Assembly (NCBI RefSeq): GCF_042242105.1
Contig: NC_092012.1
Coordinates: 5,564,470-5,628,469 of the forward strand
Direction: 5' to 3'
Origin: Pempheris klunzingeri
Taxonomy: Eukaryota > Chordata > Actinopteri > Acropomatiformes > Pempheridae
Length of the DNA: 64,000 nucleotides
Part shown: positions 1 through 64,000 of the stretch, piece by piece
Numbering within the stretch: the first letter of the stretch is position 1
Layout: each line of letters starts with the position of its first letter
The notes under the pieces: generated by a model
Told to the model about the DNA's origin: nothing
What the model saw: only the letters and a program-made list of their open reading frames with translations
Database searches by the model: none
Translations under genes and position numbers: made by a program

Positions 1-1210
1 TCAAAAATATTTTTTGCTATTTTCTGAAAATTATCATGAAATGGAGAAAATGCAATCCAATATATCCACAATTCAAACAAATGCTCATTCATCCTGTAAT
101 AGCTGCTGCACAATTGTTTGTTTTTGCCTTTTAAACAGAGAAGTATCACATCCTTGAGTGTTCAAAGATGATGCAGATGTGGAGATGTGGCTGTGCAAAA
201 ACTGCCTTGATGACAGTAAACATGGTGGGAATGAATTGGTCACACGAGGAGTGATGTATTGAAAAGAGAACAGGAGGCGGAACAGAATCCATACAAGTCA
301 ATGCTGAAATTGTGTTTGTATTGCAAGGCCCAGAGAGGGCACTGCATGATAGCTGGGGGATTAAAGTGCTGCATCGTCGTGAGGCCTCAGGATTCATGAC
401 GGTGTCTTTGTTTCTCAGAAACGCTCAAAGGTAAAATAAATTACTGATTCAACCGTCTCAGGAATAGCAAGGGTGATTTACAGATTGCAGGTGTTAATAT
501 GCAGTTAGGCTGGATTGAGAGGAGGGATTGTGGTGTGGTACAGTGGGGTTTGTGCTATTTAGCTCAAAAAAGTGTATCAATAGTGCCACCACATGGAAAG
601 GCCTGAATGATTCTAATGACTTTCTATAAGCCAACATTTCCCCTTAGAAACAGTCCTTCTGGTGTTAGATTTCAAGCAATGTTAATAAGAAATCTGATGT
701 ATAAAGTGTGCTGAAGTCATTAACATTACATTTTACCTTAATAATAGAGAAGACAGACCACCACATAAGTGTTAAAACATCAGCTTTATATAATAAATTC
801 TTAGTAGCAGGCAATATGAACATTAACAAAAAGTCATCATGTAGGTAAAATAATAAGAACTTGACAAGGTGAAAGTAATGTTTCACAGAAAACCACTACA
901 CATTAAAGCATATTTACTTTAAAAAATATAGCTAAAATATGCAAATCAGTGGTTTGTTGCCAGTTGCCCTTTTCACTAGCTCTTAGGAGCGCTCCATCAC
1001 AGATCTGTTGTGCAGTCTCATCTATTGCCATATATGGTGTCCAACAGTGGCAAGAGCTTTACCAAAATGTCACCAGCGTCAGAGGTTTGAAGTCAGCAAA
1101 GTCTGCATCCAAAATTCTGTGGGCATCTGTCGGTCTCCAGACCGGTTGCAGGGAAGCCAAATAGGTCAAACACGTCACAGTCATGCTAGAACTTCCTCTG
1201 GAGGAGCAGC
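1..1210. other. Left-edge sequence downstream of the C11orf96-like gene
   Basis: This stretch lies 3' of the minus-strand C11orf96-like gene and probably contains its 3' UTR. I see no splice-flanked coding exon. I also found no canonical AATAAA on the minus strand, so the transcript end cannot be placed. Short open frames here show no recognisable protein. The sequence is AT-rich and otherwise unremarkable. Confidence 0.4.
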
Positions 1211-1447
1211 TCATCTGGTGCTCCTCCTCAGGCTCTCCACGGTCTGCAGGAAGGACCGCTGGGCTTGGTCCTCCTCCAGGGTGGAGCAGTCCTCCTCCTC
1301 TTCCTCGATGATGCCACACTGTACACAGCGGAGGCGGGGCTCACGTTGTCCAGCCCTGCAGACACAAGCTGTGGCCAGAGACTGGGGGAACTCCTCCATC
1401 ACCAACGGCAGCAGATGGGCAGGGAGCGTGTCCATGCTGGTCGCCAT
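1211..1447 (-). CDS. c11orf96: C11orf96/Ag2-like small protein, single coding exon, 78 aa
   Basis: The open frame starts at an ATG in a good Kozak context (TTCACCATGG) and ends at a TGA, giving 78 residues with no intron. The protein has an N-terminal LLPLVMEEFPQSL segment, a cysteine-rich middle (CVCRAG, then CVQC), an acidic run IIEEEEED and a C-terminal block EEDQAQRSFLQTVESLRRST. That last block resembles the [20 protein letters not shown] segment I recall from mammalian C11orf96 (mouse Gm13889/Ag2), and DEFPQP there matches EEFPQS here. Location agrees: in human, C11orf96 lies beyond HSD17B12 on the same strand, as here. The mammalian serine-rich tail after LRRST is absent because the frame stops there. 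The molecular function is not known to me. No signal peptide or membrane segment is visible. A TATA box about 300 bp upstream supports a short intronless transcription unit. Confidence 0.72.
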   Translation of the reverse strand: MATSMDTLPAHLLPLVMEEFPQSLATACVCRAGQREPRLRCVQCGIIEEEEEDCSTLEEDQAQRSFLQTVESLRRSTR

Positions 1448-1751
1448 GGTGAACAGTGGCCCAAATGTGAGGGAGATGAGCTTTAGACAGTGAAGCTGTA
1501 GAGTAGATGTGGCTTTGGATTTAGGATTTCAAATCCCTTTGGTAAAAAAATCTGATATCTGGTCAGCTGACGCCACAAGTTTTGGTGCAGATGATGCGAT
1601 AAGAAAGATTGTGTTTGCTTTTGAGATCCTTCTTTGCTCTTTTTCCAATCTGTGTTCTGAGACTCTGCTGTGAAATCACTGAGTGTGTGTGTGTGTGTGC
1701 GTCTGTGTGTGTGAGTCCGAGCGAGCTGTGGATTCTGTGGACTGAGCTCCT

Positions 1752-1760
1752 CTTTATATA
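1752..1760 (-). promoter_or_regulatory. TATA box of the C11orf96-like gene
   Basis: The minus strand reads TATATAAAG here, a near-perfect TATA box about 305 bp upstream of the ATG at 1447. A start site near 1725 would give a 5' UTR of about 280 nt that includes an imperfect TG-rich tract at about 1683-1714. Further upstream on the minus strand there is TGTGTCATCA (about 1838-1847), similar to AP-1/CRE sites. The assignment is inference from spacing; no transcript data were available. Confidence 0.6.
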
Positions 1761-2380
1761 CATCTCCACGACCCACTCATTTCTTCCTTTGGGCATCCCT
1801 CCACACACACAGCTCCTCTCCCCTCCTACATTGTCAGTGATGACACATTTCCGCAGCTTCCATACCAGTGCACCGGAATAATCTCCCAGAAACTGTTGGC
1901 ATGGGAACCGGACCGTGATGTTTGGGAGGGAAGAGGCAGAATGTGAAAAACCAACACATTTGTATGGACTGTGAAAATGACGAATAACAGTAAAATCACT
2001 CAAGGAAGTTATATGTGCTGACTGATGAGGTTGTAAAATTATTTGATTGGAGTTTGTGGACTTTTTACTGTGGATGTTTAGGTGTGATGTTATTTGACAG
2101 AGATGTCACAGATATTAGATGATTTCCAGATATTATAGTTTTTATATGTGGTCTGACTCCAGACTGTTTCATATTGTATCTAATTACAAAGACCAATAAA
2201 TAAATTATAACTAGAACTGTTCTCGACAGTTTTCCTTAGATTTAGTATAAAATGGACAAAAATGTGTCCCGTCCCTGCTCTAAATCTTAGTCACGATGCA
2301 AAACAAGTGACAAGGAAGGTGAAACCAAGCACAACAAGTCAGAACAGACAGACCACTCGATGGAGTTATTTGAAAAGATA
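1761..2380. other. Spacer between hsd17b12a 3' end and the C11orf96-like promoter
   Basis: About 600 bp lie between the predicted hsd17b12a polyadenylation signal and the TATA box of the next gene. The part nearest the TATA box is likely proximal promoter sequence. I see no coding exon or dispersed repeat. Confidence 0.4.
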
Positions 2381-2386
2381 TTTATT
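2381..2386 (-). terminator. hsd17b12a: Candidate poly(A) signal of hsd17b12a
   Basis: AATAAA on the minus strand, about 1.4 kb downstream of the hsd17b12a stop codon. It would define a 3' UTR from 3791 to about 2360, directly continuous with the last exon. The start of this UTR just after the stop is GC-rich, with a short CCG/CGG trinucleotide run at about 3750-3770. A nearer cleavage site using a variant signal is possible. Confidence 0.5.
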
Positions 2387-3791
2387 GATGGCTGAAAGGA
2401 CAAAAGCAGGGGACTTTTCTATAGTCAGTAAATCCTAATGATATCCAGGTGTTTTTGGTTTGCTCTACTTTCACCCCAAACAACATACATCCCAGGAATT
2501 GGGAATATGCCCAACGCCCAAAGCTATTACTCTTGAGAAAAGCACCAGCCTTCCACCTGACGTCAGTCCCTGGCTGCTGCCCTCAAACACTTTTTATGGG
2601 TGAAATATCAAGTACAAATTTTCCATGAGAGTTAATACAGTGGAACTTAAAGCTGATATCTGAGCCAAGAGAAGCAAAATCTGAGCCTACTGTTCACAAA
2701 GTCAACATCCAGCTTTCAAAAGTCAAAGATTTGACACCATTTCACTGTTTTGTCTCATCTGTTTTCATTTGGTTTAACATTTCTATAAACCCAAACGACA
2801 CACGTGCATTTGGCAGACTTGCTGTCACACTCAGACAAACCACCCACTCATTATGTCGGGATCACATCTACTTCGGGACAATTAGCTGGAAGTTCTGGGA
2901 GTTTAGGACAGAAAGTTGTGCCAGACAGTAACGCTAGTTTTAAAAATGAGTTTGATAATTAATTTAGCACGTAAACAAAACAAACATTTTAATAATCTAC
3001 CACAACGTCTCCCTCTGCGTTTGGATATTCACCCACAGAGCCTCTTCGTACATTTTTTACAGACGAAACATAGTTTGGTTAAATTATACATGCGGTCCCC
3101 TCACCACGACATCAATACTGTCAAGAAGATATCAAGATGAAAAAAAACAAACAAGTGATCTTTAATGTTTTTGAGTTGGTGCTTAAGAAGAAAGGTGTAC
3201 ATCTGAGTGCTTTGAAATTACTGGTTTGACATATGGCAAAGAATGAGAAATTGAGAAAGCCATTATCACAAAAATTTAATTTATCATCACCTTTTAAATC
3301 TTTATAAGTGCCCTAGAAAGTGTTAGCGCTAAGTACGCACCAGCTCCAGTGTTCTACTAAGTAGCTTTAAGCTAAATACTGGTCCTGATCAAACAGACAC
3401 ATTCAAATTATCTATATCCATCATCATTTAGGGTGTATTTTAAACCAGGGTTTGCTGACAGATGGGTAGTTTTGGGGACCGGTTTTAGTTTCCATGGTGG
3501 TGTTCCATTCATTAAAGCTGGACACTCAGCACAGAGCACCACTTTGTTCAGTATTTTTCACACACACAGGTTTGGATTGAGTGCATGTAACAGCAGCTGT
3601 GGCCAGACGCTGCCTCACATCATCTATGACTGGGAGTATCAGACGGAGGGAAGCCGAGATGTTGCCCAGAAACTGTCACATTTTCTCTTCTTGGTCCATG
3701 ATGATGGTGGTCGGACGAGTCGTTAGCACAGCTGGTCCCCTCTGTCTGCCGCCGCCACCGCCGCCGCCGCTCCCAGCCGTCGCTGATCCGT

Positions 3792-6700
3792 CTATCCCTG
3801 CTTCTGCTTCTTGAGGTAACGAGCGCGCTGGGACAAACCCATCCCCATCACGTAGCTGTTGAGGATCTTGGCAGGGAGCAGAGCTGTAGTCACCCAGCCC
3901 TACAGAGGAAATTACATGGTCAGCTGGTGGCATTTACAAATAACAGATTAGCATTCATTATTAATTTCCAACCCACAGGAGCAACAACTGTGGTGAGCAG
4001 AATTCAGGCAATTGTGCTGTTTTAATCTGTTTTTAATCTAATTTACTCTCTATGGGAGCTGCACATCTTGCAGATAGACCAACAGACTAAAATTTCCATT
4101 TCAGCATTTTTTAACACCCTTTCACTGATGTTATCAAAAGCTACAAACACAATCCCCAAGTTTTGTGTAAAGTAAACTTTGCGGGACGAACTCACTAACA
4201 TCTAGTTTTTATATGTTGCGTAATGGTAGACAGTTCAGATTACAGCAATAAAAACTCTTCTGCTTGACATATGATCTCAGTTAGCTTCCCAGACAAAAGT
4301 CTGGCAGTTGAAACAGCCGAACAAACCCCTACTGTTTTTAATCATCTTTTTAAGTCAAGTTTTATGGTGCATCATAAATGGCTCCTTCACTGACTTACCA
4401 TTCAATTAATTACAAATAGACTTCCTCTTAATTGTATTCTTTTAATTTTTCATGCTAATTTACTTCGAAGTTGTAATTTTAATAGTTTTCTAAATTGATA
4501 CATCATTAAATCCAAGGTGGATATAATAATGGATAATGAGTTTGAAATATGGACGTGGTTGAGTGTGGTGAAACACTTGAAAGGGGAACCTTTGCTGTGG
4601 TAAAGCTGTGCTACTGAGAACAGTCGAGGTCCTGAGGTTTGTCTGGTCACGACTGTCCAGCTGAAAACAAAGCTGTTCAGCTTCTTCGCCTCATCTAATG
4701 TTTGTGACGCCTGGTCAGTCTGCGGCGTGTTCATGGCAGACAACAACAGAGTTTAATTCCTAAACTAAAATTAAACGTGTTTGTTTGAAAATTTCGAACC
4801 ATTAACAATCACACTTGCTCGCTTGATTGAGTTTGAGCTTGTATTCGCATGGGGGTGGGGGCAGCAAAGATGAGAGCATCTACTGCCGTTTGTGACCATG
4901 TAGAAGGTTGCAGATTACCAGCAGTCCAGATGCTACTGGTGAACTGTGGATTATTACTGGGAGAGTTGCACTACATAATTCGAAGGAGAGGGATTATCAG
5001 ATAATGAGAGCACAAGCACTACTTGTCTGTATGCTGTAATGGATGGTGTCGTTATTTATATGTACATCAATAAACATGATAATTGATATTCAGGCCACAT
5101 ACAGTAGTTCAACAGTATCCCGCACAACACAGATGAGCTGGAGGGAGAAAACGACTGTAACCTTTGCTAAAATGAAGACCTTTTCATTTCTGCTGCTTGT
5201 GTTTCTACAGAGCAACAACATGCCATGGCCGTGACGGACCTCCACTACCGTCATACGACTCTCTAATGCGTGTTTTACAGGGCCAAGGCACAGCGTAAAC
5301 CCTTTGGAATTACCTGGTTATCTGCTTTATTAGGCCATTAAAATGCTATCTGATCTTCATCTAATGCAAATTTGTTGAACACACCCCATAAACATTCACA
5401 GTGCTGGTGGAAAAGTGGATTTAATATTTGGTTAAGCCTCCTTTAGCAGCAATGACCTCAATCAAATGTGTCTGGTAGCTGCAGATCGGACCTGCAGACT
5501 GCCTCCTAACAAACTGTTTTAGTTCCACCAGGTTCTTTGGATGTCTGCTGTGAATGGCTCACTTGAGGTCTTCCCACTGCTTTTCTGTTGAGTTGAGGTC
5601 TGGGCTTTGACTGGGAATCTCCAAAAAGTGTTTTTTCTTTTTGTGGAGCCATTCTAAGGTAGATTTACTTTTGGGTTTCAGTGGTGTTCACTGACTTTTT
5701 CTTGTAAGATGTCTTGGTAAAGCTACAAATTCAGCTTCCTCTCAATGATTGCAAGTTGTCCCGCCACTAAGGCATCACAGCAGCCCCAAATAATAATGCT
5801 CCCACCACCGTACTTTACCCTTAGGGTGATGTGTTCATGACAATATGCCTTGCCTTTCTTACACCAGATAGAGTGCTGCTCCACCTTAGTCTCATTCACC
5901 AAACATTCACCCAGTGGTGTTGTGGCGTGTCCAGATGCCTTTTGGCAAACTACAGGTGTGCAGCAGTGTTGTTGTTGTTGGACAGCGATGCCACGGACAC
6001 CATGTCTGTTCAAAGTTCTGCACACAGTGGACTCCTGGACAGAGAAGTTAATCTGCTCCAGTGACTCCTTTAGGCCTTTAACTGTGACTCCTTGTTGTGC
6101 CCTTGCAGTTATCTCGGCCGGTGAGCCACTTGGGACACTTCTGTCTCCTCCGTTTGCAGACAACTTGTCTGACTGTGGATGGATGAACACCTAAAGTCCT
6201 GGATATGATTCTGTAACCCTTTCCACTTTTATATAAATCAATTATTATTGATCCAAGGTCTTTCTCAAAGGTCATTCCTTCAACACATGGCTCCCACACA
6301 AGTTCCGGCGGCTCTAATCCACATCTCCAAACCTGTTACATTTATTAAACACCTGGTTTGCAAATTACTGACTTAAATGAGCTTTTATTGAGGTAATTAG
6401 CCAAGCAGTTTGCATATTTAATATGTTCACAGTTTGGACAAGTGCAATGCGATAATGCGATAATTGTGTGTTGCTAGTGAAGCAGATTGTGTTCATGCAT
6501 TGGTGTAAGATCAAGTTCTATTTTAAGATAAATTAAATAAAAAACAAATGCAAATCACTTTCTTTTTTCCCTCAGCACTGTATTAGTTATACAGAGAACC
6601 CAGCTGTGTCAGAGTGGTATAACTCTTGTGTGCTCCAGTTATTCTACCTTACTTTTTTTACTGTCATTTCCAGATAGCAGAGGTACATTGCAACTGTTCA

Positions 6701-9700
6701 TGCTGATTATATAAATGGACCACAATATGTGGAGGAGGATTTGGCCTGCAGCGTGATATTAACTTCCAACTGGCTGGAACACTTTCAGCAGCTTTTGAGT
6801 CACTCAGTGGTCAGTTTAGTGTACAAGCTGATGACAAACAGTGAAAGTCCTCGGTTACAGTCCAATGCCAGTCTCCATAATATGCAAACATGGTTAGCAA
6901 AGGCTAGTTACCACCATCCGTTAAATAAAAAGCCTGAACAGGTACGGAAAAAAACAATAAATCTTTGTATTGTATAAAGGAACAATACTTGTTTTTCAAG
7001 AACTGGTTACATAAATCCTGGCACTTGATCAGTGTGAAATGTGTTTCCCTGCAGGCACCGTTTGACAAATCGATGTAGAAAATACATTTAATAGAATTTC
7101 ATTATAAGTTTGGTTGATGGGTGAACATCTAGCAATCATTTCAGAGGCAGGTCATTTAATCTTTTTAGAGAAATTAGGACCGCTTTTTGTGACAATCAAA
7201 ATTAAGCCCAAATCTTTTTAGAGTGAAGACTTAAAAATAAATCAATACATGGCACACAAATTACATTAGACTCTGTTCTTTGCTCTCAGCTTTACATACC
7301 CACACTTACCATAATGGCGTGGGGCAGGTAGCCGTTGGTCTGAGTCTGTAGCCCCACAGTGTTGAGCTCGGCAGAAACGTAGCGCTCTGGACTGGGCTTG
7401 TCCAGTGTGGGCCGTCGGATTTTACTCAGCTTGGTTGCAACAAAAAATGGCAAAACACTCTGGAAAAAAAAAAACACAGTGGGTACAGAAATAAAGAATG
7501 CGTCTATTTTTATTGTCTGGTTAGGTATCGACATAGTGTTTAGATAACTTTTATTTCTCTTAAGCCTTGAGTCCTACAAAAAAACGATTTTCCTTGGTCG
7601 TTTTCTTGCTTGTGGCAGGTTGGTTCATGATTTACCTGGATGATGATGCCTTTAGTCTTGTACTCAGCTTGCAGCCCTCGAGAGAAAAAGTCCACGAATG
7701 CCTATATAACACAGAGGCAGATCATTAAGGCTAAAACTACAATTCCAGAAAGAAAAAGATGGCACCAAACACCGAGAAGCCACGGGATTAAAGTTCTCAA
7801 ATGAACAGTAGTGTGTTTGATACAAAATCCGCTGTGTGAAAACATGTGCACTAAGAGTTCATGTCCAATGCACTCTCACAATGTTAACGGGAGCTATAAT
7901 GAACTGAGATGACGGTTAAATTGAGCATTAAACTAAAGATTCACCTTAAATGGATTTGAGTTGCACTGTGAGGTAAGTAGATAAACATGACCCAGCGTTA
8001 AGACACCAGCCAATTAATCAGCTGAAACTGTGAGCAGCAGGCTGTTTTTAAGCTAACAAACACACATGAGACTGTTAAACATTATGACGCCACATGCTTC
8101 CATAAACATTTTTAATTGGTACACTACCTCGGGACCTGAGTTAGTCACCGGACTTATTTATATTTGACAATTAAAACGGCTAATATGAAACCAAGATTAT
8201 CCCTCACTGTATCCCAACATCTACATAAATGTTTAACTACCATCTATTGTCATTAGTTGGTAAGTTTTGCCTCAATGTATGTTGGTGGATTAGACAGAAT
8301 AATTCATGAGATGAGAAAATGGCTTTGTCCTCATGGACCAAAGTATGTGGTAAGATGTAAGATGCTCATGATGCTGGGATGTGTCTATAGATAACACTTC
8401 AGTTAACACTTGAAGAAAAGGTCATAAACCATGTAATGCAATTACCTTGGAGGCAGAGTAGACAGTAAGGAGAGGAACGGGGTACATCCCACTGGCAGAG
8501 GAGATGTTGAGGATGGCACCCTTCTTCCTGGAATAACAGGAATACAAGCAAAAGAGAAAAGAGAAAAGTATGAGAGAGAGGAAGGGCACAACAAACAGTA
8601 TCATGTTCCCTTATCAATCTGGGATTGATTTCAGGCTGTGTTTGCTTGCATGCTGAACCGAAACTGCTTTTGTTGTACATCAAAGAAAAGCTGGTAGATG
8701 GTGATAAGATCAAAGATACAGCAACATGCCTAAATATTTACAATCTAATGAAATTTTAGCTGTGGTGCTTTCATACAATATTTAATCTAAACTAGAGGTG
8801 GATGATATTTTGAGAGACAAAATCCTTCACTGTGAACTTTAGTCTAAAATTATCAGAAATTTGAAATGATCAAATGTAATGCAGACTCAATACATATATA
8901 TATATATATATATATATTCAATCACAACATTACAATTACCAAACAGAAGACACAGTCTGTATCACAAAAGAGATTATATTTCCCCAAAGTAATAATCACA
9001 TTAAAATTAAAACTACTGCAAATACAAGCTGATTGAAACTCAAATATATCATGCAATTATCATGCACACTCATTTCAGTGTGCATCTGTCAGGTGCAGTT
9101 TGTGACTGAAATTATTTCTTGACTACTTTTGCGCTTTGCTGGTCTTTTTATTCACAAAAAACGGGTCCGTTTCTTCACCATCCACTGATGCTTTATGCGC
9201 TGCTACGACTGGTTTAAATCAATGTCACAATATTCTGTTTTTTTTGTCAAAATCAGTGTATATGAAGATATTGTGAATGTATGCACAATAAAAACCAGAA
9301 ATATCACATTTATGTTCAGTATTATTAAAGGAATAGCTCCACATTTTAGGAAGCATGTTTATTTGCTTACTCCAGGAAATTAGTGCATCCAGCACAGTAG
9401 TCCAGCACATAACCCTCAAAAACACAAAGTGTCTTGTTATTACGCGTCAGTTTTTATGCTGATGAATGAAACCAGATAGAGGTAGTTGGTCAGAGGTGGT
9501 TTCAGAGGTGTTGGTAGACAGATGTTTTTAACCTTAGACACAGCCATGCTAGCTGTTTCCAGTCTTTGTGCCAAGTTAAGATTATTTCCCAAAATGTTAA
9601 ACTACGTTTTTCGACCGTTATGCACGGCAACAAATCCAATTCTTCATGTGTAAAATGAAATAGGTAATAATTGAATGAATACATTTAGACAACACAATTT

Positions 9701-12700
9701 TCTAGAAGGATAACATGATCATATTGTCAAAATACCATTTTAACTCAAAGTTGACACAGAACATTACTGATTTATCATCCATCCCTATGTGCTGCTTATT
9801 GTGTTTGTACTTACTAAAGATTCAGACGTCGGTAACTCATCAACAAATCACTTACTGCTAAACTCAGACTGACTTACCTCTCCACCATTCCAGGTAAAAC
9901 GAGACGTGTCATCTAGAGGAAACAATGAAAAGAGAGATAGAAAGCGTGTGACAAGTGTGTAAAACAGAGCGAAAGCATTAGACAGACAATAAAAGCCTAT
10001 TAACGCGTGTGGGCCGTGCACAAGTGTGTGGAGGTGTGCGTCCACATTTGTAAACGTGTGTGTGGGCTGTGTGTGGCGTTGTGACTGGGGAGAGAAGACA
10101 ACGAGAGAAAGGAAATGATAATAATGATAGCAGGGGGAGCAGTTTAAGGAAATATTGAATGACATAAATTAAGTGCTAAGAGAGTGGGCGGACTGTAGCT
10201 GTTGCTCTGGGAACTGCCGAATGTGGAGAAGAGGAACGGAAGTGACTTACGATGCTTTATGTCACTGCGCTGGGATATTGCGTATGTGGGTGTCTTTATT
10301 GGTCTGCGGTACTACCTGACAGTGCATGTTGAACTATTTGAGCCATTTGAATCCACTTGGACAAACTGCATTGCTCAAGGCAAACCAGACGCCACAGTGA
10401 GACATCAACAAACACTTACAGGTCCACGTCTACAAAGTCTATGTTGTGCAGACTGAACCGCTTATTTAACCTCCTCCTCACACCCTTTTCACATTTATAA
10501 GTCCTTTGAACTTCTTAATATTTGTAAAACTTATAAATCCCTACAAATGCAAAGCACATCCTTCTATGCGCACAGACACGAGGCTGCAATCACTGTCAAA
10601 GGTGCCTAAATATCAACTTGAAGGAGAAATACTTAATACAATTACATTTAATTTGTTTTCTCTTTGACACTAAAAGGTCATTTTCTATTGATCACAGTCA
10701 AAAAGCCTCAATTACATTTTTCAGTTTTCGTTTAAGTAAGAACACTCACCTGGCAAACTGACGTGATGTTAATGTTGACCATGGTGTCGATGAACTGAAA
10801 CAAGAAGAACGGGAGCGTTACTACAACTTGGATAGTTTGTTCATGCGTGTGTACATATCATTGTGAATTTGAGAGTGAAGATGTGATCATGTGATTCGGT
10901 AAAGCACGAGATACTTGCTGCAATGTTTGGTATTGCCCATTTGTGGCCACCATTCAGCAAAAATGACATAGGCTCATCTCAGGTAAGCTACACTGTAGCA
11001 TCAAATGTAGTTTATATGGTTGAAATAAAAGTACAATATTTATTATGGTCTTCGTTAGCTGGCCAGCAGGCTTGGTTCTATCTGCACACTAGGAACCTTT
11101 TATCTGTTCAACTCAAGTTCATGTGGCAGAAAACTGATCCGAGTGCAAAGCTGCCCATAAAGCTAAACGGGCAGGATCCTGTTAGTGATGCAGATAGAAG
11201 CTGGACCATATTAAGATGTGTATAAAAGACAAAAATGATATAAACAGTATATGTTATGAGATGTGCTATTATGCCCGCTTCTATTCCTTACAGTCTTAGT
11301 CTTAAATATCTTACAAACATGTCATTCTCCATATGCCTGTATGACATAATCATTTCTACATTAGTGGCAAGTACAGTAATGATAATAAACCTTTAACTTA
11401 CAGTGTTGAGATTGGGGACGTTGAGGAAGAATTCAGGGTAAGAATAGGATATTCCAACATTGTTTACTGTTAACAAGAGAAAAACAACACGTTGACTTTA
11501 ACAATGCTGCATAATGTGGGCAAGCTGATGGATGGAAAGAGGATTACATTTTTGTAATGTGGAGCTCACGGTGTTATTCCTCTTTCTAATCTTAGGAGGG
11601 CAGCAAAGGGCTGAAGAAGGCAGGATAAATTAACCTTTATGATAACATAAAAGCTTACATTTATCACAGCGGATTATACTGCATTCCTGATATCTGTAGG
11701 CCTTGATTCAGATTGAATTTGCCATCTCATATCACCACCTAATTAAATTTTATGAAAAGTGAGGTGGCCTAAGCACCTATTGTGGTCTTACCCAATACTC
11801 CAATCTCCAGTCCTGCAAGTCCATCTTCAATCTTGGAGTAGATATCTACAGCACTGAAGTCTGCTGCGATCGTTTTCGTCTCCACACCACATTTGCTCGC
11901 TGAGGGCACAAATATCCATAAGCGTTTTACTTTTGCATATATATGAGAAACAATGAACAATGCGAGAGTTTAGTACTCACTTGTGTAAAGCATTTATGTA
12001 TGACCATATCGCTAATAAATAGTCACTTGGAAAGGGGAGAGCAGAGCAGAGAAAAAAAATATAATTAACCCCTGAAATAATCCTTCATCATCAATGAGGA
12101 TATCCCTCCCTTAAGAGGAAGCTTTTATTTAATTGGACAGATTCACTTTGGGCTCCAGCAGGAGGCTTTACTGCCTCGTAACCAAAAGCACAAGAGTCCT
12201 GCTCAATCTCAACTCAATAAAAAGGACCACTTGTTGAAAACCATGCAATTCAATGCAACATAATGTAGTCTTCTCTCATTTAGCCCTATTGAACTATCAC
12301 ACATTGCAATATGGACGCAACATTTCAGGTGCAGGATAAATGAAGCGGTCTAGCTGCATGGATCATTAAGACTGAGCTTCAGTGTAGCAGCTGTCATACT
12401 TAACACTATATTAGTCTTGTGCCTTTGGACCACAGGTACTGTTGATTTCCCTTGACTGTAAGATGTGGGATTAGTTTGACTGATAGATTAAATAGAGTAA
12501 TGTTGAGCTACACACTGAATTTCACAGTGATTTATATGAAACACCTCTACAGAAATCTTCACCTTTCATTTTCCAGGCCTGGCAACGTTTTTGCCTGCAT
12601 TTACACTGCATGCTTAAAAAAAACAAACTAATAAAATAAACATATATGCTTACGACTTACAGATTGCTTTGGATACGTCATCCAGCTTCTCCTGAGAGCG

Positions 12701-15700
12701 GCTGATCAGCACGATGGCAAAGCCTCTGCGGGCAAGCTGCAAACACAAACAGCAAACACAAACAGCATGTCAACACAGGCAGTGTGGCAAATCAAGGCAC
12801 TACTTTAGCTTGTAGTGATGACCAACCTGCCATTTGTCTTAACTCTTCTTGAATTAACTTATAATCAGAAAGTCCATCTAAGCAGAGTTAGTTTGTAGAT
12901 AACAAGTGGAGGTGGGGTTAAACAAAACATACAGTTTAGTCAGTGTGAATCTACATCTATTCACTTTGCTTTCTGTTTCAATATCCAGGTCACCGATTGC
13001 AAGTTTGGTGATTTTTTTGGTGAGTCTGAAGATTTAGGCTTCTGCCTGTAAAATTTTGCTACACAAGTTTGTGCATTCAGATCCAAGCCCTCAAGCCTTC
13101 AGGCTTAATTTCACAAGCTGCGAGGCAAAAAATCATGCAGAGGCATCTGTCAGCGCGAGCATGGACATCTGACAGGTTTAGTGTATGGTAATGTTTTAAA
13201 CACGGCGTGTCACAAAGGGAGGTTGGTTATCTGCAAGGGAGCGAGGGTGGAATCTTCAGCTTCTGCCCAATCAGTGTCTTTGGAATCGCAAGACAATTGG
13301 CCAGATAACCCTGTCAATCACATACTGGCCAGTTCGCTCCGAGTACGGCTACCAGCCCACCCCAATAGGTTAGCATTACTCAGGCAGATTCTTCCAGGCC
13401 TCCACAATAACCCTGCAAGCATTCACCTGAATATAGAAACTAATGAATACAACTGCACCTTCAGGTCACTCTCTGTTTTGCAAAGCACTCTCTTTGGTCT
13501 CTGTTGTGTTAAAGTAAACGTATTTATCTACAATAATTGGCTACAGGAAACCGACCTCACACGATTGCGGTGGCATGGAGTTTGCTTGACAAACAGTGTA
13601 GTTACACCTGCTCAACAAGGTCACAAAGGGAACCGTGCATGTCTCCTCTGAGCTATTTAGTCTCCCACTGTAGACACTAAAACCACAGTTACCCAAAACA
13701 AGCATATCTCCAGAAACTAAAACACGTCAAGGTCTTATGAGCTCTCTGGACAGTCTGGAACCACTCTCACATTCAACAGTGCAGAAAGGTTGCAGTGACC
13801 CTTTTGAGTTATTCAGCAGGCCACATATGTACATGTGTGCAGTAATTTTCATTTGAAATGGAAATTACAAAGACAAACCTGAATTCAAGCTGACAAAACC
13901 AACATCACAGGTGCAAAACTGTTTCTCGAGCTCCGCTTTATGAAAGATTTCATATTCCATGTGTTTGACAGAGAGAAGGAGAAATTCCACCTAACTCTCG
14001 TCCCCTCCGGGTTAACTGGCCCTCTGATGTTTAGGTCAGGAGTCCAAGGAATCTTACCTCCTCCGCATAAGCTTTCCCAATCCCATCTGTCGCTCCTGTC
14101 ACAACTAAAAAGGGAAAAAGAACAGATAGAAAACTGAATTAGCAATAAGTATATACTGTTTTAATATACATATATATATATATATTAATGCATTTCATAT
14201 ATGGAAACAGATTTCCATAAGGTAAGAAGAGCCTCTCCTTATCCTTCTCTCCTCCCCCTCCATGAACATGAAACCTCCTCCATGAAACCATATCCTCCTC
14301 TTCCTCTCCATCACTATGTCTCATGTCAGCCAAATGTCTGCCTCTAACTTGCTATCTTCCCCGGAGCCTTTCTGTGCTTTCTCATCTCTCAGGTTCCTGT
14401 GGATCCTGGTCCTGGTCCTGCTGATGTGGTTCTCTGCTTCATGAATCACTGCTGCGGATCGTCGGCCACTCCTATTGTTAGTGCTACAGTCACTGCTAGT
14501 ATGTTGGTTGCTGTTTGTGTTGTCTCTCTCTCTCTCCGTCCAACCTCCACCCAACGCAGACCCCCACAGAAGCCGCCCACATTGAGCCTGGGTCTGTTCG
14601 AGGTTTCTTCCCATTAAAGGGGAGTTCTTCCTGCCACTGTTGCTCAATATAATATCTGATGCTTGCTCATGTGGGAATTCTTGAATCCTTAATTTTGAAT
14701 TCCTGAATTGTTGGGTCTCTCTCTAATTAAAGAGTTTGGTCTGGACCTGCTCTTTATGTAAAGCGTCTTGAGATAACGCTGTTGTGAATTGGCGCTCTAT
14801 AAATAAAGATTGATTGACTGAGATTGATTGAACCAAATGGCTCAAATGGCTGGTTCATTAAAAATGAGAAGAGGAAGTCATGCTGTCCTTGTTTATTTTT
14901 ATTGGAGATCAGGAGCCTTTGCCAAACCATAAAAATGGCAAAACTATGTGGACAGAGGTCTCAACCTACTTTCACCTCGACATTGACACTACAAGACAAA
15001 GCAGCCTTAAACCATGACCGGGAGCACAGTTTAAACAGACCTTCCTGCTGTTTATTAGCTCATTAAACAATGCCTTCAGAATTAGAGCCGAATGTGGTCT
15101 GAAATGTGCTTTGTTAGCTTCAGCTGCTAGTGTTTGAAAGAAATATTTGCACAGGAGAAAATATTTTACAGTTTGAGGTCAGGGATGTTTTGCTTCTCCC
15201 GCTGGAGACTCACAAATACAGATTTTATTCCTTAACATTCCTTTGTGTTAAATCATGATGAAGATCAAACTCCAAGTGAAGCAGTTTTTAAACACTACAA
15301 AAACAGTACAGGGAAACTGAGCAGAGCCAGCCACTCTAGATGAACAGACATAGAGCGCCACCTAAAGGAGCTTTATCACCACAGAAATCCGATGGCAAAG
15401 ATGTCGGAGGGATCCCTGGAAAGTGCAGTGCAAAAACATCCATGATGGCCAAGAACAAAAAGCTTTTGAAAATAAGACGTTGATTTGCGAGGGTAAAGGG
15501 CTGAATATCACCATAGACAGATGTACTGCAGAACTAGGAGCATGGAGAGCAGCAGAGGTGAATAAGGAGGACAAAGAGAGCGAGAGGGAGAGGGAGAGGG
15601 AAAGTTAGGTCCTCTCTGTCATCAGTGGCACTGGAGCGAACGGATGCCCTGGAACTGCCTGGCACAAACAGCAGCAGCAGCAGCAGCAGCAGCGGCCTAT

Positions 15701-18700
15701 TTTTAGCTATTTCCATCTTTCAGAAGGAACTATTCATCACACCTCTGGCTAAATATAACAAAAAGTGGATGGGGAGTGGGATGGAGAGTTGAGGCGTTAC
15801 AATATGTCCCTGTGTGACCTGTAAAGCCCAGCTTATAGACAAACATTCATCTTATCCTTGTGTTACATTTTTAGGCGTCTATTGTGTGTAATCACTAATC
15901 TGTTCTTACTTCATGTTATTTTGTTCCTTTATTTGCATCGTTGTTTAGACCCACTTGTGAAGGTGAAGAGCACTTGAGATGGGAATATCGGTGGGTTAGT
16001 TAGGTCAAACCACATCAGCGTGGCTGGGTGCACTGAGCAGCGCAGCCTCTAGGGTCCGCTAGCAGGGCTTTTAGACTTTTGGGTTCATTTAATCCTATGC
16101 GCAAGGTACACAAACATAAGTGCAATCTCTATTTGAAAGAAACCTGAGTACCTGTGACCAGTCTTAGTCAACTGAAAATTAGAGCACTATTGACAAAAAC
16201 TATTTTTCATTGTGGTTTGGTGCTGCGTTGGTTATTTGTAGCCTTCTGCCAGGGTCATCATGTAGAAAACCAGGATTTACTGTGTTACACTAAAGCTTAA
16301 TCCACTGTGTTTTGATATGGTGGAATGGGTAATTAAAGAGAATGAAATCCATCTATGGAGGACACAGTAAGCCTGTGACAGTATGGGAGGACGATGAGTT
16401 ACTTAAACCAGCCTTCCTTGATTGCTTGTCGTCTCAGTATTTAAAACAACACATCACCAGCGCAGCCCTTTGTGTCTTTCAATTGTCTTTTAAACAAACA
16501 CGTTTGAAAGCTTAATGGATGTCACAACCGCACTTTGGAATACAAGATAGGATTTTCCCCAATGGTGGATTGATGATTATTTATCCGCCGTCTTGACAAT
16601 GGTCAAAGTAATCTAAGGAGCGTGTGCTTGGGTGTGTGTGATTAGCCATAGCAACATGTTGCTGTATGACAATGCATTTATTTGCAAAGAAAGTTGAGAA
16701 TCTAGAGCAGCAATCAGATACTGGTCTTCTCTTCTTCTTTAAAAACAGTATATCTGGCTGCATGCATTTAGATCATCTTTATTTTTAAGGTTACAAGCCC
16801 AGTGAAGAATGTCAGTAATGAAGAAACTGTTTTTAATGTGAACCGCTCACATGGCCAACACTAATAAGGTGTGTGTGTGTGGGGATACATCTTAGTGCAC
16901 TTTTTGATAGAAACATTGTACATAATGATAAATATTATGGGATTTTTGTCATCATGACAGATCTGAGACATATGAACAATCACTACACATCTGGTTGTTG
17001 CCGTTTTCATGAAACGTTTGTGCTGTTGCTGCAATGTCTAATACAAATACCCCTGCAGAGGTAATAAAATTTATTTCAAGCAAATATTTCATTATTTTGA
17101 CAATACTACTCATTCTTTCTCTTACTCATCTGTCTATCTACCCTTTGCTGTACCCATCTCCCCTTTGTGTGATCTTCCAGAGTACAGATGATGCTGAGGT
17201 GCCAAGCATCCTCTAGGGCTGCAGCAGAGCCAAACAGAAGGGAGAGGGGGAGGAGAGCGGAGAGAAAAATGACAAACACGAACATGGGGGATCCTGGGGG
17301 CAACTAAAAATAGCACAGAGAAGAGGAGGGAGGAGTGATGGAGAGTCTGCAGGCACAATGATGAGGGAAACATAGGACGGGTTATTTTTAGTTGTTTTAA
17401 GAATGAAATGTTTTGCAGTCGGAACAGGAAAAAAAAAGCTTTTACAGCTGAGTGCCTGTTCCCTTCAGTCAAATAAAACAAGGTCTATTTTGGGAACTGC
17501 TGTCTTCTGCAAATGTAGGTTAGACTGGCTAGGTGTTCTGATGATGGTGCTACTGTGTGTCACCATTTGGCTGTTGGGTTTGATAGCCAACATAATTTCA
17601 TTTTGAATGACTGGGAATAAATCGCTATATCACATCTTCTGCACTTAAAAGAAGACAAAATGAGGACCAGTCTAGCATATCCAATTTTCCAAGATTTGGA
17701 ACATGTAAGCCAAAATCCTACCCTACTTCCAGACCGGCTTTCTTTCCACAAAGGGAGTAACAGTACGTACATGTCCAACAAACTTTATCGGTAGGGGACA
17801 TGTTTAGTTCTTTCTAGTAATAATTGAAAATACATCATGGGCATGTGTGGAGCATAAATGTATAAACGTTTTGGTCAGTTAGAAATACTGTACTGGCAGG
17901 ATTAGCCTAACCATGTCCTCATCAGAACAGCGACATATATGAGAAGCTCAGAGGGCATCATATAGTGTAGATTCACAATGTAGACTCATTTTTCCAAAAT
18001 AAGACCTTAAGAAAATGTAATTTAATGTGCTCCCTTTGGTACAGGTTCTGTCAATGTCAAATGTTTGCCTTTTTTAGGACAGGATCCAAAGTTCCAGGTC
18101 TTTTGAGCAGCTAAGGCTGCAAATGTGAGGTAGAACTGGAACGTTTAGTCGATTGACAGAAAATCAATCAGCAACTATTTTGATTGACGATTCATAGTTT
18201 CACTCAAATGCCAAACATTTTCTAGTACAACTTTTGTACATCTGGGAATTTGCAGCATCTGTCTTGTATTTTAGATAATAGTAAACTTTTGGGTTTTGGA
18301 CTGTTGTTCAAACAAAAAAAAGGACATTTGAGGGTGTAGCCCTAAAGTCATATAACATTTCAAAAAGTACTACAACATCAACAATCAAAATAATAAAAAA
18401 TATTTACCACAGTATCTGCAACGGCACCATATCAGAATAAATGAAACCACTGGAATGTCTATATGTGTTGGATAAGTCCCGATAAGTTAGATAGATACCA
18501 TTTTGTGCCAACAATAGCCTATATGAGGGGTATGTACATCCACTACTCACAAAAAGTCAGGGATATTCGGCTTTCGGGTGAAATTTCAGGATGAACCTAA
18601 AATGCATTCTAACCTTTCCAGGTGAACTTAATGTGACCTTCTCTAAACCTTTGAATGCACATGTCCAACTGTTCAGTGTTTCAGTACTTTCTGCACAAGT

Positions 18701-21679
18701 TGCTGTTCTCTAACAAGAAGCTTAACAGCAACATTCACAACAGGTTTGATCCATGAATCCACCAATACATTTCCTGCTTCAGTTAGAATTGGTATTTAAA
18801 CAGTCCTCCTCATCCTGCTGTTCACATTCTGACATCAGGAGACCAAGACGACACCTAACAGTTGATCAGCAGCACCTCAACACTGGAGGCTTCAAACAGG
18901 AAGTCCTCAGACGGAGGTGTTCACTGAGCTTAGAGGGTCACAGAGTGTCATCAGGAGGTTGTAACAGTGATACAGAGACTGGAAGAGTCACAGAAAGGAG
19001 AGGAGTGGACGTCCTTTGGCCACATCCCAACTTATTGAGACACTGAAATGTTTTGTTGTGGTATACCCACCACTGTGGTTAGCTTTTCTTTCAATAAATT
19101 GTTTAAGATGAATAAAATCACCAGTGCATGCTTCTACTTAAATGCCCTACTTTCATGATATAATATCACTGTAGCATTCACTTTTTACATTTTCCATAAA
19201 TTTCACCTGAAAGTCAAATATCCCTAACTTTTTGTAAGTAGTGTATATAAAAAGGTATATATAGCGTATATACAAGTTTAAAATGGGTTGTAAATTAACG
19301 TCAGACAGCGTGTAGATATATGATGTCATATATCACTCAGGATTGTGAGGAATGAATTAACTGTAATTTGCATGTTTATGTGTTATGAACTAAGCTAATA
19401 AACCAGGTGCCTTATTGTTGCAATTCAACAAGACAGCTATATTATTAACAATTGAGGCGTTGTCTCAGATATCAAGATGCCACTTGATTAGGATACCACT
19501 ACAATGGTTCTCTGTCATACCGCCACAGACTCTCTTTCACTCCCTCCCTCCCCCTCCCCATCCCACACACACACACATACACACTCACTCACACGAGATG
19601 TGGGTACCAGTGAACCAGAATCGCGTGTCTCATTTATGAATGGCTCTAGTCCTCTTACATAATCAGGCCGTCCTCTCTATCAAGTCCACTTCACTGAGAC
19701 AAAGTTTGTGAATGAGAGCGGCAGCCGAGGCTAACGGGCCCCTTTGCCTTATTGGATATTCTGAATCATTTTGCATGCGTAATCCAAAAATAAAACCCGT
19801 CTGACGCGTTTCCAATTTTAGCAGGGCACTGGGAGATCAAAGGCAACTTCAGCAAGCATCCTCAAAACATTCGGGCGTCTCTTCACACAGCAGCCTGATG
19901 CGACTGTGACTGCACACGTTGGAAAAAGGCCACTCAGAATTTTTGTTTTGAGTCTAGACTGATAAAAATGATGAAGTACTGAGGAGACAAGTAATGTAAA
20001 AAGATAGACACATTAAATCACTTAGACTGAGAAATATACCCTGCAAATGCATGAAAAATGTACCCCTAAAGTGACTGTTTCCTCTGACCATGTAATGTAA
20101 TCTAAAAAGACTGGTTCTGGTTCATTTTCAACATGAAAATGACTGAAATGCTTACATGAATTCTCATTCAGAGAACTTGTTATACCTGTGGTCTATCTGC
20201 ATTTTGTACAAAGACATGAACTTTGAACACCAGACGTGTTAACACTGAACCAATCGCAGCAGTCTGTTCAAACTTCAAGGTTCAGTCAGCGAGCAGGCTG
20301 GACAGATGGACAGCATTCAGTCTGATTTGATAATCCCCTCGAGCCATAATCCAGTCACAAGATTTACTACACTTTACACCCGATGACAAAAGGCTGATCA
20401 TTCCCAGCCCATTCTTTATTTCTGCTGAGGAGTACTGCTGGTTGACTGGACACTTTACAAAAGTGTGAACGATTACACAGCCGGGGAAAAGTTATTGTGC
20501 AAGACAGCTGTGACACAGAGCAACACTGTGCAATCTAATGCAATCCAATCAATCAATCATCTCTGCTTAGAAATTCTACCTTTACGAACGTTAGGTTAGA
20601 AATGTGTACATTCAACCCTATGTCTATTTCTAAAGTCACAAATTTAAGTCGTAACAAATGCATAACTACTTCCTCTCATAGAATAAAGTAAAAAAAAACA
20701 AATAAGGAAAAAAGTCAGAGACCTGACAAAGAGAAAAACGCTACAGTAGCACTGAAAATTGTAGATATGAATATACATATTACAGGCCTTCATTGATCAA
20801 TGGGGCAGATGCTGTTTGCTGTTGCTATATAAATAACAAAAACACTAAATCAACGTATTATTGCCAAATTCAACTTGAGTCCACAGTAAGGTTGTTACAA
20901 GATGAGCAGATACATCACCTCCTGTGGAACAATGATTCTGGATGTGGTTGGAGATACAACAGACTACAGCTTTCAGCCAGAAGAGGTCAGTGAACAGTGT
21001 TTTCAATACCTGCTGTTCACCAGCTCTTTCACAATAAGAGAATACAACACATTAAGGTTGGATCAAATAGGAGATAAAAGTGATGAAATTAGAGGGCGTC
21101 GAATATAATAACCAGTTAAACGTTGAACTGTCACTCCTGTGAGTTCTGTGGAGTAGACACTGAAACTATTTGCTGTTTTTTTTCTTACATGGATCCATAT
21201 TCAGAGAAACAATGGCTGATTTTATATGAGACAGACATATTTACTTTAGTTGAACAATACTACTAATACTGTTAATACTAAAGAGAATTTGTTTTGTTCA
21301 AGTTGATCATCTGCACATGAAACATGACCATGAAAGTCCTGTTATATTACTATTAATACTAACGAACAATTACATAGCTGGAAATAATATTTATCTTTAT
21401 TTGATCAATGAAAACATACCCTATCTTTGAAAGAATATGGTTTAACAGAAACTTAAATGACATAGAACAGAAATGTTATTGTCCCCCATACAGTTTCTCA
21501 CCTGCCCATTTCCCCAGTTTGTTGGGGGACACCAGCCGTCCGTTGCCCAGCACCCACACCCTGATCCCGGCCAGCAGCCGGCACACGGAGCTCACAGACA
21601 GCCAGGCCGCGGTCAGAGCACCGAGCCAGAAGAGCGGCGTCTCCGCGGCCTTCAACACTGCTTCTCCGCTGGACGACAT
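3792..21679 (-). CDS. hsd17b12a: hsd17b12a: very-long-chain 3-oxoacyl-CoA reductase (17-beta-HSD 12), 11 coding exons, 319 aa
   Basis: Coding exons in order: 21502-21679, 14058-14104, 12661-12736, 11792-11899, 11402-11466, 10750-10794, 9878-9912, 8446-8527, 7636-7701, 7310-7459, 3792-3899. All junctions are GT-AG and the lengths sum to 320 codons including the stop. The enzyme is an ER-membrane short-chain dehydrogenase that performs the NADPH-dependent second step of the fatty acid elongation cycle; the mammalian protein can also reduce estrone. Visible features: an N-terminal hydrophobic segment (about residues 16-37), the cofactor motif TGATDGIG (62-69), NNVG (138-141), Ser195 and the Y-x-x-x-K pair Tyr208/Lys212 in YSASK. 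The C-terminus LKKQKQG fits a dilysine (KxKxx) ER retrieval signal. The 319-aa length and the ending [18 protein letters not shown] match what I recall of zebrafish Hsd17b12a, hence the 'a' paralogue. The ATG at 21679 was chosen because no earlier in-frame ATG exists in the exon. No damage is seen; the enzyme should be functional. Confidence 0.95.
5399..6580 (-). mobile_element. Decayed Tc1/mariner-type DNA transposon in hsd17b12a intron 10
   Basis: The left end begins CAGTGCTGGTGGAAAA. The right end, read on the opposite strand, begins CAGTGCTGAGGGAAAA, so short terminal inverted repeats bound about 1.18 kb. The right flank is TA, the usual Tc1 target; the left flank is CA, presumably mutated. 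The minus strand retains transposase pieces: a helix-turn-helix-like stretch ([20 protein letters not shown], about 6180-6250), then [36 protein letters not shown] and SIIIWGCC, as in Tc1 transposases. The pieces fall in two overlapping frames (about 6078-6299 and 5723-6190), so there is at least one frameshift. The catalytic Asp of the DETK-type motif reads Asn, and no intact C-terminal catalytic half follows. It is an inactive fossil. Confidence 0.8.
5723..6299 (-). pseudogene. Tc1-like transposase remnant, frameshifted
   Basis: Two overlapping minus-strand frames carry the DNA-binding part (6078-6299) and the front of the DDE domain (5723-6190). The conserved DETK signature appears as NETK and the frame ends soon after AIIERKLNL, so the distal catalytic residues are missing or scrambled. 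The product could not transpose DNA. It lies inside the inverted-repeat-bounded element at 5399-6580. Confidence 0.75.
8894..8917. repeat. (TA)n microsatellite in hsd17b12a intron 7
   Basis: Twelve uninterrupted TA units. This simple repeat has no visible coding or splice role; the nearest exon begins at 8527 on the minus strand. Confidence 0.95.
14335..14830 (+). mobile_element. 3' tail of an L2/Maui-type non-LTR retrotransposon
   Basis: The stretch contains the well-known fish signature: GAGGTTTCTTCCCATTAAAG, then GGGAGTTCTTCCTGCCACTG, then AAAGCGTCTTGAGATAACGC and GAATTGGCGCTCTATAAATA, followed by a terminal ATTGATTGA-type repeat. This is the usual 3' UTR and tail of teleost L2-clade elements, so it is a 5'-truncated insertion on the plus strand, opposite to the host gene. 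No reverse transcriptase coding sequence remains. The left boundary is approximate. Confidence 0.75.
15669..15693. repeat. (CAG)n trinucleotide run in hsd17b12a intron 1
   Basis: About eight uninterrupted CAG units (CTG on the transcribed minus strand). Intronic, with no coding frame of note. Confidence 0.9.
18541..19243. mobile_element. Tc1-like MITE, copy 1 (703 bp), in hsd17b12a intron 1
   Basis: The element starts CACTACTCACAAAAAG and its other end, read in reverse, is CACTACTTACAAAAAG. The inverted repeats continue through GGGATATT..CTTTC..GGTGAAAT for about 45 bp, with TA-rich flanks. The interior shows no transposase I recognise, so it is best called a non-autonomous inverted-repeat element. 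A second copy lies at 60244-60836 in the same orientation with high identity. Confidence 0.8.
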
Positions 21680-21900
21680 ACCTGCACCGCACACACCCCG
21701 AGTGTCCTTTACCTGACGACACTGACGCCTGCACTTGTAATTTCTGTATTAATGTGACAAGAAGCGCTCAAAGTGCAAATGCATGCGTCAAAAAAGGATT
21801 CTGCTTGCTGCTTCCGGGTTGGACGCTTCCGCATTAGCGCTCGTGCGCTTCTGTGATTGGCCCATTTTCTTCTTCTTTTACTGCATTTCATGATAAGACA
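21502..21900 (-). promoter_or_regulatory. hsd17b12a: hsd17b12a proximal promoter and first exon region
   Basis: Upstream of the ATG at 21679 the minus strand has an ETS-type CCGGAAG at 21813-21819 and a CCAAT box at 21856-21860, with GC-rich sequence through exon 1 and no TATA box. This fits a TATA-less housekeeping promoter, as expected for a lipid-elongation enzyme. The transcription start is probably between about 21700 and 21800; this is inferred from composition only. Confidence 0.55.
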
Positions 21901-23374
21901 GTTAATACGGCAGCACTGCCGCCTGCTGTTGTGCCACAGTCCTCTCTGTCAGGCCCGTATTTTGTAAAACTAGGACGTATGTTGTGGCATTTTGTGAAAT
22001 ATTATGTGGTTTTACAATGTTTGCGTTTCTCTTCAAGCTCCTTTTATAATAATCTTTGCTGTGATTTCATTCTGAATAATATTTCAGTGATCCAGTTTCA
22101 CCCTGCAACATTTTACAGTGAGGTTTCATGATTCATTTATCTCTGCATCCCCTGCATAATCTTACAAATGAGACGTTTCACTTTCCTCTCTTTACATACA
22201 TCTAATCTTTTTTAAATCTTAGAAATTTGACTCCTCATCACACAACCTTTGCAGCTTCATTCATTCTTTGTTTTATCTCTCATTTTCTATCTTTCTGCTT
22301 TGCCTTCATCAGGTAAAATATCTGGAATATGTATGATCACACATTTTTAACATTTATACACCTTCAACTATCAATTCTGTATCAGAGTAGAACTTAACAC
22401 TCTTTATCTCCTATTTGATTCTTCTTCTTTATTTATGTAGATTATTAGCTGCCCTTACCTTCTCCACAAGTGCTGATCCACATTTCATTTGAATTTTGAA
22501 CTGTTGTGGCTATTTATATATTCTTTGCATGTCTGTAATGAGTGTCTCTTTGATATTCAGCATTTTCAGTTCTCTCAGTGTGTTATATTTGCTCTCATCA
22601 TTGCACTATGAAACTGTATCACTACTCCTACTACACACTGCCTCTTTTACAGTACGTACAGTATGTCTCTCATTGTAGAGGCGTCATGACAAGTTTGCAT
22701 TAAGTTGTCATGCTAAACATGCAAGCTGTGTTTAGAACCCTCTGGGGAAAATACTTGACTCTTTGCATTACTGTAAGACATAGATGTTTTAGATTTTCTC
22801 ACGTTTTTGCTGCTTAAAACCAAACTACAGTATACACGCAGGCTGTAATACAACTGTTTTAATACACTCAGTGTTTTATCACGGGATAGAATGATGTCTC
22901 TACACCTAAAAGTCAGTGCCCTGTCTGATTTTACACCTTTAGTGTATTTTAATGAATTCTGTATTTGTTCTAATGGAAACTGACAGAGCAGTTTGCAAAA
23001 TTAAGCTTGTTTTCCTTCATGTTTTATTGGTTTGAATGTTTTATGGAAATACTGTGTACACTGTAGATAGTGCTCACTCACAGTGTCATGAGGAATCCAT
23101 TAACACAATAAACTCAGCCTGAGGATTTAATAAAGGGGCCAAACTGGGGGTCACAATTAGTAAAACTTTAAACAAAAACAGCCGTACGCCAGATTTTTCT
23201 TGAATTACATATTTTATGTTCAAAATATTTGTTTGATTTTATAGCTGTCACAAATATATGATGTCGCTCTATGTATGATCAATGCATTGTATGTTTTCCT
23301 TATATTTTCTTTTAGTTTCTTTTTACTTCATAGAAGTGACATGATTGAATCTAACTTAACACACACACTCATAT

Positions 23375-23378
<4 letters not shown>

Positions 23379-23430
<52 letters not shown>
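23379..23430. repeat. (AC)26 microsatellite
   Basis: Fifty-two uninterrupted bases of AC, the longest dinucleotide run in the window. Such long perfect tracts are usually highly polymorphic in fish. Confidence 0.97.
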
Positions 23431-23432
<2 letters not shown>

Positions 23433-23974
23433 AGAGGGAGCACACAATTCAGCCAAGTGGAGCAGACAGCAGTGGTCCATAATGTGAGCGTGAGCGTTAC
23501 ATAAGAGCATTGCATCTAAAAATAGAAATGCAGCAATGGTAAACAGGAGTCTAAACTGTTGGCTCTAAGCTTTCAAAGGAACCTGAATGAAATTTAGATT
23601 AAAGGGCAGTCTCGGACATAAATGGACCAGCTGCTGATCATGACCATGAGAGGCTGCAGGCGCGTATGCTCGTCCTGATGTCCACGTGTGAGTGAGGGGG
23701 AAGGAGGTGGCTGGAGAGTTGAGAAGTTGACTTGTGGCTTTGACAAAATGTACATTAACACAGTTGGATAATAACCGTGCATTAAAAAGCATATGGACAT
23801 TCCTGCTACACGGTGGACTATGGAAGTAATTCAGCACCACATGTTGATGGACAGCTCCTTATGTCAGTGTCAGAGTTCTTGTTTATTTCTGAGAACGGAC
23901 GATGTCTCAAAGATACATAAAGTTAAAGTTATCACTGTGTATAGTGAAAACAATCTGTCTGTTTCTGGAAATAA

Positions 23975-23999
23975 AACACACACACACACACACACACAC
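23975..23999. repeat. (AC)n microsatellite
   Basis: About 12 AC units in the intergenic interval. Confidence 0.95.
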
Positions 24000-25547
24000 T
24001 CAAGAAGAACACCACATTCACATAGTAATTGTTACAAATATTTAATGTACTAAACTCTGTTCTTCATGGATTTTACCAGATAATACACATTTAATTCTGT
24101 ATCTTTTTCTATTCGTCAGATTAAAAAAAAAGAAATGTATCTACATTATCCTCACAGGCTTTTATTACTTAAATGTTTATTTCCCTGAGTTATTTTACAG
24201 CAAATCATTACAAACATACACACAATTAGTTTTTTCTTTTTCCTTTAACACATGGCACTACAAATGCTGTGGTGTTATTTACTAAAACTGCACATGCAAA
24301 CTCAATAAAGACACATGACAGAATAGTTCACTCAGTTTTTTTTATTTATTTGTTATAAGCCAACATCTTATAAATGGTTAGAAACATCAATAATATTGAG
24401 ACGTACAGAAGCAAAACACACACAGCAGTTAATTGGATATCCATTCATAATGAGAGTGAATGAAGTGCATTTACCATTAACACTTTTACTCATTATTGGG
24501 ATGTAATTAAGAGATTTCCTTTAAACACATGTTTGAACAAAACAAGGGAGAAAAGACATGACAAACTAAGACAGAATGAGATCAAATGTAAAATAATATG
24601 TTGAATGAATATGAACAGACACTCACAGAGTAAAAGGTATCACACACACACCCACGTGTGAAGACCACAACTTGGAGGCACACTGGCTCCATGCACACAA
24701 CGTGCTCTCTGTGTTTTGTCTCTCTTTGTCATCTGTTGTTGAATCGAGAAAAAGACCACAAATCACTTATTCGGGGGCAAATGGGGAGTCCACATTCAAA
24801 GAAGTTCCACATCTGGAATACATTTGGTTTTGGAGCCTTAACGGGGGACGTGTGTCTGATTTTGTTCCGGTTTGAAATAGTTGGATATTTCCTTGACCCA
24901 CACAGTGTGAGAGGAAATAGTTGCAGATGTCAATTTAATTAGTGGTGTCAGGCTAAAAAAAAAACAAAAAACAGTAGGATCAACTGGTTTCCATAAGATG
25001 ATTGATGATTTTTACAAAAACATCTCTGATGAACACAAACGCAGAAACAGAACATGTGGATGGTGTCTTGCTGATGTGTATGAATCAGTGTCTCTGTGTA
25101 AGATTTCAAACAAATGAAATGAACACTGACGTGCACATTTTGTTTAATTTCAGACTGTATTTTACAGTTGATTGAAAACTCTACACACACACACCTGCAA
25201 AAGTTACGTCTCTGTCTTGGCTTTCAAATAAAGATTTAAATGTGCTCACTGTCATCACTAAATAGTGATACTAGCGTCACAGCAGAAGAAAATAAATAAA
25301 GGACAAAAAAAGACAAAGAAAAACCAGTAGATGACATTTGGAAACATTATTACCATGTCATGTTACCCAATGTTTTGGGTAACATGTTTGCAGAGGGCCT
25401 AAACATGTAAAGCACATTACAAACTGTAGGGTCCTTGAAAATAAAAATAAAAACTAATCAAAAACCGCAAATCACTCTCTGATTTACAGAGCAAGGACAA
25501 ATGTGTGTGTAGTGTCACATAAAATGTTAACCTGTAAAAACAAAAAT

Positions 25548-25552
<5 letters not shown>

Positions 25553-25588
<36 letters not shown>
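25553..25588. repeat. (CA)18 microsatellite
   Basis: Thirty-six bases of uninterrupted CA in the intergenic interval. Confidence 0.95.
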
Positions 25589-25591
<3 letters not shown>

Positions 25592-25810
25592 CCTTCACTA
25601 ACTGGATGTAAAGTCTGTGCATTTGTGTGTAACGTCTGAATTCCTTTCATTTCTCTAAAATAGGAATTGTATTGGTCACAGATTTTTGTAAAGACTGGTT
25701 GTCCTTCAATGACATATTCTATTGACTATTTCTGTCTCTTTACTGTATTATTGTCACCATCCTCACACCTCGATGAATAGAGAACTACAGAAATGGACAG
25801 TTGTCTGACC

Positions 25811-25835
25811 TGTGTGTGTGTGTGTGTGTGTGTGT
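25811..25835. repeat. (TG)n microsatellite
   Basis: About 12 TG units, in opposite phase to the CA tract 220 bp to its left. Confidence 0.95.
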
Positions 25836-26636
25836 CCTGACCTTAGTGTAATTGTTACTACTTCTCCTTTAAGCAGGTGAGCTGATCAAAAAGATAGCCT
25901 GGAGAGGAAACCGCAGCAACTTTGTGAGCTGAAGGGAGAGGAAGCTGGGGGGTCATCACTTTCTCATGGGCATACGTGAGACCCCAGGACCACCAGATTG
26001 GGGCCCCTAAATCAGAAATCCTGTATGTATTTCAGAGTGCAGATTTAAAAGGGGGTCAAGCCATTGTCACATTAAGAAAGAGTACGTTTGTAAAAACCAA
26101 AGGAAAAGCTTCAGGTCTAGTTCTGATCTGGACCAACACCACGCAACAATCTGGACATTTAACAAGTGAACACTATGATTTTCACAAGGCAGCGTGGCCG
26201 GGATTAAAGTTCCACACGGTGCTGCCAGCTGAAGTGTTTGCACATTGATTGATATTATGAACGTTTGATAGTCGACACAATGTCGTGTTGTGACAACTTC
26301 TCCTTGCTTTAGTGCTGAGCCTGAATAGTAACAAACAAACTTCCCGTCATGGCTGCTGACTATCGGGATTTGGGCTCATTCTTAGCTTGCAAAATAAGTG
26401 AATGCCCTTTTTCTTTATTGCAGATAATACTGCTAAGCAAGCCTGCTATCATCAGTGGAAAAAGAAGAAGAGATTGTGCAGACATAAGGAATTCATTTTT
26501 GTAAAACACGGTGATTAATAACAATAACAATGATATTATAATAAAAAAAAATGATAATAATAAAAAGAGGAAGAAGAAGAGGAAGAGGAAAAAGGAGACA
26601 ATTTTAAATCTCAGGGTGACGCATAAGATGTAAAAA

Positions 26637-26642
<6 letters not shown>

Positions 26643-26669
<27 letters not shown>
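26643..26669. repeat. (GT)n microsatellite
   Basis: About 13 GT units, followed by a broken GGGTGTGTGT continuation. Confidence 0.95.
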
Positions 26670-27774
26670 AGGGTGTGTGTGCTGCATAAGCATGTGAACA
26701 GCAGCTGTCATTGACTATGATGACAAACTATACAAACTACACTTTACATCCCTGTGACAGTCTTTCCACACTCACTCTGTGGATTCCACCTGCTGACCTC
26801 GCGGTGGTTTGGTTCACTGCTGCCGTCTCCCGGCCCGGTGTTTGTGTGTGTGAGGTCTGAATCTGTGAGTTGTTGAAAAGGCAGAAACAACAAAAGTAAA
26901 ACTATGAGCAAACATATTATCAGAGTACAGGGAACGCAGGGGAAAGTGATTTGTGTTCACACTGGCACTGTCCATGCTGAGTGTAACATGACATGCAGAT
27001 GACACTCGAAACTTTAAGAACATCCATATATTATTTTCTATTTATAATCTATATAATAGGAATCTCTGCACTTCCTCCCATCTTGCATTTGAGTGTCGTT
27101 TGGGTTCACGGAAGCAAGAAACGCATTTTCAAAAAGCAAACTATTCAAAATGCAAGAACATTTCAAAGTGGCGTGAGCCACCAACGTTTCAGTGATTTTT
27201 AGTACATCATTTCCAATAAGACGTCTATGCAGAAAGGCCAGAATCCTGATTTAAAAGTAGGAAATGTAGGTGACTCAAACAAGCATTGAATGTGTGACAT
27301 TGTGTGACAAATGCCTTGATAACAGTTAATGTATACATTACTAAAAGCAGACCCCCCCCACCCCACAGTGGATTCATCTTCTTCTCCCTGACAGCTGCCT
27401 GTCCAGCATTCACTCTTTGTCCCCCACGTTTAGTCAGCAGAAACGTTAACAGTCAAAACAACATGTTGCTAAAATAAAAGCTTCGTCTGAGGAACACGTC
27501 TACGTTCTCATTAATAAGAAAACTGCAGCAGCCTATAAACACATCACATCATGTCCACAGAGCAAATGATGGTGGCGATGGAACTGTGATGCAGAGTGAT
27601 TAATCAATAAAGAAGAAAAAAAAACAATTGAGGAAAATAACAAAGACATTAATTCATGAAAAGTCCTCCACATCTGTTTCTGTTTCAAACATGTTTATTT
27701 ATAGCTACAGAAACCAACATTGTGCATAATTAGGCTCATCACAAGCAACACCAAACAATCCAAGGACTGGTGAG

Positions 27775-27778
<4 letters not shown>

Positions 27779-27822
<44 letters not shown>
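27779..27822. repeat. (TG)22 microsatellite
   Basis: Forty-four bases of TG about 300 bp from the mir-129-2 hairpin, on its 3' side with respect to the miRNA strand. Confidence 0.97.
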
Positions 27823-27825
<3 letters not shown>

Positions 27826-27905
27826 AGGTGCAAGACAGCACTCTATTTTTATTTATTTTTTCCTTTTTGACCTGTGGCCTCTCACTTCACGGTGTGTCAC
27901 AGTCT

Positions 27906-27945
27906 GGGGAGGGAGGGGAGGGAAGAGGAGGGGGGGGGGGGGGGG
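27906..27945 (+). repeat. G-rich tract ending in a 16-G homopolymer
   Basis: The plus strand has several G runs separated by single A residues, then 16 consecutive G (27930-27945). The arrangement satisfies a G-quadruplex-type pattern on the plus strand, or a C-rich run in the minus-strand miRNA transcript. The exact homopolymer length is the kind of number sequencing can get wrong. Confidence 0.85.
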
Positions 27946-28043
27946 TGATGGGGGTGCAAGTGATCGATATCGAAATCCATTCAAATGTGTAACATGACAA
28001 CAGAGCACGGTGTCATCAGTGTGCTGTGCTGAGAGCTCGGGTC

Positions 28044-28070
28044 CCAGAGCAGAGCAGAGCAGAGCAGAGG
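28044..28070. repeat. (AGAGC)n pentanucleotide repeat
   Basis: Five tandem AGAGC units on the plus strand (GCTCT in the minus-strand transcript), about 36 bp beyond the mir-129-2 hairpin on its 3' side. Confidence 0.9.
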
Positions 28071-28105
28071 CACGGAGCCCCCTCTTCAGACGTGAGCGAC
28101 GTTCA

Positions 28106-28192
28106 TATCCCCCACAAATGCTTTTTGGGGTAAGGGCTTCCCAGATTCGTGTATGCACAGCAAGCCCAGACCGCAAAAAGATTCGTGACGGA
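28106..28192 (-). ncRNA. mir129-2: mir-129-2 microRNA precursor hairpin
   Basis: On the minus strand, 28160-28180 reads CTTTTTGCGGTCTGGGCTTG plus a final C, identical to miR-129-5p as I know it. The other arm, 28118-28139, begins AAGCCCTTACCCCAAAAAGC and ends AT, identical to miR-129-2-3p. A 20-nt terminal loop separates the arms, and flanks such as CACGAAT and ATTTGTG can extend the stem, giving a typical pre-miRNA of about 87 nt. miR-129 is a nervous-system-enriched miRNA in vertebrates. In human, MIR129-2 lies between TTC17 and HSD17B12 on their strand; here the same order and strand hold. The 3p sequence identifies the -2 locus. It sits in a GC-rich block and is presumably cut from a longer minus-strand primary transcript. 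Confidence 0.97.
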
Positions 28193-28224
28193 CAACTGCC
28201 TCAGCTCCAAAATCCACATCCCCT

Positions 28225-28256
28225 CCAGTCCGGTCCAGTCCAGTCCAGTCCAGTCC
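28225..28256. repeat. (CCAGT)n pentanucleotide repeat
   Basis: A tandem run of CCAGT units with one CCGGT variant, about 33 bp from the mir-129-2 hairpin on its 5' side, and therefore inside the expected primary transcript. Confidence 0.9.
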
Positions 28257-29874
28257 ACGACTCCTCGGGCTCTTCATCCTCAAAGTGTTTCCACATCAAA
28301 CACCTTGTGCACCAGGGTGGTGTGTTTTTTTTTTTTGTTGTTTTTTTGTGCACACTAACGACTATTACGGCTATGTGGTGTCTCGCCCGCCCAAGATGTA
28401 GCTACCCAAAGTGAAACCCGCTGGATTGGCATTGCTTTGCAGCAACACGCAGCCTTATTATTAAAAAGAGCGGCGATGAGGAGAGGCGGCATCTCTTTGC
28501 CGTTTTAGACTTTAACGCGCAGCAGAGGGATGGCCGCGATCTGATTGGACAGGACGGCTCGTCATCTGCCAATGGGGACGCGAAGGAAAAGAGCACCTAA
28601 GCAGGAGGCCGAAGCACCTGACAGTTTCATTACTCCCCCCTCGCCATTCAGCACGGACACTACTGCGACATTAAGCCCTAAAAATAACCAGCAGCGGTCC
28701 TCTCAGAGGGAAATGCACGAGGCACCATATGGTGATTTGATGCGTGGTTTCCTATTCGTGGATCCTTCTCACACCGGAGATGACAAAACACCGATCAGTG
28801 CCCCCACTTTCATTAATAGTAAAGTTTCCTTTATTTGCAAAGGGTTAATTTGGCTCCAAACCTCCAGCTGCCGAAGCAGGGGCCCCACCCTCGCTCCGTT
28901 TTCATTGGGCCATCCAGCCTTTCATTCGTGGACGCGTCTCCCAGCCGGTCACGATTCCCCCCATCTGTCTCGAGCGCACCGGAGCCAGACGCCACTGACG
29001 CAGCACGCGCCTTACTCACTTTTAGCAGTCACGACTCGAGACTCATCGCGCACAAAAGGGGGGGAAAAAAAAAATATATCTGCAAATAAGGATCAAATTG
29101 TGATCACACCGCTGCGTGCGAGGCGGGCTCTCCTCGCCCCTTCTGCTCCTCCTGCGTAAAATAAAAAGACATCTGAGGCGAGGACAGAGGTTTGCGCGTT
29201 TAAAACGGTGAAAAAATGAAAGAGCGAGCGTCGGGAGCGAGATCTCCTAAAAGCCTGGAGCCTTTTGTGTGAAATCTGGTGCATGGGACTTATCAGAAAT
29301 ACCCACAGTGGTCTTGTGGGCACGCTCCGTGGAAAAGAGCAAAACCCAGGCTTAAAACACTTCAGCACCACAAGCCAGAGGACAGCTCCCCCACTCACTC
29401 CACATTCATCTCCAACTCCAAACCCCCCCTCCACCCTCCCTCCCCAACAAGAACATCTCAGCTTTTCATCGGCCCCTAACTGAGAACACCATGAACTAAC
29501 AAACAGCAGGATAAAAATGATGGAGCCCACTACAGCACACCGACAGACGCATCCACCCTTTTTTAAAAAAAAAAAAAAAATCACAACTGAGGGGTGATCC
29601 CCGGTTTGAAATCCCCTTCAAGCATGGTGCAAAAAAAATAAAAAAAAATACCCAGCAGAAATCCACACAAAACACTCGTGACATGGCGTTTCTCCGCGCA
29701 CACCAAACCCGCCTTAATCAAACAATCACATTTGCCACAGCCCTGCGTTTTGCAGTGGCACCAATGAAAGAAAAGAAAAAGAACAAGAAAAGAAAAGCAG
29801 AAGAAGAAGAAGAAGCATACATGTCTAGGAGAAAAAGAAAAGAAAACAGGTGCAGATGGAGAAAGGTTTTCACA

Positions 29875-29881
29875 ACTCACC
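29875..29881 (-). other. Candidate 5' splice donor of the mir-129-2 host transcript
   Basis: The minus strand reads ACACCG then GTGAGTTGTG, with the exon ending at 29881 and the intron starting at 29880. GTGAGT is a strong donor. It is about 135 nt downstream of the start site predicted from the TATA box at 30041-30048, so it could end a first exon of a spliced primary miRNA transcript. No acceptor has been assigned. Confidence 0.35.
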
Positions 29882-30040
29882 GGTGTAGCTGCGGAGCCTC
29901 CTTTCAACAAAAAAAAAAAAAAAAAGAAAGAAAGTAGCACCAAGAGAAGAGAGGGACATAAAAGCCTGTTTCTCCATAAAATAAGCTCTGGCTTTGCGCT
30001 TCTTCAAACTGTGCACACACTGTACTCTTGAATGGTGTGC

Positions 30041-30048
30041 CTTTTATA
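30041..30048 (-). promoter_or_regulatory. TATA box, candidate mir-129-2 primary transcript promoter
   Basis: The minus strand reads CCTATAAAAGGCAC, with TATAAAAG at these positions, an excellent TATA match in a GC-rich setting. A start near 30015 would place the mir-129-2 hairpin about 1.8 kb downstream. No protein-coding gene on this strand could otherwise use it. Confidence 0.5.
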
Positions 30049-30330
30049 GGAGTGATGCCCCCTATCTATTTCTGGATCACGATCCAACCCCGTTTCTATT
30101 TTTAGCTCGCGCGTGATGAAAAAAGAAAAGCTCGCAGAGGTTCCTTGGAGGAATTTCGAGCGTGCAGCGTTTGAGAGCCGGCGCGAGCTCCCTGCACGAG
30201 AAATGCGCGTGCACGCTCGGCATCTCCCTAATAACGGTGCCGTGGAAAGCTGCACGCCCGGATTTCAACGGAATCATGGAAGTGTGCAGAATTCGGCTTT
30301 TATTAATTCATGGTTTGCTGCTGAAAGCAC

Positions 30331-30331
<1 letters not shown>

Positions 30332-30367
<36 letters not shown>
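30332..30367. repeat. (GT)18 microsatellite
   Basis: Thirty-six bases of GT between the two candidate mir-129-2 promoters. Confidence 0.95.
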
Positions 30368-30370
<3 letters not shown>

Positions 30371-30520
30371 CTCGCCATCCTTTCCCTTCCTTTCTCTTCC
30401 CTTTTGCGCGCACAGACGCCCCCACCCTATCAAATTAGAAAAAAAATCGGGACTGAAACGCGCACACAAACCCTCATTTTCTACCTCACTGGCAGATGGC
30501 ATTATTTTTACGCGGTCTGA

Positions 30521-30604
30521 TTTATATTTAACCCCCCCAAAAGAAATGGGAGAATAAAATAGACTCTCTCCTCCTGGGGGCTGCGTCAGTCACTATTGAC
30601 GTCA
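30521..30604 (-). promoter_or_regulatory. CRE plus TATA-like element, second candidate mir-129-2 promoter
   Basis: A perfect palindromic cAMP response element TGACGTCA lies at 30597-30604. About 70 bp downstream on the minus strand is TAAATATAAA (30521-30530), a TATA-like sequence. CRE above TATA is a common arrangement in activity-regulated neuronal promoters, which would suit miR-129. The CRE itself is symmetric, so direction rests on the TATA-like box. Confidence 0.4.
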
Positions 30605-31996
30605 GGTGGAGAATCTCCCACTTTGAAGGTGGAAGCAGGAGCCTCCTGTGCTGTGGCGAAAAAACCGGCGGAGGTCCAATGAAACATCCGCCGAAAACGC
30701 ACAATGGCAGAGGATAGGCTCGGGAAGGCGCAGCCTCCTCCTCCTCCTCCTCCAAACTGGAAAGGCCATTGTTTGCTGGCTGTAGTCAAACCTCTCTTTC
30801 ATGTCACTGGGAGCAAAAGGAGGAGCCTACAACACACAAATGAAATGGTGAGTAAACTGTGAGCTTCCAACCGGCCATCGTGACACAAACCAACACCAGG
30901 CGTCGGATAAAAGCGCTTCTTTGACGCATCCTTATTTCTAATCAGTATAAGGCCCGTGGAGGTGGTGAGGATGACTCCAGGTTGGGTTTGCCCTCCGGCA
31001 GACCCACAAGTGGCCCCTCAGTGTGGTGGTGCAGAGCTACACGGGAAGGTGGAAGGCTCATTACAGGCTGCCGCGGTCTCAGTCCTGCAGACTCCCCCCT
31101 GCACAGGGCAGAATGCTGAAACGCGTAGTAACGGAGCGGCGCTTGGCCGACCGATGATGCTATTTTTAACTCCCATACTCAAAATGCCTGGCGCTGCGGG
31201 TTTCTCTGCTCAGGGTAGCTTACTACTGTACGAGAGGCAAAACATAAACACGGGACAGCTTCCAGGCGGAAAAAAAAACGGGCTGGATTCTGGTTTCCCG
31301 GCACGAAAATACAACTGGAGAGGAAAATAATCCTCCTCCGTGAGATTATTTATCTTTTATCAATGCATCTCTTTAAAGAATGAACCAGGCTCATTCTTTA
31401 AAGCTGCAACCTGTAGGATTTCCACGGCGTTACATTTACAGGAGACTACACTTTCTGTGTCTGTGTGTTTTATTTAGACACCTTCTGATGCCTGAGTGCA
31501 TTGATTATGATGTGGTTTTGATTTAGGTTTGTCTTTTTTTTTTACATGTAGGCTTTGTAAGCGCAAACATGATTCATCCTCAAGAGAAACAATCAGGCAT
31601 ATGTCTAATATCACACACATCACACACACCAGTGGGATCCCTGGTGTGATGTGTATGATAAACACTTAAAAGGTAAACTGGGTGATGTTCTCTGGAAAAG
31701 AAAAGTCACAGTGGACAGACTTTTAGGTCGCTTGTCTAGTAGTAAGTCATCCCATCTTGGTTTTCCTCTCTGGAATCATGCAAGTCATTCATAGAAGGCA
31801 GTGGCTTGTAATGACTGGGCTGTTTTTTTTTTTTTTTTGGATTATGTTCTTATTCATTTGGCAGCGTCACTGGTGGAAAGCATCCACGGTGTTCACAGGT
31901 GTTCAGGGCAGCTTTTTTCCTTTAACGTGAACCTTTAGTCCACCAAATGCTGCGAGGCCGACTGTCACTGATGTGGCTCGCACTGCAGATAACTTC

Positions 31997-32019
31997 CACA
32001 CACACACACACACACACAC
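31997..32019. repeat. (CA)n microsatellite
   Basis: About 11 CA units in the interval between the mir-129-2 block and ttc17. Confidence 0.93.
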
Positions 32020-34568
32020 TGTCCTCTGTTTAAAAGTATGGTATCCAGCCACAGCTTTTTAAGAGCCGATGGTTAATCTGACGAGTTTCCCTGGAGCCGT
32101 TCCAGGATCACAGCACCGAATGAGGAGCAAACAAACAGGTGCTGCTGCACCGTAGGGCCGACTGCTGGATTCACCCTGAGAGACAAACTACAGCACAATG
32201 AAGACAGGGTGTGTGATCACAGAGGTCTTCTGTAGAAACACCTGAAGCTACTGACGCAAGGTTACCTCGCAGCTCTCGCACAAGACTGACAATGGAAGAC
32301 TTAAAAGAAGGGTGTGGTCTCAAACTACCTTGAGAGACTAAAGGCTCGAGTGCCAGACTTCAGGTGTGGACTTGTCCTCACGACTAGATGCAAGCAGAGG
32401 CAGGATTTCCTCACGATGTTGCAGTTCTATCATTGTGTGTCATTAACGACACACACATTTTACACAGCATTTCTATCAATTTGATAGAATGTTTTTTTAG
32501 TTTTGTAAATGGAATACGTTTTGTTTTATGACTCCTGTAATTGGATTTGGAAGCTGAGTGTAAATATTTCAGTTTTAATTGAGATGCACAAAAACAAGTG
32601 TTGGAGCAGGCGGCTCGAATTTACTAAAAGGTGAATGTCCACAAAGTGTCCCAATGAAGGGGAAGTGTAAGAATAAAAGGAAAAACCCTAATGGGAGTGG
32701 TCTGTTCCGGGAAGTCAGAGACCCCAGAATGCATTGCTCAGTATGAAATCATGTGAATCATATGCTACGGCCCTCTATGTCACCAGAGCACCTCAGGGAG
32801 ATGTTTGAGTTTCAGACAGCGCTCTCCGTCAAGGTGCACTGAAGATGTTCTGGAACTGCCCAACATCTTTCTGAGACATCTTATGTTGATTTTCCCTTTT
32901 GTAATGAGCAGGTCTGTAACTCTAATGCTCCACGCTGAGGAGGTAGTGTGGCGGCGTTCCTTTAGAGCTGTCCGTGGTACTAAAGCAAGAGTGAAGCAGT
33001 AAACACAGTCCAGACAGAGCTCAGATTAAGCTTAAATTGGCCACAGATTATTCTATAGTGCATTAGCTTCCTCTAGTAAACCACAGAGTAGCACAGAGTA
33101 ATCAAGTTCAGGACGGAAGAGGACAGGGATGCAAAAAAGAGGAGACTTTGGTGTTAATGGCAGCCCCCACAGGGCCGGTACATTTTTATTACACTGAAAT
33201 AGAGAGAAACACCCAGAAAATCCCTTGTGGAGACGGCCTAGCAGAACAGAATGCCTGTGCTATGAATGTGTGGTGGACTAGTGCAGTATTTAGATGAGTT
33301 CTAGCCCAAACTTAAAGACCGAAAGGTGGAGAAAAAAACTGATCTTCGCTGCCACTTCATTTTACGGACTTTCAGGCTCACGTCTTCAACCTCCAAAACC
33401 CAGATGAGAACTTGCCTGAGACTGTGAATTTTACTAGAATGTGTTCACATGCAAACTAAACATGTTTACAAGTAATATAAGAACTCACATGTACGTATTA
33501 AAACACTCATATGGCCAATTAACTGCTGCTAAAGCCAACTGCAAGTCCACATGTTCCACCGCCCATTATTATATATAAATGATCAACTCTGCTTCTACTG
33601 TGTGTTTACAGTATATCGTGTTTTCTCCTTACAGTTAAATACTGTTTTATTTGTTGAAGCAACATTTTTTTTCCGTCTCAAAATCAGGTCCAGTCTCATC
33701 CTGCTTGCACCAACTGAGACGTCAATGTCTAACGTCAGATGATAACATGACACGCGACCGTTCGCAAGTCTACACCACAAATGAGAGCAGCCTCATTCAA
33801 ACAGAGCGGCGTTCTGTCCCCGTGTGTCGAAGTCTCCATCCACTCTTAGTCTGCGTCTTTAAAATAGTCGTCTCCTTTCAAGTCCGTGTAGGAAACTCAC
33901 TGTTATTATGTAATATCTAGCAGCAACATCCATTCAGTGTTACTATATTCAGCAGCGCTGAGCCAAACATGTCTACACACTGAGAGGTGCGGTAACACAT
34001 TTCACTGTGGACATGGGCATCAGAGGTTTTTTGCATCCGAACAAATGAAAAGCTCAAAGCGTTGGTCTTATAGTCCTCAACCCAAAATGACTTGTCAGCA
34101 TATATTTAGCAGCACATAAATACAGAGCTGTAAAAAAAAAAAAAAACGTTGATGATCCTACCAGCCCAGAGTGCTGCAGAAAAAAAGACAAAAACACACG
34201 ATTATCAGATGAGCAGAGTGCCTCACTTATTATACATTAGAAATAACAGCTCGACATTAACAGCGATACCAATATTATGTACTTCAACTACTACAGTGAA
34301 ATACATGGATAGGTTAAGTTCACAAGTGTGGATACAGTTCGTTTGTCAAGATGAAAATGTTTTTTTAATCAATATTAAACATCCTCTACTGCTAATCTAT
34401 ATATGTATGCATATACTTAAAGAAACTGTATTATTTTAAGGCACAAAAGGTGCATGTAAGTTAGTATTTCACTAATGCAATAATGAAATTAGCCGCCTCA
34501 GCTGCAGCAGACTTAACAAAGGACCAGTGAGTATACTATCACTCTGAAAACACTCAATGGGTACATCT

Positions 34569-34591
34569 CACACACACACACACACACACAC
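34569..34591. repeat. (CA)n microsatellite
   Basis: About 11 CA units in the interval between the mir-129-2 block and ttc17. Confidence 0.93.
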
Positions 34592-36704
34592 CCATTCAAT
34601 GCAGTGTCTCTGTGGTGTGCCAACTCACATGCCTATTACATAACAGGGCTCCTACTCCCAGGCCTAACGCCCCTGACAAATCCATGCACGCTTTACTGCA
34701 CATGAGCTATTTATATACCGCACCCAAGACAGGGCTGGTCAAAAATACCACTCCAGTCAATTATTCATTGAGAAACATTCCAAAACAGAGCGGGGAGTGG
34801 GTTCGGCTGCACAGGAATAGACCAAGGGGCTAACAATAAATATGTCCATTAGCAATGCAGTTGCCTGTTTGCCCTCAGTGGTAGAGAATCTGAGGGAGAG
34901 GAGCGGGAAATGCGTAGCTGCAAATTTGCCCTCTCATGTGTTGTGCTTGTATTTATAGGAGTGTGTGCATACACTTCAGCTCCTCTGCAACCATCTTGTT
35001 CCTTCACAGGATTCTAAAAATAGCAGGCCGCGCTGTGCTTGTGCCATTTTTAGGTCTGGCAATTTAAAGAGAAAAAAAAAAAAAGGCAGCAGAAAAAAAA
35101 AAGTGCTGTTTCACAAGGATATTACAGTACGTGAATGCACTTTTTGTGTGAATGGACACACCTTTGCTCTGCGCTGCATCTGCAGCAGCACTTTCAAACA
35201 GTCAGGTTATAATTTATGTCTCCTATATTTATTGCTTTACACCATCTTTGAAGTTAAGTATTTTGCTTTGTGAAGTGCTACAATAATTATCATGACTGTG
35301 TCGGGGTAAGGAACTACGAAGCTTCTGATTTTTTTTATTAATTTGCTTCCAACTGCAACAAGATAAACAGCTGTCGCCATCACAGTTTGAAAATGACTTC
35401 TACGTGGATTGCAATGCAATAGCATGTACTTTAAATGAATGTTTCTAGAGAGTTGACTGGAGGTTGTAAAAAGCAGATATGCGCTGAAGTGTGTAAAATG
35501 TTCTTATGGACGGAAAAACAGAAAAATAAAAGGAAAGAATCGCTGAAAACGTCATTTTCTGATTGTGTTGCTGCCATTTTCAAAACTTGTCACCACACCA
35601 GCGACATGCCAGTGGAGTGGCATAACTCAACAAAAACTTATTTGACGTGAAACATACATTAAGCCTTTGAATAGTTCATTCACCTCTCCGCCACATTTTA
35701 GAGATATTAGAAAGTGTGTTTGACAGGTGTGAGTTGTAGCTATTTGTTCCAAAAAATGTATTTCACACCTTCAAGTCAAACTCTTCAGGTCTCTCACTGC
35801 TTTAAAGTGTCTAAACTGTAGACTATGGTGTGATGATCCACGAGGGTCTTACTCTTAATGAGCCTGTCTTCACATTTGCTGGACTGCTTCAGTAATGTTC
35901 ACTCACTGCCTGGTTTCACCAGGTGCAACCTGCAGTTTCTTAAATCTGTCCTACTTTCAATATTTATCCAAGCAGAGTGTTGTTTCATCTGTCAATACAA
36001 TATGCATCACTGCCAGTGCAGCTTTTCATTAAGTGGCTGAAGGCTGATTCATTATTATTGTGTTAAGTAGCTGGTGACTGGTGCAGAGCACAAAATGTAC
36101 TCACTCAAAGAACGGTGAATTGGTTCGATTTCTTTATAAATAGCATTAAGAATGACACTACTTTGCTGGACTGATGACGCTCATTAATGTCTGAACTGGT
36201 CTACAAAGGAGTTATGTGACACTAGTGTGCTGTATGTGAAAGAAGAACAGGTATAATTAAATAGAAATTGAATATTATAATTCCTAACTGAATGTTTAAT
36301 ATACTCTGATGCCATATAATGTAGAACATAGACATCACATTGGAAGATTGTGTAATTTCATCCTCCAGTCAGATAGAAAAGATTGTAGGAGTTGATAAAA
36401 AAGGAGTTTACCTAAAAAGGTTGGACAGCGCCACCATTAGGCCCGTTTTTAAATGTTTCCTAGAAAAAGGTTGCAGTCATGCTTTTGGTAGCAGTTCTCG
36501 ATCAAGGATTCATTAAGTGTGGCTGGAAAGTGTTAATGGTGAGATGCTACAACTTTTAGTTTAACTTAAGCTTTGAGGCGTCCAAACGGGTGTTATTATT
36601 TCCAAAAGAGACCGAAGAATTGACACAGAGAAATGGACTAATGAAATCCACACACTGCCTTTAATACTGTACATTTAATACAGATTCCACTTCAAGAGGT
36701 TTTT

Positions 36705-36714
36705 TTTATTTATT
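36705..36714 (-). terminator. ttc17: Tandem poly(A) signal of ttc17
   Basis: The minus strand reads AATAAATAAA, two overlapping poly(A) signals about 800 nt after the ttc17 stop codon at 37516. Cleavage near 36685 would give a 3' UTR of about 830 nt. Alternative downstream signals cannot be excluded. Confidence 0.5.
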
Positions 36715-37515
36715 TCTTTTTTTTTTTATAGATGGTCAATGGCAAATCCTTTTTCTGCCGTATAATTCCCATAACTTAAGAAGCAAATGTAATAGCATAT
36801 TTCAGTTTCTCTCTTTTGTGTTTAAATTATCTTGGAGCAAAATCAAACAGTTCGTAGGTCCCCTATAAATAGGAATGATATAGAAAAAAAGTGCAAAAAC
36901 TGAGAATTCCCATCCATTTTATGAAGCAGAAATAGCGAAGGCATATATTGTCCAATTCAAACTCCTTTAACCTCTGAGTTGAGAGACACATTCCCGACCA
37001 TCTCAGCAAAAGACTTAACAAATACTGTATAACATCCATTCCTTTTGGAATTTCCAATTAAGTTACATTAAAACATGGCGCCATCTCCAGGCTGTAGCAT
37101 GTTATTGTCCTCCTGGATGCCACCTCCCTCATACCAAAACACTAAAATGTCTCCAAGAAAGACAAGGTGAGCTATTCTTCCAATTAGCACAGACTGAAAA
37201 CAAAACATCGAAGAAGAATTAATTGGAACTTCACAGCCTCGTACGATGTTTTCCCTCTGTGAAGCAAACCTAGAGAAAACTGGTAGCCATAACTTCTTGA
37301 TTGTTAGAGGATAAGCTTTGGGGCAAAAATTATCTACAGTTGTATTTTGTAATTCTTTGGGGAGTTCGATCTCAAAGAGAAAAAGAATCCGGACATCTGT
37401 GGTGGTCAGATGAGTGTGTGTCTGTGTGTGAGTGTGCATGTGTCTGTCTGTGTGTGTTTTATCTGGTGTGTGTATTATTGCGGGGTGTCTCCTGGGTTCC
37501 AGCTGCTTCAGTGGC

Positions 37516-40500
37516 TTAGGGCTGACGGCGTTCCCTCTTGGTGAGCAGGTAACACTGGATGGTTCTCAGTCGATCTTTAGCGGGGGCGAACTCTGGCTGC
37601 AGCTTCAAGGTAGACTCGTACCAGCGCATGGCTTTCTCGAACTCCTCCTGTTGTCAAGAAACACAACCACGTCGCCATGAGGACATGACTTGCATCACTG
37701 CTTGACAAATGCACTGAACAGTGGGTCATTAACAGGGAAGCGAACAGTAACCGAAAGCTTAACTGTAGCCGTTACCATAGCTATGTATACGTTGGCGAGG
37801 GTAAAGTGGTTCACGACAAAGTGCGGGGCAATCTCTACTGCCATTCGGGCGACTGTGAGAGCGTCCTCCCATAGCCGTGCGTTCTGGAAGATGTTGGCCA
37901 GGCTGATGAGGGGCACGTCCTGGTTCACAAGGTACAAGGGAGAAAAAAACCAGAACATTGTTTTTTTTTTCATGTTTAAAACAACCGTTTAATCAGCGGT
38001 GGATTAAGCACTGGGAACACTTGATGTCTAACTTGCCTTCATGTGATGAGGGGCGTAGTTGAGGGCCTGTCGCAGGCAGTCGATGGCTCTCTTGCCTTGA
38101 CCTTTCACCCTCCAGTACAGTGCAGCCATGCTAGATAACACCCACGATGTCTGGTTCTGCAGTTTCAGGGGTTAAATGTACAATTGTGTTAGGTGTTAAA
38201 ATAGCTGGGTGTTACTACTAATAATAATTTATGCACAGCAATGGCACTTTCTTGAAATAATTTCCTGCAGACCTACAATTACTATAATTTACAGCAACAA
38301 AGTGCAAATAACGTGCTTCTATTTCAGAGAACACACCGTACATTTCTTCTGGGCCACAAACAAACTTGTTGGGCTAGGTAATGCTACACAAGGAGCCATG
38401 AAACTGAGCAGTCTTCTGCGCCTCTTGCTTCCAAAGAGACACTGAAACGTTTGAATGTGGAATCCTGCCTTTGCTAGTTGGCATTTCGCTGGTTTCCTTT
38501 GCTAATGTCCTTTGTCTGGTCTTAATGTTTCTCTTTAACCAGGAGGAAGTGGGAGCTCTTACCTTCTCCAGCACTTTAGCGATGCGTGTGCCCACCTGCT
38601 CAAAGGACTGAGGGGAGAACTTATCTTTGCCAAGGTTCTGCAGGACCTGGGGGTTAGGACAAGAAGAGACATAGCTGTGCTGATTATTTAATAACAGTCT
38701 GACTATCATCTATGTCGGTGTGTAATTATAGTTTGCCACTTGAGAGTTTCAATACATTAGGACTGACCTTGAACATGTTGCATGCTCTTTCAATCAAACT
38801 ATGATTGTCTTGGCCGTTAAACCTTGTTTAGATTCAGACGATAACTACTGTATGACCCCGCTGGACTTAGTCTCTGACTTTTTGGGTACCCATCACAAGT
38901 TCTTACCCTCCTGAAATTTGAATTCTTCACACTAGTTTGCATAAAGCTTCATATAATACATGTTTTATGGAAGTTCATCTGTGGAACTGAAACTCATGAG
39001 AGGAGAATGTTGAATATTCTCACACTGTCATTGTGCTGGTCGATGTTTTTAAGCTCCTACTTTTTTAAGTTAATTCTGGTAATCTGTGGCTTCTGCCTCA
39101 GCCTACCTCACGCAGTTGGCTCTCTCCAGTGTAGTGGATGGCGGCACGATTGGCCACCCCAGCCAGGTGGTCGAGGGTGTGCATGCTGGCAGCTAGGTTG
39201 GCGTTGCATAAAGGCTCAGCAGCTGGCTCCTGGAGGGGAGTGGCAAAGTCTATGTGCTCGGTGATACTGAAGAGAGACAGTGAAGGGAAAATAGAAAGTT
39301 AAACATAGAAGACTAAAAATTGTATCTACTGAGTTTTGGTTGTTGATGCGCTGTGATGCAGGAACATCAATCTCCTGTTCCTGTTTTTTTGTTTCTTAAC
39401 ACTCAACAGGTATTTAATAAAAACACTCCACACATTTCAAAGATGTTAAAAGCTTTGTGGATATTGATTTTCACATGTATAACTTTAGAGAACACATTAG
39501 AGCAAGCAGTCCCAAATCTGACAGCATACATGGTCAGTGTTTCAGTACCAGCTGAATTCAGTGATATAATCATATCATTTTTTTAAAACTCTTTGAAACT
39601 GACTATTATAACATGAGATGAAAACGTGGCCATGATCAGGACAGTGAGAGTCTTACTCAATGTTCTTGGCAGAAACAGCCAACCAGGTACTAGCGACAGT
39701 GGTGAGGTCTACCCTTCGTGTCCGCTGGCACTCCTCTGGTCCTGGCCAGCCAAGACTTGTGTAGTCCCTCCAGCGGCCTGCCCAAAACACAAAAACCAAA
39801 GACGTCTCTCTCAGCTGGGTGAATTCCAGCCCCTCATTTTTTTTGTCTGTGTTCATGTTGGTGCAAGTAAATGAAACGCAAGTGTATGTGATACCTGAAG
39901 GGCCAGGCGAGGGTATAGTTGGCCCGCTTATCTCCAACACAGAGTGTCCTCCAGGCAGTGACTCCCCATTCTGGTTGTCATCAGAGATTGTAACGCTCTC
40001 TGTCCCGTCCACTTTAGCCTTCCTGACCCGCTTTACCTGGAAGGTGATCTGATGAACAACAACAAAAACCATTCATAGTCTTAGTCTGGTTAAACACACT
40101 TCAGTCACATCAGTCCAACACAGATCTACTAGAGTTTGGCGATGATGACTCAAACATAATCCTGTTTGTGTGAAAAAGGACAGGCAAGTACACTCACCCA
40201 CTCCGCCCCCTCGTCATCCTCACAGTTCCCGAAGCAGGGCCCACCGCCAGCACGGGCACCCATGACACGGTCATTCTTTAGCACCCGGATACCTCGCAAG
40301 TCTCCCCGTTTGCCTCCGACATCCAGCGCTCCCTCAAAAGCTCCCATCAGGTCCTCCTTCAGCTGCCACTCCTCCTCCCCTTCCACTGCTCCACCTCCAA
40401 ACGGGGTGGCCATTTTAGCTGCTCCAGAGGCAGAGGGAGAAGCCCTCTGCTGTCCAGCTGCCTCACCTGACCCATTACTGTCCAAGACGACCTCTAAAGA

Positions 40501-43500
40501 GTGGGGAATGACAAACGAGACCATTTAGAGAGAGAGAGAAAAACTTAAACTGATCAGGACAGAACACTATTTAGAGTCTGATCAATATGTTTTTCAGGGT
40601 AGCAAATTAAGCCAACTGACAGGTGAGAGTGATGTGGTCTAATTCTCAATTACATTTTTTTTGGTAATCTCAAGGAAATGCTATTATATTTTGAGATATT
40701 TGAGTGAACAAAGTACATTTAAGTCAGGATCCAGACACTCATATATCACATAATGATCACTCTTGTACTCATTATAATCAGTCGATCAAATTCAATAAAG
40801 TGGAACGTTTTCTTTTTTCTTTTTTTTTCATTTAATGTAAAAATGAGGACCAGATTAACACGACCATCTTGTTGCTGCTCTTAACATTCATCCAGGTGCA
40901 ATTTCAAACAATGAATCACTACCTGGGTGTACACATGTATGTATAGAGGGTGCCAAAAATTCCATTTCAATGTAACAACTTAATTACCCTGATAAAGTAG
41001 AAAATAAGGCATTAGTTTAAATCTTCTCCGTTCATTTAAGCACCGTGTAGAACTGCAGTGAACTGGACACCTACTGATTTCTTTACATCACTACAGACCT
41101 GGAAAGCTTTTCCATGTTGCCACTCTAGGTGTCACTAAATCAGATTCTTACTCTCAAAGAGCAAGGAGTCCTCAATGGCAGAAACGGTGGGTGCATCCTG
41201 CTTCTCCTCGCTGCCCTCCCATTCCTCCAGCTGTATACCGAGCTCCTCCTCCTCTATGCAGGCACCACCCTCTGGATCAACACAAGTCAAGCTTGGGTAA
41301 ACATATTATCCAAACCTTCCCACAATAGTAACACAAACTGGCACTAAAACAAATGTATTCATGATAAAAGTGATTAAGAAAGGCTGAGAAAGACAAAAAC
41401 GTAAGGGAAATATATTCTTCATATATTCTACGGCATTACATTTTATTGCAGATTCTCTAAATCAGTAAATTTGGAATAAAATAAATATTCTCAGACTTGA
41501 ATAATTATCTCCCTCCTATGTGGGGACATATGTGATCATAATGTTATTACAGACAAGTTACTAATGCAGTTTGATTAGTTACTTTGAATGAAAGTAATAA
41601 TCTTGAACTTTTCCTCTAAAAATATGGTTCCTACTCTTACTTCTACTAAATATAGTGGTTTACACAGAAATCAGATCATGAAAGCTTTGGCACAGCTTTT
41701 TCCCTGCCAACAATTCTCTCCTGGACAGAAAGTATTACATTATTTATTTCGAAACACAGCAAACTGTGTTTGTTTTCTGAAACAAACAAATCAGTTTCTC
41801 TGCTGAATCTTTTCACCGTCTTAATTTACTCTAGTGAAGCTCTGATTTTTCAAATTGGAAACTCCAGCTTATTGTGGTTCTCTTTGCTGCAACGGTACAT
41901 TTTATCTGTTGTTTGTTAGCTAGTCTACAGTGATTGCCATTATCCTAATGCTGAGCTGTAAACTTAATAGCCTCTACGGTGTGATAAGTTGTTTTTCACA
42001 ACCATTAAAAAAGACAGAAAGCTCAAATTATTACCACTTGTCTGACTGTAGCAACACCCTAGACAGGATCAAACGTGGGAGGTACCGCAGCCACCATGAA
42101 ATTTAACATGTAAAAAGTTTTTTTTTTCACTGATATTCCCACCTTTGCCCCAACTTAAGGTGGGTGTGTGTTTTTAAGTGCTTTTGTGACCTCATGTATT
42201 CAGTGAGCTTCACGCGAGCAATATTTAGCTTTGGGGAGTAAAATATAGACCCTTCTAAATTCAGCATCAGCTATTTTCTGCAGCCTAAATTATTGAGTGG
42301 CAAAATTTCTCCACTTCAAAGCACTTTTCGCTTCACTCCCACTGATATGAATAAAGAAGAAGGTGCAATCTCTATTCACATCAGAGGCACAACATACTAC
42401 TTGTTTCTCACGGCTACTCTTGCAGCTTCAAGGGACAACATGGAGGGTTTCTGTGTTTCAGATTGCAAACTGCCTGTGACCACAGAGCACGAGTGCATTT
42501 TAAGCCTATGGCCAATTTCCAGATCATCACAGCCAGCTGGTAGAACTGGACGATAAAGCAAAAAATTATTATTATATCTGGTTATTTGTAAGGCTTAACT
42601 AAGTGTTTTTTACAAAATATAATGAGAACAATAATTTAGACTTCTTTAATACTTACTGTCAGATTTACATAAAGCAGTATAAACGCTGTCATTCAACATT
42701 AATTATCTTTGGTAATATTTTGCAACTAAAATACAAAATTTAGAGACAAAATAAAGGTTAGGAAGAACCTAGGAGGTCATAACCCCTAATCTTCAAAACA
42801 GTACTAATTTGTTGCTCGCCATTATGAAATTAATGGTGCTCACTGTTTTGCCTTTGTATGTTTGTTAAATAAGATTTAACCAACACATAGGTTTGTGCTA
42901 TGAAACATACACATGCTTCAGCTTCTTGCTCAGCTAACAGTCTAATGATGCAATTGTTACATCTTAAAAAAAACATGAAACGTCTTTAAAAGCTACGACT
43001 TCCTTTGCCATCACTCTCTAAAAGTGTCTCCAAACCCTTAAACTTTATCCCGGATTAATGCTGATGGTTCGAAAGTTTATCGCAGCTCACATTTTAGCTG
43101 CCCGCTCTAACAAAATCTGGGGGTGTAACATTATAAGCAGTAAAATACGAATGATCCATTATTCTTCAGAGGCAGTAAAACAAGTCTGTGTGTTTGATTC
43201 ACTTACGTGAGCAGGGCTGTCGATGTGAAAGATTGTAAAGGAAGGGATAGAACTGCAGACAACGCAGAAGAGGTAGGCTGGTGCGACACTGCTCACAGCC
43301 AGCAAGGGATGAGAAGGAGGAAGAGGAGGACAGGGCCGTCACCAGGATGTGGCGGAACAAGGCCAGAGCACCTGTCACATTGCCCTGGGCCAACTGCACG
43401 CTCACCAGGCTGAGCAGGGTGTGGGGCTAGGAGAGGGAAACAAAGCAAAGGAAACCAAAACCAAAAGGGGAACATTAGCTGATGGATAACATATGTGGAA

Positions 43501-46500
43501 AGTGAAACTCAGCTTCAGCAGATGTGAGTACATCCCAAAGAGATACAGGGACAAAACAAGTTACTAAACCTTTTTTTCTAAAACTGCATGAACAACACTG
43601 CAGTTTCTGGCGATTAAGAGAGGCGAGTCATTTGTCAATATATTGTCATCACCTACTACAGTTAACCAGCTGCAGTTCTTACACACATTTTACATGTGGT
43701 CTCTTGACTGGTATAACATAATCATTTTATTGGGAACACCGCTCTTTATTTCTAGAAGATCTTTATCTTTGAGACTTGACATAGCAAGATGCAACAAGAA
43801 TTCTCTATAGATTTTAGTCCATTGCTGAAGCACCAGAAGGGGGTGATGACTGCACTTTTATTATTACAATTTTATCAATACACCAGTACCATGTCACTGA
43901 TTATCTCACGGAGTTGCTTGTGTTTGTCAACAAAAATGTGTAGTTAATAGAGTGTCTCAAACTGTAAAGTATCCGTGCACGTCGAAGGTGGTAAAGCCCA
44001 GCAGGTTCAGTACCAGTGTGCCTTTACCTCTGACGCATTGACAGCCAACGCTTGCTCCAGCAGTGTTTGTGCGTGGGTGGCCAAGCCGTGGTGTAGCAGC
44101 AGGTTAGCAGCGTTGGTGAGGGACAAGTGGCGGTGGGAAGGCGGGGCTGAGCTCAGTGCTTGGCGCAGGCACTGCAGGGCACGGCTGCCACTGCCTTTGG
44201 CCCGCCAGAATAGGGCTGCCTCATTGTGGACCTGCCAGCGGGGTACAGTGGCCTATATATACACAAACAAATGTCTGTTAGCTCTGGAAATTAATGACTT
44301 AAGAGAGGTTCAGATTCTCAAATCTGAGAAAAACTTCTCAAACATTTTCTCAACACAACATCTTTAGTTTGGAGCGTGTGAGCGTTGCTTGAGATATTCC
44401 ATGCCAATCCAAAGCAGATCCTGGCATATGGCCTTGTGTCAGCTAAAGCGAAGCCAATCCAAATCCGTCCCAGTCTTTACTGAACTTCTGTAGTGACTGA
44501 GTCTTTCTTTTTGACATCTGGGTTGGCAGAATTTGATAATCTCAAGCAGTAATGAATCTGTTATCTCTCCTCTCTCTTTCTCATTAGCAAAGAGCAGTTT
44601 ACAAAACATTCAGGAAGCAGCTTTTCATTTTTAACCAGAGCTGACTGTCGTTTTTGACGGTTAAAATGACAAAAGTTGCCGGCGGCAGGTCACATCAGCT
44701 GTTGCAGATTAATGTTCACAATTCCGTGAGTGAGTCGATGGCAGGCCAGAATGACACCTGGCTGTTGTTCGGCTTGTGTGCTCTCTGCAAGCTGGTGTCT
44801 GCACTCAGCCAAAAATTGTTTATGAGGTAACATTAGCTAAGCATCAACAGTAGTAACATCACTGTAGAACCACAGGCCTTTCAGTAGTCCAAAACACTCC
44901 AACAGAGTGATACATTATTCCCATAAAAAAAAAAATAATAATAATTTTGTTTTTAAATTTGGACAAATAATAATAACCATACAGGACTCTCACTGTAGAT
45001 CAGTGAAGACATTTTATTTGTAAAATTTGATTCAAATTGATCCTGGGGAAGCTTGTCTATTGCACCGAATGTGCTTGGTCTGACGCCGTCTCAAGTGTAT
45101 CACTACAGCATCACTCTGTAACATCACTGTACAACCTCTTTTTCTGGTCACAACAACTTCAGAGTGATAGGTTCTCTCTCTAATGGCCCACTTCAATTTC
45201 AGATTTCACGTCAAACCTTTTCACATCATAGGTAATACTTTAACTTTACTCATTAACTTTATAAATTTGAAACAGTTTAAGACCAATATTTCAGTATTTG
45301 GATCAAATAGCTTATGAAAAATAAGGTGTGTCAAATTTAGTAGCAACAGCTCTTATTTCAGTGTGTCGGATACGTAGTTAATCAACATTTAGGTAAGAGA
45401 TTTAAAAAAAATTGGGGCTTGATTGGGACATCCCTACCAAAAAGGTACATTTGCATTCAATCATCAAATGCAGAAAACATGTTGTCTCTCTCGGTACGGA
45501 TTTAAACTTTCAAGCATTGTAGTGGGATACATTATTGTGCTATGAGAACAGAGAAGTGAGGGTCCCTCTTACTTGTTTCATAGCCTCAGCTATTCTGGAG
45601 CCAATCTCCTCCAGTGTCCATGCCCCCGTGCGTGACTGCAGTATCTGTAATCACACAGTGTAATATTAAAGACTGGATGTTCTTCTGCACAGTTCCATGT
45701 ACCATAGGAAACACACATACACAGACACACAGAGTAGAAGAGTAAGGGCACAGTAACTCTATGAACACACTGCTGATCTATCCATCTTCATTATTTACCC
45801 CTTCAAATCAGACATACATACTCACAGGCAATAAAAAAGGCAGACGGATACCTGGGAGGCAGAGGGATCTGGCAGCTCCTTTTCTTCCAGAGGCCAGTCT
45901 AGCGAGGCAGGCAGGAGGGCTGGATATGGTTGGGGGACGGGGCCACAGTTTGGCAGAGATACCGTCTCAGGAGGGCTGCTGCTCCCGTAGAAGAGAGTTG
46001 CCACTGGGCTGAATATGCACAATTACACATATTTCATTCACAGGTCAGTTGAATGTGTTATGTTCTGTTGTGCATCTCTGGAGGCACAAGGTCACTCTTT
46101 TCTCACTTAGACACATTAAAACAAAGAGTACTGATTTGAAACTGAGGAGTAGTAATGGAAAGTGGCTATGCTCCAACAACACCCCCATCCAGGAGTGTGT
46201 ACTGACCCCAGGCCCTGTGTCTCAGGTGGAAGGTAGAAGGTTGGCAGCAGGTGAGCGGGGGGAACAGTTGGGAACTCATGGGCACAGTCACTCCTCTGAG
46301 GCCACAGCATCCTCTGTATGTCCTAAAGTGAAAAGACGCTTTGCTCTCATTCTCCGAAACAACTGCATGGTTGAATATTCATGTTGTTAAATCGAACTGG
46401 AAATCAAAATGTGTTGCAGACTGTAAATAATTAAACAAACAATTTTGGAAAAACAAACGAAAAACAAAAATAAATTTTAAAAAATGCAACAGCAGAAAGA

Positions 46501-49500
46501 CTTTTCTTTACCAAACTGAAAAGGTGTGAGCTAAAGCTGCATCTTCTTGTGCCAACGCTTTTTACAAAACCTATTTGGTGTCAAAAGTAACATTTTACAC
46601 TATCACTACTATACTAATGACAAACACTATCAAAAATATCAAACGTATACAGGTAAGCCCAGTAAATCTATTTCAAGCCCTCTGTAATTTTTTTCTTTAA
46701 TATGTTTTGACTGTCAAATTCATATGCAAGACAGAATGTGATCCAGAAATGATTCTACAGTAGCACAACTTTCTTTGACAGGTCCAGTGTGGTTTCTGAA
46801 TTTTGTTGAGGTATCATCTGTCCTTTTGGTTTTAATTTGACTATACTGCACAGTCCTTGATATGACCTTCAACAAATGAATTCAAACAAACAAAACAGTC
46901 AAATGCAGCTGTCCATCTTGCCTGTGTGTAATCCTGATGGCCGCCCCAGAGAGCAGCAGCAGGGTCCTGGTCCCCGGACACAGAGGGATGGAGCTCGGGG
47001 CTGGCTGCTGTCTGGTTCGAGTTTCGCTCTGACACAAGTGCCACACTGGATGCCACTGACACCTCCTCCCCGAACTATGAACAAACAGCGAAACAGAAAG
47101 AACTCAGAAACAGAAACTAAAAGAAGATTTTTTGCTTGTAATGTTCCCTCGTTGGTTTTTTCCCTTAAATTATTCACGCAGGGCAAAGAAAAACCTAAAA
47201 TAATCAACCTAAAACAAACCTAAAATAATCAATAATCCACTTTATCCTACATTGTAATAACTGAGGAGACTCACTTGGACGTAGTGGACATGTTCAAACA
47301 GATCACCACGGTGATAGCGCACAGGCAGGTCAAAGGGGCAGTAGAGGCTGCGCTGCTGCTGCCCCAGACGACACATCTGATGGTTCCCTGAAGCACATGA
47401 CATATATATATACTCAATGTATATGTAGCAATAAGCAAGAGGATCAAATATAGATTACTGGGACTTTTCTACTGTGGCTTTTCATCACAAGAGTTCCATA
47501 CAATCAGAATTTATCACTTTACTGCAGAGCACCTGCTGATCATCTCACTAGCCTTTCAGAATTATTGCTATCTGCACTTACCTAGCATAAAACATGCTAA
47601 CATCACAGCTAGCACATTTTCTTTTTTGACTAGAGACAGCAATTAGCTTTTCTTAACTTAATATACATTTTTTTTTTACAAAATCCAAAAAGTAATACAC
47701 GCCATGTACACCTCACAAATGCTCTCAGTTTTACATGCATGGCATCTTACCAAGTTGGGCTTCCTTGGCCATCTGCGTCTCGTGGATAATGTTGCGCAGG
47801 ATCTGCTCTTCCTGCAGCAGCTTGTGTTTGTCCAGTGCCTCCTGCTGGCGAAGGTAGTGGTCATGCTGCTTCTGGTACTCCTTCAGCTCATTCAGTGTCC
47901 GCTGCAGAGATCTGCAAATATGGTAAAAAAAAAAAAGGAAGAGAAATGCATAAATGCATAGCAGGGAAACACTGCATATTGCATGATCATCTCACAACCA
48001 CAAGACCCATGTTAAAGCCTTCTTATTTGAAATAATCCACTCTGCATTCATGATCTGAGGGACTTCTATTTTATTTAAATACTCTGACAGCCTGGTGGAA
48101 AATCTCCCTGTAGGGAATACAACACTAAAAATTACACATCCTAACATATTCTGAATGACGCCTGCATTTTCATTGCAATTGCACAGTAGCTTTTCACAAA
48201 ATCCTACACCAACCAATATTTGTTCACAATTGCATATAATAGGACATGTTTGGATAGGTTTTAATATTATAGTGGATTTCTGAAATAATTTGATTTTGTT
48301 GACAGTAAGTTTACGGTAATACTGTGTTAACAACCAAAGTAGTTAGAGCATGTATTTACAAGTGCTTGCTTACCTGTGCTGGGCTTCCAGGCGCTGCTCC
48401 AGCTTTTGCTGACACAGCACAGCATGCTTCCTCCTCAGGGCCTGCTCGAAGCCCGGCTGGGCCTGCAGTGCCTGCTCGTAACACAGCACTGAGTGGTTGT
48501 ATTCCCCAAGCATCTGGTCAGACAGACAGACAGACCGTGGATATGGCAGAGGTCAAACACAGATTTATTTAATGTAGCTATCATGCTGTAACAAAAACGA
48601 CATAATTAAAACAGACTGAATCTATGTAACACATGGGTATAAAGCTTTAGGGACACAAATAGATGTGCTACGCAAGTTTGGTTAACACCATCCTAAAATA
48701 GTTAACTAGGTGGTAAGTCTGTGGTTTAAATGCACAAGTCTCTACTGTAGTGCAATGCTTGCTTGGCTTACAGCATAGATGTTGCCTAAGGTGTAGTGGC
48801 TGGTGAAGAGATCTGAGGTAAGGTCCAGGGCAGCGTGGGCAAGAATAGCAGCGTCTGCCGAGAAATGGGCACGGTGCAGGATGTTGGCCATGTTGACGAG
48901 GGCTACATCCTTCTGCTGCCTGCAAGTACAACAGACAAACACACACAGTGTGAGAATTTAAACACCTGTAAGCAGTCTCATACAGTTAACAGCATACTAT
49001 TGCAGTGGCCTTCTGACCAGCCTGACCAGTACCTTGGGGAGAAATGCAGAGCCCGCACCACACAGTCCACTGCCCTCTGAGGTTCGTTTTTCATACGCCA
49101 GTAAAATGACGCCATGTTGTACAGCACCCAGGATGACGAGTTCTGGACACACAATCATAAAGACATGCACAGACACGCTTCGTTAAACTTCTTTCAAAAG
49201 GACTAATTGCTAGCTGTTAGGTCTCTATGGAATCTTTTTTGTCCGTTTTTGTCAACATAGTTTTGCTGTATTTTACAATGGATCTTAATCACACGCCTAA
49301 TTGGGCTGACTCGCTGATACTCTGAATGTGTCTGGGCTTGTGCTGGTAACTATTGTGTAAATATCTGGGAGCCTTTAGCCCATTTTCAAAACCACACAGA
49401 TTTTCAGATAGAGACTGAAAGGAGAACAGATAAACACACATGTATAGACCTAAATGCATGTAGACAAAATCCTAAAAATGCCTGCCCCCAATAACTGGAT

Positions 49501-52500
49501 ATTTTTTTATTTTCTGTGCTTTACTACTTCTATACAAAAAAAGGCTGCTGTCTGTCTTTACGAAAGAGGAAAATGTTGGTCTTGAGTATTTGTACATGAG
49601 GAACTTACCCTTATCAACCCCTGATGGATGCGATGACCAACCTCATCAACACTGCGGCCCAGCTTATGTGACAATGAACTAAAAATGGGATCCTCCTTAG
49701 AAAGCAGTGGGGAGGTGAGGTTTGCCCTCTCCTGCACACCCTGGAACAGAGAGAAGGGAAGAGTCAGTTACTTAGAATTTTTAGCATGTGATGAGTCAAA
49801 CGCAAAGGGAACAGGTCTGTTGTGTATTTATTTTATTAAGCAATGCACAAATGGTCTTATGTGACGGCATGGCTAACGGAAATTCTCAAGCACACACCTT
49901 AAATGTCTCAGAAATTAAATGCAATTAGATATGGACTGGACTAACTTAAGGAAGTGAGTTAGGACAATAAATGGACTGAATAAAATATAGCAATGTGAAC
50001 TGGGTTTTCCTCTGACCATAACAAAATATCACCCACAAAAACATCCCTTTCCTTTAATCTTTATTCTTTAGTCTCATTTATAAAACTGATGTAGGACCGT
50101 ATGTAGCAACCGTATGATAAAATCAAGTGGTTTCCCGGAGATTCAGAGACATAGATTACAGCGATTTGCATATCTACACATGGGCAATTTTTATTGCTCA
50201 AAGGGTCATAGAATATAAATATCTTGTTACCTGATGAAAATTGTACTTTTAACAATAAGAATCTTGTTGATAGGATGCAATCTATCAACATGCCTTCACA
50301 CTAGGCCTTTAGACTGCATTTCCCATTAAGCTCTTAGGACTATTATTGAGGATGATTACAATACTCACCACAGCAAGGTTGGCTGGGATTTCCTGTCTGT
50401 ATTCATACATCTGTAAAGTCCTTGTTAGACAATAACTAGCATATATCTCATCTCTGGTCCATGCTTAACTTGCTCAAGTAACTGGCTAATACTTCCAATA
50501 ACCCTGAACCAGACCTGACCTAGATAAGCCTGCTTCTATTGTTAGGACACTGACTTATATGAAAAATCCACAAAGCCAACGACAAATCAGAACTATATAC
50601 ATCCATACTTCAAGACTCTTCCTGACAATCATCCCATATCTGCCTCTGACTGCTTTACCTGTGAGCCAATAGTGTGATTATATATTATGATCTTCTCTGT
50701 GTGTCTGTTTCACTTTCCAGTAAAAAAGCATGTCAGCTCTGCCAACAAAAGGTTCAATACATTCCCAACTGGATAGTTTATCTGATGAAAAAAAAGTTCA
50801 AATCTTATTTAAACAAGACAGAAAGAAACAAAAGTTTGGCCTCTACTCACCCTGAGATGCTGGAAGGCATGGATACTATAAGGTAATTCAAACAATTTTG
50901 CACAGTCAGGCTTTTCTAGATCCGGGGGCAGAGCTGACCGGGAATCCACATAGTCTTCAGGGCTGCAGGAGGAAAAAAAAAGTCCTTTAGGATGATCCCT
51001 TTATGTAAAGAACTGCATTATAATCATAGTTCAGACAGTTCAGATTTTCTGAAGTGGGCTTGTATGAGATACTTATCCATACTCAGTGTATTATCTACAG
51101 GGGATAGTGGTTGTTATATCTCCAGTTTGGAGAAGCAGGCCTGATCAGTGGCACTGATGCTGAGCAATGAACTACTGAGGACGGAGGCAACAGCATTTTA
51201 GGCATTCAAGAAGAGACCCACTTGTAATAAAAAAAAAAAAAAAATCTGATTATGTGTACACTGTATTTAGAATATTTGCACTCCTTTACCCTGCCGTCAG
51301 TTAGTTTGTACTATTGTGGGATTTTGGTGTTTAAATTCAAACTAACTTGTTAAAACATTTATGTTACAGCAACTACACTAGGAACTCTTGTGTTCTGCGA
51401 GACATAATTACAGTTTTTATCAATAGAGTCTGGTGGCTTTGAAGAGGGAGATATAACGGCTTCAGTTCCCATCAGGAAAAGCTGCACTTAAAGTGATATT
51501 GATTTATTTTTTTGGTGGGTCTTTTTTAGATCTAACTAAAATATGTTTTGCTGCTGTCCACAGCAGTACGTCACGTAGCTTTGTGTCGGGAATCCTGCTT
51601 TCTTCTCCAAACTGGTGACATACCAACAACCGACAGACTGACAGTAGATAAGTACCTCACACAACCCCACTGTCCCTTCAGGGGGGATAAATCTAACCAT
51701 ACCTATGCAAGATATAAGCATTTTACAAAAACACTGTTATAGTGCTGGCAATGGCATGCTTTATTGAGGAGAGCTCACCTGATGTCTTTGCTTTCCAAGG
51801 AGATATAGGTGCCATCATAAAGGTCCAGGTCTCCCAGCGGTACTTTAGCCATGACACAGTCTGCATCCTCTTTGTAATGTCTCTGCTCCAGCCCTGTGTC
51901 TCTGTCCTCATTCTCCTCAATGTGAATCTTCTGTGCCACTAGCTGCTTCTGCTCAACCACAGCCAAGAAAAATCAATCAGTGAAAGGCCAGTAAGCATGA
52001 GAAATGGACAGCTGTTAGAATAATCAATGCTAAGTATTAAATATTTGTGATCTAAGCATTTATTTATAATGTTGAACAGAATGCCGCTTTTTCCGCCCAC
52101 AGAATCGAGACACTGGTACCTCTTTCCTGCGAAAAGCTTTACCAATCTGAATGAAAGAAACTCTTCTACTAGACAGATTCTGTAGAATAACCAGAATGAA
52201 ACCTAAACATAAAGCCTATTTGACATCTTTGCACATGACACTGATAAAGTGAAACCCACCCACCTCAAGTTTCTTTAGGTAGTTAACACGAGTCTCTTGC
52301 CTCATGAAGATCACAACGTCATGTGGATGCTTCAGATTCAATGGTGAGTCAACCTGAAACAAAAACACTGCGGTAAAGACTTGGGGAGTATGAAACTAAT
52401 TCAAAAAGCTAATTAATCTAAAAGGATGAGGACAGGGCCGTGTGTTCAAGTTCTACTGAGTCATGTAGGAAATAGTCTTTCAAAACTCTTAATTTGAGGT

Positions 52501-53121
52501 GTGCAAATACAGCTTAATGGAGCCCAAATGCTTGTCACATGAATACAAACAGCATCTATATGTAGGCAGCAGTTTGCTGGAAGCTGGCACCAACTAGGAT
52601 TAACGTTATTTCTAGCATATCGATAAGTGCTTTCAAACGCGGACGGTGACATGGGCCTGAAATACTTTGGTCATCTTGACCTCAAGCACCTAACGATAAC
52701 GTCAGTTTTAAGGTAGCTAGTGGAAGCTAACCTATTTAGCCAAACAAGACGACTTAATGTGAATTTCTCGCTGCTTGTAACGTTGCCGAACCAGACAACC
52801 GAGCACCGTCGAGTTAAATTAAGCTACCACGATAAGGTTAACAATCCACATGCCAAAATGTTACCATTAATTGCTAACAGAAATAGCTCTACAAGCTAGC
52901 CAACTAACGTAAGCGTTAGCAGGTCAATGAGCTAACGTTAACTGTCATACTTGTTGTTGAATTTTCCCATCTTCTGTAACAACCCAGTGGGTCGTAGCTC
53001 CTCCGGAGTCCACTATGAGTATACAAAGAAGGATGAAAAGCTTCCCCTGAAAAGAAGTTTTGTGGCAATAGTTGACACGAGAGGGCAAAGACTCAGGACA
53101 GATTTTCCTGAGGTCCGCCAT
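37516..53121 (-). CDS. ttc17: ttc17: tetratricopeptide repeat protein 17, 25 coding exons, 1206 aa
   Basis: Coding exons: 52951-53121, 52264-52353, 51779-51948, 50851-50962, 49609-49740, 49033-49142, 48772-48919, 48374-48513, 47751-47911, 47275-47387, 46922-47074, 46207-46322, 45852-46008, 45573-45644, 44028-44252, 43207-43426, 41152-41271, 40198-40493, 39895-40048, 39657-39777, 39107-39266, 38563-38646, 38037-38156, 37776-37919, 37516-37647. Phases join exactly to 1206 codons plus stop. TTC17 is a TPR protein linked to actin organisation and ciliogenesis in zebrafish and human cells. Visible: an N-terminal hydrophobic signal-like segment (LFILLCILIV), TTHWVVTEDGKI, then KIHIEENEDRDTGLEQRH. 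TPR helices occur in exons 6-8, 15-16 and 23-25, with a Gln-rich coiled-coil-like stretch in exons 8-9 (LNELKEYQKQHDHYLRQQE). Exons 12-13, 17 and 18 are the least conserved. Introns 11 and 23 use GC donors; all others are GT-AG. The start ATGGCGG is the first ATG in the exon. Confidence 0.95.
41272..43206 (-). other. ttc17: ttc17 intron 16
   Basis: At 1.9 kb this is one of the largest ttc17 introns; the 4.0 kb of gene around it is otherwise exon-dense. It is AT-rich with no repeat that I recognise and no credible extra exon. Other ttc17 introns are similarly plain apart from short homopolymers. Confidence 0.5.
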
Positions 53122-53305
53122 TTTTCAGGCTCTTTTTTTTTTTTTTTTTTCTTGCTGTGTGGCTGCAGTGACAGCCTCCGGCCAGGGGGCGGCGCTCGCG
53201 TCCGCACCAAACAGAAACTCCGCAGATCATCTTTGATGACGTTTGGAGGGGAAAAAACAGGAAATTGTGTAAAAAGGAAAAGCTCGTAAGAGTTTCAAGG
53301 CAAAG
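53122..53305. promoter_or_regulatory. Bidirectional ttc17/traf6 promoter
   Basis: The ttc17 start codon (minus, 53121) and the donor of the first, non-coding traf6 exon (plus, 53305/53306) are only 185 bp apart, so both promoters must share this DNA. It has a GC box (GGGGGCGGCG, 53185-53194) and a CRE half site (TGACGT, 53237-53242), no TATA box, and an 18-20 bp T tract (53133-53152) that would lie in the ttc17 5' UTR as poly-A. This is the layout of a housekeeping-type divergent promoter. Confidence 0.65.
53230..53305 (+). other. traf6: traf6 non-coding first exon (approximate 5' end)
   Basis: The plus strand reads CAAAG then GTGAGTACT at 53301-53314, a strong 5' splice donor. The matching acceptor is TTTCCACAG ending at 54327, directly followed by the traf6 ATG. 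The first exon therefore carries 5' UTR only. Its 5' end is not defined; it must lie right of the ttc17 start and probably falls between 53200 and 53260. Confidence 0.6.
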
Positions 53306-54327
53306 GTGAGTACTATATAAGAACAATATCTGCTTCAAACTCAGTATGTTAGTGCAATTGTTGCCGATGAGGACGAGCGTCTGGTGCCTGCGCTTGTGGT
53401 CAGTATCTTTCTTTTAATCGCTTCTGAGTAGCATAAGTTGCAGTTCCGCATCCAGGGGCATGACTGGTCCATCAAGTACATCCAACATATGCAGGGAATT
53501 ACCTATAAATGTTATGCGATTTAATGATCAGCGACCTGTTAGCTAAGGGATCTCTTCAATTGTGGTTTGGGTCTTGTTGATTCATGTTGATTGTGAAAAC
53601 AAATGACTTAACGTTAAACTTTACATCCCATCGAGCAATAGGTGTAGAGGGTAGTAAAATATAAGTTATATTTAAGTAGAACTTATATATAGAATATAAA
53701 TGCTGTTGTCTCCTACTATCAGTGGGATGGCTGTTGTGATTACAGACTCGACATTAAAATCACGTGTTAAGCTGAGATTTCCAGACATTCTGCAGCTCCA
53801 GATTCTCAATTGTGAGGATTTTCTGCATTTATTTGACTTATATGATAGTAAACTGTATGTCTTTGGGTTTGGTCAGACAAAACAAGCCACCTGAAGACGT
53901 CACTTTGGCCTGTAGGAAATTGTGATTGACTTCTTTTTTAATCAAGTACTTGGAAAAACTAATCAACTGATTATTCAGCGATGAAAGTATCTTGTAGTGT
54001 GAGCACTAAAGCATTCCCATTGGGATGTTGTCAGCAGCACTATAAACTAACTATGATGTGTACTATCGTGCACATACCATTCATTATAATATCTTATTGT
54101 AGAGAACAATACAGTAACATCTCTGGTGTTAAAGGAGTTAGTGAGTCTGTGGATCGGGGCTGTTACAGAACCCGGCTGTCCTTGTAAAGAAATTGAAAAG
54201 ATGGTTGGTGGAAGGGAGGGAGTTTAAAAAGATGGTTACTTGACTGACGAGAGTTCTGTAGAATCATGCGTCACTCTTCTGTAGCATAACACTGTTTCGT
54301 TTGCCCATTTTGTTTCACTTTCCACAG

Positions 54328-57300
54328 ATGGCCTGCTTTGACGGCAGTAAGAGGAGCTTGGAGGAGGACAGCTATGAAGGAGCTATTGGTGGAGAGCTGT
54401 CGGGCTGTGCGTTGGCGATGCTGGAAAAGGAACGGGAATCCCTCCTCAGCCCTTCAGAGAGCGACGTCACCTTCATCAGCAGCACCCCCACTAGTCTTCA
54501 GGCCGCTGCCCCCGTCCAGGGCTATGATGTGGAGTTTGATCCACCCCTAGAGAGTAAATACGAGTGCCCTATTTGTCTCATGGCTTTGAGGAATGCCATT
54601 CAAACACCCTGTGGTCACCGTTTCTGCAAGAACTGCATTGAGAAGTCCATTCGGTATGCTATTGTGCCGCTCTCTTCATAACACTCACTCAGTACTGAGA
54701 AGTAATTTAAAGATAAATGTCATCTAGGTACAGCATGTGTCCAAACGATGCAAGGTTTTCACCGACACTAGCTCAAATACAAGACACCATGTAGAACCCT
54801 GAAACGTTTGTTGCTCAGCCCAAATGATTGTTGTTGTTTCTCTTGTAAAACAGTGATACAGGCCAGAGGTGCCCCGTGGACAATGAAATGCTGTCAAAAG
54901 AACAGCTGTTTCCTGATAACTTTGCCAAACGGGAGATTCTATCACTAACCGTTCGCTGTCCAAACTCTGACTGTGCTGAGAAAATGGAGCTGAGACATTT
55001 GGAGGTGAGAATTTTGAGTGGCAGACATCTCTGATTTTGAATACAGCTCAAGTAAGAACATGGAAACAGAGTTTACGTTTAAAAATCTAGAATTTAAAAT
55101 GACATTGGGTTGCATTATAAGACTTTAATGATATTTCAATGACTGATTCCACTGTGTGGATCATCAATGATCACAGAACATGCAATTGTGATGATTTATA
55201 TTTGATCCATTCCCAATCAGTATCTGCAAATAAGAGGTCCTAATTCATGTCTGAATCGTAGTTTCACTGTTCAGTATAGTTCTGTGAGTGTAGCTCAACA
55301 AAAAAACTGCCTCAATAAAATGACCTGAAAAGAAAACCGACATGCTGGAAGCTCAGCTTGCCTCCTGTCAACACCACCATAGTCAGCACAAACTCTTCCT
55401 TCTGACTATTCCAATATTTCTTTACACTGCTTCTAATCACAAGCCCAAATAAGGCAAGTAAAGAACTGCATCTTCCCCTGGTGTGGATGATGAAATTGTT
55501 ATGTGTGCACCAATGATGTCCTGCTTCAGAATAAAATTGACTATATTGTTTGAATGTATTGTTTTCCTTCCAGAACCATTTGGCCCAGTGTCAGTTTGCC
55601 ACTGCGCCTTGCCCACAGTGCCAACAGTCTGTGAGAAAGAGCCACCTAGAGGAGCACACAACTGTTGAGTGCCAAAGGAGGCCTGTGTCGTGTCCAGATT
55701 GTGTGGCATGCTTTGTTTACGAGGAGACGGAGGTAAAGCTAACTCACTTATGTAACTGCTCATCATGCTTTCTACAGAATAGTTCTCGTAGGGCCAGGGC
55801 AGAAGCATTGTGTAACAGTGAGGATTAGTCTCCTTACAATCTGGTTTCTGTTGCTCCTTCAGCTTCACGAACAGCAGTGTCCCTTTGCCAATGTGAAGTG
55901 CCAGTACTGTGAGATGGATCTCATCAGGGACCAGGTGAGTGATATAATGTCTGCCACAAAAACCTTTTTTTTGTAGTTGTGAATTATTAATCCTGCCAAC
56001 AAGAAGTTCTTTTGTGTAAACTTTGGGGAACCGTTCCACACCCAGTCACTGCCCATGTCACAGCTGATGTGGGCAGCCATTCAAATAATAAACAATGATG
56101 CTCAAAAGGTCTTTCTGTATGAGGTGGGAAGTGAGTTACTTCCCCAGTGATGTCTTTTCATACTTACACAGTAATAACTGACTCGTTGAAATTATCATTG
56201 GGTTTCTGATTTGATAAATATGAATGAATGAAGCTAAGCTGATGATGTTTTTGTTTCAGATGGAATCTCACTGTGATACAGATTGCCCAAAAGCACCCAT
56301 CGCCTGTACCTTTAACCCTTTTGGTTGCAATAAAAGGGTAGGTGATCAATCTTCTACACCATGTTGAAAAGCCAAATCTGCTAGAACTTGGTTTTCTTCA
56401 TGAATATTATTCATATTATAGCCCTACAGGCCAGATGTCCTAAAGAAAAATTGTGTTCCTATGCAGATGCAGCGACACAACCTGGCTCAGCACATGCAGG
56501 AGTTCACACAGATGCATATGCACTACATGGCTGAGTTCCTGCGTGGCTTTAGCCTCAATGGCACCCCACCCAAATCCCTGTGGATGCAAGGCCCCTCTGT
56601 TTCCTCCGAGGATCAAGGAGCTGCTGCAGCATCAGTGCCAACCTGTAGTGGGCCCAGAGGAGCTGCAAGCTGCAGCAGCAACTGTCAGCCGAGTGAGGAG
56701 ATGCAGAGGCTCAGGGAGATGGATGGACGATTGGTGAAGCAGGATCACCAGCTGCGTGAGCTCATCATCTTAAAAGATACACAGGTAAAGCCTTTGAGCT
56801 TTGAAGTATTAATATGTGCATGCGCTTTGTCTGAGTTATCACAGAGTCTGTGATCACAGTTGTTGTCTTTCTGTTGCATCTCGCCTGGCTACATGATCCT
56901 GTCGGGTGTTTGATCTCTTTCATATGTATCAGGCGGTACAGAAACGTTTGTTAGTTTGTAGGCATTTCAGCCGTGCATTTTCATTTCAACTTATTAACTG
57001 CGTACAGCGGGAAAATGCATAATTTTAACCCATATGTGTTCAAGGTCAGGATTCTGCTTGAATATACACGATCTCATCTACACAATTGTTCATGTAAACC
57101 AAAAATCTTTCAATAATTGAAATGATAATGACAATATGCATTGATGCTGTGGGTATAAAGGAATTCTGTGAACTTTATTTTTCACATTTGTATCTACAGT
57201 TATAATTAAGATGTGTTGATAAAGGCTTGCGAGAGTCTGTAAAGTTGTGTTTTAGGTACCTTGAAAGTGCTTGACGAGCCCTGCAGGAGTAGCAGCTCAT

Positions 57301-58172
57301 GTTTCACTTGCACTATACCCTTGTAAAGAAGACCCAAAACTAATTTTTACACATCAAGTCTGTTTTCTGTCATTTCACATGTGTAACTATAGTGATTGTG
57401 CATTGGGCTTTGAGTAACCTACACTCAATGTGGTGCCCAAACACGTCGTCTGTAAACATAGATGCTGAGTAACTACATGTGCTTACTTGGTGATCGTGCT
57501 GCACCTGCTGCGTAGCTATGGGCCAAGTCTTCGCCATTTGAAACAACTTTCCTATCTCTTCCACAGGCTGGTCAGCTTGCAGAGCTCAGGCGTAGAGTGT
57601 CGATGTTGGAGGAGACGGTGAAGGAGCTGGAGGCCCAGCATTGTCACGGTATCTTCATCTGGCGCCTCAGAGGTTTCTCTGCACACCTGCAGAACCAGGA
57701 AGCAGGCCTGCCAGTAGTTGAGCACAGCCCCGGCTTCTACACTGGCCGTCCAGGCTACAAGCTGTGTCTGCGCCTACACCTGCAGACCCCCAGTGCCCCG
57801 CGCTGCTCCAACTTTATCTCCCTCTTTGTCCACACCATGCAAGGAGTTTTTGATGGGCAGCTGACGTGGCCGTTCCAGGGCACCATCCGCCTTGCCATCC
57901 TAGACCAGGGCCCAGAGGGTCAACACCACATGGAGTTGATGGAGACTAAACCAGACCTGCAAGCCTTCCAGAAACCCACCATCCAGCGCAACCCCAAAGG
58001 ATTTGGCTATGTCACCTTTCTACACCTGCATCAGCTGAATCAGAGAGCCTTTGTTAAAGATGATACTCTGCTTATCCGCTGTGAGGTCACGCCACGTTTT
58101 GACAATATGCTTCACCGCGAGGGACCAGCAGTGCAGCCTAGAGGACCCGAGGCATCCGTTTTGAGGGACTAA
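54328..58172 (+). CDS. traf6: traf6: TNF receptor-associated factor 6, E3 ubiquitin ligase, 7 coding exons, 569 aa
   Basis: Coding exons: 54328-54653, 54854-55004, 55574-55732, 55863-55934, 56260-56337, 56467-56784, 57567-58172; all GT-AG and in phase. TRAF6 is a cytoplasmic RING E3 ligase that builds Lys63-linked ubiquitin chains downstream of IL-1R/TLR and some TNF receptors, activating TAK1 and NF-kB. The RING reads [25 protein letters not shown], with Cys80, Cys83, Cys95, His97, Cys100, Cys103, Cys115 and Asp118, the TRAF6 pattern including the last Asp. TRAF-type zinc fingers span about residues 135-280. A Ser/Ala/Gly-rich linker and a coiled coil (about 345-390) follow. The C-terminal MATH domain begins near [13 protein letters not shown] (about 395) and includes [17 protein letters not shown] and [11 protein letters not shown]. 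At 569 aa it is longer than human (522), mainly in the N-terminus and the linker. The ATG lies immediately after the acceptor. Confidence 0.97.
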
Positions 58173-59573
58173 AGTCAAACTTGAGTGTTTACCTCATCCT
58201 TTACTAGCACACATACAATGAGCCACATGTGTGCACATGCATGTGGGTGAGGCGATACAAGTTCTCATCAACTGCAGAGGGTGGTAATGACAGTATACTG
58301 TGAGTGTATACAAACAGGCGAACAAGTGAACCAAAGCCCCCAGGAACACTGCTGGGCTGGATTTGTTGTGGTCACAGTTGAACTTATGGGTGATGTGATA
58401 CTTTCTCAAAGGAAAATGGCGGCAAAGCAATGTGGAAGTGGCACAAACACACTGAATCTACTCCTCTTATAATCACAGTTTGAGATTCAGGATTGTAATG
58501 TGCAAGAGTAGCATATCCAAAAATATGCAAACCTAAAGAACTTCCATTGGAATGTATGCGGCGCTATCTTGGAGCACGGTATCCATTTCCCCTCATATCT
58601 GTGGTCAAGGGGAAGCATTTGTCCGTGCAAAGAAGCAAATCTGGCCATGTCCACCACACAAAAGGAGGGCATTATGACCTCCTCTGGTTTAATGGTATTA
58701 CACTGGATATTTGAGAGCAGTAACATGGCAAGAAACCAGCAAAAGGTGAAGAAGAAGAAGACTACTAGTTGATGTGTGTATGGATGTTTGGAAATGATGC
58801 AAGTTTCAGAAGTCTGCTTTGCAAAAGGACAAAATGCGCTGAAGACATTTGTTGGCTCTCAAGGACTCGTGCAGTGTATTTTGATGGGAAAGGCCGACTG
58901 CAAACATAACTGTTACATCAAAACTTCAATGGGTACCTTTTTATTTATCAACACAGGAGTGATATGAATAGGACTAGCAAAATTCACATACATGTGCTTT
59001 CTAAAATTCAGCATTTCATGCTTCACTACTTTTGTGTGTGCTGTTCTTTGGTATCACTGTGACATAATCAGCAAAAATGACAGACTTTCTCTTTACCCGG
59101 TTTCATTATCACTCTAGATTTCTGCATAATCCATTACAGCTACGCAGATGTGTCGCTAAGTTGCTCATTCTGCTTTTGACAGAATTTATTATGCCTTTTC
59201 ACACAACTTCCTACCAAACAGTAGACATAAATCCAACATCACGGTCCAGTGTCTTTACTTTAAAACCACATGCTGCCTTTTAAGCTTTACGTGATCTTAT
59301 TAATATATTGTTGTTTTTTTGTTTTAGTCCATTTCTATCATTGCATTGTTATTATTCCATTCAAAGTGACCTTACCATGTAAACAATTATGATGATTAAT
59401 TTTAGCATATGATTCAATACTGATGAAAATGGCCTTAAATTAAAGCTAAGCATACTTCAACTCACAGCCGTTGTAGTTTACAGTGTAATGTCTTTTGCTG
59501 ACTTGGACAAAACATAAATACTATATGTGAGGAAAATGATTTTGCCTTTTTCATGTCAAGCAAAAAACCAAGG

Positions 59574-59579
59574 AATAAA
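59574..59579 (+). terminator. traf6: traf6 poly(A) signal
   Basis: AATAAA on the plus strand 1.4 kb after the traf6 stop, followed within 30 nt by a TGTTGTGCTC stretch suitable as a GU-rich downstream element. It would give a 3' UTR of about 1.4 kb (58173 to about 59595). The UTR is AT-rich and has no repeat that I recognise. Confidence 0.6.
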
Positions 59580-59903
59580 ATACTATTTAAAATGTTGTGC
59601 TCTACCTTTTTGAAGGACCCTGGTAAAATATTTCCAATAAGAAAGGCAGAGTTAGTGAAGTCTTGAAAACATGTTTAGAATGTCTCATAACAACAAGATA
59701 AGTAGAAGTAAATAATAATAAGTATTAATAATATATCCTAAAAATCCTGAAGTTAGTATTTTTCAGATTATTACGATATAGTAAATCATTTAAAAACCAG
59801 AAAAACTTTGCAGAAAGAATGAAAGTGAAATTGTTTCTGGAGATTGCAACAAACCCCAACACTCAAACACCAGGGCGACGTCTATGAATACATCCAACAT
59901 TAT

Positions 59904-59909
59904 TTTATT
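59904..59909 (-). terminator. trpm5: trpm5 poly(A) signal (distal candidate)
   Basis: AATAAA on the minus strand about 130 nt after the trpm5 stop codon, giving a very short 3' UTR. Another AATAAA at 60035-60040 overlaps the stop codon itself (GAATAAAAG). The distal site is the more likely one, as cleavage after the proximal one would leave almost no 3' UTR. Confidence 0.5.
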
Positions 59910-60035
59910 AGTTTAAGTCCAAACCAAATCAGTGATCCCTTTCTCCCAATTACACCATCATCAGTATTACAAAAAAACCCTCATACACAGTAGCATGATT
60001 ACATGTCCGCGTGCTGCCAGTCATCATTTCCACTT

Positions 60036-63098
<3,063 letters not shown>

Positions 63099-63561
63099 TT
63101 AATGCATTACTATAAGACATAATTATTTGTAAATGTAAAAAAACAAATCAATAGAAAATCATAGCCGTTTTCCAGCAACCTCATCAGTATGAAAAGCGTG
63201 ATGTGACATTCATTTCTGCTGCTGACTGAGCCTCGCTTTCATTTCTAATTTCATTTTTATTTGTTAGCATATTCTTTGTGTGCTTAAGCAGCAACGATAA
63301 TTTGCTACAAAATTATGCGAGTGGCATTTTTGATTTATTATGACAGAAATTAGAATATTCATACATTTTTGAAAGTATTTAAACTTTTTTGTGCTATCGT
63401 ATCAAGTAATTGGACTGTAATATAAATGGCATCATGAACATTACAATATTTCATTGGTAAATGTATTCACACCCTGATTAGTTCAAGGTGTTTCAGTGTA
63501 AGTGAGCCTTCAATAAACCTTTTTAAACCATCCGGTATGTCACAAGTGAGTTTTCTCTCTA

Positions 63562-63940
63562 TCATAGCTGAGCCCTATTCAGACACACCTGCAGGGCCAA
63601 AAGGCAGTTAACGGGTACACAGCCCTGCTGCTTTTGAAGCACCTGCAGTGCCCCAATTCCTAAATCCTGTAAAGTGTCTCTGACACTCTGAGTGTAAGGT
63701 TGAGTTGTCTCCTGTGGTTTGAAAAGGGCACCCGTGAGTGCATCAAGAACCAGGGATCGGTCCCTTGATGGCACAATTGGTTTGAGAACAAGCTGAGGGC
63801 AGAATGTTCCTCTCATAAAGTGATAGACTGGTGTGTAAGCCCTGACTGTCATGCAACAAAGGCCAGCAAGATGTCTACATACTGCAGCTATAACTGTAGC
63901 AGCTATAGCATCAGACGAATGGCCAGGACGGTCGACTGAT
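63562..63940 (-). mobile_element. Degenerate coding block in a trpm5 intron, possibly from a DIRS-type retroelement
   Basis: A minus-strand open frame of about 125 codons runs from near 63940 to a stop at about 63562 and does not match any part of TRPM5. The segments VYHFMRGTFCPQ and VPSRDRSLVLDALTGALFKP resemble the FMKGARRL..VPxWDLSxVLxAL..PFEP part of fish DIRS-like tyrosine-recombinase polyproteins as I remember them. The conserved region expected next is not readable, so the copy is broken. Alternatively this is an exon: an acceptor (TTTCTTATCAG, exon from 63935) and a donor (CTGCAG then GTGTGT, exon to 63589) frame 347 nt with consistent phase. I favour the retroelement reading, with low certainty. 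Confidence 0.35.
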
Positions 63941-64000
63941 AAGAAACCAAATCACATATTTCACATACATGACATAGATACCGTGTCAATAACACAACTG

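Follow-up and report, generated by a model that had tools for sequence, protein, structure and literature searches.

A well-preserved mir-129-2 locus and its adjoining CpG-rich block in the interval from ttc17 to hsd17b12

The vertebrate microRNA loci mir-129-1 and mir-129-2 differ at the end of the 3p arm, which for mir-129-1 is GUAU in both human (PMC11231994) and zebrafish (PMC3258298). Human MIR129-2 maps to 11p11.2 (PMC11231994). The 3p arm of zebrafish dre-mir-129-2 appears in a brain table with counts of 7747 and 10824 under unlabelled columns (PMC3258298), and a review tabulates brain expression of miR-129-3p in zebrafish (PMC4159003). Mouse neural progenitors and cortical neurons express both miR-129-5p and -3p (PMC6433925), and a mouse retina count table contains both strings, with the GCAU string labelled 5p there (PMC8913133). 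At the human loci, a CpG island was described near the MIR129-2 promoter and not near the MIR129-1 promoter (PMC3576298). Over a wider region, three CpG islands are given for hsa-mir-129-2 and two for hsa-mir-129-1 (PMC3123655), and the CpG contrast between the two loci is thus not a clean one. The same study predicts that 29 miRNA genes or clusters are under long-range developmental regulation, including hsa-mir-129-2 and also hsa-mir-129-1. It describes hsa-mir-129-2 as intergenic with a bivalent promoter in hES, mES and MEF, and its data for this miRNA name no alternative protein target (PMC3123655).

Here, we analyzed a stretch of DNA of 64,000 nucleotides (the window) that carries a mir-129-2 precursor hairpin, lower stem included, on the minus strand at 28106-28192. 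The 87-nt sequence folds into a single hairpin with a minimum free energy of -39.6 kcal/mol, and none of 200 dinucleotide shuffles folded as well (mean -22.8, sd 3.3, z -5.02). A chance hairpin can draw on the finding that 6 of 4262 87-nt tiles, taken every 30 nt along both strands of the whole window, reach an equal or better energy. Energy alone is therefore not diagnostic, and the identity of the hairpin rests on its Rfam match and its mature strings. When 4227 Rfam families were scanned against the whole window, RF00486 (mir-129) matched at 28115-28186 (minus strand) with 82.9 bits and an E value of 2.8e-16. The match covers model positions 1-75 of 75 and lies above the curated gathering cutoff of 48.6 bits, which places the hairpin in the mir-129 family; the sole gap relative to the consensus is three loop bases. 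This full-length match, together with the two exact mature strings described below, refutes a chance origin, whose probability we regard as negligible.

RF00486 gave the sole gathering-level RNA match in the window, and no second RNA gene was found at that level among the Rfam families. Eight matches were listed at E values up to 1. Besides the hairpin, these comprised an RF00486 match at the same place on the opposite strand (36.4 bits against the cutoff of 48.6, E 0.00095), which we interpret as a mirror image produced by the hairpin, and six weak matches (four to SCARNA7, best E 0.013; one each to mir-3149 and sn1185) that were attributed to chance, each being far below its family cutoff. 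The window contained no tRNAs. A search of 21700-37000 for inverted repeats of at least 18 bases, no more than 60 apart, returned none; the hairpin itself is missing from that result, presumably because its stem is interrupted. Pentanucleotide arrays occur close on either side of the hairpin, with CAGAG repeated 5 times at 28045-28069 and TCCAG repeated 6.8 times at 28224-28257 (plus strand).

The mature arms distinguish mir-129-2 from mir-129-1. The 5p arm (21 nt, 28160-28180, minus strand) is identical to the published hsa-miR-129-5p (PMC11231994). The 3p arm (22 nt, 28118-28139, minus strand) ends in GCAU and is identical to both hsa-miR-129-2-3p (PMC11231994) and dre-mir-129-2-3p (PMC3258298), and a zebra finch table of assayed sequences holds the same 5p and miR-129-2-3p pair (PMC3118218). 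Each string occurs once in the whole window (both strands), whereas the mir-129-1 form of the 3p arm, ending in GUAU, occurs on neither strand of the window. We thus rejected a mir-129-1 identity. The initial annotation had named this locus mir-129-2, reporting exact minus-strand matches to both mature arms and a stem that pairs through its flanks. Its hairpin and arm coordinates are right, the fold bears out the pairing, and the family match, the exact strings and the GCAU end together support the name.

Drosha recognition features include a basal UG, a UGU and a CNNC motif, and the locus carries all three. The UG is located at 28193-28194 (minus strand), at -14/-13 of the 5p arm; the loop of the hairpin begins with UGU; and a CNNC motif (CGTC) at 28098-28101 (minus strand) starts 17 nt past the 3p arm. 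In the predicted duplex, the 3' overhang measures 2 nt at the loop end; at the Drosha end it measures 3 nt (two pairs and a bulged base) instead of 2. Both arms thus lie in one stem with short 3' overhangs, as in a canonical animal miRNA. The intact arms, stem and Drosha motifs, with three loop bases as the only Rfam gap, argue against the idea that the locus is a duplicate of mir-129-2 whose expression has been lost while a working copy persists elsewhere in the genome. Teleosts do carry both hsd17b12a and hsd17b12b from genome duplication (PMC9141715), so the genome of a teleost source could contain a second mir-129-2 copy, and yet we consider a silent duplicate very improbable.

The protein-coding neighbors of the hairpin were located by tblastn with human HSD17B12 and TTC17 proteins as guides. 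The coding exons of hsd17b12 occupy 3798-21679 on the minus strand and, in a teleost source, would belong to the hsd17b12b copy. They are delineated by 11 collinear matches running from 21664 down to 3798, eight of which have E values below 0.01 (weakest 0.28), and by a first exon with an ATG at 21677-21679 and a GT donor. The guide produced 16 rows; the 11 used include three weak ones (E 0.041, 0.094 and 0.28) and two that run past a stop into intron, and five non-collinear ones (E 0.65 to 7.7) were discarded. Ten chosen frames were scanned against Pfam and four matched at E up to 0.01 (adh_short, RING, TRAF6 zinc finger 2 and, below its cutoff, a Tc3-type transposase helix). The adh_short domain was found in one of three hsd17b12 frames scanned; the other two had no match. 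The transposase match is weak (5726-6190) and belongs to a likely Tc1/mariner-type remnant at 5726-6335 (minus strand) between two hsd17b12 exons, the rest of which was recognized by eye.

On the other side of the hairpin, the last coding frame of ttc17 (37516-37653, minus strand) is open to its stop and matches the human C-terminus at 71% over 35 aa (E 5e-16). This was the one row used of 15 produced by the TTC17 guide; among the 14 discarded, the best (E 0.018, at 48480) fell in another TPR-like frame and the others had E values of at least 0.63. We base the ttc17 name on this 35-aa stretch because none of the three ttc17 frames scanned matched Pfam and only that exon was modelled. Farther out than the ttc17 exons, the opposite strand carries traf6: frames at 54262-55825 (plus strand) contain a RING domain and a TRAF6 zinc finger 2, respectively, and later exons, judged by eye, extend to ~58.2 kb. 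A TRPM5 exon at 62616-62861 (minus strand) has TRPM5 chains as its best solved-structure matches (E 3.6e-24) and no Pfam match, and the frames adjoining it from ~61.7 kb were assigned to TRPM5 by eye.

The three genes ttc17, mir-129-2 and hsd17b12 lie in this order on the minus strand, with the miRNA 9.3 kb downstream of the ttc17 stop and 6.4 kb upstream of the hsd17b12 start codon. In human, MIR129-2 presumably sits between TTC17 and HSD17B12, and the hairpin occupies the corresponding position here as judged with the human guide proteins. The initial annotation had called this order the same as in human: the order itself is confirmed by tblastn, and its agreement with human depends on this presumed position of MIR129-2. 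The interval was also said to span 14.7 kb. From the hsd17b12 start codon (21677-21679) to the ttc17 stop codon (37516-37518) we measured 15,836 bp (15.8 kb) between the coding sequences, and the UTRs, which are absent from this measure, may account for the discrepancy. No protein gene was seen in the interval by eye among minus-strand frames of at least 45 aa and plus-strand frames up to ~24 kb. The pairing of the neighbors is itself known, as ttc17 adjoins hsd17b12 in higher vertebrates and hsd17b12b in teleosts (PMC9141715). It is by itself compatible with a fish as well as a tetrapod source; the tight gene spacing seen here hints at a ray-finned fish. A narrow literature search found no publication joining mir-129, hsd17b12 and ttc17 synteny.

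A CpG-rich block (28001-31500) extends over the hairpin and upstream of it. Of 254 scanning windows of 500 bp (step 250), 11 passed thresholds of CpG o/e > 0.6 and GC > 0.5: nine within 28001-31250, one at hsd17b12 exon 1 (21501-22000) and one at the ttc17 end. Over 3.5 kb, CpG density in the whole window peaks in a segment that starts at 27951 and has 163 CpG, compared with 84 in the best separate 3.5 kb. The block is uneven, as 29501-30000 falls under both thresholds and 31001-31500 under the GC threshold. A CpG-rich block over and upstream of the hairpin fits a promoter belonging to the miRNA itself, and we infer that the primary transcript begins within it. If mir-129-2 instead lacked its own promoter, it would be processed from a host: a long hsd17b12 transcript, with the hairpin in an intron or in the distal 5' portion, or else ttc17 read-through. 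Such an arrangement would be in keeping with three genes on one strand at the distances given above, and the CpG-rich first exon of hsd17b12 leaves a second upstream start possible. It fits poorly with the ~3.5 kb of CpG-rich sequence that covers the hairpin and the region just upstream, and human mir-129-2 is intergenic with a predicted bivalent promoter (PMC3123655); we therefore regard a host transcript as unlikely. An RE1/REST site was absent from the window at up to 3 mismatches to the motif; one simple means of confining expression to neurons was thus not seen.

The sequence, fold, family match, mature strings, neighbors and CpG block of a mir-129-2 locus are all present here. We are highly confident that the locus represents the vertebrate mir-129-2 ortholog; it would probably have its own start in the CpG block, mature by the Drosha/Dicer/Argonaute route and act mainly in nervous tissue. 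Most likely, RNA polymerase II would initiate within the upstream CpG-rich block (minus strand) and produce a non-coding primary transcript. With the basal UG and CNNC motifs as guides, Drosha would then cleave the stem at its base, and Dicer would cut at the loop. The resulting miR-129-5p and miR-129-2-3p would be loaded into Argonaute for ordinary repression of target mRNAs, with nervous tissue as the predicted main site.

The initial annotation had also proposed that mir-129-2 explains why the interval between ttc17 and hsd17b12 is kept, which is plausible. In an extended form of this idea, the miRNA, its CpG-rich promoter block and putative enhancers would constitute an element under long-range control that holds ttc17 by hsd17b12 across vertebrates, with the protein genes as bystanders. 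The long-range regulation predicted for hsa-mir-129-2 (PMC3123655) fits such a role, and we offer the extended form tentatively, rating it at somewhat under an even chance.

To the initial annotation, our analysis adds the CpG-rich block, the motifs for Drosha and a corrected length of the gap. For the window, the locus provides a firm annotation anchor in the form of a microRNA gene together with a likely promoter. It also exemplifies a microRNA that has CpG-rich sequence upstream and sits in a gene neighborhood that has been kept, and it alters no known picture. Among described systems, the human hsa-mir-129-2 at 11p11.2 has both mature strings in common with it (PMC11231994), and the CpG island near the human gene (PMC3576298) is in line with the CpG-rich block found here. 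For zebrafish dre-mir-129-2, the comparison covers the 3p string, which is identical down to its GCAU end (PMC3258298). In contrast, mir-129-1 (human 7q32.1, zebrafish chromosome 4) has an identical 5p string in human and a different 3p string, ending in GUAU (PMC11231994, PMC3258298). The locus is thus a well-preserved, ordinary copy of an already known and catalogued vertebrate brain miRNA among its usual neighbors.
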